Positions 1 through 61,443 of a stretch of 61,443 bases of DNA are shown here, piece after piece. A model generated the notes under the pieces. It was not told where the DNA came from. It did not search any database and saw only the letters and a program-made list of their open reading frames with translations. Location of the stretch: contig JAGONM010000011.1 of the NCBI GenBank assembly GCA_017993055.1, positions 1 through 61,443 on the forward strand. Direction: 5' to 3'. The position numbers were made by a program, and so were the translations under genes. Source of the DNA: Armatimonadota bacterium. Lineage in GTDB: Bacteria; Armatimonadota; UBA5829; DTJY01. The first letter of the stretch is position 1; each line of letters begins with the position of its first letter.

Positions 1-41
1 GTGGTAGAATGCGGTAGCTAAGGCAAGGGAGGTAACCCGCA

Positions 42-1097
42 GTGCCGGCTAATCCTTTTGTCGGCGTGTTTCTTCACGCTATCGGCGGCTTCGCCGCGGG
101 AAGCTTCTACATCCCGTTCAAGAAGGTGCGGAAGTGGGCGTGGGAGAGCTACTGGCTCGTCGGCGGCTTCTTCGCCTGGATCGTCGCGCCCTGGGTCGTA
201 TCGCTCATAGTCTGTCCGGACGTCATGAGCGTCCTCTCCGATGCCCCCGCTAACAGCCTCTTCTGGGCATTCACGTTCGGCGTGCTCTGGGGGATCGGCG
301 GCCTGACCTTCGGGCTCTCGATGCGCTACCTCGGAATGTCGCTCGGGTACGCGCTCGCCCTGGGGTTCTGCGCGGCCTTCGGGACGATCATCCCGCCGAT
401 ATTCAACGGGGAGTTTGGCGACCTGGCATCCAGGCTCTCCGGGCAGACGATACTCCTCGGGGTGCTGGTCTGCCTGGCTGGCATCACGATCTGCGGTAAG
501 GCCGGCGTCAGGAAGGAGAGCGAACTCACCGCCGATCAGAAACAGGCGGCGATCAGTGAGTTCAGCTTCAGGAAAGGGGTCTGGATCGCCATCTTCGCGG
601 GCGTTATGAGTGCCTGCATGGCCTTTGCTCTCCAGGCGGGCAAGCCGATTGCCGAACTCGCAGTGACGCATGGAACGGCCGACATCTGGAAGAACTCTCC
701 CGTATTCATCGTGGTCTTTGCCGGTGGGTTCATGACCAACTTCGTCTGGTGCGCGATCCTCAACTGCCGCAATCGCACGGCGGTCAACTACGTCAGGGGC
801 GACGGCGCATCGCTCGCATCGAACTACATCTTTTCGGCCCTGGCGGGGATCACGTGGTACTGCCAGTTCATGTTCTATGGCATGGGCACGACGCGCATGG
901 GGAAGTACGACTTCTCGAGTTGGACGATCCACATGGCGTTCATCATCGTCTTCAGCAACATGTGGGCGCTGATCTTCCGTGAATGGAAGGGAACGAGCCG
1001 CCGGACGCACAACATCGTCTTCGCGGGTATCATCGTGCTGATCGCGTCTACCATCGTGGTAGGATTCGGGAACTACCTGGGAGCCCTGAAGAGGTAG
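42..1097 (+). CDS. rhaT: RhaT-family L-rhamnose/proton symporter
   Basis: Predicted inner-membrane sugar/proton symporter that would import L-rhamnose or a related 6-deoxyhexose. The 351-residue product is close to the usual RhaT length and has about ten hydrophobic segments. Family-typical stretches are IGGFAAGSFYIPFKKVRKW near the N terminus and GLSMRYLGMSLGYALALGF around residue 90. The GTG start at 42 has AAGGGAGGT eight bases upstream. It opens a plus-strand gene run with an aldolase and a FucI-like isomerase, which supports a deoxysugar substrate. The exact sugar cannot be read from sequence. The promoter lies outside the window. Confidence 0.9.
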   Translation: MPANPFVGVFLHAIGGFAAGSFYIPFKKVRKWAWESYWLVGGFFAWIVAPWVVSLIVCPDVMSVLSDAPANSLFWAFTFGVLWGIGGLTFGLSMRYLGMSLGYALALGFCAAFGTIIPPIFNGEFGDLASRLSGQTILLGVLVCLAGITICGKAGVRKESELTADQKQAAISEFSFRKGVWIAIFAGVMSACMAFALQAGKPIAELAVTHGTADIWKNSPVFIVVFAGGFMTNFVWCAILNCRNRTAVNYVRGDGASLASNYIFSALAGITWYCQFMFYGMGTTRMGKYDFSSWTIHMAFIIVFSNMWALIFREWKGTSRRTHNIVFAGIIVLIASTIVVGFGNYLGALKR

Positions 1098-1126
1098 ACT
1101 CAGGTACCGATGGATGGAGGGCAGGA

Positions 1127-2062
1127 ATGGTTGAGGGAGCGACGAATGAACTGGCGCGGATAATGTCGGCGGCCGTGCGGAACGCGATCGCCATACCCGC
1201 GTTCAACATACCCTACCTGCCGATGCTCGAGCCGGTCGCTGCGTCACTCTTGGAGCACGATGCATTCGCGCTCATCGAGGTCGCGCGTCTCGAGTTCACG
1301 AAGTTCGAGGCGAAGAGCCCGGCCGCGGTCGCGGAGGAGTTCGGACGTCACGCCGACAGCCGCGTGACGCGCCTGCACCTCGACCATGTGCCGGTGATTG
1401 ACGAAGACGGCATGAGGGTAGACTGGAAGATGGTCATCTCTGAAGCGCTGGAACTCGGCTACGACTCCGTCATGATTGATGGATCGCGCCTCGCGCTCGA
1501 GGAGAATATCGCTGTCACGGCGGAAGTCGTAGGGATGGCCCATGCCGCCGGCGCGCTCGCGGAGGCAGAACTCGGATCGGTGCTCGGCCACGAGTCCGGT
1601 CCGATGCCGCCTTACGAGGAGCTCTTCGCGCGGAGGGCGGGTTTCACCCGTGTAGACGAAGCGCGGAGGTTCGTCGAGGAGACCGGCGTTGACTGGCTCT
1701 CGGTTTCGGTCGGTTCCGTCCACGGCGCGATCAGTCCGGCAGCAAAGAACCAGGACAAGGTGTGCGCGCGCCTCGACATCGAGCATCTGCGCAGAATCCA
1801 CGATGTCACGGGTATTCCGCTCGTTCTGCACGGCGGTTCGGGCATTCAGCACTCGTACATCGAGAAGGCGATTCGCAGCGGCATCGCGAAGATCAATATC
1901 GGGACGGACATCCGCCAACCCTATGAAAGGACGCTTGCCGAGACGGGTCGCTTCACCGATGCACAGGCGGCCGTCGCCGACAAGATCAAGTTCTTGATAT
2001 GCGATGTCTACCGCATCGAAGGTTCGGCATCGCAACTACATGCACTGAAAGGAAGTGTCTGA
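1127..2062 (+). CDS. class II (zinc) ketose-bisphosphate aldolase family protein
   Basis: Class II aldolase of the FbaA/GatY/KbaY superfamily, 311 residues, expected to split a ketose phosphate into dihydroxyacetone phosphate and an aldehyde in the cytoplasm. Visible signatures are IAIPAFNIPYLPMLEPV at the N terminus, the metal-site stretch LHLDHVPVIDEDG, GALAEAELGSVLG, and the phosphate-site motifs LHGGSG and INIGTDIRQPY. The ATG at 1127 follows GGAGGGCAGGA; an upstream in-frame extension is unrelated sequence. It lies between a RhaT-like importer and a FucI-like isomerase, so a deoxyketose phosphate is a reasonable substrate guess. No kinase to make that phosphate is in the window. Confidence 0.85.
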   Translation: MVEGATNELARIMSAAVRNAIAIPAFNIPYLPMLEPVAASLLEHDAFALIEVARLEFTKFEAKSPAAVAEEFGRHADSRVTRLHLDHVPVIDEDGMRVDWKMVISEALELGYDSVMIDGSRLALEENIAVTAEVVGMAHAAGALAEAELGSVLGHESGPMPPYEELFARRAGFTRVDEARRFVEETGVDWLSVSVGSVHGAISPAAKNQDKVCARLDIEHLRRIHDVTGIPLVLHGGSGIQHSYIEKAIRSGIAKINIGTDIRQPYERTLAETGRFTDAQAAVADKIKFLICDVYRIEGSASQLHALKGSV

Positions 2063-2063
2063 C

Positions 2064-3482
2064 ATGGCAGATTCACGAAAGTCGAGATTCGCTCTGTTCT
2101 TCGGCAACAGGGGTTTCTTCCCGGGTTCACTCATGGAGTCAGCGAGGGCCGAGGTTGATCAGCGGCTGAAGTCTTTGGGGCATGACACGCTCATGCTCGA
2201 CGCGGGTGCTACCCGTTTCGGCGCGGTCGAGACTCCGGCGGAGGGCGAGATCTACGCGAACTTCCTCAAGGCGAATCAGGGGAAGTACGACGGCGTCATT
2301 CTCTCCCTGCCGAACTTCGGCGACGAGACCGGCGCGGTCGCCGCTCTCAGGGATGCGGGCGTGCCTATACTCGTCCAGGCCTACCCTGACGACCTCGACA
2401 AGATGGCCCCTGCCACTCGGCGCGACTCGTTCTGCGGCAAGATGTCGGTCTGCGACGTCTTCTACCAGAGCGGGGTGCAATACACCATCCTCCCGCCGCA
2501 TACGGTAGCGCCTCAGAGCCCCGACTTCGCTGACAACGTTGACTACTTCGACAGGGTCTGTCGCATAGTGAGCGCCCTGAAGCGCATGAGGGTCGGAGCA
2601 ATCGGCGCGCGAACCAGCGCATTCAAGACCGTGCGCATTGACGAGCTTGCGCTCGAGCGTCACGGCATCACGATGGAGACCTTCGATCTGTCGGATGTCT
2701 TCAACCGCTTGAAAGACGTGTCGCCGGACGGCGCGCCGTTCAAGGACAAGAAGAACAGGCTGAGCGGCTACTCCAACTTCTCGCAGATTCCGGATGGCGC
2801 CTTTGACACGATAGTGAAGATGGGCGTCGTGCTGGACAGCATCGTGGAGGAGAGCAAGCTCGACGCCGTCGCCGTCCGGTGCTGGGTCGAGATGCAGCAG
2901 GTGCTCGGAATCTCCCCGTGCGTGCTCCTCAGCGAGATGAACGACAGGCTGATCAACGCCGCGTGCGAGGTTGATATCGGCAACGCGGTCTCGATGTATG
3001 CGCTCAGCAAGGCGTCGGGCAACGTCGCGGCGTGTCTCGACTGGAACAACAACTACGAGGACGACGAGGACAAGTGCATCCTCTTCCACTGCGGCCCGGT
3101 CCCTCAGTCCATGATGACCGCCAAGGGCAACGTGACCGATCACGGCATTCTGATGAACTCCGTCGGGGAGGGCTGCGGATACGGCTGCAACGTCGGGCGG
3201 ATCAAGCCGCAGTCGTTCACGTTCGCGAGCATGATGACGGAGGATGGGGAACTCAAGTTCTACGTCGGCGACGGCGAGTTCACTGATGATCCGATCCCCG
3301 CCGACTTCTTCGGATGCGCGGGTGTCGCCGAGATTGACGACCTTCAGGACGTACTGCTGTACGTCGCGCAGAACGGCCACAGGCATCACGTCAGCGTGAC
3401 GCCGGGTGTCGTGACCGACCCGATGGTCGAGGCTCTCGAGTACTACCTGGGCTACGATGTCGCCGTCCCTCAGGACATGTAG
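2064..3482 (+). CDS. L-fucose/L-arabinose isomerase-fold protein
   Basis: Cytoplasmic protein of 472 residues with the FucI/AraA isomerase fold, expected to interconvert an aldose and a ketose with a divalent metal. The C-terminal half carries the family pattern: CEVDIGNAVSMYAL (metal-binding Asp/Glu region), CLDWNNNYEDD, and FHCGPVP with a candidate metal-ligand His. The N-terminal half is a Rossmann-like domain. The start chosen is ATG 2064, eight bases after GGAAG and two bases after the aldolase stop; GTG 2055 in the same frame is possible. The order transporter, aldolase, isomerase suggests one deoxysugar pathway. Substrate is not determinable, and a non-isomerase role for this divergent branch cannot be excluded. 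Confidence 0.75.
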   Translation: MADSRKSRFALFFGNRGFFPGSLMESARAEVDQRLKSLGHDTLMLDAGATRFGAVETPAEGEIYANFLKANQGKYDGVILSLPNFGDETGAVAALRDAGVPILVQAYPDDLDKMAPATRRDSFCGKMSVCDVFYQSGVQYTILPPHTVAPQSPDFADNVDYFDRVCRIVSALKRMRVGAIGARTSAFKTVRIDELALERHGITMETFDLSDVFNRLKDVSPDGAPFKDKKNRLSGYSNFSQIPDGAFDTIVKMGVVLDSIVEESKLDAVAVRCWVEMQQVLGISPCVLLSEMNDRLINAACEVDIGNAVSMYALSKASGNVAACLDWNNNYEDDEDKCILFHCGPVPQSMMTAKGNVTDHGILMNSVGEGCGYGCNVGRIKPQSFTFASMMTEDGELKFYVGDGEFTDDPIPADFFGCAGVAEIDDLQDVLLYVAQNGHRHHVSVTPGVVTDPMVEALEYYLGYDVAVPQDM

Positions 3483-3488
3483 CGCCGT

Positions 3489-4640
3489 ATGATTACACCG
3501 CGTGAACGCCTGATCACGGCGCTGAACCATCAGGAGCCGGACCGAGTGCCGATTGACCTGGGCGGCAACCAGACCGGCATCCACAAGTTCGCGTATCAGA
3601 AGCTGCTCGACCACCTCGGCCTCCGGGAGGAGATCGAGATCATGGACCTCGTCCAGCAGCTTGCGAAGCCCTCCGAGGCTGTTCTGGAGCGGCTCCATGT
3701 GGACACGCGGTACGTATTCGCGGGCGGCGCGAAGAGCTTCAATGCCGAGGTCGTCAAGCGCGAGCGTGACGGGCGCAGCTGGAGCGACTTCACCGACGAG
3801 TTCGGCGTCACGTGGTCGATGCCGGATGACTTCCCGTATTACTTCGACATCTCCCACCATCCGCTTGCGGGCATGTCGCTGAGCGAGATCGAGGAGTATC
3901 CATTCCCCAAGGGCGACGACCCCACGCGGTTCGAGGGCCTGAGGGAGCGCGCGCTCGCATTGAAGCGTGATACCCCCTATGCCGTCATCAGCGGCATCTC
4001 CGGAGTCGTTTACGAGATCTGCTGGTACATGCGCGGGCTCGAAAGCCTGTTCATGGATATGCTCGATCACCCGGCGATCCTCGAGGCGATCATCGACCGC
4101 ACGCTGAAGTTCTGGCTCGACTGGTTCCGCGTCTTCCTCGATGAGGTCGGCGACGTGGTGGACGTGATCATGATCGGCGACGACCTGGCCGCGCAGACCG
4201 GCCCTCTCTTCCCGCCGAGGATCTACCGCTCGATCGTGAAGCCGCGTCACAAGATGCTCGTCCAGTACATCAAGTCCCGCACGAGCGCGAAGATCTGGTA
4301 TCACTCCTGCGGCTCGGTGGTGGAGTACATCCCCGACCTGCTCGACAACGGCATTGATATCCTGAACCCGGTGCAGATCAGCGCCGAGAACATGTCCCCC
4401 GCCGATCTGAAGTCGCGGTTCGGCGACCGGCTGACCTTCTGGGGCGGCGGGATAGATGCGCAGAGGATACTTCCGCACGCCTCGCCGGAGGTCATTCGCG
4501 AGGAGGTCCGACGGAACGTCCAGGCGTTCAAGCCCGGCGGCGGATACGTCTTCAACAACGTGCACAACATCCAGGCCGACATCCCGCCGGAGAGCACCCT
4601 CGCGCTCTTCGACGCGGCATACGAGTTTGGGGAGTATTGA
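3489..4640 (+). CDS. uroporphyrinogen decarboxylase (URO-D/MtaA)-fold protein, copy 1
   Basis: 383-residue TIM-barrel protein of the URO-D/methyltransferase (MtaA, MtbA) superfamily. It opens with the typical MITPRERLITALNHQEPDRVP. It is unlikely to be haem-pathway HemE: it sits in a sugar locus and carries a YHSCGSV motif like the zinc-binding HxCG of corrinoid methyltransferases. The second zinc Cys expected near the C terminus is replaced by FNNVHNIQADIPPES. The gene follows the isomerase by six bases, so it is co-transcribed. No corrinoid protein gene is nearby. Possible roles are methyl transfer from methylated sugars or an unknown lyase reaction; both are inference. Confidence 0.75.
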   Translation: MITPRERLITALNHQEPDRVPIDLGGNQTGIHKFAYQKLLDHLGLREEIEIMDLVQQLAKPSEAVLERLHVDTRYVFAGGAKSFNAEVVKRERDGRSWSDFTDEFGVTWSMPDDFPYYFDISHHPLAGMSLSEIEEYPFPKGDDPTRFEGLRERALALKRDTPYAVISGISGVVYEICWYMRGLESLFMDMLDHPAILEAIIDRTLKFWLDWFRVFLDEVGDVVDVIMIGDDLAAQTGPLFPPRIYRSIVKPRHKMLVQYIKSRTSAKIWYHSCGSVVEYIPDLLDNGIDILNPVQISAENMSPADLKSRFGDRLTFWGGGIDAQRILPHASPEVIREEVRRNVQAFKPGGGYVFNNVHNIQADIPPESTLALFDAAYEFGEY

Positions 4641-4643
4641 GTT

Positions 4644-4710
4644 GTAGGGGCGAAGCATTGGTCTTTGATGACGAAAGTGCTTCGATCGGTAGCCGATGCT
4701 TCGCCCCTAC
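4644..4710. repeat. long palindromic intergenic element (MITE-like hairpin)
   Basis: Two perfect 15-base inverted arms, GTAGGGGCGAAGCAT at 4644-4658 and ATGCTTCGCCCCTAC at 4696-4710, enclose a 37-base centre. Four more pairs at the inner end are possible with G-U wobbles, and an alternative internal arm (GTGCTTCG near 4678) also complements the left arm. It fills the gap between the first URO-D gene and the secreted lyase. I recall very similar GTAGGGGCGAAGCAT-bordered elements being dispersed in several bacterial groups, but could not check that here. Confidence 0.7.
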
Positions 4711-4739
4711 CCGACAGGCCATCTGAGGAGGAACGGACA

Positions 4740-6437
4740 TTGCGCAATCACATGCTGGTTCTGCTGGCGGTTCTCATGGCATTCGGCTGCTCGGCCTCAT
4801 TCGCGCAACTCTCGCAGGTCGATGTCAGGGATTACGGCGCTAAGGGCGATGCCGTAACAGACGACACAAAGGCTTTCACCGACGCGATGGCCGCCGTCGC
4901 CGAGAAGGGCGGAACGGTCTCGGTCCCGGTCGGCAACTATCTCATCAAGACGCACCTCAGCATTCCCTCGAAGGTCACGCTGGAGGGCATATGGAGTATC
5001 CCGACCGCTTGGACTCAGAATCAGGGGAGCACTCTGCTCGCGGTGGAGGGAGCGGGATCTGAGAACGGACCGGCGTTCATCACCCTCGGCCCCAACTCGA
5101 CCATGAAGGGTCTCACGGTCTTCTATCCCGACCAGAAGCCGGACGACATCACACCGTACCCCTGGTGCGTCGCCTGCGCGGGCGGTGACAACTCCTCGAT
5201 CATCGACTGCCTCCTCGTGAATCCCTATCAGGGCGTTGACTTCGGCTCGAAGGCGTCCGGGCGGCACTACATCCGCAACCTCTACGGTCAACCATTGAGG
5301 CGCGGCATCTTTGTTGATAAGTGCTATGACGTCGGCCGGATCGAGAACGTCCACTTCTGGCCGTTCTGGAAGTGGGACGAGCAATCGGGCATCCGCGACT
5401 GGCTCTGGAAGAACGGCGAGGCGATGATCTTCGCCCGGACCGACTGGGAGTACGTCTTCAACTTCTTCTGCTTCGGCTACGGGATCGGTATGCGTTTCAT
5501 CGCGGGGAAAGACGGCCCGACGAACGGCAACTTCCTCGGCTGCGGAGTTGACGCGGCGAACATCGCGGTGCTCGTCGAGCAGACCCAGGCGCCCGGGCTT
5601 CTCTTCACCAACGGGGAGTTCGTGAGTTTCGCAGGTGACAACCCGTGCGAGGTCGTGGTCAGAGGCTCCCACACCGGGGTCGTGCAGTTCTCGAACTGCT
5701 CCTACTGGGGCACTTCCGACCAGATAGCTCGAATCGCGGGTACGGGGCAGGTTACGTTCAACGCGTGCAACTTCCTCGGCTGGAATCGGAAGGACAACAA
5801 GACTGCGGCGATTGAGCTGTTTGGCGGCGATCTGATCGTGAACGCGTGCAACTTCCGCGGCCCCGGCCCTCAGGTCGCCCTCAGGGGCAGTGCGAAGTCC
5901 GCCATCGTCACCGGCAACCGGATGGGCGGGCCTCAGGCTATCACCAACCCGGTGAACGCGCAACTCGAGGCGGGCTTCAACGTCTTCGAGAAGGACCCCG
6001 ACCGCCCGCGTGAGGAGAAGGGTGCCATCGTCGTGGACGATACCGATCCCGGGGTGAAGTTCACCGGCGAGTGGCTCATCGCGAAGAACGGCGGCGATGT
6101 GCCGGTCGGCTACTACCTCGGCGCTCGATGGGCCTGGAAGGGCACAGGCGACTCCGTTGCGGTCTTCGCGCCGGACGTACGGGCTCCCGGAAGGTACGAG
6201 GTCTACGCCTGGTTCGGTTCCGACGCAGCGGGCGACCATGCTACCAGCGCACCTGTGACGGTGCAGTCCGGCGGCGAGAAGCTTACGATGCTCCTGAACC
6301 TTCGGAAGATGAAGGGCGAGTGGGTGAAACTCGGCACCTATCGCTTCGAGGCCGGCAGGAAGGGTACGATCACGTTCAGCAATGCCGCCGACGGGAACGT
6401 CCTCGCCGACGCGGTGAAACTCGTGCCGTCCGGTTAG
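4740..6437 (+). CDS. secreted pectate lyase-3/GH28-type beta-helix protein with golvesin-like C-terminal domain
   Basis: Exported carbohydrate-active protein of about 565 residues. After the signal peptide (MLVLLAVLMAFGCSASFAQ) comes the Pectate_lyase_3 signature VDVRDYGAKGDAVTDDTKAF, then a right-handed beta-helix to about residue 420. The last 150 residues (IVVDDTDPGVKFTGEW, then FSNAADGNVLADAVKLVP) resemble the golvesin/xanthan-lyase carbohydrate-binding domain. The TTG at 4740 was chosen because GAGGAGGA ends seven bases upstream; ATG 4752 is the alternative. Its place between two URO-D genes in a sugar locus suggests polysaccharide cleavage outside the cell. Lyase versus hydrolase cannot be decided. 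Confidence 0.8.
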   Translation: MRNHMLVLLAVLMAFGCSASFAQLSQVDVRDYGAKGDAVTDDTKAFTDAMAAVAEKGGTVSVPVGNYLIKTHLSIPSKVTLEGIWSIPTAWTQNQGSTLLAVEGAGSENGPAFITLGPNSTMKGLTVFYPDQKPDDITPYPWCVACAGGDNSSIIDCLLVNPYQGVDFGSKASGRHYIRNLYGQPLRRGIFVDKCYDVGRIENVHFWPFWKWDEQSGIRDWLWKNGEAMIFARTDWEYVFNFFCFGYGIGMRFIAGKDGPTNGNFLGCGVDAANIAVLVEQTQAPGLLFTNGEFVSFAGDNPCEVVVRGSHTGVVQFSNCSYWGTSDQIARIAGTGQVTFNACNFLGWNRKDNKTAAIELFGGDLIVNACNFRGPGPQVALRGSAKSAIVTGNRMGGPQAITNPVNAQLEAGFNVFEKDPDRPREEKGAIVVDDTDPGVKFTGEWLIAKNGGDVPVGYYLGARWAWKGTGDSVAVFAPDVRAPGRYEVYAWFGSDAAGDHATSAPVTVQSGGEKLTMLLNLRKMKGEWVKLGTYRFEAGRKGTITFSNAADGNVLADAVKLVPSG

Positions 6438-6510
6438 TCCACGCGGGCGGACTCTGAGCCTCTGCTGACACGAATCCATCCGCCTGGTGGTTGCGGCCGG
6501 AGATGTGAAC

Positions 6511-7917
6511 ATGGATATCGAAGATCTCTACCAGGAACGACTCGCGAGATACACCACCACGATGCGTAACGGGAAGCCGGATAAGGTCCCGATCCGGCCC
6601 TTCGTCGCCGAGTTCACCGCCAAGTACGCCGGATTCACCTGCCAGGAGGTCACGCACGACTTCAACAAGGCTTTCGCCGCCGCCCGCAGATGCGCCGCCG
6701 ATTTCGACTGGGATGCCGTCGTTGGCAACATGGTGTACGTCTGGACGGGCCTGACCCAGGCGCTGGGCCTGAGGTATTACGCCGTTCCGGGGGTTGACAT
6801 CCCGCCGAACACCGGCTTCCAGTACCGCGAGCCGGACGAGGAGCGTGCCTTCATGAAGGCGGACGAGTACGACGCCCTGATAGATGATCCGACGGCGTTT
6901 CTGTACAATGTGTGGCTTCCCAGGGTGTCGTCGGACGTGTCAGACAGGTCGGACGAGTCGGACAGATACCGGAGCAACCTAGCTCTCGTCAAGGGCGCGA
7001 TGGCCATGCTCCAGTACTTCAGCGCGTTCGGGCCGCAGGGTCAGGCCCTCCGGGAGGAGTCCGGCACGGTCGGAGCGATCGCGGGCATCCTCAAGGCGCC
7101 GTTCGACATCCTGGCGGACAAGCTGCGCGGCTACATCGGGCTTACCATGGATATGATGACCCAGCCGGACAAGGTGCTCAAGGCCTGCGAAGCGCTCATG
7201 CCGCATCTGTACCACCAGGCGCTGATCACCTCCGACCCCAGCGGCCAAGTGCCTGTAGGTCTCTGGATGCACCGCGGATGCGTGCCGTTCGTCTCGAAGG
7301 GTCAGTTCGAATCGCACTACTGGCCGACCCTGAAGCCGATCGTCGAGGAGCTCTGGGCGAACGGGCGTCAGACGCTCTTCTACGCGGAAGGCGACTGGGG
7401 GCATCACCTGGAGTCGTTCGCCGAGCTTCCCGACGCGAGCATCGTGTACCATGTGGACCGAGGCGACATCTCTGATGTCCACCACCGGCTCGGGCACAAG
7501 TTCTGTCTGAGCGGAGGGATCCCCAACTTCCTGCTCGCATACGGCACGCCCAACGAGGTCCGGGACTGTGCGAAGAGAGTGATTGATGGCGTCGCGCGGG
7601 ACGGCGGCTACATCATGGACGCGAGCGCGATCATGCAGAACGACACCTCCGTCGAGAACCTCCGCGCGCTGACCGACTTCACCAGGGAATACGGCGTCTA
7701 CTCCGCTGGCCATGCGTCCCATCAGTCCCACGGGTCCCATTCGTCCTGTCCCCTCTCCCAGGGCAGAGTGCCAGCCGGTGTCTGCATCCCGTGGGAGGAG
7801 AAGCGCCGGGAGCTTCCGGCGGAGATGCCCGGCGACGAGGAACTCGCGCGGCGCATCTGGGAAGAAGTGGACGGCCTCGGCAACATGTTCATCTGGCAAG
7901 TGCTGGAGTCGTTCTGA
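6511..7917 (+). CDS. uroporphyrinogen decarboxylase-fold protein, copy 2, with two in-frame nonamer repeat inserts
   Basis: Second URO-D-fold protein of the locus, 468 residues, about 85 longer than copy 1 and only distantly similar. The HxCG zinc motif is absent (the equivalent region reads YAEGDWGHHLESF), and the C-terminal segment is GGYIMDASAIMQND. The classical methyltransferase metal site is therefore missing. Two stretches are built from 9-bp repeats: SSDVSDRSDESDRY (DNA 6931-6966) and HASHQSHGSHSSC (7714-7757), both probably in surface loops. ATG 6511 has CGGAGA seven bases upstream. Function is unknown; context points to sugar catabolism. Confidence 0.7.
   Translation: MDIEDLYQERLARYTTTMRNGKPDKVPIRPFVAEFTAKYAGFTCQEVTHDFNKAFAAARRCAADFDWDAVVGNMVYVWTGLTQALGLRYYAVPGVDIPPNTGFQYREPDEERAFMKADEYDALIDDPTAFLYNVWLPRVSSDVSDRSDESDRYRSNLALVKGAMAMLQYFSAFGPQGQALREESGTVGAIAGILKAPFDILADKLRGYIGLTMDMMTQPDKVLKACEALMPHLYHQALITSDPSGQVPVGLWMHRGCVPFVSKGQFESHYWPTLKPIVEELWANGRQTLFYAEGDWGHHLESFAELPDASIVYHVDRGDISDVHHRLGHKFCLSGGIPNFLLAYGTPNEVRDCAKRVIDGVARDGGYIMDASAIMQNDTSVENLRALTDFTREYGVYSAGHASHQSHGSHSSCPLSQGRVPAGVCIPWEEKRRELPAEMPGDEELARRIWEEVDGLGNMFIWQVLESF
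6931..6966. repeat. degenerate 9-bp tandem repeat, family B (TCGGACNNG), inside a URO-D gene
   Basis: Four consecutive nonamers, TCGGACGTG, TCAGACAGG, TCGGACGAG and TCGGACAGA, encode a Ser-Asp-x repeat. The core GTCNGAC is itself palindromic. The same unit occurs in non-coding positions at 46848 and 50973. Confidence 0.75.
7714..7757. repeat. degenerate 9-bp tandem repeat, family A (GGTCCCATN), inside a URO-D gene
   Basis: Nonamers CGTCCCATC, AGTCCCACG, GGTCCCATT and CGTCCTGTC follow each other and are read in frame as a His-x-Ser triplet repeat near the C terminus of the protein. The same unit family lies between genes at 10919, 20417, 46160 and 56488. Confidence 0.75.
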
Positions 7918-7924
7918 GTTCGGT

Positions 7925-7945
7925 GTTGATGGTTGAGGGTTGAGC
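7925..7945. repeat. three heptamer repeats (GTTGAGG type)
   Basis: GTTGATG, GTTGAGG and GTTGAGC lie head to tail in the short gap between the second URO-D gene and the next start codon, just upstream of ATG 7948. Confidence 0.55.
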
Positions 7946-7947
7946 GA

Positions 7948-9945
7948 ATGATGAGCAGACACGCGGTTTTCGCACTCATACTGATCCTGGCGGCGGGTCG
8001 GGCGGTCGGGCAGGCGAAGGTCAACCGGTTCATGATCGAACGGGTCGCTTCCGGCAAGGCGCAGATCGCCGTCGCGTCGTGGTGGGGGTTCGATTCGGAG
8101 GACTCCACCGAGGCCTTACAGACGGCGATTGACTCGGGCGCAAGAAAGGTGATCGTGGACGACGTCCGCAAGCCCTGGATCGTCCGGCCGATCACCCTTA
8201 GGAGCGACCAGGAGATCATCTTCCGCAGGGGCGTTGAGGTAGTCGCAAAACGGGGCGAGTTCAAGGGCGCGACCGATGCTCTCTTTCGCGCCGACAACGA
8301 GAGCAACATCACGCTTAACGGCTATGGCGCCGTCCTGCGGATGCACCGCGCCGACTACGCGGCTCCACCGTACGAAGATGCCGAATGGCGGCACGTGCTG
8401 AGCCTCAAGAGCTGTTCTAACGTGAGGGTTTACGGTCTTGCGCTGGTGGACGGCGGCGGCGACGGAATCTACCTTGGCGTGGCCACTCGCGGTGTCACCA
8501 ACTCGAATGTCCACATCAGGGATGTCGTCTGCGATCGGAACTACCGGCAGGGGATCAGCGTGATCAGCGCCGACAGATTGCTCATCGAGAATACCGTCAT
8601 GCGGGACACGGGCGGGACGCCCCCCCAGGCCGGCATTGACTTCGAACCGAACCGTCCGGACGAACGCCTGTCGAACATCGTGATGCGAAACTGCACCGCG
8701 GAGTTCAACCGGGGTGACGGCCACGAGTTTTACTTCATGCATCTCGACGCGTCTTCCGCGCCGGTTTCCATGCGGTTCGAGAACTGCAGGTCGCTTGGCG
8801 ACGGTCAACAGGCTGTGCGGATCGTGACGGGCAACACTCCCGCATCGGCCGTGAAGGGAAGAATCGAGTTCGCGGACTGCGCGTTCGCCGACAGCGTGAA
8901 CGGCGGCATTCTGATCTCGAACTTGCCCGTCGGGGGCTGCAGGGTCGTCTTCTCCCGATGCGCGCTCGCAAACCCCGCCGTCGAGAAACCGACGGTTGCG
9001 CCCATACTCTTCCAGAGCCGCCAGGATGCGAGTGAGCCGATCGGCGGCGTCGAGTTCGACAACCTTCTGCTCAGCGACCCCGTACTGCGCAACCCGATCG
9101 GTTACGCTGACGGGGGAGGCGGCATTCCCGTGCGGGCCGTGACCGGCGTCATCAACCTCCAGCGCGGCGGCAAGCGGCAGACTATCGAGCTCACGCCTGA
9201 GAAGCTGATCGAGTGGATTCCTGCCTCCGCCATCAAGCAGATTCCGCGTCTGAGCCTCGAAGGCCTGTCCCTGAAGCCGCAAATACTCGACGCCGACCCG
9301 GACGCGTATGCCTTCGGTTTCGCGCGGATGAGGCGTGAGGGCCGCCTCGTGCTCTATGCCAGAGAAGGCGACGCCGTAAGCATCAGACTTGCGCATGATG
9401 CGGTCGGCAAACTGGCCGGCAGCGCCATACAGGTCCGTATCACCGATCCTTCCAGCGTCTCGATCGATGCTCCCGCCGTCCCTTTCCGGGGCGAGTGTGA
9501 GGTTTCGTTCACAGCGCCGGAGACCGGCGTCTACAGAGTAGTCGCCGATCCGGGCGGGAACTCCGTTCGGGTCGTCGCCAGTTCGCATCCAGTCAACATC
9601 GTTGGCGAGGGCCGACCGGTTCGCCTGATATACTCTGCGGGCGACTACTTCTTTCGGGTGCCGGCGGGCGTCCGGGAGTTCGGTGTCCGCGTCTGCGGCG
9701 AAGGGACCGGTGAGGCGATCCGGGCAGTGCTCATCAACCCCGACGGTCGGGTCGTGCAGGAAGTGGACAACGCCGTCCAGACGCACCAGTTCGAAGTGGC
9801 GCTCCCGGCCGCGAGCAGAGGCGAGATCTGGATGCTCCGCCTTGCGAAGCCATCCGCGATGGCGTGGGAAGACCACTCGATTGACCTGCGCGGCATCCCG
9901 CCCCTGCTCGCGCCTTCCCCGGAGGCTCTGCTTGTCAACAAATGA
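7948..9945 (+). CDS. secreted right-handed beta-helix protein
   Basis: 665-residue exported protein. A signal peptide (MMSRHAVFALILILAAGRAVGQ) is followed by a parallel beta-helix, recognisable from recurring short Asn/Gly-rich turns such as NITLNGYGAVLRM, NVRVYGLALVDGGGDGIYLG and DVVCDRNYRQGISVISADR, which resemble Pectate_lyase_3/Beta_helix domains. From about residue 430 onward the sequence changes to beta-sandwich-like segments (TAPETGVYRVVADPGG). ATG 7948 is preferred; ATG 7951 and TTG 7933 share the frame. It probably binds or cleaves a polysaccharide together with the protein encoded at 4740-6437. Catalytic residues could not be assigned. Confidence 0.7.
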   Translation: MMSRHAVFALILILAAGRAVGQAKVNRFMIERVASGKAQIAVASWWGFDSEDSTEALQTAIDSGARKVIVDDVRKPWIVRPITLRSDQEIIFRRGVEVVAKRGEFKGATDALFRADNESNITLNGYGAVLRMHRADYAAPPYEDAEWRHVLSLKSCSNVRVYGLALVDGGGDGIYLGVATRGVTNSNVHIRDVVCDRNYRQGISVISADRLLIENTVMRDTGGTPPQAGIDFEPNRPDERLSNIVMRNCTAEFNRGDGHEFYFMHLDASSAPVSMRFENCRSLGDGQQAVRIVTGNTPASAVKGRIEFADCAFADSVNGGILISNLPVGGCRVVFSRCALANPAVEKPTVAPILFQSRQDASEPIGGVEFDNLLLSDPVLRNPIGYADGGGGIPVRAVTGVINLQRGGKRQTIELTPEKLIEWIPASAIKQIPRLSLEGLSLKPQILDADPDAYAFGFARMRREGRLVLYAREGDAVSIRLAHDAVGKLAGSAIQVRITDPSSVSIDAPAVPFRGECEVSFTAPETGVYRVVADPGGNSVRVVASSHPVNIVGEGRPVRLIYSAGDYFFRVPAGVREFGVRVCGEGTGEAIRAVLINPDGRVVQEVDNAVQTHQFEVALPAASRGEIWMLRLAKPSAMAWEDHSIDLRGIPPLLAPSPEALLVNK

Positions 9946-9963
9946 GATGGAGGAACAAGAAGC

Positions 9964-10917
9964 ATGAGGACAATCAGGTACGCTTTGGTTATCTTGTTCG
10001 CACTGGCCGTGATGCTGGCTTCGGGATGCTCCAGGCAGTCTCCCCCGCAGTCCTCGGGCAAGCCGAAGATAGCCCTCGTGATGAAATCGCTCGCCAACGA
10101 GTTCTTCAAGACGATGGCCGATGGGGCTCAGGCGCACCAGAAGGCCCACGCGTCGAAGTACGATCTGATCGTCAATGGCATAAAGGACGAACTGGACGTC
10201 AACAAGCAGGTCGAACTAGTGGAGCAGATGATCGCCCAGGGAGTCGATGCCGTCATCATCGCGCCTGCCGATTCCAAGGCGTTGGTTGCCGTCTGCAAGA
10301 AGGCGTCCGACTCCGGGATCATCGTCGTGAACATTGACAACAAGTTCGACTCGGATGCCCTCAAGGAAGCGGGACTCACCGCGCCGTTCGTGGGCCCGGA
10401 CAACCGCAAGGGCGCAGAGCTCGTCGGCGATGAGCTGGCGAAGCACCTCAAGGCGGGCGACAAGGTCGCGATCCTGGAGGGCGCGCCGAATGCGTTCAAC
10501 GGCGAGCAGCGAAAGCTCGGCTTCGAGGATGCGATGAAGGCTGCAGAGATCGAGATCGCGGCGTCACAGAGCGGCTACTGGGAAACTGATAGAGCCAACC
10601 GGATCGCCCGCGACATCATCACCGCCAACCCCGAGGTCAAGGCGCTACTCTGTGCGAACGACAGCATGGCGATCGGGGCGGTCAAGGCGGTCGAGGAGTC
10701 CGGCAAGTCAGGCAAGATCCTGGTCGTCGGTTACGACAACATCAGCGCGGTTCAGCAGTTGCTCAAGGAAGGCAAGATTCTGGCGACGGCAGACCAGCAT
10801 GCAGACCAGCTCGCGGTGTTCGGTATCGAGTACGCGCTGGAGATGATCGACAGGAAGGCGGCGCCTCGGGACAAGGAGACCCCCGTCGATCTGGTCAGCG
10901 CGGAGTCTCTGAAGTAG
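9964..10917 (+). CDS. ribose-type ABC transporter solute-binding lipoprotein
   Basis: 317-residue periplasmic-binding protein of the RbsB/Peripla_BP_4 family, predicted to bind a sugar at the cell surface or in the periplasm. The N terminus ends in a lipobox, LASGC with Cys22. Family patterns follow: KIALVMKSLANEFFKTMADG, QGVDAVIIAPADSKAL, NIDNKFD, ANDSMAIGAVKAVEESG and LVVGYDNISAV. The start ATG 9964 follows GATGGAGGAACAAGAAGC. The permease gene is next, but no ATP-binding subunit gene is present in the window, so a complete transporter needs a partner encoded elsewhere. Confidence 0.9.
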   Translation: MRTIRYALVILFALAVMLASGCSRQSPPQSSGKPKIALVMKSLANEFFKTMADGAQAHQKAHASKYDLIVNGIKDELDVNKQVELVEQMIAQGVDAVIIAPADSKALVAVCKKASDSGIIVVNIDNKFDSDALKEAGLTAPFVGPDNRKGAELVGDELAKHLKAGDKVAILEGAPNAFNGEQRKLGFEDAMKAAEIEIAASQSGYWETDRANRIARDIITANPEVKALLCANDSMAIGAVKAVEESGKSGKILVVGYDNISAVQQLLKEGKILATADQHADQLAVFGIEYALEMIDRKAAPRDKETPVDLVSAESLK

Positions 10918-10918
10918 C

Positions 10919-10950
10919 ATCGGTCCCGTGGAACGCATAGGACCTATGAA
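10919..10950. repeat. 9-bp tandem repeat, family A, at a gene junction
   Basis: CGGTCCCGT, GGAACGCAT, AGGACCTAT form a run of period 9 between the binding-protein stop and the permease start. The ATG at 10946 lies inside the repeat, which makes the ribosome-binding site hard to identify. Confidence 0.5.
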
Positions 10951-11917
10951 CAAAGACAGGCACAACATCAAATGGCTGACCGATGTCATCGGTATGGGCG
11001 CGGTGCTGATCGCGCTCATAGCCTTCTTCGGTGTAGAGTGCGACAACTTCCTGACGCCGACCAATTTCCTCGCGATCGCGAACCAGATTCCGGCGGCGAT
11101 ACTCATCGCGGTCGGCATGACGCTGGTGCTCATCACCGGGGGGATTGACCTCTCCGTCGGGTCGGTAGTCGGCCTGTCGGGAGCGCTGCTCGGTCTATGC
11201 CTCGACAAGTTCGGCCTGCCACTGGTGATCTCGATCCCTGCGTGCCTGGCGGTCGGGTCGCTCTGCGGGCTGATCAACGGGCTGGTGATCGTGCGATGGT
11301 CACTGCCGCCGTTTATCGTCACGCTTGGCATGCTGGAGGCCGCGAGAGGCGCGACCTTCCTGCTGACTGAGTCCCGCACGATATACCTCGGCAACAAGAT
11401 CGGCGGCATGTCGTCAATGGGAGTCGGCAATCTCTCTTCGCTCTTCATCATGGCGGTCGTTGCGGTGGCATTCGGACAGCTTCTGCTCAACAAGAGTGCG
11501 TTCGGAAGGCACATCGTGGCGCTAGGATCGAACGAGCAGACGGCCTACCTCTCCGGTATCAACACTGGGAAGGCCAAGGTCGCGGTCTATGCGCTGTCCG
11601 GCCTGCTCTGCGCGCTGGCAGCGGTCGTCATCACCGCGCGGATGGCGTCTGCGAATCCGAACGCCGGCAGCGGGTTCGAACTGGAGGCGATCGCGGCCGT
11701 CGTCATCGGCGGGACGAGCCTGATGGGCGGTCGCGGGTCGGTAGTAAACTCGTTCTTCGGCGTCGTGATCATCGCCCTGCTCGGCAGCGGTCTCGCACAG
11801 ATGGGTACCGAGGAGGCCACGAAGCGGATGATCACCGGAGTGGTCATAGTCCTCGCGGTGATCCTGGACTACTATCGGACGCGAATCGTGGCTCGACGGT
11901 CCGATGCGGGGATGTAG
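10946..11917 (+). CDS. ribose-type ABC transporter permease (RbsC-like)
   Basis: Inner-membrane permease of the BPD_transp_2 family, about 323 residues with eight to ten hydrophobic segments. The diagnostic stretch GMTLVLITGGIDLSVGSVVG is present, as are IVTLGMLEAARGATFL and EAIAAVVIGGTSLMGGRGS. It should form the channel for the sugar delivered by the preceding lipoprotein. The start is uncertain: ATG 10946 and GTG 10928 are in frame and neither has a good Shine-Dalgarno, because the junction consists of a 9-bp repeat. The missing ATPase (RbsA type, usually between these two genes) is notable. Confidence 0.88.
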   Translation: MNKDRHNIKWLTDVIGMGAVLIALIAFFGVECDNFLTPTNFLAIANQIPAAILIAVGMTLVLITGGIDLSVGSVVGLSGALLGLCLDKFGLPLVISIPACLAVGSLCGLINGLVIVRWSLPPFIVTLGMLEAARGATFLLTESRTIYLGNKIGGMSSMGVGNLSSLFIMAVVAVAFGQLLLNKSAFGRHIVALGSNEQTAYLSGINTGKAKVAVYALSGLLCALAAVVITARMASANPNAGSGFELEAIAAVVIGGTSLMGGRGSVVNSFFGVVIIALLGSGLAQMGTEEATKRMITGVVIVLAVILDYYRTRIVARRSDAGM

Positions 11918-11945
11918 ACACGGCGGCATTGGTTGGTGATATACT
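11915..11945 (+). promoter_or_regulatory. candidate extended -10 promoter for the sulfatase pair
   Basis: TAGACA (11915-11920) and TATACT (11940-11945) with a TG one base before the -10. The spacer of 19 bases is long, but the TGn extension compensates. It lies just before the first sulfatase gene, which starts at 11968. Confidence 0.4.
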
Positions 11946-11967
11946 GTGAGAGTGGAGGACCTGAGAC

Positions 11968-13323
11968 ATGATGAACGGTAGAATGAGCAGGAGGGAGTTC
12001 ATCGCGCTTGCCGGGATGGGCGCAGCCGCGATGTCCGTGCCCGTGCCCGGTCTCTTCGCCGCCGATCGGCGCAAGCCGAACGTGATCGTCATCTTGTCCG
12101 ATGACCACGGCTACGGCGCGATAGGCTGCCAGGGGTGCAGGGACATCCCCACGCCGAACATCGATTCCATCGCCAAGAAAGGTGTCCGATGCACCAACGG
12201 GTACGTCACCTGCCCCGTGTGCAGTCCGACACGGGCCGGCCTCAATACCGGTCGATATCAGCAGTGCTTTGGGCATGAGGACAACCCCGGGCCGCCGAAT
12301 GTCTGTGCCCCGAACTTCGGACTGCCGCTCGACGAGAAGACGACGGCCGACTACATGAAGGCCCAGGGCTACGCGACCGGCATGGTCGGGAAGTGGCATC
12401 TCGGCCACAAGCCGGAGTGCAATCCGACCAAACGCGGGTTCGACGAGTTCTTCGGGTTCCTTACCGGCGCACACTCGTATACGAACCCGGGCGTCGGAAC
12501 TGCCGAGCCGATCCTGCGCGGCACCGAGGAGGTTGACGAGAAGGAGTACCTGACCGACGCCTTCGGGCGCGAGGCGATCTCATTCATCGATCGGCACAAG
12601 GAGAAACCTTTCTTCCTGTACTTGGCATTCAACGCCGTGCACGCTCCGCTGCAGGCGGCCAAGAGATATGAGGACGAGTTCACCCAGTTCAAGAATCCCG
12701 ACAAGCGCAAGTACGCGGCGATGCTGACGGCGATGGACGAGCAGATCGGCAGGGTGCTGGCCAAGGTGCGCGAGGCCGGGCTCGAAAAGGACACGCTGAT
12801 CTTCTTCCTGGGCGACAACGGCGGTTACCGACTGGCGGGTTTCGCACCCAATGCGCCGCTCAGCGGCTTTAAGGGCGACACCTTCGAAGGCGGAGTACGC
12901 ATCCCGTTCATCGTCCAGTGGAAGGGCAAACTCCCCGCAGGGAAGACCTACGACAAGCCGGTGATCTCGCTCGATGTTCTTCCGACGGCCGTGACGGTCG
13001 CCGGTGGGAAGCCCGGCGCGAACGTAGACGGAGTGAACATCCTTCCGTTCCTGAAGGGCGAGAAGAAGGGCGTCCCGCACGACAGGCTCTTCTGGCGCTG
13101 GATCGACAAGTACGGCGCGCGTGTCGGCGACTGGAAGCTCGTCCAGAACGGCGACGGCAAGGAACTGCTCTTTAACCTCGCCGATGATATCGGCGAGACG
13201 ACAGACCTGTCGGCTGCCAACCCTGACAAGCTGAAACAGCTGAAGGCCGCCTATAAAGACTGGGACACGAAGAACATCCCGCCCAAGTGGCTGGACGGCC
13301 GCAGGAAGCTCAAGGCGCAGTAG
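11968..13323 (+). CDS. Tat-exported sulfatase 1 (type I, CxPxR)
   Basis: Arylsulfatase-family hydrolase of 451 residues, expected to remove sulfate esters from a polysaccharide outside the cytoplasm. The N terminus has the twin-arginine motif SRREFIALAG and an alanine-rich export region. The metal-binding start KPNVIVILSDDHGYG is typical, and the formylglycine motif is C85-S-P-T-R89 followed by AGLNTGR. Further conserved pieces are GKWHLGHK and GDNGG. Cys85 would need a maturase, which is not in the window. The gene is 54 bases upstream of a paralogue; both probably act on related sulfate positions. Confidence 0.93.
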   Translation: MMNGRMSRREFIALAGMGAAAMSVPVPGLFAADRRKPNVIVILSDDHGYGAIGCQGCRDIPTPNIDSIAKKGVRCTNGYVTCPVCSPTRAGLNTGRYQQCFGHEDNPGPPNVCAPNFGLPLDEKTTADYMKAQGYATGMVGKWHLGHKPECNPTKRGFDEFFGFLTGAHSYTNPGVGTAEPILRGTEEVDEKEYLTDAFGREAISFIDRHKEKPFFLYLAFNAVHAPLQAAKRYEDEFTQFKNPDKRKYAAMLTAMDEQIGRVLAKVREAGLEKDTLIFFLGDNGGYRLAGFAPNAPLSGFKGDTFEGGVRIPFIVQWKGKLPAGKTYDKPVISLDVLPTAVTVAGGKPGANVDGVNILPFLKGEKKGVPHDRLFWRWIDKYGARVGDWKLVQNGDGKELLFNLADDIGETTDLSAANPDKLKQLKAAYKDWDTKNIPPKWLDGRRKLKAQ

Positions 13324-13377
13324 AATTTCGCGGCCCATAGCGCCCATTTATCTCGTTGTTCTCGCAGGAGTGAGCAC

Positions 13378-14736
13378 ATGACCAACACCTACACCAGACG
13401 CGACTTCATCCGGTTCGCAGGGATGAGCGCCGCCGCGACGGCTCTTCCGCTGCCGGATCTCTTCGCTGCCGACTACATCAAGCCGAACGTGATCGTCATT
13501 CTCGCCGATGACCAGGGTTTCGCGGATGTGAGCGTCCACGGATGCAAGGACAGCCCCACGCCGAACATAGACTCGATCGCCAAGAACGGCGTCCGCTTCA
13601 CGGACGGCTACACGAGTTGCCCGGTATGCAGCCCGATGCGCGCCGGACTCCTGACCGGCCGCTACCAGCAGCGGTTCGGCTTCTACCACAATCCGCCCAG
13701 CGATCTGGACCGGACGAACTGGGGGCTTCCACTCGACCAGAAGACGTTCGCACAATACATGAAGGCCGAGGGATACGCGACCGGCGCAATCGGCAAGTGG
13801 CATCTCGGCGACAACGAACCGTTCCACCCGAACAAGCGCGGGTTCGACGAGTTTTTCGGCTTCATCGGGGGCGCCCACAACTACCTGCAGCCCGAGAGCG
13901 GGTCGTTCAACGCGGTCCAGCGGAACGGCAAGCCCGTGGACGAGAAGCTCTACCTCACCTATGCGTTCGGGCGGGAGGCGGTGTCGTTCATCGAGAAGAA
14001 CAAGGAGAAGCCGTTCTTCCTCTACCTGGCGTTCAACGCGCCTCACAGCCCGCTACAGGCGGCTCCAAGGGACGACAAGGCATTCCCCGAGATCAAGGAC
14101 GAAAGGCGGCGTACGTTCGCGAAGATGCAGTTGGCTATGGATAACGTCGTCGGCGATGTCCTGGCAAAGGTCCGTGAGGAGCAGCTGGAAGACGATACGC
14201 TCATCATCTACATGTCGGACAACGGCGGCCCGACTCCGGGCAACACGTCGCGCAATGACCCGTTCAAGGGCTTCAAGACGCAGGTCCACGAGGGCGGCAT
14301 CCGCGTGCCGTTCATGATGCAGTGGAAGGGCAAGATCCCCGCCGGCAAGACATACTCCAAGCCTGTGATTTCGCTCGACATCCTGCCGACCGCGGTCGCC
14401 GCATCGGGAGGCAAGGTCGCCGACAACCTCGACGGCGTGAATCTCCTTCCGTACCTGAAGGGTGATGATCCAGGCGCTCCGCATGAGTCGCTGTGTTGGC
14501 TCTTCGACAAGCAGTCTGCGGTTCGCAAGGGCGAATGGAAGCTCTCCCGGCACGAGGAGCACGGCATGAGGCTGCACAACCTGGCGAACGATCCCGGCGA
14601 GAAGAACGACCTTGCGAGTGAAGATGCCGACAAGGTCAGCGAACTCCTGGCGGCCTGGGACAAGTGGAACGCGAAGAACGTCAAGCCGCTCTGGCCGAGC
14701 AGGACAGACGCGCCCTGGACCGACACGGACTGGTAG
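13378..14736 (+). CDS. Tat-exported sulfatase 2 (type I, CxPxR)
   Basis: Paralogue of the preceding sulfatase, 452 residues, with twin-arginine motif TRRDFIRFAG, metal-site stretch KPNVIVILADDQGFAD, formylglycine motif C84-S-P-M-R88 plus AGLLTGR, GKWHLGDN and SDNGG. ATG 13378 follows GCAGGAGTGAGCAC. Similarity to sulfatase 1 runs along the whole length, so the pair likely arose by tandem duplication; which sulfate ester each removes is unknown. It ends the plus-strand sugar locus; the next gene (lepA) converges on it. Confidence 0.93.
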   Translation: MTNTYTRRDFIRFAGMSAAATALPLPDLFAADYIKPNVIVILADDQGFADVSVHGCKDSPTPNIDSIAKNGVRFTDGYTSCPVCSPMRAGLLTGRYQQRFGFYHNPPSDLDRTNWGLPLDQKTFAQYMKAEGYATGAIGKWHLGDNEPFHPNKRGFDEFFGFIGGAHNYLQPESGSFNAVQRNGKPVDEKLYLTYAFGREAVSFIEKNKEKPFFLYLAFNAPHSPLQAAPRDDKAFPEIKDERRRTFAKMQLAMDNVVGDVLAKVREEQLEDDTLIIYMSDNGGPTPGNTSRNDPFKGFKTQVHEGGIRVPFMMQWKGKIPAGKTYSKPVISLDILPTAVAASGGKVADNLDGVNLLPYLKGDDPGAPHESLCWLFDKQSAVRKGEWKLSRHEEHGMRLHNLANDPGEKNDLASEDADKVSELLAAWDKWNAKNVKPLWPSRTDAPWTDTDW

Positions 14737-14874
14737 GCCCCCGGCCTTCAGAGGCTGGTTGGAGGCCTGTCTCGACCTGCGGCGAAGTGAGAGGCGCGGT
14801 CGCCACGTGCCGCCGCCTGCGATAAATGCTGTCACTCACCGGCGCACTCGCGGCTGCCGGTTCCAAACACCCGT

Positions 14875-14903
14875 GATCTGCGTGCATCCGCGTCCACCGG
14901 CGG
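14875..14903. repeat. ATCTGCGTGCATCCGCGTCC-type repeat after lepA
   Basis: A short degenerate run with a period of about 10 bases (ATCTGCGTGC, ATCCGCGTCC, ACCGGCGG) begins immediately after the lepA stop codon. A related run lies at 47981-48018. The rest of the 167-base gap between the sulfatase and lepA shows no clear terminator. Confidence 0.5.
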
Positions 14904-16712
14904 TTAGTCACCGATCTTCAGCACGCTCAGGAATGCCTCCTGCGGGACCTCGATGTGGCCGATCTGTTTCATCCGTTTCTTGCCTTCTTTCTGCTTCTCG
15001 AGAAGCTTCCGCTTTCGGGTGATGTCTCCGCCGTAGCACTTGGCCGTCACGTTCTTTCGAAGCGCGCTGATGCTCTCCGCCGCGATCACCTTGTTCCCGA
15101 TCGCCGCCTGGATGCGCACCTCGTACTGCTGCCTCGGAAGGATGCTCTTCAGCCGCTCCACGAGCAGCTTCCCGCGCGGATATGCCCGTTCTCGGTGCGT
15201 GATGAACGACAGCGCGTCCACCGATGAGCCGTTAAGTAGAATGTCGAGTTTGACAAGCCTCGATTCCTGATAGCCGCAGAACTCGTAGTCAAATGATGCG
15301 TAGCCCTTCGTCCGGCTCTTGAGCTGGTCGAAGAAGTCCATCAGGATCTCGGACATCGGGAGCTTGTAGTGGACGAACACGCGGCTGGTTCCTGCGTATT
15401 CCATGTGGACGAAGGTTCCCCGCCTGTCCTGAGCGAGTTCCATCACGCTGCCGAGGTATTCCGCCGGGACGATGACCGTCGCGTCGACATACGGTTCCTC
15501 GATCGTCTCGATCAGGTTCGCGTTCGGCAGGTTCGACGGGTTGTCTACCTCGATCACGCTGCCGTCGGTCTTCGTCACGCGGTACACTACACTCGGCGCC
15601 GTCGCGATCAACGGGATGCCGGCCTCGCGTTCGAGCCGCTCCTGGAGTATTTCCATGTGCAGCAGGCCGAGGAACCCGCAGCGAAAACCGAATCCGAGGG
15701 CCGCCGATGACTCGGGCTCGTAGACGAGCGCGGAGTCGTTCAACTGCATCTTGGCGAGTGCATCGCGGAGGTCGGGGTACTCGTTGCTGTCTATCGGGTA
15801 GAGCCCGCAGTAGACCATCGGCTTCGGGTACTTGTAGCCCGGTAGCGGCTCGGTAGCCGGGTTCTCGGCGGATGTGATCGTATCGCCAACGCGGCTGTCG
15901 GCGACTTCCTTGATCGCCGCCATAACGTAACCGACCTCGCCCGCGCGCAGCGCCTTCACCGACGTCATGCCCGGCTTGAACACGCCGACGCCCGATACCT
16001 CGAATACCTTGCCGTTTGACATCATCTTGATCCGTCCGCCGGGCCTGATCTCGCCGTCCATGACTCGGATGTAGGCTACTACTCCCTGGTACTGGTCGTA
16101 GTGCGAGTCGTAGATCAACGCTCGGAGTGGCGCGTTGGAGTCGCCGGAAGGCGCGGGGATGCGGCTCACCACCGCCTCCAGCACTTCGTTCACGCCGGTC
16201 CCGGCCCGCGCGCTCGCATGGATCGCATCATGCGCCTCGATCCCGAGGACCTCCTCGATCTCCTCGACGACCCGCTCGGTGTCTGCCATCGGCAGGTCGA
16301 TCTTGTTGATCACCGGGATGATCGCCAGGTTTCCGGCCGTCGCCAGGTTGACGTTCGCGAGCGTCTGGGCCTCAACTCCCTGTACTGCATCCACGACGAG
16401 CAGCGCTCCCTCGCACGCGGCGAGACTACGGGAGACCTCGTAGGAGAAGTCCACGTGGCCGGGTGTGTCAATCAGGTTCAGAACGTACTCGTTGCCGTCG
16501 CGCGCGGTGTAGTCGAGCCGCACCGAAGCCATCTTGATCGTAATACCGCGCTCCCGCTCGAGATCCATGCTGTCGAGCACTTGCTCCTGCATGTCACGCT
16601 GTTCGATTGCGCCGGTGACCTCGAGTATTCTGTCTGCGAGTGTTGACTTGCCGTGGTCTATGTGAGCGATGATGCAGAAGTTCCGAATTTTGTGCTGAAT
16701 GTCTTTCGTCAT
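14904..16712 (-). CDS. lepA: elongation factor 4 (LepA), back-translocating GTPase
   Basis: 602-residue ribosome-associated GTPase, full length for LepA/EF4, which acts on stalled or mistranslocated ribosomes. G-domain motifs are clear: [17 protein letters not shown] (P loop), [12 protein letters not shown] (switch I), [20 protein letters not shown] and NKIDLP. The LepA-specific C-terminal domain ends in [19 protein letters not shown] and [12 protein letters not shown]. The ATG at 16712 lies close behind a weak GAGGGA. It is 15 bases downstream of the DUF4838 gene on the same strand and may be transcribed with it. Confidence 0.97.
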
Positions 16713-16727
16713 AGTCCCTCGAAGCGT

Positions 16728-18959
16728 CTAGCCGCCGCCTGCGGACGAGTAGATCACCCCCGGCCCGACGATGCCCGCTACCGAGAGCTCGACGAGCTGC
16801 CTGTGGTCCACTCGAATCACCATGGTGTTGCGTTCTCCCGGTCGGATGAGGCCGCCTGCCGCCACCTCGAACGGTGATCCGGGCCTCTGGCCCTCGCCCG
16901 CGAGGGTGCCGTTGACCCAGACCCTCGACACCCCGTGCACATCCGACATCCACAGCCGCAGATCCTTCCCGGAAATGTCCGCGGGCGCGTCGAAATCGGC
17001 GGCGTACCACATGATGCCGCTCGGCGCCGGGATGCCCTGTTCCTCCAGGGTGGCCGAGAAAGTCTTCACCCTCCGCCACGATCCCAGGTCCGCCCCGGAT
17101 TTCCAGAAGCCCTCGGACTCGCCCTCGTCATCGGGATCGTACAGGAAGAGCCATTCGTCCGGCAACTTCACCTCGATCCGGTTGCCCTCCGTGCACGTCT
17201 TTCTGCCCCCTGATACCTTCGGGCCGATGAAGCGGCGCAGGTATTCGACGCCGTACCGGTTCAGAATCTTGTCGGCCACCATGGATTCCGCGTGCGCGAA
17301 CAGCTCGTCGTAGACCTCGCCCGCTCTCGCGAAGTCCGCCGCGTTGAAGTCGCGGTTCATCCTCATGAAGAGGCGCACGCTCTCAAAACCGCGGCGGAAC
17401 ATGTTTACTCGTTCTTGGACGGCGGTCGAATCCTCTTTCGCGGCTCTCTCCGCCTCGGAGAGGTCCCCGTCGCAGTCCGCAAGCAACTCGGGGGTGAAGA
17501 TCCTCGGCAGGCAGTAGAACCCCCCTTCGTGCGCCTCGGTCTCGCTGTAGGCCCGGTCAACCCGCTCCCAGTATCTCTCGACAGGCCCTGCAGCCTTCCC
17601 GAAGAACTTGTCGTAGTAGTCCCGCATCACGGCATCCACGTCCGCGTCCGCGTCCCACGCAAGTCGAGCGCTGAGGTAGATATGCGGGCCGTTGATGGCC
17701 GGCGAGTAGAGGGTCTCGTTGTCAATGCCCGTGCACTTGTGCGCCTTGAGGAACGGCACTTCCAGCTTCAACGACGTGAGTTTCGAGTAGGGCGCGATGC
17801 ACTCGGCAAGGTTGAAGTTGTAGGTTCTGTAGCCGATCCGGGGCGCGATCTCGCTCCACTCCTCGATCAGCTTGCCCAGCCTCGCGCGCGATTCGCAGAT
17901 CGGCGAGCCGATGCCGTGAATGCGGCAGTGCCGTATCGGGGCGACCCAGACCATCAGGTTCGGCTCGAGCTTCCGCTCCCGTTTCGGAGGGAGCGTGTAG
18001 TTGGCGTAGGCGTAGAAGCTCAGTATCCGGTCGGGAAACTCCTTTGCCACCATCCGCGCCACATCGTTGTAGAACACCTGCACCCGGTCCGAGAGGCACA
18101 CCGCCCCGCTCGAAGGCTCGATGTAGTCCGGCACGTCCAGCTTCCGGCATTCCTCGCAGGTGCAGAACCCGCCTCCGTCGTTTGGGCTGAGCGATGCGCC
18201 CGCCCGAGATGCCGTGCCCCTGAACCTTTCGAGGACGGTGTTCGCGGCGATCTCAGCCACCGCGGGGTTCGACGTGCACAGTTGGCGAGGACGTCGCTCC
18301 CCGTCTATGAGCGAGTAATACTCCGGATGCTCGGCGAAGTACGACTCTTCGGGGACGAGTCCGGCCCATGCATGACCTACCGCGAACTCCAGCCCGCCGC
18401 AACGGTTTGCGATCTTCCATCTGGACTCGCGGGTCCATTCGGAGCCCCACATCCTGCGGTTGTCGAAGTCCGGCTGCTCCCTGATGTTCCGATTGCCTGT
18501 CTTGACCGTTGACGCGCTCGGGACCACCTCCCCGAGGTCGCCTTCCATGAACCATCGGCATCCGAGTGTTTCCAGAAAGTGGTAGGCGGCGAAAAGCGTT
18601 GCGATCGGCGATTCCCCGCCTATGAGGACTCGTCTGCCGATGGTGCGTATCGCGTAGGCTTCTCTCGACGGGGTAGGCCCTCCGGGCTTGAGGCCGGACT
18701 TAACCGCAAGCTCTCCGACCAGGATCGCGGCCTGATCCCGTGGCGAGGAGTCCGTCAAGCGTATTTCCAGCCTCGCGCCGGACATCTTCTCCACGTAGGC
18801 GGCTATCTCTTCGGCCGCCGTCCGAACCTGTTCCGGCGACTCGGGGGCGATGCAGATCACAGCTGCCGGCTTTGCGTCGGACACGAGAACGACTGCGGCA
18901 TCCGCGGGCAAGTGGGGTATGCACAGCACCAGAGCGACAGCTAGTAGAACGCGCATCAT
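16728..18959 (-). CDS. secreted DUF4838 protein (glycosidase-like)
   Basis: 744-residue exported protein of the DUF4838 family, members of which accompany polysaccharide-degrading genes and resemble alpha-glucuronidase N-terminal plus TIM-barrel architectures. It has a signal peptide (MMRVLLAVALVLCIPHLPADA), an N-terminal domain with EIAAYVEKMSGARLEI, then EESYFAEHPEYYSLIDGERR and ASLSPNDGGGFCTCEECRKL, and a C-terminal beta-sandwich that may bind sugar (LRLWMSDVHGVSRVWVNG). ATG 18959 follows AGGAGG by about eight bases; longer upstream forms lack a signal peptide at the start. Enzymatic activity is inferred only from family context. Confidence 0.8.
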   Translation of the reverse strand: MMRVLLAVALVLCIPHLPADAAVVLVSDAKPAAVICIAPESPEQVRTAAEEIAAYVEKMSGARLEIRLTDSSPRDQAAILVGELAVKSGLKPGGPTPSREAYAIRTIGRRVLIGGESPIATLFAAYHFLETLGCRWFMEGDLGEVVPSASTVKTGNRNIREQPDFDNRRMWGSEWTRESRWKIANRCGGLEFAVGHAWAGLVPEESYFAEHPEYYSLIDGERRPRQLCTSNPAVAEIAANTVLERFRGTASRAGASLSPNDGGGFCTCEECRKLDVPDYIEPSSGAVCLSDRVQVFYNDVARMVAKEFPDRILSFYAYANYTLPPKRERKLEPNLMVWVAPIRHCRIHGIGSPICESRARLGKLIEEWSEIAPRIGYRTYNFNLAECIAPYSKLTSLKLEVPFLKAHKCTGIDNETLYSPAINGPHIYLSARLAWDADADVDAVMRDYYDKFFGKAAGPVERYWERVDRAYSETEAHEGGFYCLPRIFTPELLADCDGDLSEAERAAKEDSTAVQERVNMFRRGFESVRLFMRMNRDFNAADFARAGEVYDELFAHAESMVADKILNRYGVEYLRRFIGPKVSGGRKTCTEGNRIEVKLPDEWLFLYDPDDEGESEGFWKSGADLGSWRRVKTFSATLEEQGIPAPSGIMWYAADFDAPADISGKDLRLWMSDVHGVSRVWVNGTLAGEGQRPGSPFEVAAGGLIRPGERNTMVIRVDHRQLVELSVAGIVGPGVIYSSAGGG

Positions 18960-19001
18960 CGAATCAGGCCTCCTGACATCCTCAGTACCGCGCGCCTCGT
19001 C

Positions 19002-19031
19002 TTGACACCCCGGCGCGCGCATCACTATAAT
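19002..19031 (+). promoter_or_regulatory. consensus sigma-70 promoter of the phosphomannomutase-serS-cdsA operon
   Basis: Perfect TTGACA at 19002-19007 and perfect TATAAT at 19026-19031 with an 18-base spacer. Transcription would start near 19038, about 30 bases before the GTG start at 19070. Confidence 0.85.
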
Positions 19032-19069
19032 GCGGGTGTTTGTGCGGCGCTGTCAAGGAGGCTTAGACC

Positions 19070-20416
19070 GTGAAGCAGATAGACCCGACCATCTTCAAGG
19101 CATACGACATCCGCGGGACGTACCCCGATCAGTTCGACGAGGACATCGCGTACCGGATCGCGCGGGCATACGCCCAGAAGGTCAAGCCCAAACTCGTTGT
19201 CGTCGGGCGCGACATGCGCACCAGCGGCCCGAGCATTGTGGACGCAGTCACGCGCGGCCTGATCGAGCAGGGCTGCGGCGTCGTCCACATCGGCGTGACG
19301 AGCACCCCGATGTTCTACTACGCGGTCAACGCCCTCGAGGGCGACGCGGGTATCATGATCACCGCTTCCCACAATCCGGAGGGCTATAACGGCTTCAAGA
19401 TGACCGGCCCCGAGGCCATACCCAGCATCGCGTTCGTGAGCAACGAGGAACTTTACGGCGTCTCGAACGCGGGCGTGTTTGAGGCCTCCGGGAAGAAGGG
19501 CGAGTTCCGGGGCGAGGTATCGCCGCTCGAGGGCTACATAGACGCGGCGCTGAAGACCAGCGGTGTCAAGGACTTCGGAGACCTGAAGATCGTCATTGAC
19601 GCCGCGAACGGCATGGGCGGAATGATCCTCCCGCACCTGCTCGCAAAGGCGAACTGCACCGTCTTCCCTCTGTACTGGGAGGTTGACGGCACGTTCCCGA
19701 ACCACGAGGCGAACCCGATCAAGGATGAGACCCTCGACGCGCTCAAGGCGAGAGTCATCGCGGAGGGGGCGCACCTCGGTGTCGCGTACGACGGCGACGG
19801 CGACCGTGTCGGTTTCGTGGACGAAAAGGGCAACACCGTCCCCGGCGACATGATAACCGCTCTCATCGCGAAGGAGATGCTCAAGGAGAAGCCCGGCGCG
19901 AAGATCATCTACGACCTTCGGAGCAGTTGGGCGGTCAAGGAAGAGATCAAGGCCGCCGGGGGCGAGCCGGTCATATACAAGGTCGGCCACGGTCTCATCA
20001 AGCGGTACATGCGCGAGATCGGCGCGTACTTCGGCGGCGAGCTGTCGAGCCACTACTATTTCTCGAACTTCTACATCACTGACAACGGCGACCTGGCGAT
20101 GCTCAAGATCATCCAGCTTCTCGTCGCTGAGAAGCAGCCGCTGTCCGAACTCGTCGCGCCGATGTTGCGATATCACCACAGTCCCGAGATCAACTCGACT
20201 GTGAAGGATGTGAACGCGAAGCTCGCGGAGATCAAGGAAATCTACAAGGCCGGCCACCAGTTCGAACTGGACGGACTGACGGTCGAGTTCGACGACTGGT
20301 GGTTCAACGTCCGCCCGAGCCAGACCGAGCCGCTTCTGCGCCTGAACGTCGAGGCGAAAACCGCCGAGGCGCTCGAAGCTCGAACAGAGGAGCTGCTGCA
20401 CATAATCCGCAGCTGA
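19070..20416 (+). CDS. phosphomannomutase/phosphoglucomutase
   Basis: 448-residue cytoplasmic alpha-D-phosphohexomutase that interconverts hexose 6-phosphate and 1-phosphate (mannose and/or glucose), feeding nucleotide-sugar synthesis. Recognised by FKAYDIRGTYPDQ at the N terminus, the active-serine loop ITASHNPEGYNGFKM, the metal loop DGDGDRVGFVDEKG, the sugar-specificity loop GGELSSHYYF and a C-terminal phosphate-binding segment RPSQTEPLLRLNVEA. These match ManB/AlgC-type enzymes more than PgcA or GlmM. The GTG start at 19070 has AAGGAGG eight bases upstream. It is first in a short operon with serS and cdsA. Confidence 0.93.
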   Translation: MKQIDPTIFKAYDIRGTYPDQFDEDIAYRIARAYAQKVKPKLVVVGRDMRTSGPSIVDAVTRGLIEQGCGVVHIGVTSTPMFYYAVNALEGDAGIMITASHNPEGYNGFKMTGPEAIPSIAFVSNEELYGVSNAGVFEASGKKGEFRGEVSPLEGYIDAALKTSGVKDFGDLKIVIDAANGMGGMILPHLLAKANCTVFPLYWEVDGTFPNHEANPIKDETLDALKARVIAEGAHLGVAYDGDGDRVGFVDEKGNTVPGDMITALIAKEMLKEKPGAKIIYDLRSSWAVKEEIKAAGGEPVIYKVGHGLIKRYMREIGAYFGGELSSHYYFSNFYITDNGDLAMLKIIQLLVAEKQPLSELVAPMLRYHHSPEINSTVKDVNAKLAEIKEIYKAGHQFELDGLTVEFDDWWFNVRPSQTEPLLRLNVEAKTAEALEARTEELLHIIRS

Positions 20417-20455
20417 GCCCCATCCGTCCTATTGGTCCCATCGGATCCATGGGGC
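20417..20455. repeat. 9-bp tandem repeat, family A, between phosphomannomutase and serS
   Basis: GCCCCATCC, GTCCTATTG, GTCCCATCG and GATCCATGG follow the phosphomannomutase stop codon directly. The run could form a weak hairpin in the mRNA, and ends about 20 bases before the serS start. Confidence 0.6.
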
Positions 20456-20476
20456 GTTTGCACAGGGAACAAAGCC

Positions 20477-21754
20477 ATGCTCGACCCGAAAACCATCCGA
20501 GCGAATCCCGACCTGGTAAGGCAGAGCCTCAAGAACAGGAACAGCGACGAGGCCGTCCTGGACGATTTCCTTGCGGCTGACGAGGACCGGCGCAAGTTCC
20601 TCGCCGAGGCGGAGGCGCTCAAGGCGCTCCGGAACACGGTGTCTGAAGAGATCAGCAAGATGAAGCGCGAGAGCCGCGATGCCTCCGCCGAGATCGCCCG
20701 CATGCGCGAAGTCTCCGACCGCATCAAGGGACTCGACGGGCAGGTCAGGGAACTGGACGAGCGGGTCGAAGCCGTCGCGATGGTGATCCCGAACCCGCCG
20801 CACGACAGCGTGCCGATCGGTCGTGACGACGCCGACAACCCGATCATCCGCAACTGGGGCGAGCCTCGGAAGTTCGACTTCGCACCGGTCCCGCACTGGG
20901 ATCTCGCCGGCAGGCTTGGCATGGTCGACTTCGAGCGCGGCGCGAGGCTTGCGGGAAGCGGGTTCATCCTCTACACCGGCTGGGGCGCAAGGCTCGAGCG
21001 CGCGCTGATCAACTTCATGCTCGACCTGCACGTCGCCAAGCACGGCTATCGCGAGGTCTTCACGCCGTTTGTCGCGAACCGGCCGACGATGACCGGTACC
21101 GGCCAGCTCCCCAAGTTCGAGTTCGACATGTACCGCATGCCTGAGGACGACCTTTTCCTGATCCCGACCTCCGAGGTCACGATTACCAATATCTTCCAGG
21201 GCGAGATCCTCGACGCCGACGCGCTTCCTATGTATATGACCGCCTACAGCCCGTGTTTCCGCCGTGAAGCCGGCGCAGCCGGGAAGGATACTCGCGGCCT
21301 GCTCCGAGTACATCAGTTCGACAAGGTCGAGATGGTCAAGATCTGCCGCCCGGAGACTTCGTGGGACGAGCACGAGAAGTTGACGAGCAACGCCGAGGAC
21401 GTCCTGCAGGCGCTCGGGCTCCCGTACCGCGTCAAGCTCCTCTGCACCGGCGACATGGGATTCAGCGCGGCGAAGACCTACGATCTCGAGGCATGGGCCC
21501 CGGGCGTCGAGCAGTGGCTCGAGGTGTCGTCCTGCAGCAACTGCACCGACTTCCAGGCTCGGCGTATGAACGCGCGGTTCCGCCCCGAAGCCGGCGCCAA
21601 GCCCGAGTTCGTCCACACGCTCAATGGATCGGGAGTCGCCCTGCCGAGGACGGTCATCGCGGTCATGGAGAACTACCAGCAGGAGGACGGCTCGGTCGTC
21701 GTCCCCGAGGCTCTTCGGCCGTACATGGGCGACCTCGAAGTCATCGTCCCGTGA
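20477..21754 (+). CDS. serS: seryl-tRNA synthetase
   Basis: 425-residue class II aminoacyl-tRNA synthetase that charges tRNA-Ser. The N-terminal coiled-coil arm (about residues 30-100, EALKALRNTVSEEISKMKRE) is followed by the catalytic domain with TSEVTITNIFQGEIL, motif 2 REAGAAGKDTRGLLRVHQF and motif 3 NGSGVALPRTVIAVMENYQ. ATG 20477 (MLDPKTIRANPDLVRQSL, a typical SerRS start) has ACAGGGA upstream. It is transcribed with phosphomannomutase upstream and cdsA downstream. Confidence 0.97.
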   Translation: MLDPKTIRANPDLVRQSLKNRNSDEAVLDDFLAADEDRRKFLAEAEALKALRNTVSEEISKMKRESRDASAEIARMREVSDRIKGLDGQVRELDERVEAVAMVIPNPPHDSVPIGRDDADNPIIRNWGEPRKFDFAPVPHWDLAGRLGMVDFERGARLAGSGFILYTGWGARLERALINFMLDLHVAKHGYREVFTPFVANRPTMTGTGQLPKFEFDMYRMPEDDLFLIPTSEVTITNIFQGEILDADALPMYMTAYSPCFRREAGAAGKDTRGLLRVHQFDKVEMVKICRPETSWDEHEKLTSNAEDVLQALGLPYRVKLLCTGDMGFSAAKTYDLEAWAPGVEQWLEVSSCSNCTDFQARRMNARFRPEAGAKPEFVHTLNGSGVALPRTVIAVMENYQQEDGSVVVPEALRPYMGDLEVIVP

Positions 21755-21791
21755 CCCTCGGCTCCTTCGCGCGGAGGACAAGGTTGGCTGA

Positions 21792-22637
21792 ATGATCCTG
21801 AGAATCGTCAGTGGCATAGTCGGCATACCCCTTCTGGTTCTACTCGTCTTTACGGAACGCGGACTTCCGTTCATCCTTGGCGTCGGAGCTATCTCGATCA
21901 TCGGCCTGCTGGAGTTCTACGAGGGCATCAGGCGGACCGGCGCGCGCCCGCAGATATGGCTTGGCCTCGTCTGCGCCTTCCTCTTCCTGTTTGCCGCGCG
22001 TCAGGGTCTGAAGTCGCTCGATTTCGAGCTGCCGGCGGTCCTCACCATGCTCGTGATAACGAGCCTCTCCGTCGAGCTCATACGCCGCGACCGCGCCCCG
22101 ATCAAGAATCTCGGTGCGACCTTCCTTGGGGCGGTCTACGTCGGCTGGTTGTTCAGCTACCTCATCGCCCTCCGAAGCCTTGACGGGCAGGTGCATGTGA
22201 GCACGATGGGCTGGGTTCAGCGCGATCTTCCTCTCGGGGCATGGCTGGTGCTCTACGTAGTCTTCACGGCCTGGGCTTCCGATACGGGGGGCTACTTCGT
22301 CGGCAGGAAGTTCGGGCGGCACAAGCTCGCGCCGGTGCTGAGTCCCGGCAAGAGCTGGGAGGGCTTCGCGGCGGGCATGTTCTTCTCGATCCTGATGAGC
22401 GCGCTGATGGGCGGGGTGGTCGGCTGGCCCTGGTGGCGGACCGTGCTCATCGGTGCGGGTGTCTCGCTTGTGGCGGTCGTCGGCGACCTCGCCGAGTCGT
22501 CTATGAAGCGCGACCTCGGCATCAAGGACTTCGGCACGGTGCTCCCCGGGCACGGCGGCATCCTCGATCGGTTCGACAGCCTGCTTTTCGCCGCGCCTCT
22601 CTTCTACTACTACGTCGCCGTCTTCGTCCTCTCGTGA
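21792..22637 (+). CDS. cdsA: phosphatidate cytidylyltransferase (CDP-diglyceride synthase)
   Basis: 281-residue integral membrane enzyme that makes CDP-diacylglycerol from phosphatidate and CTP for phospholipid synthesis. About eight hydrophobic segments are visible. The C-terminal family signature is VVGDLAESSMKRDLGIKDFG, then TVLPGHGGILDRFDSLLFA. ATG 21792 begins 37 bases after serS; no promoter is visible in that gap, so it is probably the last gene of the operon that starts at 19070. Confidence 0.95.
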   Translation: MILRIVSGIVGIPLLVLLVFTERGLPFILGVGAISIIGLLEFYEGIRRTGARPQIWLGLVCAFLFLFAARQGLKSLDFELPAVLTMLVITSLSVELIRRDRAPIKNLGATFLGAVYVGWLFSYLIALRSLDGQVHVSTMGWVQRDLPLGAWLVLYVVFTAWASDTGGYFVGRKFGRHKLAPVLSPGKSWEGFAAGMFFSILMSALMGGVVGWPWWRTVLIGAGVSLVAVVGDLAESSMKRDLGIKDFGTVLPGHGGILDRFDSLLFAAPLFYYYVAVFVLS

Positions 22638-22656
22638 GCCTGCTGTGGAGCGATGC

Positions 22657-22686
22657 TTGACCTCGCCCGGCCTCGTGTGGCACAAT
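22657..22686 (+). promoter_or_regulatory. promoter upstream of glnS
   Basis: TTGACC at 22657-22662 and CACAAT at 22681-22686 with an 18-base spacer, 34 bases before the glnS ATG at 22721. Confidence 0.6.
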
Positions 22687-22720
22687 GAAACCACCCGAAG
22701 CTGAAAGAGGTTATCCGAGC

Positions 22721-24433
22721 ATGAGCGATTCAATAGACGCCTGCGCCGACACCGCCCCGGAATCTTCCGACTTCATCCGCGATTTCGTCAAAGAGGATCT
22801 CGCGAGCGGGCGGTTCGACCGCGTTCATACGCGCTTCCCGCCGGAGCCGAACGCATACCTGCACATCGGCCACGCCAAAGCCCTCTGGATTGACTACGGC
22901 ATAGCTCAGGACTTCGGCGGCCTCTTCAACCTGCGCTTCGACGACACGAATCCGACGAAAGAGGAGCAGGAGTTCGTTGACGCTATCATCGAGGATGTGC
23001 GCTGGGTCGGCGCCGATTGGCAGGATCGGCTCTTCTTCGGTTCGGATTACTTCGAGCAGACCTACGAATGGGCGCTCGATCTCATACGCAAGGGCAAGGC
23101 ATACGTCTGCGATCTGTCCCAGGACGAGGTCAACGATTCGCGCGGCACGCTCACCCAGCCCGGCAGGGAGAGCCCGTATCGCAACCGCAGCGTAGAGGAG
23201 AATCTCGACCTGTTCCGGCGTATGAAGGCGGGTGAGTTCCCGGATGGCACGCGTACTCTCCGCGCGAAGATAGACATGGCCTCACCGAACATCCTCATGC
23301 GGGACCCCGTCATGTACCGCATCAGGCACGTGGAGCACCACCGCCAAGGAGACAAGTGGTGCATCTACCCGATGTACGACTTTGCGCATCCCCTTCAGGA
23401 CTCGATCGAGGGCATCACGCACTCGCTCTGCTCGCTCGAGTACGAGATTCACCGTCCCTTATACGACTGGTTCCTGGATGAGTTGGGCATCTACCACCCG
23501 CGCCAGATCGAGTTCGCGCGCCTGAACATGACCTACACCGTGATGAGCAAGCGGCGGTTCATCGAACTGGTCGAGGGCGGGTATCTCGACGGTTACGACG
23601 ACCCTCGCCTTCCGACCCTCGCGGGCCTCAGGCGCCGCGGGTACACTCCCGAGGCGATCAAGGACTTCTGCAACCGCATCGGCGTCGCGAAGGTGGACAG
23701 CGTTGTGGACGTCGCCGTTCTGGAGGACTGCGTGCGCGTGGATCTCAACAGGCGCGCCGAGCGTCGGATGGCGGTCATGAACCCGCTCAAGGTCGTCCTG
23801 ACGAACTACCCCGAAGGGCAGGTCGAGGAACTCGACGTCGTCAACAATCCGGAGGATTCCGGCGCCGGCACCCGCAAGGTCCCGTTCGCCCGCGAGTTGT
23901 ACATCGAGCAGGACGACTTCCGCGAGGAGCCGCCGCCGAAGTACTTCCGCCTCGCGCCAGGCCGGGAGGTCCGCCTCCGGAACGCCTACTTCATTACGTG
24001 CACGGATGTGGTCAAGGATGCGAGCGGTCGGGTGGTGGAGCTGCACTGCACCTACGATCCCGCGACGCGCGGCGGGGACGCCCCGGACGGCCGGAAGGTG
24101 AAAGCCACGCTTCACTGGGTCGCCGCGGATCAGTCGGTCGCTGCGGAGGCGCGGCTCTACGACCATCTGTTCGTGAAGCCCGATCCCGACGAGGTCGAAG
24201 AGGGCAAGGACTGGTTCTCCAACCTGAACCCGGACTCTCTGCTCGTGTCCACCTGCCGCGTAGAGCCGAGCGTCGTCGGCTCGGCGCCCGGCACGACCTA
24301 TCAGTTCGAGCGCCAGGGATATTTCTGCGTGGACAGGGACTCCGCTCCGGAGAAGCCGGTCTTCAACCGCACAGTCACCCTCCGCGATACCTGGGCGAAC
24401 CTGCAGAGGGCGATGATCGAGCGGAAGCCTTGA
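22721..24433 (+). CDS. glnS: glutaminyl-tRNA synthetase
   Basis: 570-residue class I synthetase charging tRNA-Gln with glutamine. The ATP-binding HIGH motif lies in [19 protein letters not shown] and the KMSKS equivalent is [14 protein letters not shown], the VMSKR form usual in GlnRS. The C-terminal beta-barrel anticodon-binding part is complete ([18 protein letters not shown]). ATG 22721 has AGAGG ten bases upstream. A tRNA-Gln(CUG) gene follows 270 bases downstream. Direct GlnRS suggests that glutaminyl-tRNA does not depend only on the GatCAB route. Confidence 0.97.
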
Positions 24434-24488
24434 GCGGTCGTCGTCGATACGCCGGAGCCGAACCTTCGCTTTGAACCAGGAATGCTTT

Positions 24489-24607
24489 GCGCCATATAAG
24501 GTTTGGCGTGATGGCGCGAATGCGGAGCGTGAAATGTGCTTCCGCAAAGATGCATTTCGGGGAAGGCCGGTTTGCAGGCCCTCATTGAGGTTCGGGCCTG
24601 CGCAAAC
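24489..24607. other. array of three predicted hairpins between glnS and tRNA-Gln
   Basis: The 270-base gap 24434-24703 contains three consecutive inverted repeats. GCGCCAT (24489-24495) pairs with ATGGCGC (24511-24517). GAAATG (24531-24536) pairs with CATTTC (24553-24558). GTTTGCAGGCCC (24570-24581) pairs, with a small bulge, with GGGCCTGCGCAAAC (24594-24607). The third is the strongest. It could be a glnS 3-prime structure or a small RNA; no U-tract follows and no coding potential with a ribosome-binding site was found. Confidence 0.4.
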
Positions 24608-24663
24608 AGCCTCGAGTCTTGGGCGCTCTCCCGCCGACGGGGATAATCAGTGCCAGCCGGGCA

Positions 24664-24692
24664 TTGACAACCCGCGCCGCACACGCTACAAT
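24664..24692 (+). promoter_or_regulatory. promoter of tRNA-Gln
   Basis: TTGACA (24664-24669), a 17-base spacer and TACAAT (24687-24692). Predicted start of transcription lies about five bases upstream of the mature tRNA 5-prime end at 24704. Confidence 0.8.
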
Positions 24693-24703
24693 ATCTTTGA
24701 TGC

Positions 24704-24779
24704 TGCCGACTAGCTCAATTGGCAGAGCGCGTGACTCTGGATCATGAGGTTCCAGGTTCGAACCCTGGGTCGGCAGCCA
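24704..24779 (+). tRNA. tRNA-Gln (anticodon CUG)
   Basis: A complete cloverleaf can be folded. The acceptor stem is TGCCGAC paired with GTCGGCA, the D arm is GCTC-AATTGGCA-GAGC, and the anticodon arm is CGTGA-CTCTGGA-TCATG with anticodon CTG. The variable loop is AGGTT and the T arm is CCAGG-TTCGAAC-CCTGG. Discriminator G is followed by an encoded CCA (24777-24779). It lies downstream of glnS, whose product charges it, and has its own strong promoter. Confidence 0.97.
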
Positions 24780-24922
24780 CTTCCTCCATCACTTCGACCG
24801 TTCCCGATGAGACCGATTTGGAGACAGCATCGGACAAGGCTCTGGCCCTGAATAAGGGGTGGGTAGCGAGTGACTGACCAGGTCTCCATCCTTGTCTTTG
24901 ATCGCGGCATGGGGGTCGGATC

Positions 24923-26284
24923 GTGATCCACGACACTCGCGTACAGGTGCTCAGCGACAAGCCGGCCTCGGACAGCCGTTACGTCCTCTATTGGATGCAG
25001 GCGTCCCAGCGCGTCGAGTGCAACCACGCTCTGGAGTACGCCGTCCGCGCCGCCAACGATCTCCGCCTGCCCCTGCTCGTCTTCTTCGGCCTCGCGAAGA
25101 GCTATCCCGAGGCAAACCTCAGGCACTACTCCTTCATGCTCCAAGGACTGAAAGAGGTTGCCAGGGCTCTTGCCGATCGCGGGATCGCCTTCGTTCTCCG
25201 AAGGCAGTCCCCCGAGGTGGGCGCGGTCGAGCTCTCCCGCGACGCCGCCCTGCTCGTCGCCGACCGGGGCTACACCCGCATCCAGAGGGCATGGAGGGCC
25301 TATGCAGCCGATCGAGTCGCCTGTCCCGTGATCCAGGTCGAATCGGATGTGATCGTGCCCGCGGAGACTGCTTCCGGCAAAGAGGCCTTCGCGGCGGCGG
25401 ACTTCCGGCGGAACATCGGCAAGTCCATCCCCGACTACCTCGTTCCCCTCTCGACCTCCGCGCCCGAGGTGTCTTCGCTCGCGGTTGACATCGAGTCGCT
25501 CGACGCCTCGAACCCGGACGCCTTGGTCGAGGCGATGACGCTGGACAGAAGCGTGCTTCCGGTCGAAGGGCTGAAGGGTGGGGCGTCCGAGGCTCGCCGG
25601 CTGCTGGAAGAGTTCGTCAACGAGCGGCTCGACGGGTACGATCAGAAGCGGAACGATCCCACCGTGGATTACCAGTCCCGCCTGAGCCCGTACCTCCACT
25701 TCGGGCAGGTATCCCCGCTCGAGGTTGCCCTCCGCGTACTCGACTCGGATTCACCCGGCACCGATGCTTACCTCGAGCAACTGATCGTCCGCCGGGAACT
25801 CGCGGTCAACTTCGTCCTATACAACCCGGCCTATGACTCGTGGGACGGCCTGCCTGCCTGGGCGAGGGAAACCCTCCGCGCTCATGAGCGGGATGCTCGC
25901 GAGGAGGTCTATTCCTCCGCCGAACTGGAGGGTGGGCGGACGGACGATCCGTACTGGAACGCCGCCCAGAGGCAGATGGTCCTGACCGGCAAGATGCACG
26001 GGTATATGCGTATGTACTGGGGCAAGCGGCTCATCGAATGGCACGACTCGGCCGAGGAAGCCTTCCGGGTCGCGCTCTATCTGAACAACAGGTACGAGTT
26101 CGACGGCCGCGACCCGAACGGATTTGCGGGTGTTGCCTGGTGCTTCGGCAAGCACGACCGCCCGTGGCCGGAACGAGCCTTCTTCGGCAACGTGCGCTCG
26201 ATGACCGCGTCCGGGCTCAAGAGGAAGTTCGACGCCGACGCGTACGCGGCTCACTTCGCCAGCAGTCTCCCGATCGCGCCCTGA
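24923..26284 (+). CDS. class II CPD deoxyribodipyrimidine photolyase
   Basis: 453-residue flavoenzyme that reverses cyclobutane pyrimidine dimers with light. The N-terminal half has class II features (YVLYWMQASQRVECNHALEY, LRHYSFMLQGLKEV). The C-terminal FAD-binding domain has QSRLSPYLHFGQVSPLEVAL and YWNAAQRQMVLTGKMHGYMR, then MYWGKRLIEW. The start is GTG 24923 after a G-rich stretch; no better start with a Shine-Dalgarno is visible. Its 3-prime end overlaps the end of the convergent DUF4091 gene by 34 bases. Confidence 0.93.
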   Translation: MIHDTRVQVLSDKPASDSRYVLYWMQASQRVECNHALEYAVRAANDLRLPLLVFFGLAKSYPEANLRHYSFMLQGLKEVARALADRGIAFVLRRQSPEVGAVELSRDAALLVADRGYTRIQRAWRAYAADRVACPVIQVESDVIVPAETASGKEAFAAADFRRNIGKSIPDYLVPLSTSAPEVSSLAVDIESLDASNPDALVEAMTLDRSVLPVEGLKGGASEARRLLEEFVNERLDGYDQKRNDPTVDYQSRLSPYLHFGQVSPLEVALRVLDSDSPGTDAYLEQLIVRRELAVNFVLYNPAYDSWDGLPAWARETLRAHERDAREEVYSSAELEGGRTDDPYWNAAQRQMVLTGKMHGYMRMYWGKRLIEWHDSAEEAFRVALYLNNRYEFDGRDPNGFAGVAWCFGKHDRPWPERAFFGNVRSMTASGLKRKFDADAYAAHFASSLPIAP

Positions 26285-27984
26285 ATCCACTCCTCGCTCT
26301 TCGGGAAGTCGGCGTAGCTCTTGATGTCACTCAGCATCGGGTCGTCCGGCCTGATGCCCGCCGTCTGCAGGATCGAGTAGTCCTGCAGCGATTCCGACCA
26401 AACCTCCCACCTGATCGAATCGAGAGGCTTGCCGTCGGGGCCGGGGTAGACCACGAACGGGTCGCCGGGAGGGATGCCCGGATACCACTCGTTCGTCGCG
26501 GTCTGAAACGGGTCTATCAGCTTCTCCTGCTCCATCGCATGCCAGTAGTTGTACCCCCAGTGCAGGAATCCCTTCGCGCCCAGCCGGTAGAAGAGCCAGC
26601 CGGACATGCGGACCTTCGGCAGCGGGGTGTCGAGCAGCCGCTGGAGGTAGGCCCCCCTCGGCTCGCAGCAGAAGTAGACCCAATGCGGAATCTTCTCGTC
26701 AATGTAAGGCTGGGCGGCCGAGATGATCGGGATCGGGATGTCCGTCAGGCCCTCCCGCCCGTATTCGATGCTGCTGAGCGCGTCCATGACCTTGCCCTTC
26801 ATCCACGGCGCGTGCTCCCGTAGAAAGGCCCTGGCCTTCCTGTAGTTCGCGATGTGCTGGCCTTCCCCGGGCTCGTCCGACACGTGGAAGAACGACTTGT
26901 CGAGCACGCCTTCCGATTCCAGGAAGGCGTGGAACGCCGGCAGGAACTGCCTCATGAATCCGTGGAACAGCGGCCCGTGGCCGTCGGTGTCGGGCGGCCA
27001 GAGCATCACCGCCTTGCCGTCCACCCGCTTGTAGACCCGCACCGGGTTCTCCGCGCCCCAGTAGATCCAGAAGTGCGGCCACTCGAAGTATTCCGCCCCG
27101 CATTCCCTCGCCAGCTTCAGGAACTTGCTCACGTCGCTGAAGTCGAACTCGTACTTCCCCGGCTCCGGCTCGGTGACCTTCAGGAGCTGCGCCGGACGCT
27201 CGAAGGTCTCCCTGCGCATGAAGAACATCGGCACGAAGATCACGTTGGTCCCGTGCTCGACCATGTTCCGCAGGTAGTTTCGTGTGATCTCCCAGGTCTT
27301 CGGGTCTTCGTAGGTGCCGGTCTTGTACCAGTCCCACAGGCACTCCGACCTCCACCAGTGGATCACGGGGAAGTCCCTTCGCGGTTTCACTACGAACTCA
27401 CTCACCGCCAGGTCGGCGGTCAAATCGGCTTTCTGCGAGCCGTCGTGGAAACTCCAGTGCACTTGCAGGGTTCGCGGGCCGGGCTTCGCATCTGCCGGGA
27501 CCTTGACCGTGATCCAGAACGAGCAGTTCTCGTAAGGCTGAACCGTGCCGGAGTTCTCCGGGAACAGCGGGTCCGGAACGAAGCCCGGGATCAAGTCGCC
27601 GCCCTCCAGTTCCGAAGCGGGGGTGTTGCTCGTGACGTGGGCCATCGGCACGTATCCGACCCGCCGCACCTGCACCCGGAGGTCGTCCGCGCCGGTCACG
27701 GTGCATGTCGCCTTCAACTCCCAGGGGCGTTCGTTCCTGAGACACGCTTGGAACGACACCTGACCGTTTCGAGGTGCAGCGATGCTCAACGGCTCGGAAG
27801 ATCCCGGGTCGGACTTCGGGTAGACTCGGCTCAGCGAACTCTGGAGCCAGAACATGACCTGCAGGCCCGGCTGTCCGTCGGGCTCGACGATTAGTGGCCT
27901 GCGGCTCTCCGAACCGAAAATCGGGATTGCCGTGATCAGGGCCGCCGCGACGGCCAGTGGGAGCAGGGTGGAGAGAGAGTTCAT
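26251..27984 (-). CDS. secreted DUF4091/GH123-like protein
   Basis: 577-residue exported protein of the DUF4091 family, related to glycoside hydrolase family 123 (N-acetylgalactosaminidase-like TIM barrel). A signal peptide (MNSLSTLLPLAVAAALITA) leads into an N-terminal beta-sandwich (to about residue 190) and then the barrel with EYFEWPHFWIYWG. The acidic strand end KSFFHVSDEPGEGQ is where GH123 enzymes hold their catalytic acid. GRLLAK ends the protein. ATG 27984 follows AGGAGG by eleven bases. Substrate is unknown; it probably trims amino sugars or related glycans outside the cell. Confidence 0.8.
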   Translation of the reverse strand: MNSLSTLLPLAVAAALITAIPIFGSESRRPLIVEPDGQPGLQVMFWLQSSLSRVYPKSDPGSSEPLSIAAPRNGQVSFQACLRNERPWELKATCTVTGADDLRVQVRRVGYVPMAHVTSNTPASELEGGDLIPGFVPDPLFPENSGTVQPYENCSFWITVKVPADAKPGPRTLQVHWSFHDGSQKADLTADLAVSEFVVKPRRDFPVIHWWRSECLWDWYKTGTYEDPKTWEITRNYLRNMVEHGTNVIFVPMFFMRRETFERPAQLLKVTEPEPGKYEFDFSDVSKFLKLARECGAEYFEWPHFWIYWGAENPVRVYKRVDGKAVMLWPPDTDGHGPLFHGFMRQFLPAFHAFLESEGVLDKSFFHVSDEPGEGQHIANYRKARAFLREHAPWMKGKVMDALSSIEYGREGLTDIPIPIISAAQPYIDEKIPHWVYFCCEPRGAYLQRLLDTPLPKVRMSGWLFYRLGAKGFLHWGYNYWHAMEQEKLIDPFQTATNEWYPGIPPGDPFVVYPGPDGKPLDSIRWEVWSESLQDYSILQTAGIRPDDPMLSDIKSYADFPKSEEWIQGAIGRLLAK

Positions 27985-28017
27985 GCGCGTATGTGCCTCC
28001 TGAGATGCTCTGTTCGC

Positions 28018-28046
28018 ATTATACACGCCGCGCGCGGTTATTTCGA
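28018..28046 (-). promoter_or_regulatory. possible promoter of the DUF4091 gene
   Basis: On the minus strand TATAAT is perfect (28023-28018); the -35 at 17 bases is TCGAAA, four of six matches. Confidence 0.4.
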
Positions 28047-28088
28047 GCGGGTCCGGTCACGCTGTCAGGGCGAGGCGACGAACCGGAC

Positions 28089-29147
28089 CTATTCGTCGTC
28101 GTAGCCGAGCAGTTTGTTTAGGACTTCGTTTCGCCCGGAGACACTGAACTTGCCGATGATGTTCGTCACATGGTCCTTGACCGTAGAGCCCGAGATGAAA
28201 ACCCGCTGGCCGATCTCCTTGTTGGAAAGGCCCTGGATCAGCAAGGTGCAGATCTCGACCTCGCGGGCCGAGAGCCCGGCGTCCTGCATGCGGTGGCGGA
28301 GAACTCGTCGGAAGTACTGGTGCGAGTCGAGCACCGCGGCGTAGCGGACGGTGGTGCCGAGAAGTCTCAGCCTGTGGACCGACAAGCGCCCGTGATCGTC
28401 CCCCATTTCGATGTGGCACCAGTTGCTGCCGCTCTCTATGAGCTGCCTGGCGGTCTGTTCGAGGGAACGTACCAGTTCTTCGTCATTCAGCGAGTTCTCG
28501 CTGATGAATCTCCTGAGCTCCGAGTTGCGGTCTATCATCTCGCCCGAAGGGCCGCACGTGAAGCCGGGGCGCATGACCTGGCGGAACACCTCGGCCGCCG
28601 TCGTGAGGTCGAGCCGAGACGCTCGCTGCCGGGAAGCCTGCATGTAGTGATGCCGCACCTGCCTGAGCAGGAAAGCGTCGCCTGTCGAGAACTCCTCGCC
28701 TCCTTGTGCTTTCGCCAGCGACACGTGCGTAACTTCATGGGGCGACACGTCGCACGTAACGTTGATGACGTCGCCGATTCCGCTGGCGGTCATGCGCCGA
28801 CGGAGTTCGGACTGCTCCCACTCGTCGGCCGCGACTGCATCGGTGATCCGCCAGACCGAAAGCTTGAGAGCTGCGGCGCGCTCTCCCAGCGACAGAATCT
28901 CGGATGCGTCTTCGTCGTGCGACCCGAGGGCGCTCCCGTCCGACAGAGCGGTGAACCACTCAGGAGGCTCTCCGGGGGTCAAGCGGAGCACCTCCGCGCT
29001 CTTGAACGGCACCGCTCGTCCCAGGAGATTGAGTACGATTCGCCAGCTGTCCATGCTGAAGTTCTCCGAGTGTATTTCGGAGATCAGGTCGGACATCGCG
29101 TTGGCATGGCTGCTGGAAAACCGGGCCCCTTCGTCTCTGTTCGACAT
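28089..29147 (-). CDS. LuxR-family transcriptional regulator
   Basis: 352-residue DNA-binding regulator. The last 65 residues are a LuxR/GerE helix-turn-helix: LSAREVEICTLLIQGLSNKE, then IGQRVFISGSTVKDHVTNII. The N-terminal 280 residues form an unassigned sensor-like region without a receiver-domain Asp pattern, so it is not an obvious response regulator. The ATG at 29147 has no Shine-Dalgarno but lies six bases downstream of a -10 box, so the mRNA appears leaderless. Target genes are unknown; divergently placed msrBA is one candidate. Confidence 0.85.
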   Translation of the reverse strand: MSNRDEGARFSSSHANAMSDLISEIHSENFSMDSWRIVLNLLGRAVPFKSAEVLRLTPGEPPEWFTALSDGSALGSHDEDASEILSLGERAAALKLSVWRITDAVAADEWEQSELRRRMTASGIGDVINVTCDVSPHEVTHVSLAKAQGGEEFSTGDAFLLRQVRHHYMQASRQRASRLDLTTAAEVFRQVMRPGFTCGPSGEMIDRNSELRRFISENSLNDEELVRSLEQTARQLIESGSNWCHIEMGDDHGRLSVHRLRLLGTTVRYAAVLDSHQYFRRVLRHRMQDAGLSAREVEICTLLIQGLSNKEIGQRVFISGSTVKDHVTNIIGKFSVSGRNEVLNKLLGYDDE

Positions 29148-29153
29148 GATACA

Positions 29154-29182
29154 AATATATAGTAGAACAGCTTTCTTGTCAA
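29154..29182 (-). promoter_or_regulatory. leaderless promoter of the LuxR-type gene
   Basis: Minus-strand TTGACA (29182-29177), 17-base spacer, TATATT (29159-29154). Transcription would begin at about 29147, the first base of the start codon. Confidence 0.75.
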
Positions 29183-29248
29183 GTGAAATTTTGCGGCATA
29201 TCCGACCTTAGTCGGGGATGCGCCGGAGAAATCCCGTCTGAAGTACTA

Positions 29249-29277
29249 TTGACCGGTCACGGCTCCTAACGTAAAAT
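29249..29277 (+). promoter_or_regulatory. promoter upstream of msrBA
   Basis: TTGACC (29249-29254), 17-base spacer, TAAAAT (29272-29277). It predicts a 5-prime leader of about 225 bases before the msrBA start at 29510. Confidence 0.6.
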
Positions 29278-29340
29278 ACAATCGTACTATGTCACAAAGG
29301 GATCGTTTGGGTGCGATCCAGACCTGGCGTGGTGATTGCG

Positions 29341-29378
29341 GAAGACGGCCCGAGAAACTGCCCTCTCGGGCCGTCTTC
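29341..29378 (+). terminator. perfect 15-bp hairpin in the msrBA leader (attenuator or terminator-like)
   Basis: GAAGACGGCCCGAGA (29341-29355) and TCTCGGGCCGTCTTC (29364-29378) with an eight-base loop. There is no run of T after it, so intrinsic termination is doubtful. It lies between the promoter at 29249 and the msrBA start, so it would be inside the leader. Confidence 0.55.
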
Positions 29379-29509
29379 ACGTCTGCCCTCTTCATACTAC
29401 CTGCGAGGGTGTGCTCGCCGTGTTTCAGCGCCGCCGCACTACCCGGGAACGCGTGAGCCCCCTTTCGCGTCCCTAGTAGTGTACGCAAGCCGAATATGAG
29501 GAGCACGCC

Positions 29510-30523
29510 ATGTACAAGTTATTGATAGCCGTCCCGCTGATCGCCCTCGCTGGGGCGATCGCTTTTCGCGGCGAGAAGACCCGCGATCCCGGCGGCGGCG
29601 ACGAAGTCATCAGCATCTACAACGCCGCGCTCGATCAGGATGAGTTCGTGCGGAAGGTCCGCAGGACAGAGTCCGAGTGGATGAAGCTGCTCACTCCGGA
29701 GCAGTACCGCGTCACTCGCATGAAAGGCACCGAACCGCCGGGTACGTGCCCCGCCGGCGAGGTGAAGGAAGGAATGTACCAGTGTGTCGGATGCGGCACG
29801 GACCTCTTCAAGTATGACAGGAAGTTCGAGTCCGGCACAGGCTGGCCGAGTTTCTGGGCGCCCGTCTCGGAACTCAATGTCAGGTACGAGTCGGACACTG
29901 CCCACGGCATGGTCCGCACCGAGGTCATGTGCGCTCGGTGCGACGCCCACCTCGGTCACGTCTTCGATGACGGACCGGAGCCGACGGGCAAGCGTTTCTG
30001 CATCAACGGCGTCGCGCTCAGGCTCGCCCCGCTTCCCGAGGGGAGACTCCAGAAGGCCGCGTTCGCCACCGGCTGCTTCTGGGGCACGGAATCAGCCTTC
30101 AGGAAGCTGCTCGACAAGGGCGTCGTCTCCACAAGGGTGGGCTACACCGGCGGGACCGTCAAGGCCCCGAGCTACGAGTTGGTCTGCACAGGGCAGACGG
30201 GCCACATGGAGGCCGTCGAGGTCGTTTTCGACCCGGCGAAAGTCTCGTACGAGAAACTGCTCGGCATCTTCTGGAAGTCCCACAACCCGTACCGGTCTGA
30301 CGGCCAGGGGCCGGACATCGGCTCTCAGTACCGCGCGGCGGTCTTCTATCACTCGCCCGAGCAGAAGAAGCTTGCCGAGGAGTCGAGGGCAGCCCTCCAG
30401 AAGAAGTCGGGCCGGCCGGTCGCCACGATGATCGTCGAGGCGAAAGAGTTCTACCCCGCCGAGGAGTACCATCAGCAGTATTTCGAGAAGACGGGGGCGG
30501 CCCACTCCTGCCCGGTCTACTGA
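29510..30523 (+). CDS. secreted methionine sulfoxide reductase MsrB-MsrA fusion
   Basis: 337-residue bifunctional enzyme that repairs both epimers of methionine sulfoxide, probably in the envelope given its N-terminal hydrophobic segment (MYKLLIAVPLIALAGAIAF). MsrB comes first: zinc cysteines C92/C95 (CVGC) and C141/C144 (CARC), catalytic C164 in KRFCINGVAL. MsrA follows: GCFWGTE with catalytic C189, and a C-terminal AHSCPVY whose Cys may be resolving. The B-then-A order is the reverse of the pneumococcal-type MsrAB. ATG 29510 has GAGGAGC upstream. Confidence 0.95.
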   Translation: MYKLLIAVPLIALAGAIAFRGEKTRDPGGGDEVISIYNAALDQDEFVRKVRRTESEWMKLLTPEQYRVTRMKGTEPPGTCPAGEVKEGMYQCVGCGTDLFKYDRKFESGTGWPSFWAPVSELNVRYESDTAHGMVRTEVMCARCDAHLGHVFDDGPEPTGKRFCINGVALRLAPLPEGRLQKAAFATGCFWGTESAFRKLLDKGVVSTRVGYTGGTVKAPSYELVCTGQTGHMEAVEVVFDPAKVSYEKLLGIFWKSHNPYRSDGQGPDIGSQYRAAVFYHSPEQKKLAEESRAALQKKSGRPVATMIVEAKEFYPAEEYHQQYFEKTGAAHSCPVY

Positions 30524-30536
30524 CGCGTTCCTTTCT

Positions 30537-30566
30537 TTGACATCCGGCCTCCTGGCTTGCTAGAAT
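30537..30566 (+). promoter_or_regulatory. promoter of the Eis-like acetyltransferase gene
   Basis: TTGACA (30537-30542), 18-base spacer, TAGAAT (30561-30566), 28 bases before ATG 30595. Confidence 0.75.
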
Positions 30567-30594
30567 CTTGCTGGTGAGCGAGGAGGCTTCTCTT

Positions 30595-31824
30595 ATGAAC
30601 TTCAGGATATATGATCCGTCGAAAGACCTCGAGGCCGTTCAGCGCATCTGGCGCGAGATCGGCTGGCTGCAGGACGGTCAGGAGGAGGCTGTAGGCATCT
30701 TCCTCTCGGCTGCGAATACGACGGTCGCGGATGTCGGGGGAGAACCCGAGTGCCTCGTCGCGACTGTTCCCGGAACGATCCGCTATCTCGACGAAGATCT
30801 GCCTTTTGGCATCGTGGGCTCCGTCACCACCAGCCGCGTCGCACGCAAGCAGAGGCTCGCAAGCCGGCTGACGGCACATGCGGTTGCCGACCTTGCCGCG
30901 GGTGGAGCCTTGGTCGCCGGACTGGGGATGTTCGAGCAGGGATACTACAACAAACTCGGATTCGGCAACGGTTCCTACGAGAACTGGATCTCGTTCGATC
31001 CCGCCGATCTGCTCGTAGACGCGGTCCCGCGCGTGCCGCGGAGGTTAGGCAGTGCGGACTGGGAGGCGGTCCATGCCTGCAGGTTGTCTCGGCGGCGCGG
31101 CCACGGCTCGTGTAACTCCATGTTGCCTCAGCGGACCCAGGCGGAGATGATGGGCGGCAAGAACGATTTCGGCCTCGGCTACTTCGACGGTCCGAACGGT
31201 GAGTTGACCCATTTCTTCTGGGTCGGCCCGGAGAACGTGTCGCACGGACCGTACAACATCCGAGCCATCTGCTGGCAGCAGGGAGACCAGTTCCTCGAGC
31301 TGCTCGCGCTCATCAAGAGCCTCGGCGATCAGGTGCACCTTGTCAGTATGCAGGAACCTGCGGGCATACAGCTTCAGGACCTTCTGCGTCAGCCGCTCAA
31401 GCGCAGACATGTGAGCGGCCAGTCGAAGTTCGAGAGTTCCAGCCGCTCCGATGCCTACTGGCAGGTCCGCATCCTCGACCTCGTCGGGTGCATGCAGCGA
31501 ACGCATCTCCCCTGCGGGGACATCCGGTTCAACCTTCGCCTTGAAGACCCGATCGAAAGCCTGCTCGATGCCGACGCTCCGTGGCACGGAACCGGGGGCG
31601 AGTACGTCGTCGCTCTCGGTTCGAAATCCATAGCGTATCCCGGCTCCGACGGTTCGCTGCCGGCACTGACCGCGTCGGTCGGGGCGTTCACACGAATGTG
31701 GTTCGGAGTTTGTCCCGCGTCCGGTCTTGCGATCACCGACGGGCTCTCGGGCCCGCCGCAGCTCCTTCGAGACCTGGATCGTGGCCTTCTTCTGCCCCGG
31801 CCGCACCTGGGCTGGGATATCTGA
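30595..31824 (+). CDS. Eis-like GNAT N-acetyltransferase
   Basis: 409-residue cytoplasmic protein with the three-part layout of Eis-type acetyltransferases. An N-terminal GNAT domain includes GIVGSVTTSRVARKQRLASR (acetyl-CoA site) and GMFEQGYYNKLGFGNGSYEN. A second GNAT-like domain spans about residues 150-280, and a C-terminal SCP2-like domain about 290-405. Substrate is unknown; relatives acetylate amines of small molecules or proteins. ATG 30595 has GAGGAGG eight bases upstream and its own promoter. Confidence 0.8.
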   Translation: MNFRIYDPSKDLEAVQRIWREIGWLQDGQEEAVGIFLSAANTTVADVGGEPECLVATVPGTIRYLDEDLPFGIVGSVTTSRVARKQRLASRLTAHAVADLAAGGALVAGLGMFEQGYYNKLGFGNGSYENWISFDPADLLVDAVPRVPRRLGSADWEAVHACRLSRRRGHGSCNSMLPQRTQAEMMGGKNDFGLGYFDGPNGELTHFFWVGPENVSHGPYNIRAICWQQGDQFLELLALIKSLGDQVHLVSMQEPAGIQLQDLLRQPLKRRHVSGQSKFESSSRSDAYWQVRILDLVGCMQRTHLPCGDIRFNLRLEDPIESLLDADAPWHGTGGEYVVALGSKSIAYPGSDGSLPALTASVGAFTRMWFGVCPASGLAITDGLSGPPQLLRDLDRGLLLPRPHLGWDI

Positions 31825-31964
31825 TGGCGTCGCAGGAGGAACTTCCGGGATCGCCGTAGAAACCGGTCTCATAAGCTATGACATAGCGGGAGCGCCCCTG
31901 GGCAGTCGGCGGCCCATGTCGCCGAAGAGCGCTCGACCGCGAACGAACTTGGTGGTGTTTCTTC

Positions 31965-32993
31965 ATGAGCAAGCGGAGCACGCCGATCGGGTTCATCCCC
32001 GGCGAAGTGGATTCCGGCGCCCACTGCATGTTTCTCTATCCCAGGAGAGATCATGTATTCTTCGAACGCCTTGCCGGGTATTTCCAGGCGGGCCTCGACG
32101 CCGGCGAGAAATGCCTCTGCATCTCATCCGTCGCCCCCGAAACGATGGTCGAGCGGCTGCGGGGTGCGGGCGTGGATACCGAGTACGCCGTCAGGACCGA
32201 CCAGCTCTCGATCTATCACGTGAGTGAGGTCTACCTCCGCCGGCATTCCTTTGAGTTCGGTCAGGTGATGGAATTCTGGGGTGAGGCGGTCGAGGCGTCT
32301 AAATCGCGCTGGAACGGCATGCGGGTCTACGGCGACATGGAGGATGCCATGCCGGGGCGCACGCTCCGGATGAAACTGCTGGAGTACGAGTCGCGAATCA
32401 ACCTGCACTCCGACCGCGTGAAGATGGCCCTGTGCGGTTACAGCGCGGATGCGGCCCCTCGGTCCTTCGTTCTCCAGATGAAGAGCGTGCATCCCTTCCA
32501 CGCGAATGTCCGCAGCCTCCAGACGAATCACCGCTACATCGAGCCGGAACGTTTCCTCAGGAGCCTGTACAGGTTCCAGCGGGTCTGCAGAGTCTACCCT
32601 GCTTCCGCCGACGGCTCCCGTGAATGCCGCAAGCATCTCGAGGAGATCGCCTCGCGCACTCCCATGACCATGGGCGAGATGGACGATCTCAAACTGGCCG
32701 TCGGAGAGGCATTCGTCAACGCCCTGGAGCACGGCTCTTCCGGGCAGTTTCAGGGCCGGCCGCACATCCACGTCTCATTCTTTCCGCGTCCTGACGGCCT
32801 CACGGTCGAGGTGCGGGATCACGGGCCGGGCTTCACCCCGCCGGAGCCCGACGTCCCGTCTCTTCCTCACGAGCCTCGAAGCAACGGCTTCCATCTCATG
32901 CGCAGCCTCGTCAGCGCCGTGGATGTGGAGCGCCGCAGGGACGAGACCGTGGTCTCTCTGCACATGGACTACGCATTCCCCTTCGCTGCCTGA
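31965..32993 (+). CDS. MEDS-domain sensor fused to a HATPase (RsbW-like) domain
   Basis: 342-residue cytoplasmic regulator. Residues 1-190 match the MEDS (DcmR-like sensory) pattern: GAHCMFLYPRRDHVFFERLA, FQAGLDAGEKCLCISS and MRVYGDMEDAMPG. Residues 220-340 form an anti-sigma/serine-kinase type HATPase_c domain with the N box DLKLAVGEAFVNALEHG, the G1 box VEVRDHGPGFTPP and GFHLMRSLVSAVDV. Such proteins usually control a sigma factor through partner switching. No sigma factor or STAS partner is beside it. Confidence 0.8.
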   Translation: MSKRSTPIGFIPGEVDSGAHCMFLYPRRDHVFFERLAGYFQAGLDAGEKCLCISSVAPETMVERLRGAGVDTEYAVRTDQLSIYHVSEVYLRRHSFEFGQVMEFWGEAVEASKSRWNGMRVYGDMEDAMPGRTLRMKLLEYESRINLHSDRVKMALCGYSADAAPRSFVLQMKSVHPFHANVRSLQTNHRYIEPERFLRSLYRFQRVCRVYPASADGSRECRKHLEEIASRTPMTMGEMDDLKLAVGEAFVNALEHGSSGQFQGRPHIHVSFFPRPDGLTVEVRDHGPGFTPPEPDVPSLPHEPRSNGFHLMRSLVSAVDVERRRDETVVSLHMDYAFPFAA

Positions 32994-33119
32994 TCCGGCG
33001 ACGCCAATCCCGGTAATAGGCACAGGTAACCCCTTATTCTGTGGTCTCCGATAATGCCGAATGAAGGCGCGCCGTGAGCGAGAATCGGCCGCCGAGCAGG
33101 CATCCGAGGAGGTCCAATC

Positions 33120-33299
33120 ATGTCTGAATGTCATTTCTGGTGGAGAGCCGGCGACGTGCAGTGGTGTGATATGGTCGGCGAGATGTGCAAGTGCTCTGGT
33201 TGGGACGAGCGCTGCGACATGAAGCGCAGGCAGAGCCGCGACGCCAAGGTCAGGCTGCTGGCGAAAGCCCGTGCCGGTCGTAACGAAGACGACGACTGA
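33120..33299 (+). CDS. small cysteine-rich protein (59 aa)
   Basis: A complete 59-residue reading frame from ATG 33120 to TGA 33299 with a strong GAGGAGG ending six bases upstream. The N-terminal half carries five cysteines (positions 4, 16, 23, 25 and 32; MCKCSGWDERCDMKRR holds three) and four tryptophans. The C-terminal half is basic, then ends in EDDD. The cysteine spacing suggests metal binding or redox sensing; no family was recognised. It sits between the MEDS-HATPase gene and a convergent GNAT gene, whose stop is six bases away. Confidence 0.7.
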   Translation: MSECHFWWRAGDVQWCDMVGEMCKCSGWDERCDMKRRQSRDAKVRLLAKARAGRNEDDD

Positions 33300-33305
33300 C
33301 CGCCC

Positions 33306-33974
33306 CTAAGCCGAGCTCAGGCGCTGGTCTAGACGTTCGAGCCCCAGGGAGCAGCCTTCCAGAGAGTCCTCGACTCCCTGGGCCAGCCGCAGAAACTCGG
33401 ACACGACCCTCGCGAGGGTGGGGGAGTCGCACGTCTGCCCCGCCATCGGGTGGAACATCAACTGCAGGGCGACCGGCCCGTGCGGCGGAATCGGCGGTTG
33501 ATGGTAGTCGTACCCGGCGATCATTCGCGCGCCCAGCCGTTCGTAGAACCGTATGCGCCTGTGCGGGTCGCCGTAGATCGGGTGCGCTTCCGTGGTGAGG
33601 CGCTCAACCTCGAAGATGACTCCCGACAGGTCTACGCCGAGCGCCTCCGCGTCGCGCCTGAGCCATTCGACGGACGCATCGTAGAGCCTCCCGCCGAGCC
33701 CGAGCCCCCGGGTATCCGGGTCAACGCAGAGAAACCAAAGGTAGCCGAGCGACGCCGTCGGGAACAGCACGAAGACGCTGAGCCCCAGCACCTTCTCCCC
33801 GTCAAGGGCCGCAATCATATGCGTGCGACGCTCCTCGCCCGGTGATGACAGCTCTCCCACGATCTGTTCGAACGGCCGCAGCTCCTCCTTAGGGAACGAG
33901 ATCTCGTAGAGCGACCGGATGCTCTCCATGATCTCCTCGGGCGCCGCAACGATCTTCTGAATCTCTATCGGCAA
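33306..33974 (-). CDS. GNAT-family N-acetyltransferase
   Basis: 222-residue acetyltransferase with a single GNAT fold: [20 protein letters not shown], then [18 protein letters not shown] (acetyl-CoA pyrophosphate loop), and [20 protein letters not shown] toward the C terminus. The start is TTG 33974, six bases after GAGGAGG. Substrate unknown. It is convergent with the small Cys-rich gene and diverges from the nucleotide-sugar gene at 34142. Confidence 0.85.
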
Positions 33975-34067
33975 CCTGTCCTCCTCGAATCTCCATCCGT
34001 GATAAGCACCGGCTTACTTGTTATCTCTCCTGCACGTCCGATTCCTCCTGCCGCTTCACATTCGCGA

Positions 34068-34097
34068 TTGACACCCGCGCTTCTTGCCCGGTACAAT
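34068..34097 (+). promoter_or_regulatory. promoter of UDP-glucuronate decarboxylase-DUF362 operon
   Basis: TTGACA (34068-34073), 18-base spacer, TACAAT (34092-34097), 44 bases before ATG 34142. Confidence 0.75.
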
Positions 34098-34141
34098 GCA
34101 ATCCATTGAAGCTGTCCGTAAGGGATGTGTCGGAGGATGAG

Positions 34142-35080
34142 ATGGAACGAGCGCTGGTAACCGGCGGAGCGGGGTTTCTCGGTTCGCATCTCTGCGACCT
34201 GCTTCTGGAGCGCGGCTTCGCCGTCACCGCGATGGACAACCTCATCACCGGTGACACCCGGAACATCGTCCAGCATCTCGGCAGCGCGTCCTTCTCGTTC
34301 GTCAAGTACGATGTCACCGAATACCTGTACTTGAAGGATCGCGTGGACTACGTCTTCCACTTCGCGTCGCCCGCGAGCCCGATTGACTATCTGCAGTACC
34401 CGATCCAGACGCTGAAAGTCGGCTCGCTCGGCACGCACAAGACCCTCGGCTTGGCACATGCACATGGAGCGAAGTATATCCTCGCGTCCACATCCGAGGT
34501 CTACGGCGACCCGCTGGTCCATCCTCAGACCGAGGACTACTGGGGCAACGTGAACCCCGTCGGTCCGAGAGGGGTCTACGACGAGGCCAAGCGCTTCGCC
34601 GAAGCCATGACGATGGCCTATCACAATGCCCACGGCGTGGACACCAGGATAGTGCGTATCTTCAACACATACGGCCCGCGAATGAGGCGGGACGACGGCC
34701 GTCTGGTGCCGACCCTCATCGGTCAGGCGCTCAAGGGAGAACCGCTCACGGTCTACGGCGACGGCAGCCAGACGCGCAGCTTCTGCTATGTGTCCGATCT
34801 TATCGAGGGCATCTACCGCCTCGCGCTGTCGGACGAGCACCTGCCGGTCAATATCGGCAATCCTCACGAGATGACGGTTCTGCAGTTCGCCGAGACCGTC
34901 ATCAGGCTTACCGGCTCGAAGAGCGAGATCGTGTTTCGACCGATGCCGACCGACGATCCGAAGCAGCGCCGCCCTGACATCGCGAAGGCCAGGGAACTGC
35001 TCGGCTGGGAGCCGAAAGTGGACCTCGAAGAGGGCCTCCGCACCACCGTAGACTGGTGCAAGACCCGGATTCAGGAGTAA
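34142..35080 (+). CDS. UDP-glucuronate decarboxylase-type NAD-dependent epimerase/dehydratase
   Basis: 312-residue extended short-chain dehydrogenase, best matched to UDP-xylose synthase (UXS): it would convert UDP-glucuronate to UDP-xylose for glycan synthesis. Visible are the NAD loop [16 protein letters not shown], the UXS-typical [20 protein letters not shown], the catalytic STSEVYGDP and [11 protein letters not shown] (YxxxK), and [20 protein letters not shown] 34142 follows GGAGG. A closely related dTDP- or UDP-sugar epimerase is the alternative. The next gene follows after eight bases. Confidence 0.88.
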
Positions 35081-35088
35081 GCAGCAAA

Positions 35089-36300
35089 ATGAATGCCACC
35101 GTGTCCATCGAGCGGGTGAACCCGCCCGCGAACTCCGACAGCATCCTCGACGCCGTCCGCCGAGCCGTCTTGGCCTCGACGGAAGGCAAGCCCCTGACTC
35201 GCAAGGGCGATACGGTTCTGCTGAAGCCGAACATCTTCTGCCCGAGCCCGGCCCCGCTGACTACCGATCCGCGCGTCGTCGCCGCGATGGCAACCGTCGC
35301 GTTCGAACTCGGCGCCGGCGAAGTCCTGGTGGGCGAGGGGAGGAGCATCTCGACCGCCAAGTACCGCAAGGCAAACAACACCACGCGTCTGTGTTCCCAG
35401 GCGATTGGGATGACGCAGGCCTGCGAGGCGGCGGGCGCGAAGATGCTTTTCTTCGAGGAAGCTGAGCGCATCGAGGTCGAGGTCCCCGGCGGACTCGTGC
35501 TGAAGAAGGTCAACGTGCCGAAGATCGCGCTCGACGCCGACGTCTTCATTGACATGCCGGTGCTCAAGATTCACAGCCTGACGCTCGTCACCTTGGGCAT
35601 CAAGAACCTGCACGGCGTCATCTCGGACGACGACAAGCTCTTCGGCCACAGCTATCCTGCTCTGCCCGAGAAACTCACAGACTTCCTGCGTGTCCGGAAG
35701 CCGGACCTGACGGTGATGGACGCGGTCGTCGGCCTAGAGGGCGATCACGCCGAGGAGGGCACTGCCGTGCCGATGAACCTCATCTTCGCCGGAAGGGACG
35801 TCGTGGCGGTGGATGCGGTCGCCTGCGCCGTGATCGGTTTCGACCCGATGGAGGTGGATATCAACCGCGTGGCGCACGAGCAAGCTCTAGGCACCGCGGA
35901 CCTGTCATCCATCGCGGTGCTGGGCGAGAGCGTCGAGAGTGTGCGGAGGCCATTCAGGCGCCCGGACATCATTCTGGACAGAGAGCTCTTCCCCGGCCTG
36001 ACCATAGTTGCCGGGGAGTACTGCCGTTCGTGCGAGTACTACATCCGCCGAGGGCTCGACAAGCTCAAGGACGCCGGCTGGTTCGACGGCTCCAACAGAC
36101 TCACCATCGTCCTCGGCAAAGAGCCTGAGGTGCCCGATGATATACCCGGCAAGGTTATCATGCTGGGCGACTGCTGTCTCGGCTCGAAGTCTATCACGCG
36201 CCTGAGGAACCATCTTCTGCTCGACGGGCGGCTGCAGATGGTCTACCAGTGCCCCCCGATGCAGTTCCGAATCCGCGCGCTGGACCTGGTCGAGGACTGA
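35089..36300 (+). CDS. DUF362 domain protein
   Basis: 403-residue protein of the DUF362 family (once linked to Fe-S cluster proteins), without the ferredoxin module many relatives carry. Family features are GDTVLLKPNIFCPSPAPLTT, DADVFIDMPVLKIHSLT, LGIKNLHGVIS and DAVVGLEGDHAEEGTAVPMN. A CxxC occurs in GEYCRSCEYYI and a CC pair in LGDCCLGS, possible metal ligands. ATG 35089 lies eight bases after the preceding stop, so the pair is an operon. Biochemical role unknown. Confidence 0.8.
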   Translation: MNATVSIERVNPPANSDSILDAVRRAVLASTEGKPLTRKGDTVLLKPNIFCPSPAPLTTDPRVVAAMATVAFELGAGEVLVGEGRSISTAKYRKANNTTRLCSQAIGMTQACEAAGAKMLFFEEAERIEVEVPGGLVLKKVNVPKIALDADVFIDMPVLKIHSLTLVTLGIKNLHGVISDDDKLFGHSYPALPEKLTDFLRVRKPDLTVMDAVVGLEGDHAEEGTAVPMNLIFAGRDVVAVDAVACAVIGFDPMEVDINRVAHEQALGTADLSSIAVLGESVESVRRPFRRPDIILDRELFPGLTIVAGEYCRSCEYYIRRGLDKLKDAGWFDGSNRLTIVLGKEPEVPDDIPGKVIMLGDCCLGSKSITRLRNHLLLDGRLQMVYQCPPMQFRIRALDLVED

Positions 36301-36326
36301 CGCCGGTACTGTGGTTCTGAACGAAG

Positions 36327-36356
36327 AGAGGGCGGAGCCGTCCGGCTCCGCCCTCT
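36327..36356. terminator. bidirectional terminator between DUF362 and surface-protein genes
   Basis: Perfect 13-bp stem AGAGGGCGGAGCC (36327-36339) and GGCTCCGCCCTCT (36344-36356) with loop GTCC, between two convergent genes. Short T-rich stretches flank both sides. Confidence 0.75.
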
Positions 36357-36377
36357 TGATTGCCGGTAGCCTGACCG

Positions 36378-39296
36378 TTACGGGACGATCGGTATGACGT
36401 ACTGCTGGATGTCCGTCGGGTATCTCGGCCACAGCACTCTGACGTTGCACGGCTTTCCTTCCACGCTAGTGACGGTCATGCACCGCATGACGCCGGTCAC
36501 GACCGCGTACTGGGTGACGGGCGGGAACACCATGCCGCCAAGCGCTGTCAGGTCAACCCGAATGCCGTTCTCGGCCCCGTCGTGCAGCAGCGATCCGTCG
36601 TCAACCCAGATGTACTGCATCCCGCCGAACCCGCCAAAGCGGACCTTGCCGGTCGTGGAGACGAGCTTGCCGACGAAGTTCAAGCCTGTCGCGGCCGAGG
36701 GCGGGCCCAGCCTCACGTCGTTGTAGACGCCCTCCTGGCACCCGAAGGCCTCGCCTCCCAGGTCTCTGCCGACCCCGATCGGCGGGTTGTGCTCCAGTAT
36801 GCGTCCGACCGGGCGGAGCATCATCGTCTCGACGATCACTTCCTTGTCATGCGGCGCGGCGTTGAGCGACAGCACGCCGTCCACGTCAACCACGTCTCCG
36901 GGCGAGAATACGAGGCCGGGCCCGAGAGTTCGAACTCCGATGCCCGAACTTCCGTCCCGCTTGCCGAAGACCAGAGGATCCTCGATGAAGATCAGGTTCT
37001 CGGTTGGAAAGTATGCGGTTACGACCTTGTAACTCATGCGAACAGGATCGCCGATGCCGAACCGGGACTTGATCTGCCCGATCGTAAGAGTCGTACGGAC
37101 GATGCCGAGATCGCACCAGTCGGTTTCCACGAGGTCCGCATTCCGGGCCTTCACCCTGAAGTGGTACTGGGTCTCCGGTTGGAGTTTCTGCAGAGCCCAG
37201 TTCAGTCCGGTGGTCCAACCTGAGTTCTTGCCGGTCGTCAGTTCCTCGCAGTAGTACTGAGTACCGGACGGATTGCCGTTGGCGCTCCAGTTCGCCTGGA
37301 CAATCGTGGAGGTCACGGGTCCGTAAGGCGAGCCTCCGGGCAGGACCGCCAGCGTTCGTCTGACGGTCTGGGCCCATGCCGTCTCAACTGCGTCGCCGTT
37401 CCGCGCCTTGATCTTGAACGTGTACTGCGTATTCGGCGTCAGGTTCGCGGTATCCGAAGTCGTCTTGAGCCACTCATTGATGCCGCCCAGGGCATCCGGG
37501 TCGGCGTCGAAGTAGACGCCGGAGGAGCCGAGCAGCAGGTTCGGGAACATGTCCACCGCGTTCAGCACGGCTGAGGTCGCCGTGACGCTCGTCACGTTGA
37601 TGCCCGTCGGGTTCGGCATCAGCGTGTACTTCTTGACCTCCGACGAGTAGCCCGTGTAGTTTGGCGTCTCATAGCTGTCCCTGGCGCGGACCTTGTATCC
37701 GTACTGAGTGTTCGCCGACAGCCCTGTGTCCGTGTAGGACGTGCCGCTCTGCTCGAGGCTGGTGCCTCCCGGATTGCCGGTGGTCTCGACGAAGTTGTAT
37801 ACCACAGGAGGGTTGTCAGCATCCGTCGCCGTGCTGGCAGTCATCGTGATTCGGTCTGTTCCCGCAGCGGACGGTGAGCCTCCGACCGCCCATGTCATCG
37901 GGTTCGGCGTCGGCGGTGTGCAGTCTACAAAGCTGGTCCAGACCGTCGTAGCCTGCCCGCTGTAGTCGTTCTCGTGCACTATGCCCAGCACCCAGTTGGA
38001 CATGTCAACCTTGGAGTAATAGGTTACCAGAACGTTGTTCACGAAGACGTAGAACATGCCGTTAGTTTTGTCGTAGCGGATTTTGTACGTGACATACGTC
38101 GTCGCCTCGTTCTCCGGGGTCTCCGAGAAGAACCGTGCGGCGGCGGAAGGCGGCCCGGTGGGGTAGTCGTCATCCCAGTATGAGGCCCAGTACGCGCTGC
38201 CGTCGTGGTACTCGCCGTTTCCGCTTCCCTGGCACAGCCCACCCACCTCATAGTACTCACTGCCGTAGCCGATCGCCATCAACCGAATGTACTTCCCCGC
38301 ACTCGGGCTGTACATCCCGAACCCGAACTGCCCCCGGTTCGCGCCGACTATCCCCTGCTGGAGCTTGACCTTGACCGCGGCCTCGAAGCTGCTGTTCAGC
38401 GTGTACGTCGTAGCCGCGCCGTCGGCCGCCCAGGCGGTGTCGGAAGTCGTGCCGGCGCACAGCAGTTGGCCGTTGTTGCTGTAGAAGGTGATGTTGGGGT
38501 CGCTGTCCCAGTAGTTCAGGCTCAGGTCCGACAACCGCAGCGTCACGCACGGTTCGGCCTCAGGGATCACGTAGGTGATCACGAGTTCGGGCCTGTTCGA
38601 TCCCCATTCGCTCGTCCTGAAGTTCACGCCTCCGAGCGTGTGTCCGCCTATCGCGGTCCAGTCGAGCACCAGCCCGTAGTTCCTGCTCGGGTTGCCGTGC
38701 CAGTACTGGACTGACGGCGTAACATCCCACTCGACCCAGCGCGCGCCGTCGGTGCAGCGCTCGACGTCATCCGTCCCGTCGTTCCTGTCTGTGTTGACGC
38801 CTCGCGCGCCTGCTGCCGACCAACCGACATACGGGTTGCACGTCCGATAGACCCAGCATGCCCCGGTCTCGATTGCGCCGTCGTCGCCCCCGGTGCCCTC
38901 CTGCCAGTTCGACTTGCACCTGTAGACGCCGACGTCGAGCCAGTCATCTCCAGAAAAGTTGTAAGCCTCCCACTGGTAGAGCCTGAGAGTAGCCGACTTG
39001 ATGCAGGCGCCGGACGGAATCTGGCCCGTGAGGTCGAACTTGATCAGGGCGGTTCTGTCGTGAGAGGTCCGCTTCTGCACCCAGAACTGCTCGTCGGATT
39101 CGCCGTAGTTGTAGTTCGGGTTGTACTGGTCGAGAAATGTGTCGGTGCAGCCGTAGTAACCGCTCGTACCCTGCCTCAGGGTGACGGTGACGGGTGTCGG
39201 CGCTGCAATCGCGGCGCTCAGGCTCGCGATGAGAAGTGCGAGGGCTAGGAGTGTGAGATGCGGCCCTCGAGATCGTTGCCGGCGTCTGATCGCCAT
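36378..39296 (-). CDS. secreted DNRLRE/fibronectin-type-III multidomain protein
   Basis: 972-residue exported protein. A basic signal peptide (LTLLALALLIASLSAAIAA) precedes a DNRLRE carbohydrate-binding domain, residues about 35-245 (DRTALIKFDLTGQIPSGACI, GLVLDWTAIGGHTLGGVNF). Next is a lectin-like beta-sandwich (about 250-460), three fibronectin III-like repeats (about 465-740, each with a LxPxTQYxFxVKAR-type strand) and a C-terminal OB-like region (about 745-965). No PEP-CTERM or cell-wall anchor is seen. ATG 39296 follows GGAGGG. It probably binds glycans at the surface; no catalytic site was recognised. Confidence 0.75.
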   Translation of the reverse strand: MAIRRRQRSRGPHLTLLALALLIASLSAAIAAPTPVTVTLRQGTSGYYGCTDTFLDQYNPNYNYGESDEQFWVQKRTSHDRTALIKFDLTGQIPSGACIKSATLRLYQWEAYNFSGDDWLDVGVYRCKSNWQEGTGGDDGAIETGACWVYRTCNPYVGWSAAGARGVNTDRNDGTDDVERCTDGARWVEWDVTPSVQYWHGNPSRNYGLVLDWTAIGGHTLGGVNFRTSEWGSNRPELVITYVIPEAEPCVTLRLSDLSLNYWDSDPNITFYSNNGQLLCAGTTSDTAWAADGAATTYTLNSSFEAAVKVKLQQGIVGANRGQFGFGMYSPSAGKYIRLMAIGYGSEYYEVGGLCQGSGNGEYHDGSAYWASYWDDDYPTGPPSAAARFFSETPENEATTYVTYKIRYDKTNGMFYVFVNNVLVTYYSKVDMSNWVLGIVHENDYSGQATTVWTSFVDCTPPTPNPMTWAVGGSPSAAGTDRITMTASTATDADNPPVVYNFVETTGNPGGTSLEQSGTSYTDTGLSANTQYGYKVRARDSYETPNYTGYSSEVKKYTLMPNPTGINVTSVTATSAVLNAVDMFPNLLLGSSGVYFDADPDALGGINEWLKTTSDTANLTPNTQYTFKIKARNGDAVETAWAQTVRRTLAVLPGGSPYGPVTSTIVQANWSANGNPSGTQYYCEELTTGKNSGWTTGLNWALQKLQPETQYHFRVKARNADLVETDWCDLGIVRTTLTIGQIKSRFGIGDPVRMSYKVVTAYFPTENLIFIEDPLVFGKRDGSSGIGVRTLGPGLVFSPGDVVDVDGVLSLNAAPHDKEVIVETMMLRPVGRILEHNPPIGVGRDLGGEAFGCQEGVYNDVRLGPPSAATGLNFVGKLVSTTGKVRFGGFGGMQYIWVDDGSLLHDGAENGIRVDLTALGGMVFPPVTQYAVVTGVMRCMTVTSVEGKPCNVRVLWPRYPTDIQQYVIPIVP

Positions 39297-39374
39297 GTTG
39301 GTCCCTCCTTCGTGCGGAAGAGACGGTCCGGCACGTGATTCCTGCCCAGACCGAGGAACAATCCCACTTCACTA

Positions 39375-39403
39375 ACGATATCAAGCGAATAGCCTACTGT
39401 CAA
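39375..39403 (-). promoter_or_regulatory. possible promoter of the DNRLRE/Fn3 gene
   Basis: Minus-strand TTGACA (39403-39398), 17-base spacer, TATCGT (39380-39375). The -10 is imperfect; the predicted leader is about 70 bases. Confidence 0.4.
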
Positions 39404-39545
39404 CAGGCAAATTTACCGGGTTTCGCGCGGAGGAGGTCGGAGTGCCTGCCATCGGACGGGGTATGCGTTGTAGCCGGAGGCTCTGTGCCCGTGAGATCAG
39501 AGCGCACCCGTAGAAGGTGCTGCTGCGGAATCTGTCCGAGGGCTT

Positions 39546-40553
39546 CTAGATAAACATGTGCAGGAAAAGGTAGCTCAACGCTCCGAGCGCCCCAGCCACG
39601 GGGAGCGTCATCATCCAGGCGAGCAGAATCTGCCCGACGATGCCCCACCGAACCGCGCTCAGGCGCTTCGCCGATCCCACGCCCATGATGGAGGAGGAGA
39701 TCACGTGCGTGGTGCTCACGGGGGCGTGCCACAGAGTCGCGCCGAGCACGACCACGGCCGCGGCCGTCTCCGAGGCGAATCCGTGTACCGGCTGCAGGCC
39801 CATGATCTTCTTGCCGACGGTCTTGATGATGCGCCAGCCGCCAACCGCGGTGCCGAGGGCCATCGCCGAGGCGCAGGACACCTTGACCCACAGGGGAACG
39901 GTTACCGAGTCCTGCAGCCCGGCCACGACGAGCGCCATCGTGATGATACCCATGGACTTCTGCGCGTCATTGGAGCCGTGAGTGAAAGCCATGAAGTTCG
40001 CCGAGATGATCTGCAGCACCTTGAAGTACTTGTTCAGCTTTGATGGCGCCTGCTGGGCGAAGATGTTCATTACGATGATCATGAGTATCATCCCGCCCAG
40101 GAACCCCGCGATCGGCGAGAAGACAAGTGACGTGAAGATCTTCCCCAGCCCCTCCACGTTCAGCGCGCCCCTGCCGAAAGCCATGACCACGGCGCCTATC
40201 AGCCCGCCGATCAGCGCGTGGGATGAACTGCTCGGCAGACCCATCAGCCATGTTATCAGGTTCCAGATGATGGCGCCGAGGAGAGCCGCCAGAACCAGCA
40301 GTTGGCCGGAATCGCCTCTCACGCTGGTCGGGTCAATAATCCCGGAACCGATCGTCTTCGCGACCCCGGTCCAGATCATCGCGCCGATGAAGTTCATTGT
40401 GGCCGAGAGGATGATTGCGTTTCGTATGGAGAGTGCCCTGGTGAGCACGGAGGTCGCTATCGCATTGGCCGTGTCGTGGAAGCCGTTGATGAAGTCGAAG
40501 GTGAGGGCGAAAACGACTACCAGCCCGAAGATTATCAGCTTGGTCTCAGGCAT
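39546..40553 (-). CDS. pit: inorganic phosphate transporter, PiT family
   Basis: 335-residue membrane transporter for phosphate (or metal-phosphate) driven by cation symport. Both halves of the PiT repeat are present: DFINGFHDTANAIATSVLTR at the N terminus and FMAFTHGSNDAQKSMGIITM in the second half, plus LMGLPSSSSHALIGGLIG and STTHVISSSIMGVG. Its start overlaps the end of the upstream DUF47 gene by eight bases, which points to translational coupling. The operon order DUF47-DUF47-pit is a variant of the common PhoU-like/PiT pair. Confidence 0.95.
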   Translation of the reverse strand: MPETKLIIFGLVVVFALTFDFINGFHDTANAIATSVLTRALSIRNAIILSATMNFIGAMIWTGVAKTIGSGIIDPTSVRGDSGQLLVLAALLGAIIWNLITWLMGLPSSSSHALIGGLIGAVVMAFGRGALNVEGLGKIFTSLVFSPIAGFLGGMILMIIVMNIFAQQAPSKLNKYFKVLQIISANFMAFTHGSNDAQKSMGIITMALVVAGLQDSVTVPLWVKVSCASAMALGTAVGGWRIIKTVGKKIMGLQPVHGFASETAAAVVVLGATLWHAPVSTTHVISSSIMGVGSAKRLSAVRWGIVGQILLAWMMTLPVAGALGALSYLFLHMFI

Positions 40554-41175
40554 TCTTCACCACGATGCTTTCCAGGACATTGGCCACGTCCTCGCACCTG
40601 TCGGTCGCCTTCTCCAGGCGTGCAAATATCTCGAGCCACTTCGCGACCTCGAGCGGCCGTGACTCCTCCCTGAAGAGCCTGCGCAGCGCCTGCCGATAGA
40701 CCTCGTCGGCGTCGTTCTCCAGCCTGTTGATCTCGACGCATGGAGTCAGTATCGCGTCAATGTCGCGAAAGTGCGATAGAGCGTGCACGGCGTCTCGTAT
40801 CTGCTCCGTCGAGGCTATCAGTATCCGCGCCAGCTCGGCGGCTTCCTCGAGAGGCTTCTCGACCCCGTAGAGCTTCATGCGGTCGGCGGATGCCTCGATG
40901 TAGTCGAGCACGTCGTCCATGCAGGAGGCCAGCGAGTGGATGTCTTCGCGGTCGATCGGCGTTACGAAGCTGTCGTTGAGACGCTTGCATATCCCGTCCG
41001 TGGCGCAGTCTATGGACTTCTCCATGTCGCGCAGCACGCGGCATTTCTCGTCAACATTCTGATAGTCCGTGATCAGATCGTGCAGGCAGACGGCGGCATC
41101 AACGAGCGCCCTCGCGATGTCGTCGAAGAGATCGAAGAAACGTTCCTCGGTCGGCATGAAACGGAATCTCTTCAC
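40546..41175 (-). CDS. DUF47 PhoU-like protein, copy 2
   Basis: 209-residue all-helical cytoplasmic protein of the DUF47/TIGR00153 family, which regulates PiT transporters. Characteristic stretches are PTEERFFDLFDDIARALVDA, DSFVTPIDREDIHSLASCMD and KWLEIFARLEKATDRCEDVA. The GTG at 41175 follows AGGAGG by seven bases; upstream codons in the same frame belong to the neighbouring gene. It is a diverged duplicate of the gene just upstream and overlaps pit. Confidence 0.9.
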   Translation of the reverse strand: MKRFRFMPTEERFFDLFDDIARALVDAAVCLHDLITDYQNVDEKCRVLRDMEKSIDCATDGICKRLNDSFVTPIDREDIHSLASCMDDVLDYIEASADRMKLYGVEKPLEEAAELARILIASTEQIRDAVHALSHFRDIDAILTPCVEINRLENDADEVYRQALRRLFREESRPLEVAKWLEIFARLEKATDRCEDVANVLESIVVKNA

Positions 41176-41189
41176 GCAATGCCTCCTGC

Positions 41190-41813
41190 CTAAGCGCTCT
41201 TTAGCATCACGGACTCGATGATGTCCGCGACGTCTTCGCACTCATCAATCGCGGTCTCGATCTGGTCGTAGATCTCACGCCACTTGAGGGCCTCGATGGG
41301 ATTCTCGTGCATCTGGAAGAGCTTTGAGAGCGCCATGCGGTTTGCCTGATCACCCTCGTTCTCCAGCCGGTTGATGGCGACGCACGCCTCCCGGACGATC
41401 TCCGGCTTCTTCAAATCACGCAGGCCGTAGACCGCCTTCACGGTTTCCTCAGTTGCCTGGGCCAGGATGCTGCACAGCTTTATAGCTTCGTCGGTAGGCT
41501 CTGCGACCTCGTATAGCGCCATGCGGTCAACCGCCGCCTCCACGAAATCCATGATGTCGTCCAGGGCGCTGGCGAGTTCGTGGATGTCCTCGCGGTCGAG
41601 AGGCGTTACGAAGGTCATGTTCAGCTTGTTCATTATCGTGTGCGCGACTTCGTCAGCATCGTGTTCCATTGCGCGCAGCTTGAACGCCGCATCCTCGACG
41701 TCCTTGTAGTCCGTCACGAGTTCGTGCAGGCGGTGCGCGGCGTCGTTCACCATGTCCACCTGTTTCTCGAACATATCGAAGAACGTGTCCTGTCTCGGCA
41801 GTAACCTGATCAT
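41190..41813 (-). CDS. DUF47 PhoU-like protein, copy 1
   Basis: 207-residue helical DUF47 protein, first gene of the phosphate operon. Typical stretches are RQDTFFDMFEKQVDMVNDA, NMTFVTPLDREDIHELASAL and KWREIYDQIETAIDECEDVA. It shares this layout with copy 2 but is clearly diverged, so the two may form a heteromer or regulate different states of Pit. ATG 41813 has GGAG upstream; a consensus promoter lies about 150 bases before it. Confidence 0.92.
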   Translation of the reverse strand: MIRLLPRQDTFFDMFEKQVDMVNDAAHRLHELVTDYKDVEDAAFKLRAMEHDADEVAHTIMNKLNMTFVTPLDREDIHELASALDDIMDFVEAAVDRMALYEVAEPTDEAIKLCSILAQATEETVKAVYGLRDLKKPEIVREACVAINRLENEGDQANRMALSKLFQMHENPIEALKWREIYDQIETAIDECEDVADIIESVMLKSA

Positions 41814-41958
41814 TGCAGCTCACTCCTTCGCCCGTCTCAGCCTCGCGGATTCACGACCAAAGGTCAGCATGCATGACGCGCTGACCCGATTGATGTCGCC
41901 TCGCCGCGCAGGCCGCCGGCTGACCCACCGTCTCCGTCCGCGATGCCAGACCGGGCGT

Positions 41959-41988
41959 ATTGTATCAGCGCGCTGCGGACATTGTCAA
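41959..41988 (-). promoter_or_regulatory. promoter of the DUF47-DUF47-pit operon
   Basis: Minus-strand TTGACA (41988-41983), 18-base spacer, TACAAT (41964-41959), giving a leader of roughly 140 bases. No Pho-box-like direct repeat was recognised around it. Confidence 0.75.
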
Positions 41989-42065
41989 TGCACGGTGGAT
42001 TGTCGGCCGGTTCGGGCAACAAAACATCTTCGCGGCTCGTATACAGGCTCAGGAGGTACGTACCA

Positions 42066-43088
42066 TTGAGGAACAGATCGCTTCTCACTATCGCAATCAT
42101 CGCCGCCCTTGCCGCAGGCCAGGCGGTAGCCCAGACCGTACTCGTCGGTCCTGCTGCCGACGGTTCGGTTGCCAATCTCGACCCCGCGTGGTCGCCCGAT
42201 GGGCGCTCGATAGCATACGTCCGCTACGCCTGCGCCTCGGCGAGCGCTCCGGGAGTCCCCGCCGCAAGCATTCATGTTGCATCGCTCGTGGGCGGCGCAT
42301 GGAGGCACCGTGAACTGCTCAGAGACGCGGATTCACCCGCGTGGTCGCCCGATTCGAAACGGATCGCCTGCCACAGCGGCGGCCTCGTACTGGTGGATGT
42401 CGCCACAGGCAAGACGCGGCGATTGGTTTCGGACAAGAACCAGGCCGTCCAGATTCCTATCGCATGGTCTCCGAACGGCCTCTTCCTGCTCTACGCGATG
42501 ACCTGGCCGGACAAGAAGGCCGCTTACGTCATGAACGTCAAGACAGGGGCCAATGTCGGCGGGGTCGTCGGGATAGGCGGGGCTTGGACCAATGCGGGCA
42601 AGCTCGTCGCATGGACCCAGGGCACCGTCGAAGCCGGTCTCGATGCCGCCGGTATCCGGCTGGTTGATCTCGGAACCGGCAAGTCCGTCGCATTGGCTAA
42701 GGGGACGTGGCCTGAGGAGGTGTTTGTCACCAAAGGCGACGCCGTCGCCTATGTGCGCATCAGCCACGCCCCTCCCAAGGGTGAGGGCCTGTACAGGCTG
42801 AATCTGAAGAACGGCCAACTGGGAAAGATTCAGAGTCTGCGGGCCGAGCAGGTCGTGTGGAGCAGAGACGGCGCTCGGTTCGCGTCAGTCGCGAAACTCA
42901 TACCCACCAAAGGCGCGCCGCCTGAGATGAACCTGTATCTCGGCAACACAAAGGACTGGCAGTTCAAGGTCGTGAGCAAGGGGCTTGTCACTCCGGCCGG
43001 GGACGTAGGCTCCATCAGTTGGTCACCCAACGGCAAGTCAATCGTCTGCTCAACCGGCGACGGCGGCCTGAGGATCGTGAAGCTGTGA
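42066..43088 (+). CDS. secreted TolB/WD40-like beta-propeller protein
   Basis: 340-residue exported protein with a six- or seven-bladed propeller. A signal peptide (LLTIAIIAALAAGQAVAQ) is followed by TolB/PD40-type blade motifs: LDPAWSPDGRSIAYVRYACA, DSPAWSPDSKRIACHSGG, IPIAWSPNGLFLLYAM and GSISWSPNGKSIVCSTGDGG. TTG 42066 was chosen because AGGAGG ends nine bases upstream; longer in-frame forms bury the signal peptide. Neither TolA/Pal nor a peptidase domain is present, so a stand-alone scaffold or sensor role is likely. Partner unknown. Confidence 0.8.
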   Translation: MRNRSLLTIAIIAALAAGQAVAQTVLVGPAADGSVANLDPAWSPDGRSIAYVRYACASASAPGVPAASIHVASLVGGAWRHRELLRDADSPAWSPDSKRIACHSGGLVLVDVATGKTRRLVSDKNQAVQIPIAWSPNGLFLLYAMTWPDKKAAYVMNVKTGANVGGVVGIGGAWTNAGKLVAWTQGTVEAGLDAAGIRLVDLGTGKSVALAKGTWPEEVFVTKGDAVAYVRISHAPPKGEGLYRLNLKNGQLGKIQSLRAEQVVWSRDGARFASVAKLIPTKGAPPEMNLYLGNTKDWQFKVVSKGLVTPAGDVGSISWSPNGKSIVCSTGDGGLRIVKL

Positions 43089-43170
43089 GTCGTACCGGGG
43101 TCTGCGGAAGCGGCTTCCGTCTGCGAAGCATGTGATCTGGAGATGGTTGCTCCTGCAAGGTGACTGACAA

Positions 43171-43204
43171 GAATGGGCGGGGATCGCCGAATCCCCGCCC
43201 ATTC
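43171..43204. terminator. hairpin terminator between TolB-like gene and degP
   Basis: Perfect 14-bp stem GAATGGGCGGGGAT (43171-43184) and ATCCCCGCCCATTC (43191-43204) with a six-base loop, between convergent genes. On the minus strand it would end the long aroA-to-degP gene run. Confidence 0.75.
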
Positions 43205-43239
43205 CCTTATCCGATCTTCCGGCTGCCGTGTCCCGTTTC

Positions 43240-44391
43240 CTATCCTGCTCCTGCCGGCATCTCCTCCAGCTTGATCATGATCACCTGCGACTGGCCCATC
43301 CGCCACACCGAGAGCCTCACCACGTCGCCGACTTTGTGCTTGCCTATCTCATCGACGAGGTCGTCCGGTTTCGAGACCTTCTTGTCGTCTATCTGCACTA
43401 TGATGTCTCCCTGTAGCAGTCCCTTCCTCGCCGCAGGACCGTCGGCGACCGTCTGCGCTACGACCACCCCCTTGGGCGGCTTCAGTCCCCGCTGCTCATA
43501 CCACGCGGCGAAATCGCCGGAGAGTTCGGCGAGCTGAACCCCGATCCAGGGGCGGACGATTCGGCCCTTTTCGATGAGCTGAGTCGCAACCGTGCGCGCT
43601 GTGTTGCTCGGGATTGCGAACCCGATTCCGATGTTCCCCTGGCCCGGTTCGGTCGAGAATATCGCTGTGTTGATGCCTATCAACTGCCCGTCAATATTTG
43701 CCAGCGCCCCTCCGCTGTTACCGCGGTTTATCGCGGCGTCGGTCTGTATCGCTTCCGCCAGCACCTTTCCCGGGCCTACCGGCAGGTCGGTCCGCTTCGT
43801 GGCGCTGATCACGCCGACGGTTACCGAGTTGCCGAATCCGAGGGGGTTGCCGACCGCGATCGCCCAGTCTCCCGCGCGTATTGCGTTGGAGTCGCCGAAA
43901 GCCGCCGCCGGGAGGTCCTTCCCATCCACCTTGAGCACCGCCAGGTCCGTCCGCGCGTCGCGCCCGACGAGCTTGCCGTTGAGCCTGCGTCCGTCTGCCA
44001 GCCTCACGGTAATCTTGTTCGCTCCCTCGACGACGTGGTTGTTGGTCAGAACGTAGCCGTCCTTGCTGATGATCACGCCGGACCCCTGACCTACCACCTG
44101 TTGCTTCATCGGCGACATCGGTATGCCGAAGAGCTGCTCGAACGGGCTGGATACGGCCTGCTCGCCGATGGTGTCGATGTTCACGACGGCCGGTCCCAGG
44201 CGAGCTACCGCATCGGCTATGATGTTGGCCTTGCGGCTCAGGACGGCCTTGCCCGGATCGCGGCCCAGGTTGGCGATCGCGCTCTGCTTACCGCCCGGAG
44301 AGATCGTCGTGTACCCGAGTTCCCTCAATACCCAGGCGCACGCACCGAATCCCAGGACGAATACGAGCACGTACGGGATGAGTTTCTTCAC
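43240..44391 (-). CDS. HtrA/DegP-type serine protease with one PDZ domain
   Basis: 383-residue envelope protease/chaperone. The N terminus is a membrane anchor or signal (LIPYVLVFVLGFGACAWVL). The trypsin-like domain has the catalytic triad H119 (LTNNHVVEG), D149 (RTDLAVLKV) and S226 (INRGNSGGAL). A single PDZ domain covers about residues 285-378 (KKPKGVVVAQ is not present; the readable stretch is PPKGVVVAQTVADGPAARKG). GTG 44391 follows AGGAGGG, and this ribosome-binding site overlaps the ribH stop codon, so translation is probably coupled. One PDZ makes it DegS-like in layout. Confidence 0.93.
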   Translation of the reverse strand: MKKLIPYVLVFVLGFGACAWVLRELGYTTISPGGKQSAIANLGRDPGKAVLSRKANIIADAVARLGPAVVNIDTIGEQAVSSPFEQLFGIPMSPMKQQVVGQGSGVIISKDGYVLTNNHVVEGANKITVRLADGRRLNGKLVGRDARTDLAVLKVDGKDLPAAAFGDSNAIRAGDWAIAVGNPLGFGNSVTVGVISATKRTDLPVGPGKVLAEAIQTDAAINRGNSGGALANIDGQLIGINTAIFSTEPGQGNIGIGFAIPSNTARTVATQLIEKGRIVRPWIGVQLAELSGDFAAWYEQRGLKPPKGVVVAQTVADGPAARKGLLQGDIIVQIDDKKVSKPDDLVDEIGKHKVGDVVRLSVWRMGQSQVIMIKLEEMPAGAG

Positions 44392-44402
44392 GGAACGCCC
44401 TC

Positions 44403-44870
44403 CTAACCGATGCTCTTCATCAGGTTCGCCATCTCGATGGCGGTCTCGGCCGCATCGAATCCCTTGTTGCCGACCTTCGTGCCGGCGCGCTCGATCGCCT
44501 GCTCGATCGTGTCCGTCGTGATCACGCCGTAGACGCACGGCACCTCGGACTGCAGGCCGGTCTGCGCGATGCCCTTGGTGACCTCGGCCGCGAGGTACTC
44601 GAAGTGCGGAGTCGCCCCGCGGATCAGCGCCCCCAGGCAGATCACCGCATCGTACTTGCCCGACTTCGCCATCTTCTGGGTCACCACCGGAATCTCGAAC
44701 GTCCCCGGCACCCATGCGACGCTGATGTCCTTGTCGGCGGCTCCGTGCCGCAGGAGCGCATCCATCGCCCCCTCCAGCAACTTACCTGTGATGAACTCGT
44801 TGAATCGGCTTACGACGATGCCGAACTTCAGTCCGTCAGCAGTCAGCTTTCCCTCGAATGTCTTTGCCAT
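44403..44870 (-). CDS. ribH: 6,7-dimethyl-8-ribityllumazine synthase
   Basis: 155-residue cytoplasmic enzyme that condenses 5-amino-6-ribitylaminouracil with dihydroxybutanone phosphate, the step before riboflavin synthase. Family motifs: [53 protein letters not shown] and [20 protein letters not shown]. Length is typical. It is the last rib gene; the gap to ribBA holds a heptamer repeat. Confidence 0.97.
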
Positions 44871-44888
44871 CTCTACCCCCTTGGGGAA

Positions 44889-44937
44889 ATTCGAAACCCG
44901 AAGCCCGAAATGCCCTCTCGAATGTCGAATCTCGAGT
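44889..44937. repeat. seven heptamer repeats (CTCGAAT/CCCGAA type) between ribBA and ribH
   Basis: Seven successive 7-base units run without gaps: ATTCGAA, ACCCGAA, GCCCGAA, ATGCCCT, CTCGAAT, GTCGAAT, CTCGAGT. The fourth is degenerate. The array occupies most of the 74-base gap between the two genes. Confidence 0.7.
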
Positions 44938-44944
44938 TTCGTAC

Positions 44945-46144
44945 TTACGTGTCCAGCATGTGTCCCATCTTGTCCTGTTTCGTCTCGAGGTACCGTTGAT
45001 TGACGCGGTTTGGCTCGATGACGAGCGGTACTCGCTCGACGATCTCCAGATCGTAGCCTTCCAGTCCCGCGAGCTTAGCAGGATTATTGGTCATGTAGCG
45101 TATCTTCTTGACGCCGAGGTCGAGCAGTACCTGCGCGCCGATCCCGTAGTCACGCAGGTCGGCCGGGTATCCGAGTCGCTCGTTGGCCTCCACGGTGTCA
45201 AATCCCTGGTCCTGAAGCTCGTAGGCCCTCAGCTTCTCCACGAGGCCTATTCCGCGCCCTTCCTGGTAGATGTATACGAGCACGCCCCGGCCTTCCTCGG
45301 CGATCCTCTGCATCGCCCCCTCGAGTTGATCCCCGCATTCGCACCTCATGGAGTGAAGCACGTCGCCCGTAAGGCAGCTCGAATGTATGCGCACCAGCAC
45401 CGGCTCGCCGTCCGACACGTCGCCCATCACCAGTGCTATGTACGGGTTTTCCTCGATCGGCGTTTCATAGGCGTGGAGCCTGAACTCGCCGTACCGCGTC
45501 GGCAGATGAGTCGTCACCGCGCGGGTGATCAACTTTTCGGTCCGCCGCCGGTACTTGATCAGGTCTGCGATGGTGGCGATCTTTAGCCCGAACTCCTCCG
45601 CGAGACTCTGCAGTTCGGGGAGGCGCGCCATCGTCCCGTCCTCGCTCATGATCTCGCACAACACGCCGGCCGGGTATAGCCCCGCAAGCCGTGCGAAGTC
45701 CACCACGGCCTCCGTGTGGCCGGAACGCTTCAGCACTCCGCCGTCCTTGGCCACGAGCGGGAAGATGTGCCCCGGCCGGGCGAGGTCCGATGGTTTCGTC
45801 GCGGGGTCAATGGCGACCTTGATGGTGTGCGCGCGGTCGTACGCTGAGATGCCCGTCGTCGTGCCGTGTACGGCGTCAATCGTGACGGTAAACGGCGTTC
45901 CCAGGAGGGCCGTGTTGTGGCCGACCATCATCGAGAGATTCAACTCCTCGGCGCGCTTCCTGGTCATCGGCAGGCATATCATCCCCCGTCCGTGCTTCGC
46001 CATGAAGTTGATCGCGTCAGGCGTGATGTGCTCCGCCGCCATGATGAAGTCGCCCTCGTTCTCGCGGTCTTCATCATCTACGACTACGAGAATCTTGCCC
46101 TCTCGTATCTCCTGTATCGCCTCTTCGATCGAACAGAACGCCAA
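44945..46144 (-). CDS. ribBA: bifunctional DHBP synthase/GTP cyclohydrolase II
   Basis: 399-residue enzyme with both entry activities of riboflavin synthesis. The RibB half (residues 1-200) has [20 protein letters not shown] and [20 protein letters not shown]. The RibA half (205-399) has [20 protein letters not shown] (zinc cysteines), [20 protein letters not shown] and [20 protein letters not shown]. The start is TTG 46144 with AGGAG six bases upstream. A family-A nonamer array directly precedes that ribosome-binding site. Confidence 0.97.
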
Positions 46145-46159
46145 TTCTCGCTCCTGCCA

Positions 46160-46200
46160 GGTCCCATTGGTCCCATGTGTCCTATAGGACCTATGCGTCC
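46160..46200. repeat. 9-bp tandem repeat, family A, between ribE and ribBA
   Basis: Nonamers GGTCCCATT, GGTCCCATG, TGTCCTATA and GGACCTATG run through the junction; the TAG stop codon of ribE lies inside the array. Confidence 0.75.
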
Positions 46201-46835
46201 AGAAACCCGCCCTCTTCCAGCAAGCCCATCAGCCGGTCGTCGGAGTCGGGTTTCCCCACAAACTTCAGTACATACTTGCCTATTATATCAGTTTCCAGGT
46301 TGACTCTGCCACCCACGGACCTGTCCCCGAGGGTCGTCGCCTCGAGCGTGTGTGGGATCACCGCCGTCGTGAACCAGTCGCGCCCGAGGTCTGCGACCGT
46401 CAGGCTGATCCCGTCAACCGCGATCGAGCCCTTCTCCACGACGAACCGCATGACCTCCGCCGGCGCCTCGAACCGGAAGATCATCTCCCCGCCCGACCCT
46501 CGTACCTCACGGACGATGCCTACCCCGTCCACGTGGCCGAGCACCATGTGCCCGCCCATGCGCGCGCCCGCCCGAAGTGCCCGCTCCAGGTTCACTGCTT
46601 GACCGGGATTCAAGTCGCCCAGGGTGCTCCGCTCTACCGTTTCCCGCACGACGTCGAACTCGATCTGCCTGCCCTTGATCGAAACAGCGGTGAGGCAGAC
46701 GCCGTTGACCGCGACGCTGTCGCCGATCGCCGTGCCCTCCGCGACCGCGTGAGCCTCGATCGTGAGCCTGAGTCCGCTCGAACTCGGCTGCGTCCGCAAG
46801 ATCTTGCCTTTCTCTTCAACTAAGCCCGTGAACAT
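46191..46835 (-). CDS. ribE: riboflavin synthase, alpha subunit
   Basis: 214-residue enzyme that dismutates two lumazine molecules to riboflavin. The two tandem lumazine-binding barrels are visible: MFTGLVEEKGKILRT with AIGDSVAVNGVCLTAVSI, then MGGHMVLGHVDGVGIVREV with KGSIAVDGISLTVADLGRDW. Length is typical. The last codons and stop fall in a nonamer repeat. Its partner RibH is encoded two genes downstream. Confidence 0.96.
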   Translation of the reverse strand: MFTGLVEEKGKILRTQPSSSGLRLTIEAHAVAEGTAIGDSVAVNGVCLTAVSIKGRQIEFDVVRETVERSTLGDLNPGQAVNLERALRAGARMGGHMVLGHVDGVGIVREVRGSGGEMIFRFEAPAEVMRFVVEKGSIAVDGISLTVADLGRDWFTTAVIPHTLEATTLGDRSVGGRVNLETDIIGKYVLKFVGKPDSDDRLMGLLEEGGFLDA

Positions 46836-46847
46836 ATCTCTGATCCC

Positions 46848-46866
46848 CGTCTGACACGTCGGAAAC
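46848..46866. repeat. 9-bp repeat, family B, between ribD and ribE
   Basis: CCGTCTGACACGTCGGAAAC contains two units of the GTCNGACN nonamer just upstream of the ribE start. Confidence 0.45.
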
Positions 46867-46879
46867 GCCCACTTGGTTG

Positions 46880-47983
46880 TCAGAAGTTGAACTCCAACGC
46901 AACGTCATGCCCAAATCGTCGGACCCGCGGCTTTGAGGTGGAGTACGCATCGGCCATCAGCTCGACGCCCTCTCCTTCTACCGGCGACTTCGCGTCCCGG
47001 CCGCCCGCGATCTTCGGCGCGATGAAGATCAGCCCTCGGTCAACGAGCCCCGCCGCGATCATCGAGGCGGCAAGCTCCCCGCCGCCCTCCAGCAGGAGGG
47101 TGTGGATCCCCATCTTGCCGAGTTCGACGAGCAGGCAGCGCAGGTCGATTCGGCCATCGTTATCCTGAATACCCAGAATCCGCACGCCCGCACTCCGCAG
47201 CTTGCCCAGATTCGCCTCCGGAGCGCCCTGCTTCGTCACGATGATGGTCGGCGCCTCGCCGCTCAGCACCTTCGCATCGGCGGGCACTCGCCCCTCGCTG
47301 TCTACCACTATCCTTATCGGCTGATTCTTGATATTCTTGGCGTTCTTGGCGTCTTGGCGGTTCCCGATCCGGGCCGTGAGCGATGGATTGTCGGCCAGCA
47401 CCGTCCCGATGCCGACCATGATCGCGTCCGACTGAGCGCGCAGCCGGTGGACGTATCGTCTCGATGCCTCGCCGCTCACCCAGCCTGAGTCGCCGGTTCG
47501 CGTGGCGATCTTGCCGTCCAGCGTCATCGCCGCCTTCCAGAGCACGAACGGCCGCCCGCAGGTCACGCGTTTGACGAATCCGCGGTTCAGTTCCCGTGCC
47601 TCGGACTCGAGCAGCCCGATCTCGACCTCGATCCCCGCCGCTCGAAGCGCCTCGATCCCCTTGCCGGCGACCAGTGGATTCGGATCCACCATCGCGGCGT
47701 AGACCTTCCGAATCCCGGCCTTGATGATGGCATCCGTGCACGGCCCGGTCTTCCCATGATGGCAGCACGGCTCCAGGTTGACGTAGAGATCGGCACCGTG
47801 CGCCAGGTCGCCCGCCGCGAGTAGCGCGAAAACCTCCGCGTGCGGCTCTCCGGCCCTTGGGTGATATCCCTCGCCGACAACTCGCCCCTCTCTTGCGACC
47901 ACAGCCCCGACCATAGGGTTGGGGCTGGTTCGTCCACGCCGCGCGAGCCTCAGAGATCGTTTCATGAACCGGCTATCCGTCAT
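46880..47983 (-). CDS. ribD: bifunctional pyrimidine deaminase/reductase RibD with nonamer insert
   Basis: 367-residue riboflavin enzyme: N-terminal deaminase with HAEVFALLAAG and NLEPCCHHGKTGPCTDAII (zinc ligands), C-terminal reductase with ATRTGDSGWVSGEASRRYVH and LLLEGGGELAASMIAAGLVD. Around residues 215-228 the segment NRQDAKNAKNIKNQ is encoded by a 9-bp tandem repeat and is probably a surface-loop insertion. ATG 47983 overlaps the upstream membrane-protein stop as ATGA, which supports this start despite no Shine-Dalgarno. No FMN riboswitch precedes the rib genes. Confidence 0.96.
   Translation of the reverse strand: MTDSRFMKRSLRLARRGRTSPNPMVGAVVAREGRVVGEGYHPRAGEPHAEVFALLAAGDLAHGADLYVNLEPCCHHGKTGPCTDAIIKAGIRKVYAAMVDPNPLVAGKGIEALRAAGIEVEIGLLESEARELNRGFVKRVTCGRPFVLWKAAMTLDGKIATRTGDSGWVSGEASRRYVHRLRAQSDAIMVGIGTVLADNPSLTARIGNRQDAKNAKNIKNQPIRIVVDSEGRVPADAKVLSGEAPTIIVTKQGAPEANLGKLRSAGVRILGIQDNDGRIDLRCLLVELGKMGIHTLLLEGGGELAASMIAAGLVDRGLIFIAPKIAGGRDAKSPVEGEGVELMADAYSTSKPRVRRFGHDVALEFNF
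47324..47363. repeat. 9-bp tandem repeat, family C (TTCTTGGCG), inside ribD
   Basis: Plus-strand units ATTCTTGAT, ATTCTTGGC, GTTCTTGGC and GTCTTGGCG. Read on the coding strand they give a Lys/Asn-rich triplet repeat within the RibD reductase domain. Confidence 0.75.
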
Positions 47984-48357
47984 CTGTGGGCGTCCGCGTC
48001 CATCGGAGATTCGTGATCCCTCAGTTCCTCGCAGTTCTGCTTCCTCTCCGCGCCGAAGCGAAGCACGACCTGCTTCAGGTCCGCCATCGCCATCAGCACC
48101 ACCGCCACCGCGAGCGAGAAGCACGCGAACCACCATCCGACCGCCGCCAGCGGGTGATACGTACGGGCCGGACCGTCGCCGACCAGGATCATCGCGAGTA
48201 TCAGAAGGATGAAGAGGCCGGACAGCAGGCGCAGGGCTTTCTGCCTGCGGTTGACGAGCCGCTCGCCGGTGATCCAGCCGCGAATCTCCATGAAGATCAG
48301 CACGACCACCAGCGCCATCCCGAATGCGAACACAGTCTGCAGGATCGGCGAACCCAT
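47980..48357 (-). CDS. small membrane protein of unknown function
   Basis: 125-residue protein with three hydrophobic segments (around residues 5-22, 38-60 and 70-95: LQTVFAFGMALVVVLIFMEI, LLSGLFILLILAMILVGDG, WWFACFSLAVAVVLMAMADL). No family was recognised. Its last twelve codons (DHESPMDADAHR) are encoded by a degenerate repeat of about 10 bases that also supplies the ribD start, so the tail may be recently acquired. It lies five bases after rpe and overlaps ribD by four bases (ATGA). Confidence 0.65.
   Translation of the reverse strand: MGSPILQTVFAFGMALVVVLIFMEIRGWITGERLVNRRQKALRLLSGLFILLILAMILVGDGPARTYHPLAAVGWWFACFSLAVAVVLMAMADLKQVVLRFGAERKQNCEELRDHESPMDADAHR
47981..48018. repeat. CATCTGTGGGCGTCCGCGTC-type repeat at the ribD start
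   Basis: Degenerate run of period about 10 related to that at 14875-14903. It encodes the C-terminal tail of the membrane protein, its stop codon and the ATG of ribD. Confidence 0.5.
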
Positions 48358-48361
48358 TGCA

Positions 48362-49012
48362 TCACCCCGCGCAAGCGGCCCTGAGGGACTCGATCGCACT
48401 CTTGAGGCCGCCTACGTTATCGAAGACGAACGATCCTGCGACGAGCACGTTCGCTCCGGCGGCGACTATCCGCGCGCACGTGTCGAGGTTCACTCCGCCG
48501 TCAACGTAGATGTCGAGTTCGGGCGCCATCTTCCTCGCTTCTGCGATCTTGGCGTACATCGCCGGGATGAACTCCTGCCCGCCGAACCCCGGGTTCACCG
48601 TCATGATGAGCAGCAGGTCAATGTCCTCGATCACGTTCTCTATCGTGCAGAGCGGCGTGGCCGGGTTCAACGAGACCCCCGCAAGCGCGCCGGTCTCCTT
48701 GATCTGCTGGATCGTTCGGTGAATATGCGGGCACGTCTCGACGTGAACGGTGATCGAGTCGCATCCGGCCTTGACGAAATCCTCGAGGATCTCCTCCGGG
48801 CGCTCGATCATCAGGTGGCCGTCGAATCGCAGGTCGGTCTTGTCCCTGATGCTGTGGACCACAAGCGGCCCGAATGTGATGTTCGGAACGAACCGGCCGT
48901 CCATCACGTCGAGGTGCAGGCAGTCCGCACCGGCATCTGCCGCCGCGCGCACATCGCGTTCCAGATTGGCAAAATCGGCCGACAGGAGCGACGGAGCGAT
49001 CTTCGACTTCAT
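48362..49012 (-). CDS. rpe: ribulose-phosphate 3-epimerase
   Basis: 216-residue TIM-barrel enzyme of the pentose phosphate pathway that interconverts ribulose 5-phosphate and xylulose 5-phosphate; ribulose 5-phosphate is also the RibB substrate made use of downstream. Motifs: KIAPSLLSADFANLERDV, LHLDVMDGRFVPNITFGP, LLIMTVNPGFGGQEFIP and IYVDGGVNLDTC. It overlaps the kinase gene by four bases (ATGA). The kinase-rpe pairing is also seen in Firmicutes. Confidence 0.97.
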   Translation of the reverse strand: MKSKIAPSLLSADFANLERDVRAAADAGADCLHLDVMDGRFVPNITFGPLVVHSIRDKTDLRFDGHLMIERPEEILEDFVKAGCDSITVHVETCPHIHRTIQQIKETGALAGVSLNPATPLCTIENVIEDIDLLLIMTVNPGFGGQEFIPAMYAKIAEARKMAPELDIYVDGGVNLDTCARIVAAGANVLVAGSFVFDNVGGLKSAIESLRAACAG

Positions 49013-50712
49013 TTCTTCAGCTCCTTGATAAGCTTGTCGTCTATGTAGATGCGGATCGAGACCTTCTTCCCGATGCCGGGAACGGTCTGTTCGATGACGT
49101 CGCCGGGATGCGCGATCTCCGAGTAGACCACGTTCTCCCCGTAATCGTCCACGACCGTGATCTGGATCATCTGGTTCTCTCGCCCGGAAGGGACTTGGAA
49201 AGCCACGTCGAAGTAACGCGGCTTTGCCGGAATCTCCGTGCTTCCGCCCGACGATGTGTCCTCGGACAGCGAGAAATCCTCTTCCGTTGGTTTGGGTCCG
49301 AGGCTTATCACCAGATCAACCGGATCGTTCCGCATGAGTCGCGTGCCCGGCTCGGATGACTGCTTGATGACGTTGCCGGCCTCGACGGAGTCGCTGTATT
49401 CCTGCGTGACGTTGCCCGCCGTAAGGTTCGCGTCCATCAGGCGCTTCCTCGCGGTCTCCTCGGGCAGGGTGGTCAGCCTCGGCACGCGCGCGTACTTCGA
49501 TCCCCTGCTGACCCATACGTCAACCGTCTTGCCGGCTTTAATCGTTCGCCCTGGTGCCGGGTTCGAGAAGTAGACGAAGCCCTCCGCGTACTTCTCGTTG
49601 AACTCTTCGGCCTTTACTAACAGCCTGACCTTGCTCTCGGCCGCCATCTGCCGGGCCGTCGTTATGTCCTTGCCGACGATCTCCGGAACCTGTGTCTCCC
49701 CCGGGTTCATCCACACGAATGCTATCACTGCGGCGGCTATGACCCCTATGATCGTCACAGTGATGGCGAGCGTCCTGAGAATCATCGAGAGCACCGCCGG
49801 CTCGGAATCGTCCATCTCCGGGTCGTCCTCGAGAATCGGTTCGAGCATCCTGGTCTTCGTCGGAGGCGACCACGTCGTAGTGCCGGGCAGGTCGAGGCCC
49901 TCGCGGACCGATCTCAGATCGTTGAGCATCGCCTTGGCAGATCGAAACCTGCCTCCCGGTTCTTTCTGCAGGGCGCGGGTGATCAGGGCCTCGAATGCCT
50001 TCGGGACTCCGGGGTTGCCCGCCCTGATGGAGGGTATCGGGTCCCTGCCGTGCTTTATCGCGATTGCGATCGGGGTGTCCGCATCGTACGGCACGTTCCC
50101 GGTCAGCAGTTCGTACATGATGATCCCGAGAGAGTATAGGTCCGACTGCGCCGTCGCGGCGACCCCCTCGGCGACCTCCGGGGCCATGTAGTGTACCGAT
50201 CTCATCATCGCCGTCGTGCGGACGGATTGGGAGGCGCTGACGGCGCTGCCGACCCAGAAGTCCGTCAGCTTGACATAGCCTTCCGGTGTGACGATGATGT
50301 TTCGCGGTCTCAGATCGCCGTGGACGAAACCCCGTCTGTGCGCGAAATCGAGCGCGTCGCAGATGGCGATGCCGAAGTCAACTGCGGTTGCGAGGGTGAA
50401 CGGGGCGCTTCGATGGATTCGCTCCTTGAGGTCTACGCCCTCGACGTATTCCGTGACGACGAAGTACGAGCCGTCCTCCTCGCCGCAATCGTAGACCGCC
50501 GCAATGCCGGGGTGGGAGAGGCCGACCATCGCCTGCGCCTCGACCAGCATCCGTTCCGCGAACATGCGGTTGGAGGCATGCTGGGCAAGAAGTGCTTTGA
50601 CGGCTACCGTTCGGCTGTCAATCTTGTCGTCGGCCCTGTAGACCGTGAAAAGGCTGCCGTCCCCGATCTTTTCTTGAACCTCATAGCGGTGCTTGAGCAC
50701 AGTGCCTGTCAA
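49009..50712 (-). CDS. PASTA-domain Ser/Thr protein kinase with atypical catalytic motifs
   Basis: 567-residue membrane kinase of the PknB/PrkC type. The cytoplasmic kinase domain (1-275) is followed by a transmembrane helix near 310-335 and two extracellular PASTA repeats (about 341-404 and 405-473), then a beta-rich tail. VAVK Lys39 and Glu58 are present. The catalytic loop is H131-G-D133-L-R-P-R-N138, and the metal-binding motif is D151-F-W153 instead of DFG. The glycine loop is GDGSLFTVY, lacking its third Gly. PASTA repeats usually sense peptidoglycan. The gene overlaps rpe by four bases. Confidence 0.9.
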   Translation of the reverse strand: MTGTVLKHRYEVQEKIGDGSLFTVYRADDKIDSRTVAVKALLAQHASNRMFAERMLVEAQAMVGLSHPGIAAVYDCGEEDGSYFVVTEYVEGVDLKERIHRSAPFTLATAVDFGIAICDALDFAHRRGFVHGDLRPRNIIVTPEGYVKLTDFWVGSAVSASQSVRTTAMMRSVHYMAPEVAEGVAATAQSDLYSLGIIMYELLTGNVPYDADTPIAIAIKHGRDPIPSIRAGNPGVPKAFEALITRALQKEPGGRFRSAKAMLNDLRSVREGLDLPGTTTWSPPTKTRMLEPILEDDPEMDDSEPAVLSMILRTLAITVTIIGVIAAAVIAFVWMNPGETQVPEIVGKDITTARQMAAESKVRLLVKAEEFNEKYAEGFVYFSNPAPGRTIKAGKTVDVWVSRGSKYARVPRLTTLPEETARKRLMDANLTAGNVTQEYSDSVEAGNVIKQSSEPGTRLMRNDPVDLVISLGPKPTEEDFSLSEDTSSGGSTEIPAKPRYFDVAFQVPSGRENQMIQITVVDDYGENVVYSEIAHPGDVIEQTVPGIGKKVSIRIYIDDKLIKELKK

Positions 50713-50718
50713 AGACCC

Positions 50719-50958
50719 CTACTCCTGTGCCTGGTTCGTACTCGTACCCCTGCTCGTACTCGTACTCGGCTTTCTTCTTCCGAGGCGACTCACCATCCGC
50801 CCGCAGGACAGCCCCGCGAGGATGATGAGCATCGCCCAGTATGTATACGTGAGATCCAGGCTCCTGGTGCCGAAGTACCTGTCCAGGAACTGCACGGCCA
50901 CGATCACGAGCCAGACCGACCCCACGATTTCGCTTGCCAGTTCACCCAGTTTGCGCAT
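50719..50958 (-). CDS. small two-helix membrane protein
   Basis: 79-residue protein with two hydrophobic segments (EIVGSVWLVIVAVQFLDRYF and TYWAMLIILAGLSCGRMVSR). The FLDRYFGT motif between them is reminiscent of AtpZ-type ATP synthase accessory proteins, but no atp gene is nearby, so the likeness is weak. The C-terminal tail STSTSRGTSTNQAQE is encoded by a TCGTAC hexamer run (50721-50768). It ends six bases before the kinase start. Start ATG 50958 lacks a strong Shine-Dalgarno. Confidence 0.55.
   Translation of the reverse strand: MRKLGELASEIVGSVWLVIVAVQFLDRYFGTRSLDLTYTYWAMLIILAGLSCGRMVSRLGRRKPSTSTSRGTSTNQAQE
50721..50768. repeat. TCGTAC hexamer-type repeat
   Basis: Interrupted TCGTAC units around 50736-50767 encode the Ser/Thr-rich tail of the small membrane protein. 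A similar short run is at 52094-52112 upstream of aroB. Confidence 0.45.
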
Positions 50959-50972
50959 GTTTGGTACTCGTT

Positions 50973-50991
50973 CCGGGTCAGACCGGTCAGA
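50973..50991. repeat. 9-bp repeat, family B, at the aroB stop
   Basis: GGGTCAGACCGGTCAGACT holds two GGTCAGACN units; the aroB TGA stop codon (50989-50987) is part of it. Confidence 0.5.
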
Positions 50992-52090
50992 CTTGCAGCT
51001 TCACCTGCATCCCCAGCGCCCGCACAATCACCGCGGGCGTCACATCGTCCGAGACGAACGCCGAGCCGATCTCTTTTGCGAGCACGAACCGCAGCTTCCC
51101 GTGCGCTATCTTCTTGTCGAGCTTCATCGCCTCGACGACAGCTTCCGGAGTAACATTGGTGGGGGGCCTGTACGGCAGTCTCGCCCGGACCAGCAGGTCC
51201 GCGATCCGCAGGGCGAGCGACTGATCCGCTATCCCTATCTGATGCGATATCAGCGCCGCCGTTACCATCCCGATCGCCACCGCCTCGCCGTGGAGCAACG
51301 TCTTGTACCCCGTGAGCGACTCGATCGCATGGCCGACTGTGTGCCCGTAGTTCAGGACCGCGCGAAGGCCTGACTCCCGCTCATCGCGCGTGACGACCGA
51401 CGCTTTGAGTTCGACAGACCGCCGGACTACGTGCGCCAGCGGCCCTTCTTCGAGGCGCATCACGGCGGGCAGGTTTCGCTCCAGATAAGCGTAATACTCG
51501 CCGTCGAGGATTATACCATGTTTGATGACCTCGGCCAAACCCGAGCCGAACTGCACCTTGGGAAGCGTCCGAAGCGTTCCGGTGTCAGCAAGCACGATCT
51601 TGGGCTGGTAGAACGCGCCGACGAGGTTCTTGCCCCTCGGAAGGTCCACGCCGACCTTCCCGCCGACGCTCGCATCTACCTGGGCGAGGAGCGAGGTCGG
51701 CATCTGCACGAAGTCCACGCCGCGCAGGTACGTCGCCGCGACGAAGCCGGCCAAGTCGCCGACCACCCCGCCGCCTAGCCCGATCACCATGCCGGTCCGG
51801 TCAATGCGGTGGTCGAGCATCTTCTCGTAGACGCCTCGCACGGTATTCAGTGTCTTGTACCGCTCGCCTGCCGGGACGGTGATGACGTGCGCGGTGATGC
51901 CTGACTCTTCCAGGCTCTTCACGACGCGCGCGGCATAGAGCTTCCCGATCCGGGGATTGGTCACGATCGCAGCCGCTCGCGCCTTCGTCACCCCGGCGAT
52001 CAGCTCGCCGGATGCCTCCAGCACCCCCGCGCCGACGTGCACGTCGTAACTCCGCTCACCAAGCCCAACTCGAACAACGCTCGTGCTCAT
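50987..52090 (-). CDS. aroB: 3-dehydroquinate synthase
   Basis: 367-residue NAD- and zinc-dependent enzyme, second step of the shikimate pathway. Motifs: GLGGGVVGDLAGFVAATYLR, FVQMPTSLLAQVDASVGGK, VGVDLPRGKNLVGAFYQP, AEVIKHGIILD (metal Glu region), and LNYGHTVGHAIE (zinc His region). Length is standard. It is separated from aroA and aroC by paaK, an ACT gene and an unknown gene but keeps their direction. Confidence 0.97.
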   Translation of the reverse strand: MSTSVVRVGLGERSYDVHVGAGVLEASGELIAGVTKARAAAIVTNPRIGKLYAARVVKSLEESGITAHVITVPAGERYKTLNTVRGVYEKMLDHRIDRTGMVIGLGGGVVGDLAGFVAATYLRGVDFVQMPTSLLAQVDASVGGKVGVDLPRGKNLVGAFYQPKIVLADTGTLRTLPKVQFGSGLAEVIKHGIILDGEYYAYLERNLPAVMRLEEGPLAHVVRRSVELKASVVTRDERESGLRAVLNYGHTVGHAIESLTGYKTLLHGEAVAIGMVTAALISHQIGIADQSLALRIADLLVRARLPYRPPTNVTPEAVVEAMKLDKKIAHGKLRFVLAKEIGSAFVSDDVTPAVIVRALGMQVKLQV

Positions 52091-52161
52091 ACCAGTACTC
52101 CTGATCGTACTCGAAAGCCGACATAAGAGCCTGCTCCACGGCTGGCGTCTAGCATGCCTCT

Positions 52162-52701
52162 CTACCCGTGATTCTCCAAATAGTCATCCACTGCCGCTGA
52201 GATCTCTGCCACCACGGGCTGCAACTCCTCGCGCAGTCTCTCAACCGTCATCCTGCCAATCTCGATCTTCTTGCTGCCAACGCCGTTCCACGCGCCCCCC
52301 AGTGCCAGCAGGTCCGCGTAGTAACGCCTCATGTGTGCTTGCAGATTCCGTCTTCGTTGCTGATAGCGCTCTATGAGGCCTGGGGAATAGTGGCCCCCGG
52401 CCTGAGCCTGGGTCTCATACGGGTCTATCTCCCAATGCAGGTACACCCGAAAGGTGGCTGTCCTTCCCGGGACCGCTCGCTGAAACTGGGGCTCGATGTG
52501 TATGAAGGTCGGCAAGTCACCCCCGTTCGATGGGAAATGCCATGCAGCCTTTGACATGGCGCATGCGTAGAAGTGGCGCCCTGGTGGATTCCAGTCGATG
52601 AAGTACTCAATCTCCAAGTCGTCTGGTAAGGTTAGCGCTCGCAGTACGCTCTGGAACACCTCATATCCGGCGTCCGAGTCCAACACGTCCTGCACACACA
52701 T
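52162..52701 (-). CDS. hypothetical protein, possible recent insertion in the aro cluster
   Basis: 179-residue predicted soluble protein of no recognised family. Readable features are PPGRHFYACAMSKAAWHFPS, a strand-rich centre (RTATFRVYLHWEIDPYETQA) and a helical Arg-rich stretch (RYQQRRRNLQAHMRRYYADL). ATG 52701 lies eleven bases after GAGGAGG. A second ATG at that site opens another frame that fits the Shine-Dalgarno less well. Base composition appears less G+C-rich than its neighbours. Upstream codons (ILRALGVNRNEYIRDKH) in another frame could be a remnant, so a truncated or frameshifted gene is possible. Confidence 0.5.
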   Translation of the reverse strand: MCVQDVLDSDAGYEVFQSVLRALTLPDDLEIEYFIDWNPPGRHFYACAMSKAAWHFPSNGGDLPTFIHIEPQFQRAVPGRTATFRVYLHWEIDPYETQAQAGGHYSPGLIERYQQRRRNLQAHMRRYYADLLALGGAWNGVGSKKIEIGRMTVERLREELQPVVAEISAAVDDYLENHG

Positions 52702-52847
52702 GTCCGCATTGACCTCCTCGTCTGATGCTTATCCCTGATGTACTCATTCCTGTTCACCCCAAGTGCTCTCAGAATGTTCTCGTCCACGCCTGAATCCCTC
52801 ACGCCGTCATTGAGAAAATGGAGTGGCAGAACCCCCCACCACTCCAT

Positions 52848-52892
52848 CGCTCCAATACTCCGTTACTCCTCGAAACCGCTCACTCCAATCGG
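52848..52892. repeat. ACTCC-based short repeat between the hypothetical gene and the ACT gene
   Basis: ACTCCATCG, CTCCAATA, CTCCGTTA and CTCCTCG form a run of period 8-9 reaching into the last codons of the ACT gene, with a further CACTCCAATCGG at 52881-52892. Confidence 0.45.
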
Positions 52893-53296
52893 TCGAGCGG
52901 CTTCAGTCCCGCGTCCCAGGCCGCCGCCTCGATCCCGTCGAGGTTCTCTCCCTTGACGACGAACGCCGCCCGCTTCCCGCGTTCCAGGATACACCCATAG
53001 GCGTCGGTGACGTTCAACTGTGCCTTCTCGATCGCCTTCGATAGCGTTACGAGCGCGCCCGGCCTGTCCGGGATCTCGATGCATGCCACCGGGCTCAGCG
53101 CGGCGGCGATCCCCGCGCCCGAGAGAATGTCCTTCGCGCGGACAGGCTCGGCCGTCAGGATCTTCAGCACCCCGAACTGCCCCTCGTCGGCAAGCTCCAG
53201 CGCCAGGATGTCAACTCCCGCGTCACCGAGCAGTTCGGCCACCCGTGACAGCTTGCCGGGCTTGTTCTCAAGGAAGACTCTGACCTCGTTATACAT
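52880..53296 (-). CDS. tandem ACT-domain protein
   Basis: 138-residue protein made of two ACT folds: NEVRVFLENKPGKLSRVAEL (1-65) and ACIEIPDRPGALVTLSKAIE (70-138). Such stand-alone proteins bind amino acids and often accompany phenylacetate-CoA ligase genes in indolepyruvate clusters. Here it directly follows paaK, so aromatic amino-acid sensing is the likely role. ATG 53296 has GGAG upstream. Two palindromic REP-like elements fill the gap to paaK. Confidence 0.85.
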   Translation of the reverse strand: MYNEVRVFLENKPGKLSRVAELLGDAGVDILALELADEGQFGVLKILTAEPVRAKDILSGAGIAAALSPVACIEIPDRPGALVTLSKAIEKAQLNVTDAYGCILERGKRAAFVVKGENLDGIEAAAWDAGLKPLDRLE

Positions 53297-53322
53297 GGCG
53301 ATCTCCTATTACATGTCAGACC

Positions 53323-53351
53323 GTTCTTCGATATGCTGCGCTGCTCAGAAC
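53323..53351 (-). repeat. REP-like palindrome 1, GAGTAG/ATCGA family (inverted copy)
   Basis: On the minus strand: GTTCTGAGCAGC, then GCAGCATATCGAAGAAC. Outer arms GTTCT and AGAAC pair, inner GC pairs. Borders are GAGCAG and ATATCGA. It faces copy 2 (53389), giving a back-to-back pair within one intergenic gap. Confidence 0.6.
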
Positions 53352-53388
53352 TAGCGGGTCCCGTCTCCCGGGCAATCCACACCGTCAG

Positions 53389-53428
53389 CACTGAGTAGTC
53401 CTGGCGAATGACAGGACGTATCGAAGTG
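53389..53428 (+). repeat. REP-like palindrome 2, GAGTAG/ATCGA family
   Basis: CACTGAGTAGTCCTG (53389-53403), an eight-base loop and CAGGACGTATCGAAGTG (53412-53428). The arms CACT/AGTG and TCCTG/CAGGA pair perfectly around the conserved borders. Confidence 0.7.
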
Positions 53429-53441
53429 TGGCCTACTCCTG

Positions 53442-54758
53442 TCAATCTCTCTCGTCAATCACGCGCTTAGCCTTGCCCTCGCTCGCGGGCAGGCCGCCCG
53501 GCTCGATGATCTCGATGTTCACCGTGAACCCCACCTGCTCCCTGAGTTGCCTGCCGAGTTCCGTCCGCAGGTCTCGCAGCCGCTCGATGGAGCCGTCGAA
53601 CTCCGCCTTGCCGATCTCAACCTTCACCGTCATCTGGTCTAGCGATTCCTTCTGGCTCAGGTGGATGACGTAGTTCCCGCCGAGCCACTTGTGCCGCATC
53701 AAAACTTCTTCGATCTGGCTCGGAAAGACGTTCACGCCTCGGATGATCAGCATGTCGTCAGATCGGCCTACCATCCTTGCCATCCGCGCGTGGGCGCATC
53801 CGCAGGGGCACTGGCCGTCCAGAATGTGCGTCAGGTCGCGCGTGCGGTAGCGGATGATCGGCATCCCGGTCCGGCGGAGGGTGGTCATCACCAGTTCGCC
53901 GACCTCGCCGGGCTTGACCGGCTGGAGCGTGTCCGGGTTGATGATCTCGACGAGGTACGCATCCTCCCAGACGTGCATGCCGTTCTGCTGCACGCACTCG
54001 AACGCCACGCCCGGGCCGTTCATCTCGCTGAGCCCGTAACTGTTGAATGCCTTGAAGCCGTAGAGGTCCTGCAGCTTGAGGCGCATCTCTTCAGTGTAGG
54101 GCTCGGCCCCGAGCGCCGCGATCTTGATGCCGAGCGATCGGGGATCGTCGCCCTCCTGTACCATCCGCTCTGCGACGTGCATCGCGTAGCTCGGAGTGGC
54201 GTGGATAACGGTCACATGGAAGTCGCGTATGAGCAGAATCTGACGAGCCGTATTCCCCGCGCCCGCCGGTATGGTCCACATCCCGAGCCGCTCGGCTCCG
54301 TAGTGGAGTCCCAGCCCGCCGGTAAAGAGCCCGTAGCCGCTCATGTTCTGGAAGACGTCGTGCGGGCGAGCGCCTGCGATGTGGAGCGATCGGGCCATCA
54401 ACTCGGCCCAGCAGTCCACGTCCTCCCGAGTGTGGAAGATCGCGGTCGGCTTGCCGGTCGTGCCGCTCGAGGTGTGCATGCGGATGATGTCGTCCGCGTT
54501 GACGGTGAGCATCCCCGTCGGGTAGCTGAGCCTCAGGTCGTCCTTGCTGGTCAACGGCAGCTTCGAGACGTCTTCCAGCGACTTGATGTCGCCCGGCTCG
54601 ATGCCGACTTCCTTGAACTTCGCAGAGTACCACGGCGATCTCGATGCCTGTGCGACGCTCTGCTTAAGCGCCCCGATCTGCCACGCGGTCAGTTCATCGC
54701 GCGACATCCGCTCGAACCGCCCGCCGATTCTGTCGTCTAGCTGTTCCGCTTTTGTCAT
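53442..54758 (-). CDS. paaK: phenylacetate-CoA ligase family protein
   Basis: 438-residue AMP-forming ligase that would activate phenylacetate or another arylacetate with CoA. The ATP signature is HTSSGTTGKPTAIFHT, with ENMSGYGLF-type (QNMSGYGLFTGGLGLHYG), FNSYGLSEMNGPGVAFEC and YRTRDLTHILDGQCPCG. Length is typical. Its start overlaps the FMN-reductase stop as ATGA. With the adjoining ACT gene it resembles the ligase-ACT pair of indolepyruvate ferredoxin oxidoreductase clusters, but no ior genes are here. Confidence 0.9.
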   Translation of the reverse strand: MTKAEQLDDRIGGRFERMSRDELTAWQIGALKQSVAQASRSPWYSAKFKEVGIEPGDIKSLEDVSKLPLTSKDDLRLSYPTGMLTVNADDIIRMHTSSGTTGKPTAIFHTREDVDCWAELMARSLHIAGARPHDVFQNMSGYGLFTGGLGLHYGAERLGMWTIPAGAGNTARQILLIRDFHVTVIHATPSYAMHVAERMVQEGDDPRSLGIKIAALGAEPYTEEMRLKLQDLYGFKAFNSYGLSEMNGPGVAFECVQQNGMHVWEDAYLVEIINPDTLQPVKPGEVGELVMTTLRRTGMPIIRYRTRDLTHILDGQCPCGCAHARMARMVGRSDDMLIIRGVNVFPSQIEEVLMRHKWLGGNYVIHLSQKESLDQMTVKVEIGKAEFDGSIERLRDLRTELGRQLREQVGFTVNIEIIEPGGLPASEGKAKRVIDERD

Positions 54759-55336
54759 GCTGTTACCTGATGAAGCTTCTTGAGCACCCACGCCATGTTC
54801 CGGCCGAGGGTGGTCATCGTCCTCAGGCCCTCCTCGTCGGATTCGACCGCGCCGGCCTCACGCCCGATGCCGATGTTCCAGTAGCTCGACCCCGGCACGA
54901 TCATCTCCTGGATGAAGAAGAAGTGGTTGAGTGTGTCGAACGTGTGCATTGCACCTGCGCGGCGGACCGCCACCACCGCCGCGCCGACCTTCCGCCGGAA
55001 CATGCCCTCGTTCGCGCGGCCGACGAACCCTGCTCGGTCGATGAGGGCCTTCATCTCGGCGGTCACGTCGGAGAAACACGTTGGGGACGCCAGGATGATC
55101 CCGTCGGCCTGCGCCATCTTCTCGATCACCGGGTTGAGGTCGTCCTTGAACGCGCACTGCTTATCGAGGTTCTCGAAGCACTTGTAGCAGGCCGCGCAGC
55201 CGTGGATGCGCTTGCCCGCAAGCTGCATCATCTCCGTCTCGATGCCTTCCGCCTCGAGTTCCTTGAACGCCGTCCGGATCAGGATGGCGGTATTCCCATC
55301 CTTCCTTGCACTTCCGTTGACCGCTAGAACCTTCAT
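54755..55336 (-). CDS. flavodoxin-fold NADPH-dependent FMN reductase/iron-sulfur flavoprotein
   Basis: 193-residue flavoprotein. The FMN phosphate loop is VNGSARKDGNTAILIRTAF, and ILASPTCFSDVTAEMKALID is the second flavin-binding region. HGCAACYKCFENLDKQC contains the CxxCxxC arrangement typical of iron-sulfur flavoproteins, which suggests an Fe-S cluster. It lies ten bases after aroC and overlaps paaK. A link to chorismate synthase, which needs reduced FMN, is attractive but inferred. Confidence 0.88.
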   Translation of the reverse strand: MKVLAVNGSARKDGNTAILIRTAFKELEAEGIETEMMQLAGKRIHGCAACYKCFENLDKQCAFKDDLNPVIEKMAQADGIILASPTCFSDVTAEMKALIDRAGFVGRANEGMFRRKVGAAVVAVRRAGAMHTFDTLNHFFFIQEMIVPGSSYWNIGIGREAGAVESDEEGLRTMTTLGRNMAWVLKKLHQVTA

Positions 55337-55345
55337 CCTCGGCTC

Positions 55346-56473
55346 CTACTTCCACTTGTGCTCGAACTTCTGCAGACTGTCGTAGCCGCGCCACATCATC
55401 AGGTGATCGACGAGCGTCATCGCCACCATAGACTCCGCGACCGGGATGATCCTTGACAGCAGGGTTGGGTCGCGCCGGGTGATCGCGCCCAGCGGCGCCT
55501 CTTCCATCTTTTCCATGTCAATCGAGGGCTGAGCGACCGACACCGTCGGCGTCGGCTTCACGGCCATTCGCATCACCAGGTCCTCACCGTTCGATATGCC
55601 GCCAAGGAATCCGCCCGAGTTGTTCGTCTTGAAGCGGACCTTGCCTTCGTCGTCCAGGTACGGGAAGTCGTTGCACTCGGAGCCCTTCATCTCGCCGACC
55701 TTGAACCCCGCGCCGAACTCGAGGCCCTTCACCGCGCCGATGCTCATCAGCGCGTGGGCGAGGCAGGCGTTCAGCTTGTCGAATACCGGCTCGCCGAGAC
55801 CCGCCGGAACCCCGCGGGCGATTATCTCTACGACCCCGCCCGCCGTCTCACCCTCGTCCTTGATCTCCATCACACGGGCGATCATCTTCTCGGCGGCCTC
55901 TTGGTCCGGGCAGATGATGTGGTTCTTCCGCGCCTCTTCCTCGAGCTTCTCGAACGGGGGTATGTTCGTCGCCTCGATGCCCATGCAGGCCTTCGTGTAG
56001 CCGACCACCCGGATGCCCTCGGTCGCGAGGATCTTCTTCGCGAGAGCGCCGGCCGCTACGCGCATACACGTCTCGCGCCCGCTCGCTCGGCCCGCGCCGC
56101 ACCAGTCGTTGAACTCGCCGTACTTGATGAAGTGCGTGTACTCCGCGTGGCCCGGACGGATCAGGTCCTTCACGTCGCGGTACTGCTGGACGTGGATGTC
56201 GTGCCGATCAACGTTGTAGATGATCATGCCGACCGGAGCGCCGGTTGTCTTGCCTTCGAGCAGCCCCGCGCAGATGTGTACCTGGTCGGTTTCCTTCCTG
56301 GGCGAATCGAGCGGAGTCTGCCCGGGCCGCCTTCGGTCCAGTTCCTTCTGTATCTCGGCGTCGGTCAGTTCCATGCCCGCGGGCACGCCGTCCACTATGC
56401 AGACCAGCGCGTCGCCGTACGACTCGCCGCATGCGGTCACTCTGAACAGCCTTCCGAATGTGTTTCCTAGCAA
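55346..56473 (-). CDS. aroC: chorismate synthase
   Basis: 375-residue enzyme that makes chorismate from EPSP using reduced FMN. Motifs: GNTFGRLFRVTACGESYGDA, RRRPGQTPLDSPRKETDQV, GAGRASGRETCMRVAAGALA, KTNNSGGFLGGISNGEDL and RRDPTLLSRIIPVAESM. Full length. A gene for a flavin reductase follows ten bases later, which may supply the reduced FMN. It follows aroA by 25 bases containing a nonamer repeat. Confidence 0.97.
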   Translation of the reverse strand: MLGNTFGRLFRVTACGESYGDALVCIVDGVPAGMELTDAEIQKELDRRRPGQTPLDSPRKETDQVHICAGLLEGKTTGAPVGMIIYNVDRHDIHVQQYRDVKDLIRPGHAEYTHFIKYGEFNDWCGAGRASGRETCMRVAAGALAKKILATEGIRVVGYTKACMGIEATNIPPFEKLEEEARKNHIICPDQEAAEKMIARVMEIKDEGETAGGVVEIIARGVPAGLGEPVFDKLNACLAHALMSIGAVKGLEFGAGFKVGEMKGSECNDFPYLDDEGKVRFKTNNSGGFLGGISNGEDLVMRMAVKPTPTVSVAQPSIDMEKMEEAPLGAITRRDPTLLSRIIPVAESMVAMTLVDHLMMWRGYDSLQKFEHKWK

Positions 56474-56487
56474 GTGCTATCCTCCCT

Positions 56488-56529
56488 CATAGGTCCCATC
56501 AGCCCCGCAGGTCCTGTTTCTGTCCTATG
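56488..56529. repeat. 9-bp tandem repeat, family A, at the aroA 3-prime end
   Basis: AGGTCCCAT, CAGCCCCGC, AGGTCCTGT and a less regular TTCTGTCCTATG. The last nine codons of aroA (IGQKQDLRG) and its stop codon are encoded in this run. Confidence 0.6.
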
Positions 56530-57782
56530 TTTGCTCCCGCGGCCTGCATCAACTCCACGAAGTTCGGGAAGGTGATCGAGACCGCCTCGGCGGTGTCAAC
56601 CTCAGTCGTCCCGTCGCACCCCATACCCGCGACCGCCAGCGCCATCACGACGCGGTGGTCCGAGTGCCCGTGGACCTCCGCCGCATACATCCCGCCGCCC
56701 TGGATGACGAGCCCGTCCGGGCGCTCCTCGACCCGCGCGCCCATCTTCGACAGTTCGTGCGCCATCACGCTGATGCGGTCGGTCTCCTTCAGCCTCGCCT
56801 GAGCGACGTTCACCAGCCGCGTCTCGCCGTCAGCGAAGCACGCCGCAGCCGCCATCGCCGGGAGCGCGTCCGGGGTTCCCGAAAGGTCGAACTCCCCCCC
56901 GGAGAGCTTCCCTCCCGTGATGCGTATTCCCTCAGGAAGCGCCTCGATCCTCGCGCCCATCGCTCCCAACATCTCCACTATCGCCTTGTCGCCCTGCGAA
57001 TCGTTCATGTCGAGGCCGAGGAGCGTCATCTCCGAGCCGGTGACCGCTGCCGCGCAGAGGAAGAACGCCGCCGACGAGAAGTCGCCGGGAATCTGCTTGT
57101 CGAAGGCTGAGTAGCACTGTCCGCCGGGTATCCCGAACTGCTCGAACCCGTCGCGCTCGTACCTGATCTCCTGCCCGTCAAGCCAGCCGAGCGTCATCTC
57201 GATAAACGGCAGTTCGCAGGGGTCGTGTACGCGAATCTCCGTGTCGCCCTGAGACAGCGGGCAGTTGAGCAGGAGCGCGCTCAGGTACTGCGAGGTCTTG
57301 CTCCCGTCGAGCTCGATTCTCCCGCCCCTCATCGGTCCCCTGATGACGAGCGGCGGCATGCCGTTCCCTCGCGTCGAGAACGCCTCGACGCCCAGTCCTG
57401 AGAGCGCCTCCAGGAGCGGGCCTGCGGGTCGGTTCCGTATCTGCTCGTCCCCGGTGAATACCGAGTACCCGTCCGCCAGGGCCGCCGTCCCCATCGTGAG
57501 ATAGAGCGTCGTGCCGGAGTTGCCCGTGTCGAGTACGTCGCCGGGCGCGATTGGCCGTCCGCCTACGCCTCGAACCGTCCAGTCGCCGTCCCGCTCGATC
57601 TCGGCCCCGAGCTTCCCGCAGACGCTCGCCGAGGCGAGCGGGTCCGCGGCCTCGAGCGGGTTTCGGATCGTGCTCGTGCCGCCCGCGAGCGAGCCGACCA
57701 CGACCGCGCGTATCGTGTGCGACTTGGAGGCCGGCATCAGCGCCGAGCCTGAGAGCTTCGATCTTCCGACCGAGATGATCAC
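56499..57782 (-). CDS. aroA: 3-phosphoshikimate 1-carboxyvinyltransferase (EPSP synthase)
   Basis: 427-residue shikimate-pathway enzyme joining shikimate 3-phosphate and PEP. Motifs: GSALMPASKSHTIRAVVVGS, DVLDTGNSGTTLYLTMGTA (substrate-binding NSGT), LDGSKTSQYLSALLLNCPLS and ARLKETDRISVMAHELSKMG. The first gene of the large minus-strand run, with a perfect promoter 50 bases upstream. Its C-terminal codons come from a nonamer repeat, so the tail is probably not functionally important. Confidence 0.97.
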   Translation of the reverse strand: MIISVGRSKLSGSALMPASKSHTIRAVVVGSLAGGTSTIRNPLEAADPLASASVCGKLGAEIERDGDWTVRGVGGRPIAPGDVLDTGNSGTTLYLTMGTAALADGYSVFTGDEQIRNRPAGPLLEALSGLGVEAFSTRGNGMPPLVIRGPMRGGRIELDGSKTSQYLSALLLNCPLSQGDTEIRVHDPCELPFIEMTLGWLDGQEIRYERDGFEQFGIPGGQCYSAFDKQIPGDFSSAAFFLCAAAVTGSEMTLLGLDMNDSQGDKAIVEMLGAMGARIEALPEGIRITGGKLSGGEFDLSGTPDALPAMAAAACFADGETRLVNVAQARLKETDRISVMAHELSKMGARVEERPDGLVIQGGGMYAAEVHGHSDHRVVMALAVAGMGCDGTTEVDTAEAVSITFPNFVELMQAAGANIGQKQDLRG

Positions 57783-57830
57783 GATTCAGTCCTCATACCA
57801 CCGAGCGGGACGTCGCCGTTCGGGTACGGC

Positions 57831-57859
57831 ATTATAGCCGAAAGGGGGACCCTTGTCAA
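57831..57859 (-). promoter_or_regulatory. consensus promoter of the aroA-to-degP gene run
   Basis: Minus-strand TTGACA (57859-57854), 17-base spacer, TATAAT (57836-57831): a perfect sigma-70 match. It is the only strong promoter found on this strand for the following 14.5 kb. Confidence 0.85.
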
Positions 57860-57953
57860 AGAATCGGTCGGACGGGGTGCGTTTCGCCGGAGCGGCTGCT
57901 CGATGAGGTCGTCTGGCGCGCATGCCTGGCTCCCCAGCCCCTGAGCCCGTCCA

Positions 57954-57986
57954 GTCTTGAGTAGCCCTCAGGGCATATCGAGAGAC
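57954..57986 (+). repeat. REP-like palindrome 3, GAGTAG/ATCGA family
   Basis: GTCTTGAGTAGCCCT, CA, then GGGCATATCGAGAGAC. Outer arms GTCT/AGAC and inner GCCC/GGGC pair. It lies between the aroA promoter and the PEP-CTERM gene terminator. Confidence 0.7.
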
Positions 57987-58045
57987 GGTGGCGACTCCAC
58001 GTACAGAACGCGAATTGGCCGGGCGGGACACTCGGCAACCGAGCA

Positions 58046-58077
58046 AAAAAACCGCCGGGTCCGAGGACCCGGCGGTC
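58046..58077 (-). terminator. rho-independent terminator of the PEP-CTERM gene
   Basis: On the minus strand an 11-12-bp stem (ACCGCCGGGTCC paired with GGACCCGGCGGT, 58052-58077) is followed by seven T (58052-58046), 40 bases after the PEP-CTERM stop codon. It is the clearest intrinsic terminator in the window. Confidence 0.9.
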
Positions 58078-58117
58078 TGCATGTTCCATTATTACCGGTT
58101 TCCCGGTACTGCCTGAC

Positions 58118-59059
58118 TTACTTCCTGCGTCGGATCAGACCCGCGAGTCCGATCAGACCGGTGCCGAGAGCCAGAAGGCTGCCGGGCTCAGGAATCACGT
58201 TCGCGTGGAACTCGAGGTTGTCGAACGCGGCCGTCTTCCCGTTCACCGGGTTGTTGTACACAGTGGTCATGCCGGTGCCCAGGAAGATCCCCGCCGCCTC
58301 GTGGAAGTTCGCCCAGCGGGCAGTAGTGCTGTCGAAGTTCAGCGTCAGGTTCGGGGAGGTGCTCGACTGGTTGACGCGCCACTGGATAACGCCGGTTCCG
58401 CCGCTGTTCGGGTCGCTCGGAACGGTGTAGTTGAACGTCCAGGTGATCAGCACGTAGCTCCATGCATCCCACACGCGCGGGGCTGCCGGGCCTTGGGTGA
58501 ACGTGAAGCCCGCGCCGCCCGCGACGGCGGTCACGCCGTCCATCTTGCCGACGCTGTAGCTCCACTGCGCGTACCAGTAGTTCGGGTCGCGGCTGGAGGC
58601 GTCCTGAATCTGGGCGGTGGCCATCTTGCCGATGTTGTTCTCACCCGCAGCGCCGTAGATGCCTACTCGGGCCTCGGTGGCGTTCAGCGCGAAGCCGGGG
58701 TCATATACCCAGCACTTGATGTAGCCCTGCCTGTAGGTCTTGCCGCCGCTGTTCATGTACTGCATGTTCTTGATGGCGGCGTTGTGGAGGCTGCCGGTGC
58801 CGCCTCGCTCAACGACCGCCTGCGAACCGCCGATGCCCGCGCCGGCGACTACGTCCACCGGCACCTCGTCGGTGTAGTAGGGGTTGTCTGCGAGCTGCCA
58901 GCCCTGCTGGCCGGGGGTGTGAACCGGCGTCGGGGCCAGAGGCCCGGGGGTGTAACCCTGGTTGGCTTCGAAGCCCGTGGACCAGTTGTACGTGTACGCG
59001 GACCATGCCGGTACTGTGGCGACAATGAATATTGCCGCCAGGAGCAGTACTTTCTTCAT
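58118..59059 (-). CDS. PEP-CTERM sorting-domain protein
   Basis: 313-residue exported protein. Signal peptide MKKVLLLAAIFIVATVPAWS, a beta-rich body of unknown family (NWSTGFEANQGYTPGPLAPT at its start), and a C-terminal PEP-CTERM tail: VIPEPGSLLALGTGLIGLAG plus LIRRRK. The tail directs processing by an exosortase/archaeosortase-type enzyme, which is not in the window. ATG 59059 has GGAGAG upstream. It has its own promoter, a leader of about 320 bases and a strong terminator, so it is a monocistronic, probably well-expressed surface or extracellular-matrix protein. Confidence 0.88.
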   Translation of the reverse strand: MKKVLLLAAIFIVATVPAWSAYTYNWSTGFEANQGYTPGPLAPTPVHTPGQQGWQLADNPYYTDEVPVDVVAGAGIGGSQAVVERGGTGSLHNAAIKNMQYMNSGGKTYRQGYIKCWVYDPGFALNATEARVGIYGAAGENNIGKMATAQIQDASSRDPNYWYAQWSYSVGKMDGVTAVAGGAGFTFTQGPAAPRVWDAWSYVLITWTFNYTVPSDPNSGGTGVIQWRVNQSSTSPNLTLNFDSTTARWANFHEAAGIFLGTGMTTVYNNPVNGKTAAFDNLEFHANVIPEPGSLLALGTGLIGLAGLIRRRK

Positions 59060-59341
59060 CTTTCTCTCCTTTCCTCTGTGGATGGCGCTTCCTCGTCACT
59101 TCGGAAGTCGCCTCTCATCAGGGGTTCTCGGGTTTTGGAACCGTTCCGGTACGGTCTCACAGGGGGTCTGAGCCAATCTCGTCTCGAACTTCTAGGGAGT
59201 TCTAAGGCTCTCTGCTCCAGTGATGCAACCCGGACGGCGCCCGGGACCCGATCCCTTTCAGAGGCTGTCCGTCGGACCTGCTCAGCACTGCGCGCTTTGG
59301 TGTCGCGTCTCCCCCGGCGTGAGCCGATCGGCTGAGCTTGC

Positions 59342-59380
59342 TTGTAATTGGTGCACTTGCGTCAGATGTACCACTTACAA
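59342..59380. promoter_or_regulatory. imperfect palindrome at the PEP-CTERM transcription start
   Basis: TTGTAATTGGTGC (59343-59355) and GTACCACTTACAA (59368-59380) are inverted with two mismatches. The predicted start of the minus-strand transcript is near 59379, so this is either a 5-prime mRNA hairpin or an operator. Confidence 0.45.
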
Positions 59381-59385
59381 TACGA

Positions 59386-59414
59386 ATCATACACCCGACC
59401 CCCCTTTCTGTCAA
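59386..59414 (-). promoter_or_regulatory. promoter of the PEP-CTERM gene
   Basis: Minus-strand TTGACA (59414-59409), 17-base spacer, TATGAT (59391-59386). It predicts a leader of about 320 bases. Confidence 0.7.
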
Positions 59415-59536
59415 GACCTCCGGCGAAAAACCGGCAAAAATACCAGGTTCCGCCCGGTCTCGGTGGCGCATCGGTGGGATGCCGGTATCTCGATGTCAGT
59501 CGGGCCGCCTCGTCGCGGACCCCCCGGGCCGTTCTC

Positions 59537-59566
59537 CTCGAGTAGCCGCTTCCGTGGCATATCGAG
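59537..59566 (+). repeat. REP-like palindrome 4, GAGTAG/ATCGA family
   Basis: CTCGAGTAGCCGC, then GTGGCATATCGAG. Outer CTCGA/TCGAG and inner GCCGC/GTGGC (one G-U pair) can form a stem. Confidence 0.65.
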
Positions 59567-59617
59567 ACGCTGACCCACTCTGATCGGGGTTGTCTTCGCA
59601 GGCAGACCAACCGACCC

Positions 59618-59653
59618 CCCCGAGTAGTCCGCTCCCGCGGACACATCGAGGGG
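59618..59653 (+). repeat. REP-like palindrome 5, GAGTAG/ATCGA family
   Basis: CCCCGAGTAGTCCGC, then GCGGACACATCGAGGGG. Outer CCCC/GGGG and inner GTCCGC/GCGGAC pair perfectly. Confidence 0.7.
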
Positions 59654-59701
59654 CTGACCCACTCTGATCGGGGTTGTCTTCGCAGGCAGACCAACCGACC
59701 T

Positions 59702-59737
59702 CCCCGAGTAGTCCGCTCCCGCGGACATATCGAGGGG
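59702..59737 (+). repeat. REP-like palindrome 6, GAGTAG/ATCGA family
   Basis: CCCCGAGTAGTCCGC, then GCGGACATATCGAGGGG. It differs from palindrome 5 by one base in the border. Confidence 0.7.
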
Positions 59738-59796
59738 CTCACTCAGCGCGGATCCACGGCGTTCCACTTCGCATCTCGCGCATTTCGGCGCAATCA

Positions 59797-59805
59797 TGCT
59801 ATACT
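59797..59805 (+). promoter_or_regulatory. extended -10 promoter of the TMTC-like gene
   Basis: TGCTATACT: a TGn extension directly before TATACT. No good -35 is visible. It lies 41 bases before ATG 59846. Confidence 0.45.
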
Positions 59806-59845
59806 GCAACAGCGTTTCTCCGTGAACGGGAGGGTCTCCACCGGT

Positions 59846-61443
59846 ATGCAGGAAACAACAGCGACGACCGAAGGCCGCCTGCGCCGATATGCCCCGCTCC
59901 TCGTGGGCGCGGCGCTGGTCCTGGTCACGCTTGCATCGTATCGGTACGTGTTCCGCGCCGGCTTCGTCTTCGATGACGCCTTCTATCTTGTTCGGAACGC
60001 CCACGTGCGGAACGGCCTGGGGTTCGAGTCCGTGAAATGGGCCCTCAGGGCTTTCTACGGCGCGAACTGGCATCCGCTCACATGGCTCTCCTCGATGCTC
60101 GACTACCGGGTCTTCGGCGACCGTGCCGCCGGCCACCACGCCGTCAATCTCCTCTTTCACATCGTGAACTCGGTCCTGCTCCTCGTCGTGCTCAGGCGGA
60201 TGACCGGCAGTCTGTGGAGGAGCGCGTTCGTGGCGGCCCTGTTCGCCCTGCATCCCCTGCACGTGGAGTCCGTCGCGTGGCTCTCCGAGCGGAAGGATGT
60301 CCTGAGCGCGTTCTTCATGCTCGCCGCGATGTGGGCGTACGTCGGTTACGCCGATCGCCCTGGTCTCGGCCGATACGCGCTCGTGACCCTCGCCTTCGCG
60401 CTGGGCCTGATGTCCAAACCGATGCTGGTGTCTCTCCCGATTCTCCTGCTGATGCTCGACTGCTGGCCGCTCCGGCGCGTCTCGAGCCTCGGCCCCATGC
60501 CCCTCCTCATCGAGAAGCTGCCTCTGTTCGCGCTCAGTATCGCGTCCGGGGTGATAACCTATCTAGCCCAGCGGAGCGGCGAGGCCGTGGCCCGGTTGGA
60601 CAAGTTCCCGTTCGGCCTGCGTGCCGCCAACGCCCTGACATCGTATGTTGCGTACATCTGGAAGACTCTCTACCCGGCGGGTCTCGCCGCGTACTATCCG
60701 TATCCGAAGGAAGGAGTGCCGGCGCTCAGCGTGATCGCCGCCGCGCTGCTCCTGGCGGCGGTGACCTTGCTCGCGGTCCGCCTCGCGAGGTCGAGGCCGT
60801 ACCTGATCGTCGGCTGGCTCTGGTACGTCGTCTCGCTCATCCCGGTGATAGGCCTCGTGCAGGTCGGCGAGCAGGCGATGGCCGACAGGTACATGTACAT
60901 CCCGATGATCGGGCTGGGGATCGTGGTTGCCTGGGGCGTGCCGGACCTTCTGGCGCGGCCCGGCGGTGCGGCGCCCGTACAGCCTCCGGTGGCTCGCGGC
61001 CTTGCGGTGGTCTCCGCGGCCGTCCTGCTCGCGCTTGCCGCAGTCACGTCCGCGCAGGTTCGGCACTGGGAGAGCGACTACACGCTGTTCAGGCGCGTGG
61101 TCGAGGTCGCTCCCGGCAGCGCCCTCGCGCACAGCAACTACGGGCTGGCGCTGGCGGAGAAGGGGGAGTATGACAAGGCGATCGAGCAGTACGGAAAGGC
61201 TCTCGATGCCGATCCGACTTACGTGCGCGCATACTTCAACCTCGGCAACGCCCTGAAAGAGACCGGAAGGCCTGATGAGGCCGTACTGCAGTTCCGGGAG
61301 GCGCTTCGGATTGACCCGAACTATACCGACGCCAAGGTCGCCGCGGCGAACGTCATGGTGGAGCAGGGCGACGAAGACGCAGCCGCCGCTGAGTACGAGA
61401 AGGCACTGGAGGCAAATCCGAATGACCCCGTAGCGCATTACAA
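59846..61443 (+). CDS. TMTC-like multispanning membrane protein with TPR repeats (partial, runs off the window)
   Basis: At least 532 residues, incomplete at the 3-prime end. Residues about 15-425 contain some ten hydrophobic segments in a GT-C glycosyltransferase-like arrangement. The luminal acidic motif AGFVFDDAFYLVRNAHVRNG and the family-typical HPLHVESVAWLSERKDVLSA, plus GEQAMADRYMYIPMIGLG, match TMTC/O-mannosyltransferase-like TPR proteins. From about 430, TPR units follow (AHSNYGLALAEKGEYDKAIE, AYFNLGNALKETGRPDEAV). ATG 59846 follows GGGAGGG by eleven bases. Protein glycosylation is a reasonable guess, not shown. Confidence 0.8.
   Translation, partial: MQETTATTEGRLRRYAPLLVGAALVLVTLASYRYVFRAGFVFDDAFYLVRNAHVRNGLGFESVKWALRAFYGANWHPLTWLSSMLDYRVFGDRAAGHHAVNLLFHIVNSVLLLVVLRRMTGSLWRSAFVAALFALHPLHVESVAWLSERKDVLSAFFMLAAMWAYVGYADRPGLGRYALVTLAFALGLMSKPMLVSLPILLLMLDCWPLRRVSSLGPMPLLIEKLPLFALSIASGVITYLAQRSGEAVARLDKFPFGLRAANALTSYVAYIWKTLYPAGLAAYYPYPKEGVPALSVIAAALLLAAVTLLAVRLARSRPYLIVGWLWYVVSLIPVIGLVQVGEQAMADRYMYIPMIGLGIVVAWGVPDLLARPGGAAPVQPPVARGLAVVSAAVLLALAAVTSAQVRHWESDYTLFRRVVEVAPGSALAHSNYGLALAEKGEYDKAIEQYGKALDADPTYVRAYFNLGNALKETGRPDEAVLQFREALRIDPNYTDAKVAAANVMVEQGDEDAAAAEYEKALEANPNDPVAHY

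Follow-up and report, generated by a model that had tools for sequence, protein, structure and literature searches.

Several described systems resemble parts of the locus presented here: the L-fucose route FucI-FucK-FucA, the sulfo-EMP2 route for sulfoquinovose, the corrinoid methyltransferases CdmB, MtoB and MtvB, and the sulfated-glycan loci of Pontiella. CdmB, the chloromethane:corrinoid methyltransferase of Acetobacterium, functions without zinc, and its relatives are O-demethylases (PMC13222342). Literature searches covering largely papers open without subscription returned nothing relevant on URO-D proteins with sulfatases or sugars, nothing relevant on corrinoid sugar demethylation, and no description of the enzyme route or of the type of sugar O-demethylase proposed below.

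Here we describe an 11-gene locus of an Armatimonadota bacterium, at positions 42-14736 of the window (the whole stretch of DNA analysed, 61,443 nucleotides). We put at roughly 60 % the probability that it is a sulfated-glycan catabolic locus directed at a 6-deoxyhexose of the L-fucose or L-rhamnose type; the glycan is perhaps O-methylated as well as sulfated. The main interest of the locus is a recurrent uncharacterised sugar-cleaving core together with a possible corrinoid demethylation step. Its genes are the following:

42..1097, + strand: RhaT-type sugar:proton symporter (PF06379, 251 bits; NCBIfam NF010024 (RhaT), 497 bits)
1127..2062, + strand: class II (PF01116) ketose-phosphate aldolase (PF01116, 202 bits)
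2055..3482, + strand: AraA/FucI-fold aldose-ketose isomerase (PF02952; Fucose_iso_C, 57 bits)
3489..4640, + strand: URO-D 1, HxCG group (PF01208, 80 bits; HSCG at residue 272)
4665..6437, + strand: secreted right-handed beta-helix protein 1 (Pect-lyase_RHGA_epim PF12708, 50 bits; Golvesin_C PF25275, 92 bits)
6487..7917, + strand: URO-D 2, CdmB-like candidate corrinoid methyltransferase (MTI) (URO-D, 67 bits; CdmB 9rui match)
7933..9945, + strand: secreted beta-helix protein 2 (Beta_helix PF13229, 29 bits)
9964..10917, + strand: sugar ABC binding lipoprotein (Peripla_BP_4 PF13407, 198 bits)
10928..11917, + strand: sugar ABC permease, RbsC type (BPD_transp_2 PF02653, 153 bits)
11968..13323, + strand: Tat-type secreted sulfatase 1 (PF00884, 210 bits; CSPTR motif, RREF N-terminus)
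13378..14736, + strand: Tat-type secreted sulfatase 2 (PF00884, 225 bits; CSPMR motif; weak TAT_signal match)

A preliminary description of this DNA had reported eleven genes running in one direction with short gaps, and this is borne out: all families are as named there, all genes lie on the + strand, and neighbouring genes overlap slightly or are separated by at most 54 bp. The next gene after sulfatase 2, lepA, is in convergent orientation, so position 14736 is the natural end of the locus. At the other side the window begins at base 1 of contig C11, in an assembly of 82 contigs, and the RhaT gene starts only 41 bp from the contig edge, so that any genes upstream of it are unseen; the first 32 bases of the contig have no second match anywhere in the assembly. 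The gene cluster is real but truncated, and most likely serves sugar utilisation. The absence of SusC/D, of a sugar kinase and of an ABC ATPase had been counted among its peculiarities. A domain scan confined to positions 42-14736 indeed found no SusC/SusD pair, whereas the contig edge makes the missing kinase and ATPase unusable as features of the locus. No glycoside hydrolase lies inside the locus itself. Concerning gene starts, the ATG at 1127 is more likely for the aldolase than 983, which would overlap RhaT, and beta-helix protein 1 may alternatively start at the ATG at 4752. Past position 14904 the scanned proteins of the window are mostly housekeeping, with DUF4838, GH123 and CBM96 proteins in addition, and are not joined to the locus.

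The sugar-cleaving core is not unique to this genome; it is one instance of a sugar-splitting enzyme set that is widespread and still uncharacterised. Scanning named genomes yielded 52 loci, many of them on truncated contigs, so the counts are lower bounds. Orthologues of the isomerase and of the PF01116 aldolase stand side by side in 19 of these loci, and an FGGY sugar kinase is found beside both in 17; beyond these 17, eight loci have only the kinase and two only the aldolase. The trio loci fall, by submitter labels, into six phyla (Armatimonadota, Bacteroidota, Chloroflexota, Hydrogenedentota, Myxococcota and Spirochaetota). The aldolase of our locus is 51-72 % identical to the aldolases found next to the isomerase in some 20 loci. 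Distances between isomerases correlate strongly with those between kinases (Spearman 0.73, permutation p 0.001, 17 loci) and, weakly, those between aldolases (Spearman 0.29, p 0.04, 20 loci), with shared descent contributing to both correlations. Judging from the gene sets that accompany the family members, the core would form a (deoxy)hexose route that proceeds from isomerase to 1-kinase to class II aldolase. The rest of the assembly holds no orthologue of the kinase (best match 29 % identity), and the contig, as noted, ends just before RhaT. In the nearest relative (G004) the kinase orthologue sits beside the aldolase orthologue, and the isomerase is on a different contig, apart from this pair and from URO-D 2.

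The class II aldolase announced in the preliminary description is present, provided that the term is taken to mean PF01116 (FbaA/KbaY type) and not FucA/RhaD (PF00596). No aldolase of the latter type, as in the canonical L-fucose/L-rhamnose route, lies in the locus. Against the PDB the aldolase gave 33 matches, the top few within a few bits of each other, and these near-ties allow no substrate call.

For the isomerase, the AlphaFold model (pLDDT 92) gave Foldseek TM values of about 0.8 against AraA and about 0.77 against FucI, at 12-14 % identity. By this predicted fold, the enzyme is a member of the AraA/FucI superfamily. Residues E305, D329, H345 and H445 are invariant across 35 isomerase relatives, and the conserved Glu, Asp and His, with a ligand spacing that fits FucI/AraA, point to FucI-type metal ligands. 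We take them, by spacing and not by superposition, to be the equivalents of FucI E337/D361/H528 and AraA E306/E333/H350/H450; the Glu-to-Asp spacing of 24 is that of E. coli FucI. Searches of PDB sequences with the single query and with a 35-member profile found no significant match, FucI included. Separately, we considered recoding in FucI-like paralogues of two other genomes (two in-frame TAG, G002 and G003) and rejected it, the TAGs in G003 lying just 5′ of the start codon.

The sole NCBIfam match of the isomerase is the sulfoquinovose isomerase SftI (NF048012), and sulfo-EMP2 likewise employs a PF02952 isomerase with a PF01116 aldolase (PMC9594981), which raises the question of whether the locus serves sulfoquinovose degradation of a sulfo-EMP2-like kind, with an SqvD-type isomerase, a kinase and an SqiA-type PF01116 aldolase. 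We consider this very improbable. The match reaches 92.5 bits, far under the cut-off of 700, and an assignment of the isomerase as SqvD/SftI was rejected on this score. Furthermore, the kinase in relatives is of the FGGY family whereas SqiK belongs to PF00365, the locus is without SqvB or a sulfoquinovosidase, and sulfatases target sulfate esters, not C-sulfonates.

The surroundings of the trio differ from one locus to another. In a Hydrogenedentota locus (L075) a Tat-type sulfatase, a symporter, the aldolase and the isomerase run in one direction, and in a Bacteroidota locus (L105) a GH78 alpha-L-rhamnosidase flanks the aldolase-isomerase-kinase trio. A Chloroflexi contig (L098) combines two URO-D proteins, two isomerases, the aldolase and the kinase with the binding protein, ATPase and permease of an ABC importer, all on one strand. 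A spirochaete locus (L107), also on one strand, has ABC genes, aldolase, isomerase and kinase followed by a corrinoid protein, a URO-D protein and RACo. In most loci the trio is not accompanied by RhaT, by either beta-helix protein or by the sulfatases, and the complete 11-gene order has no second instance in the genomes searched. The locus appears to be composed of modules that are found apart as well. The search for the same gene order elsewhere, proposed in the preliminary description, came back empty for the whole order and succeeded for three sub-modules; and the combination that it did not recognise is indeed found nowhere else as a whole, while the isomerase, aldolase and FGGY kinase within it recur.

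The secreted proteins form associations of their own. Both sulfatases, which are among 38 sulfatase matches in the genome, have the C-S-P-x-R motif and an RR-type N-terminus. The N-terminal 410 residues of beta-helix protein 2 are 52-56 % identical to proteins in four genomes of the same class, and its orthologues are directly followed by a sulfatase in all three neighbourhoods read (G002, G014 and G015); in G002 a GH29 alpha-L-fucosidase precedes it. The neighbours of the URO-D 2 orthologue in G004 include a GxGYxYP-type protein and a sulfatase.

Transport is represented by two systems. The symporter, at 497 bits, clears the NCBIfam RhaT cut-off of 468, and none of the other loci read has a RhaT relative close to the trio. 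The ABC binding protein is most like the NCBIfam allose and ribose binding proteins, under their cut-offs. Its binding protein/permease pair has no ABC ATPase within the locus, which abuts the contig edge. Elsewhere in the genome there are five matches to RbsA-like ATPases, three of which are accompanied by a binding protein and a permease of their own, and the remaining two look like other transporter types; the ATPase of the importer is possibly either shared or lost.

The RhaT score above its cut-off, the two Tat sulfatases and the GH29/GH78 and sulfatase neighbours in relatives are the reasons for which we favour a sulfated deoxysugar; they fit L-fucose and L-rhamnose types alike. A sulfated rhamnan, fucan or ulvan-like polymer had been guessed as the substrate: the sulfated deoxysugar glycan stands as the best class, within which these three polymers are not separable here. 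The isomerase and aldolase might instead serve another sugar, such as a pentose, D-arabinose or another hexose, in a composite run where the sulfatase and beta-helix genes are unrelated to them. The isomerase fold, which is equally AraA-like, the binding protein, nearest to allose and ribose types, and the sub-modules, which come apart in relatives, would all fit such a run, but the tight spacing on one strand, the RhaT score and the sulfatase adjoining the aldolase-isomerase pair in L075 make us regard it as unlikely.

PF01208 (URO-D) proteins are abundant in this genome, with about 38 matches in 3.7 Mb. Both URO-D-fold proteins reported for the locus are present, yet they are not equivalent, and only URO-D 2 is CdmB-like. 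URO-D 1 carries the HxCG motif, groups with many of the PF01208 paralogues of the genome, and shares 41 % identity with a URO-D protein adjoining the same trio in L098. URO-D 2 is without HxCG and set apart from every other paralogue compared; its orthologues in G004 and G008 are 79 % and 69 % identical. Its single match among PDB sequences is CdmB (9rui, E 1.3e-33), at about 25-30 % identity, a level from which its substrate cannot be read. URO-D 2 is closest to CdmB and, on sequence grounds, a candidate corrinoid methyltransferase I. It is also 31 % identical to the L107 URO-D protein that accompanies a corrinoid protein and RACo and itself matches CdmB. An AlphaFold model built from only four sequences had pLDDT 50 and was not used for fold comparison.

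A methyltransferase of this kind requires partners, and the candidates lie on contigs other than that of the locus. The genome has one PF02607 corrinoid protein, closest in the PDB to 1y80, which adjoins RACo, and a 269-aa PF00809 protein that adjoins MetF. Together these four proteins could make up either a complete demethylation route or a split methionine synthase. Under the second possibility, to which we give a substantial chance, somewhat short of even, neither URO-D 1 nor URO-D 2 would transfer methyl groups in sugar use, and both would catalyse another reaction; the remaining genes could still be read as sugar genes. The corrinoid and RACo genes belong to a housekeeping run that includes metK, def and fmt; with a single PF02607 match, the genome yielded no full-length MetH; and some 38 URO-D matches exceed the plausible methyl donors for one corrinoid protein. 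On the other hand, the matches of the corrinoid protein to 1y80 and to methylamine corrinoid proteins score far above its match to MetH, no other URO-D protein in the comparison falls into the group of URO-D 2, and L107 ties the URO-D 2 type to a corrinoid protein and RACo in the neighbourhood of the sugar trio. We offer only tentatively, as something we would not call probable, the proposal that URO-D 2 demethylates a sugar O-methyl group via the single corrinoid protein of the genome and then folate.

Under the preferred reading of a sulfated deoxysugar locus, the secreted sulfatases and beta-helix proteins, judging from their families, would remove sulfate from the glycan and cleave it outside the cytoplasm, and RhaT and the RbsABC-type importer would bring the sugar in. 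As the conserved gene sets suggest, the FucI-like isomerase would convert it to a ketose. An FGGY kinase, absent here and beside the pair in relatives, would yield the ketose-1-phosphate, which the PF01116 aldolase would cleave, for a 6-deoxy sugar, to DHAP and lactaldehyde. URO-D 2, as corrinoid-dependent methyltransferase I, would strip the sugar O-methyl group and pass it to the single corrinoid protein and on to folate; demethylation is the less certain part of the reading. Taken as a whole, an anaerobic operon in which CdmB-type O-demethylation of a methylated 6-deoxysugar precedes the isomerase/FGGY-kinase/PF01116-aldolase route, as a counterpart to the oxygen-dependent demethylation of methylated algal sugars, is a speculative proposal and rather doubtful.

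The bacteria that carry the trio are mostly uncultured and span at least six phyla; to identify its sugar would put a name on a catabolic route that is common but blank in annotation. Should URO-D 2 prove to be a sugar O-demethylase, it would provide a testable answer to how glycan O-methyl groups are removed without oxygen, as well as a first entry point to the many URO-D paralogues that lack an explanation.

Compared with known systems, the locus shares with the L-fucose route FucI-FucK-FucA a FucI/AraA-fold isomerase with putative Glu/Asp/His ligands, an FGGY kinase in relatives and the logic of a ketose-1-phosphate aldolase; it differs in that its isomerase has no PDB sequence match to FucI, its aldolase is of the PF01116 family and its kinase was not found here. 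With sulfo-EMP2 (SqvD, SqiK, SqiA; PMC9594981) it has in common the PF02952 isomerase, the PF01116 aldolase and the DHAP-yielding logic, whereas its isomerase falls far under the SftI cut-off, the kinase of its relatives is FGGY, sulfatases are present and SqvB/YihQ are not. In broad outline it resembles the sulfated-glycan loci of sulfatase-rich anaerobes such as Pontiella (PMC7356697), the genome holding many sulfatases and the sugar locus having Tat-type secreted ones; it differs in its URO-D proteins and its isomerase/PF01116-aldolase core. Finally, URO-D 2 resembles the CdmB/MtoB/MtvB methyltransferases in its match to CdmB, itself zinc-free (PMC13222342), and in being without HxCG, but its candidate corrinoid protein and MTII lie outside the locus, and it is set in a sugar operon, not in the methyl cluster of an acetogen.

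URO-D and sulfatase matches each number 38 across the 3.7 Mb genome (G000). Of the URO-D paralogues that were extracted and checked for the HxCG motif, about half have it. The sole PF02607 corrinoid protein of G000, a candidate partner of the second URO-D protein of the locus, lies on another contig and adjoins a RACo activator:

G000:C16, L163:9587-12121 (L163, the stretch read around the pair), PF02607 corrinoid protein and RACo activator

Homologues of metK, def and fmt are found in the same run and, because full-length MetH was not found in G000, the pair may belong to a split methionine synthase.

Further features of the window and genome are as follows:

16728-19025, minus strand, DUF4838 protein, adjoining lepA
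26251-28026, minus strand, GH123 protein (277 bits)
36378-39296, minus strand, CBM96 protein
G000:C28:11090-12811, second FucI-like isomerase

The surroundings of the GH123 and CBM96 genes are otherwise largely housekeeping. Another DUF4838 protein, 26% identical to that of the window, directly follows the isomerase orthologue in G004, the nearest relative.

The second isomerase and its relatives in the related genomes G002-G004 are 31-32% identical to the window's isomerase; in G000, G003 and G004 the gene after it encodes a protein of a single conserved family, 590 aa long. Four Bacteroidota loci (L119, L120, L122, L125) hold distant isomerase relatives (39-40%); these are accompanied by a sugar ABC system as well as transketolase halves, and in L120 by an FGGY kinase too. 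These gene sets represent another cleavage chemistry paired with a related isomerase.
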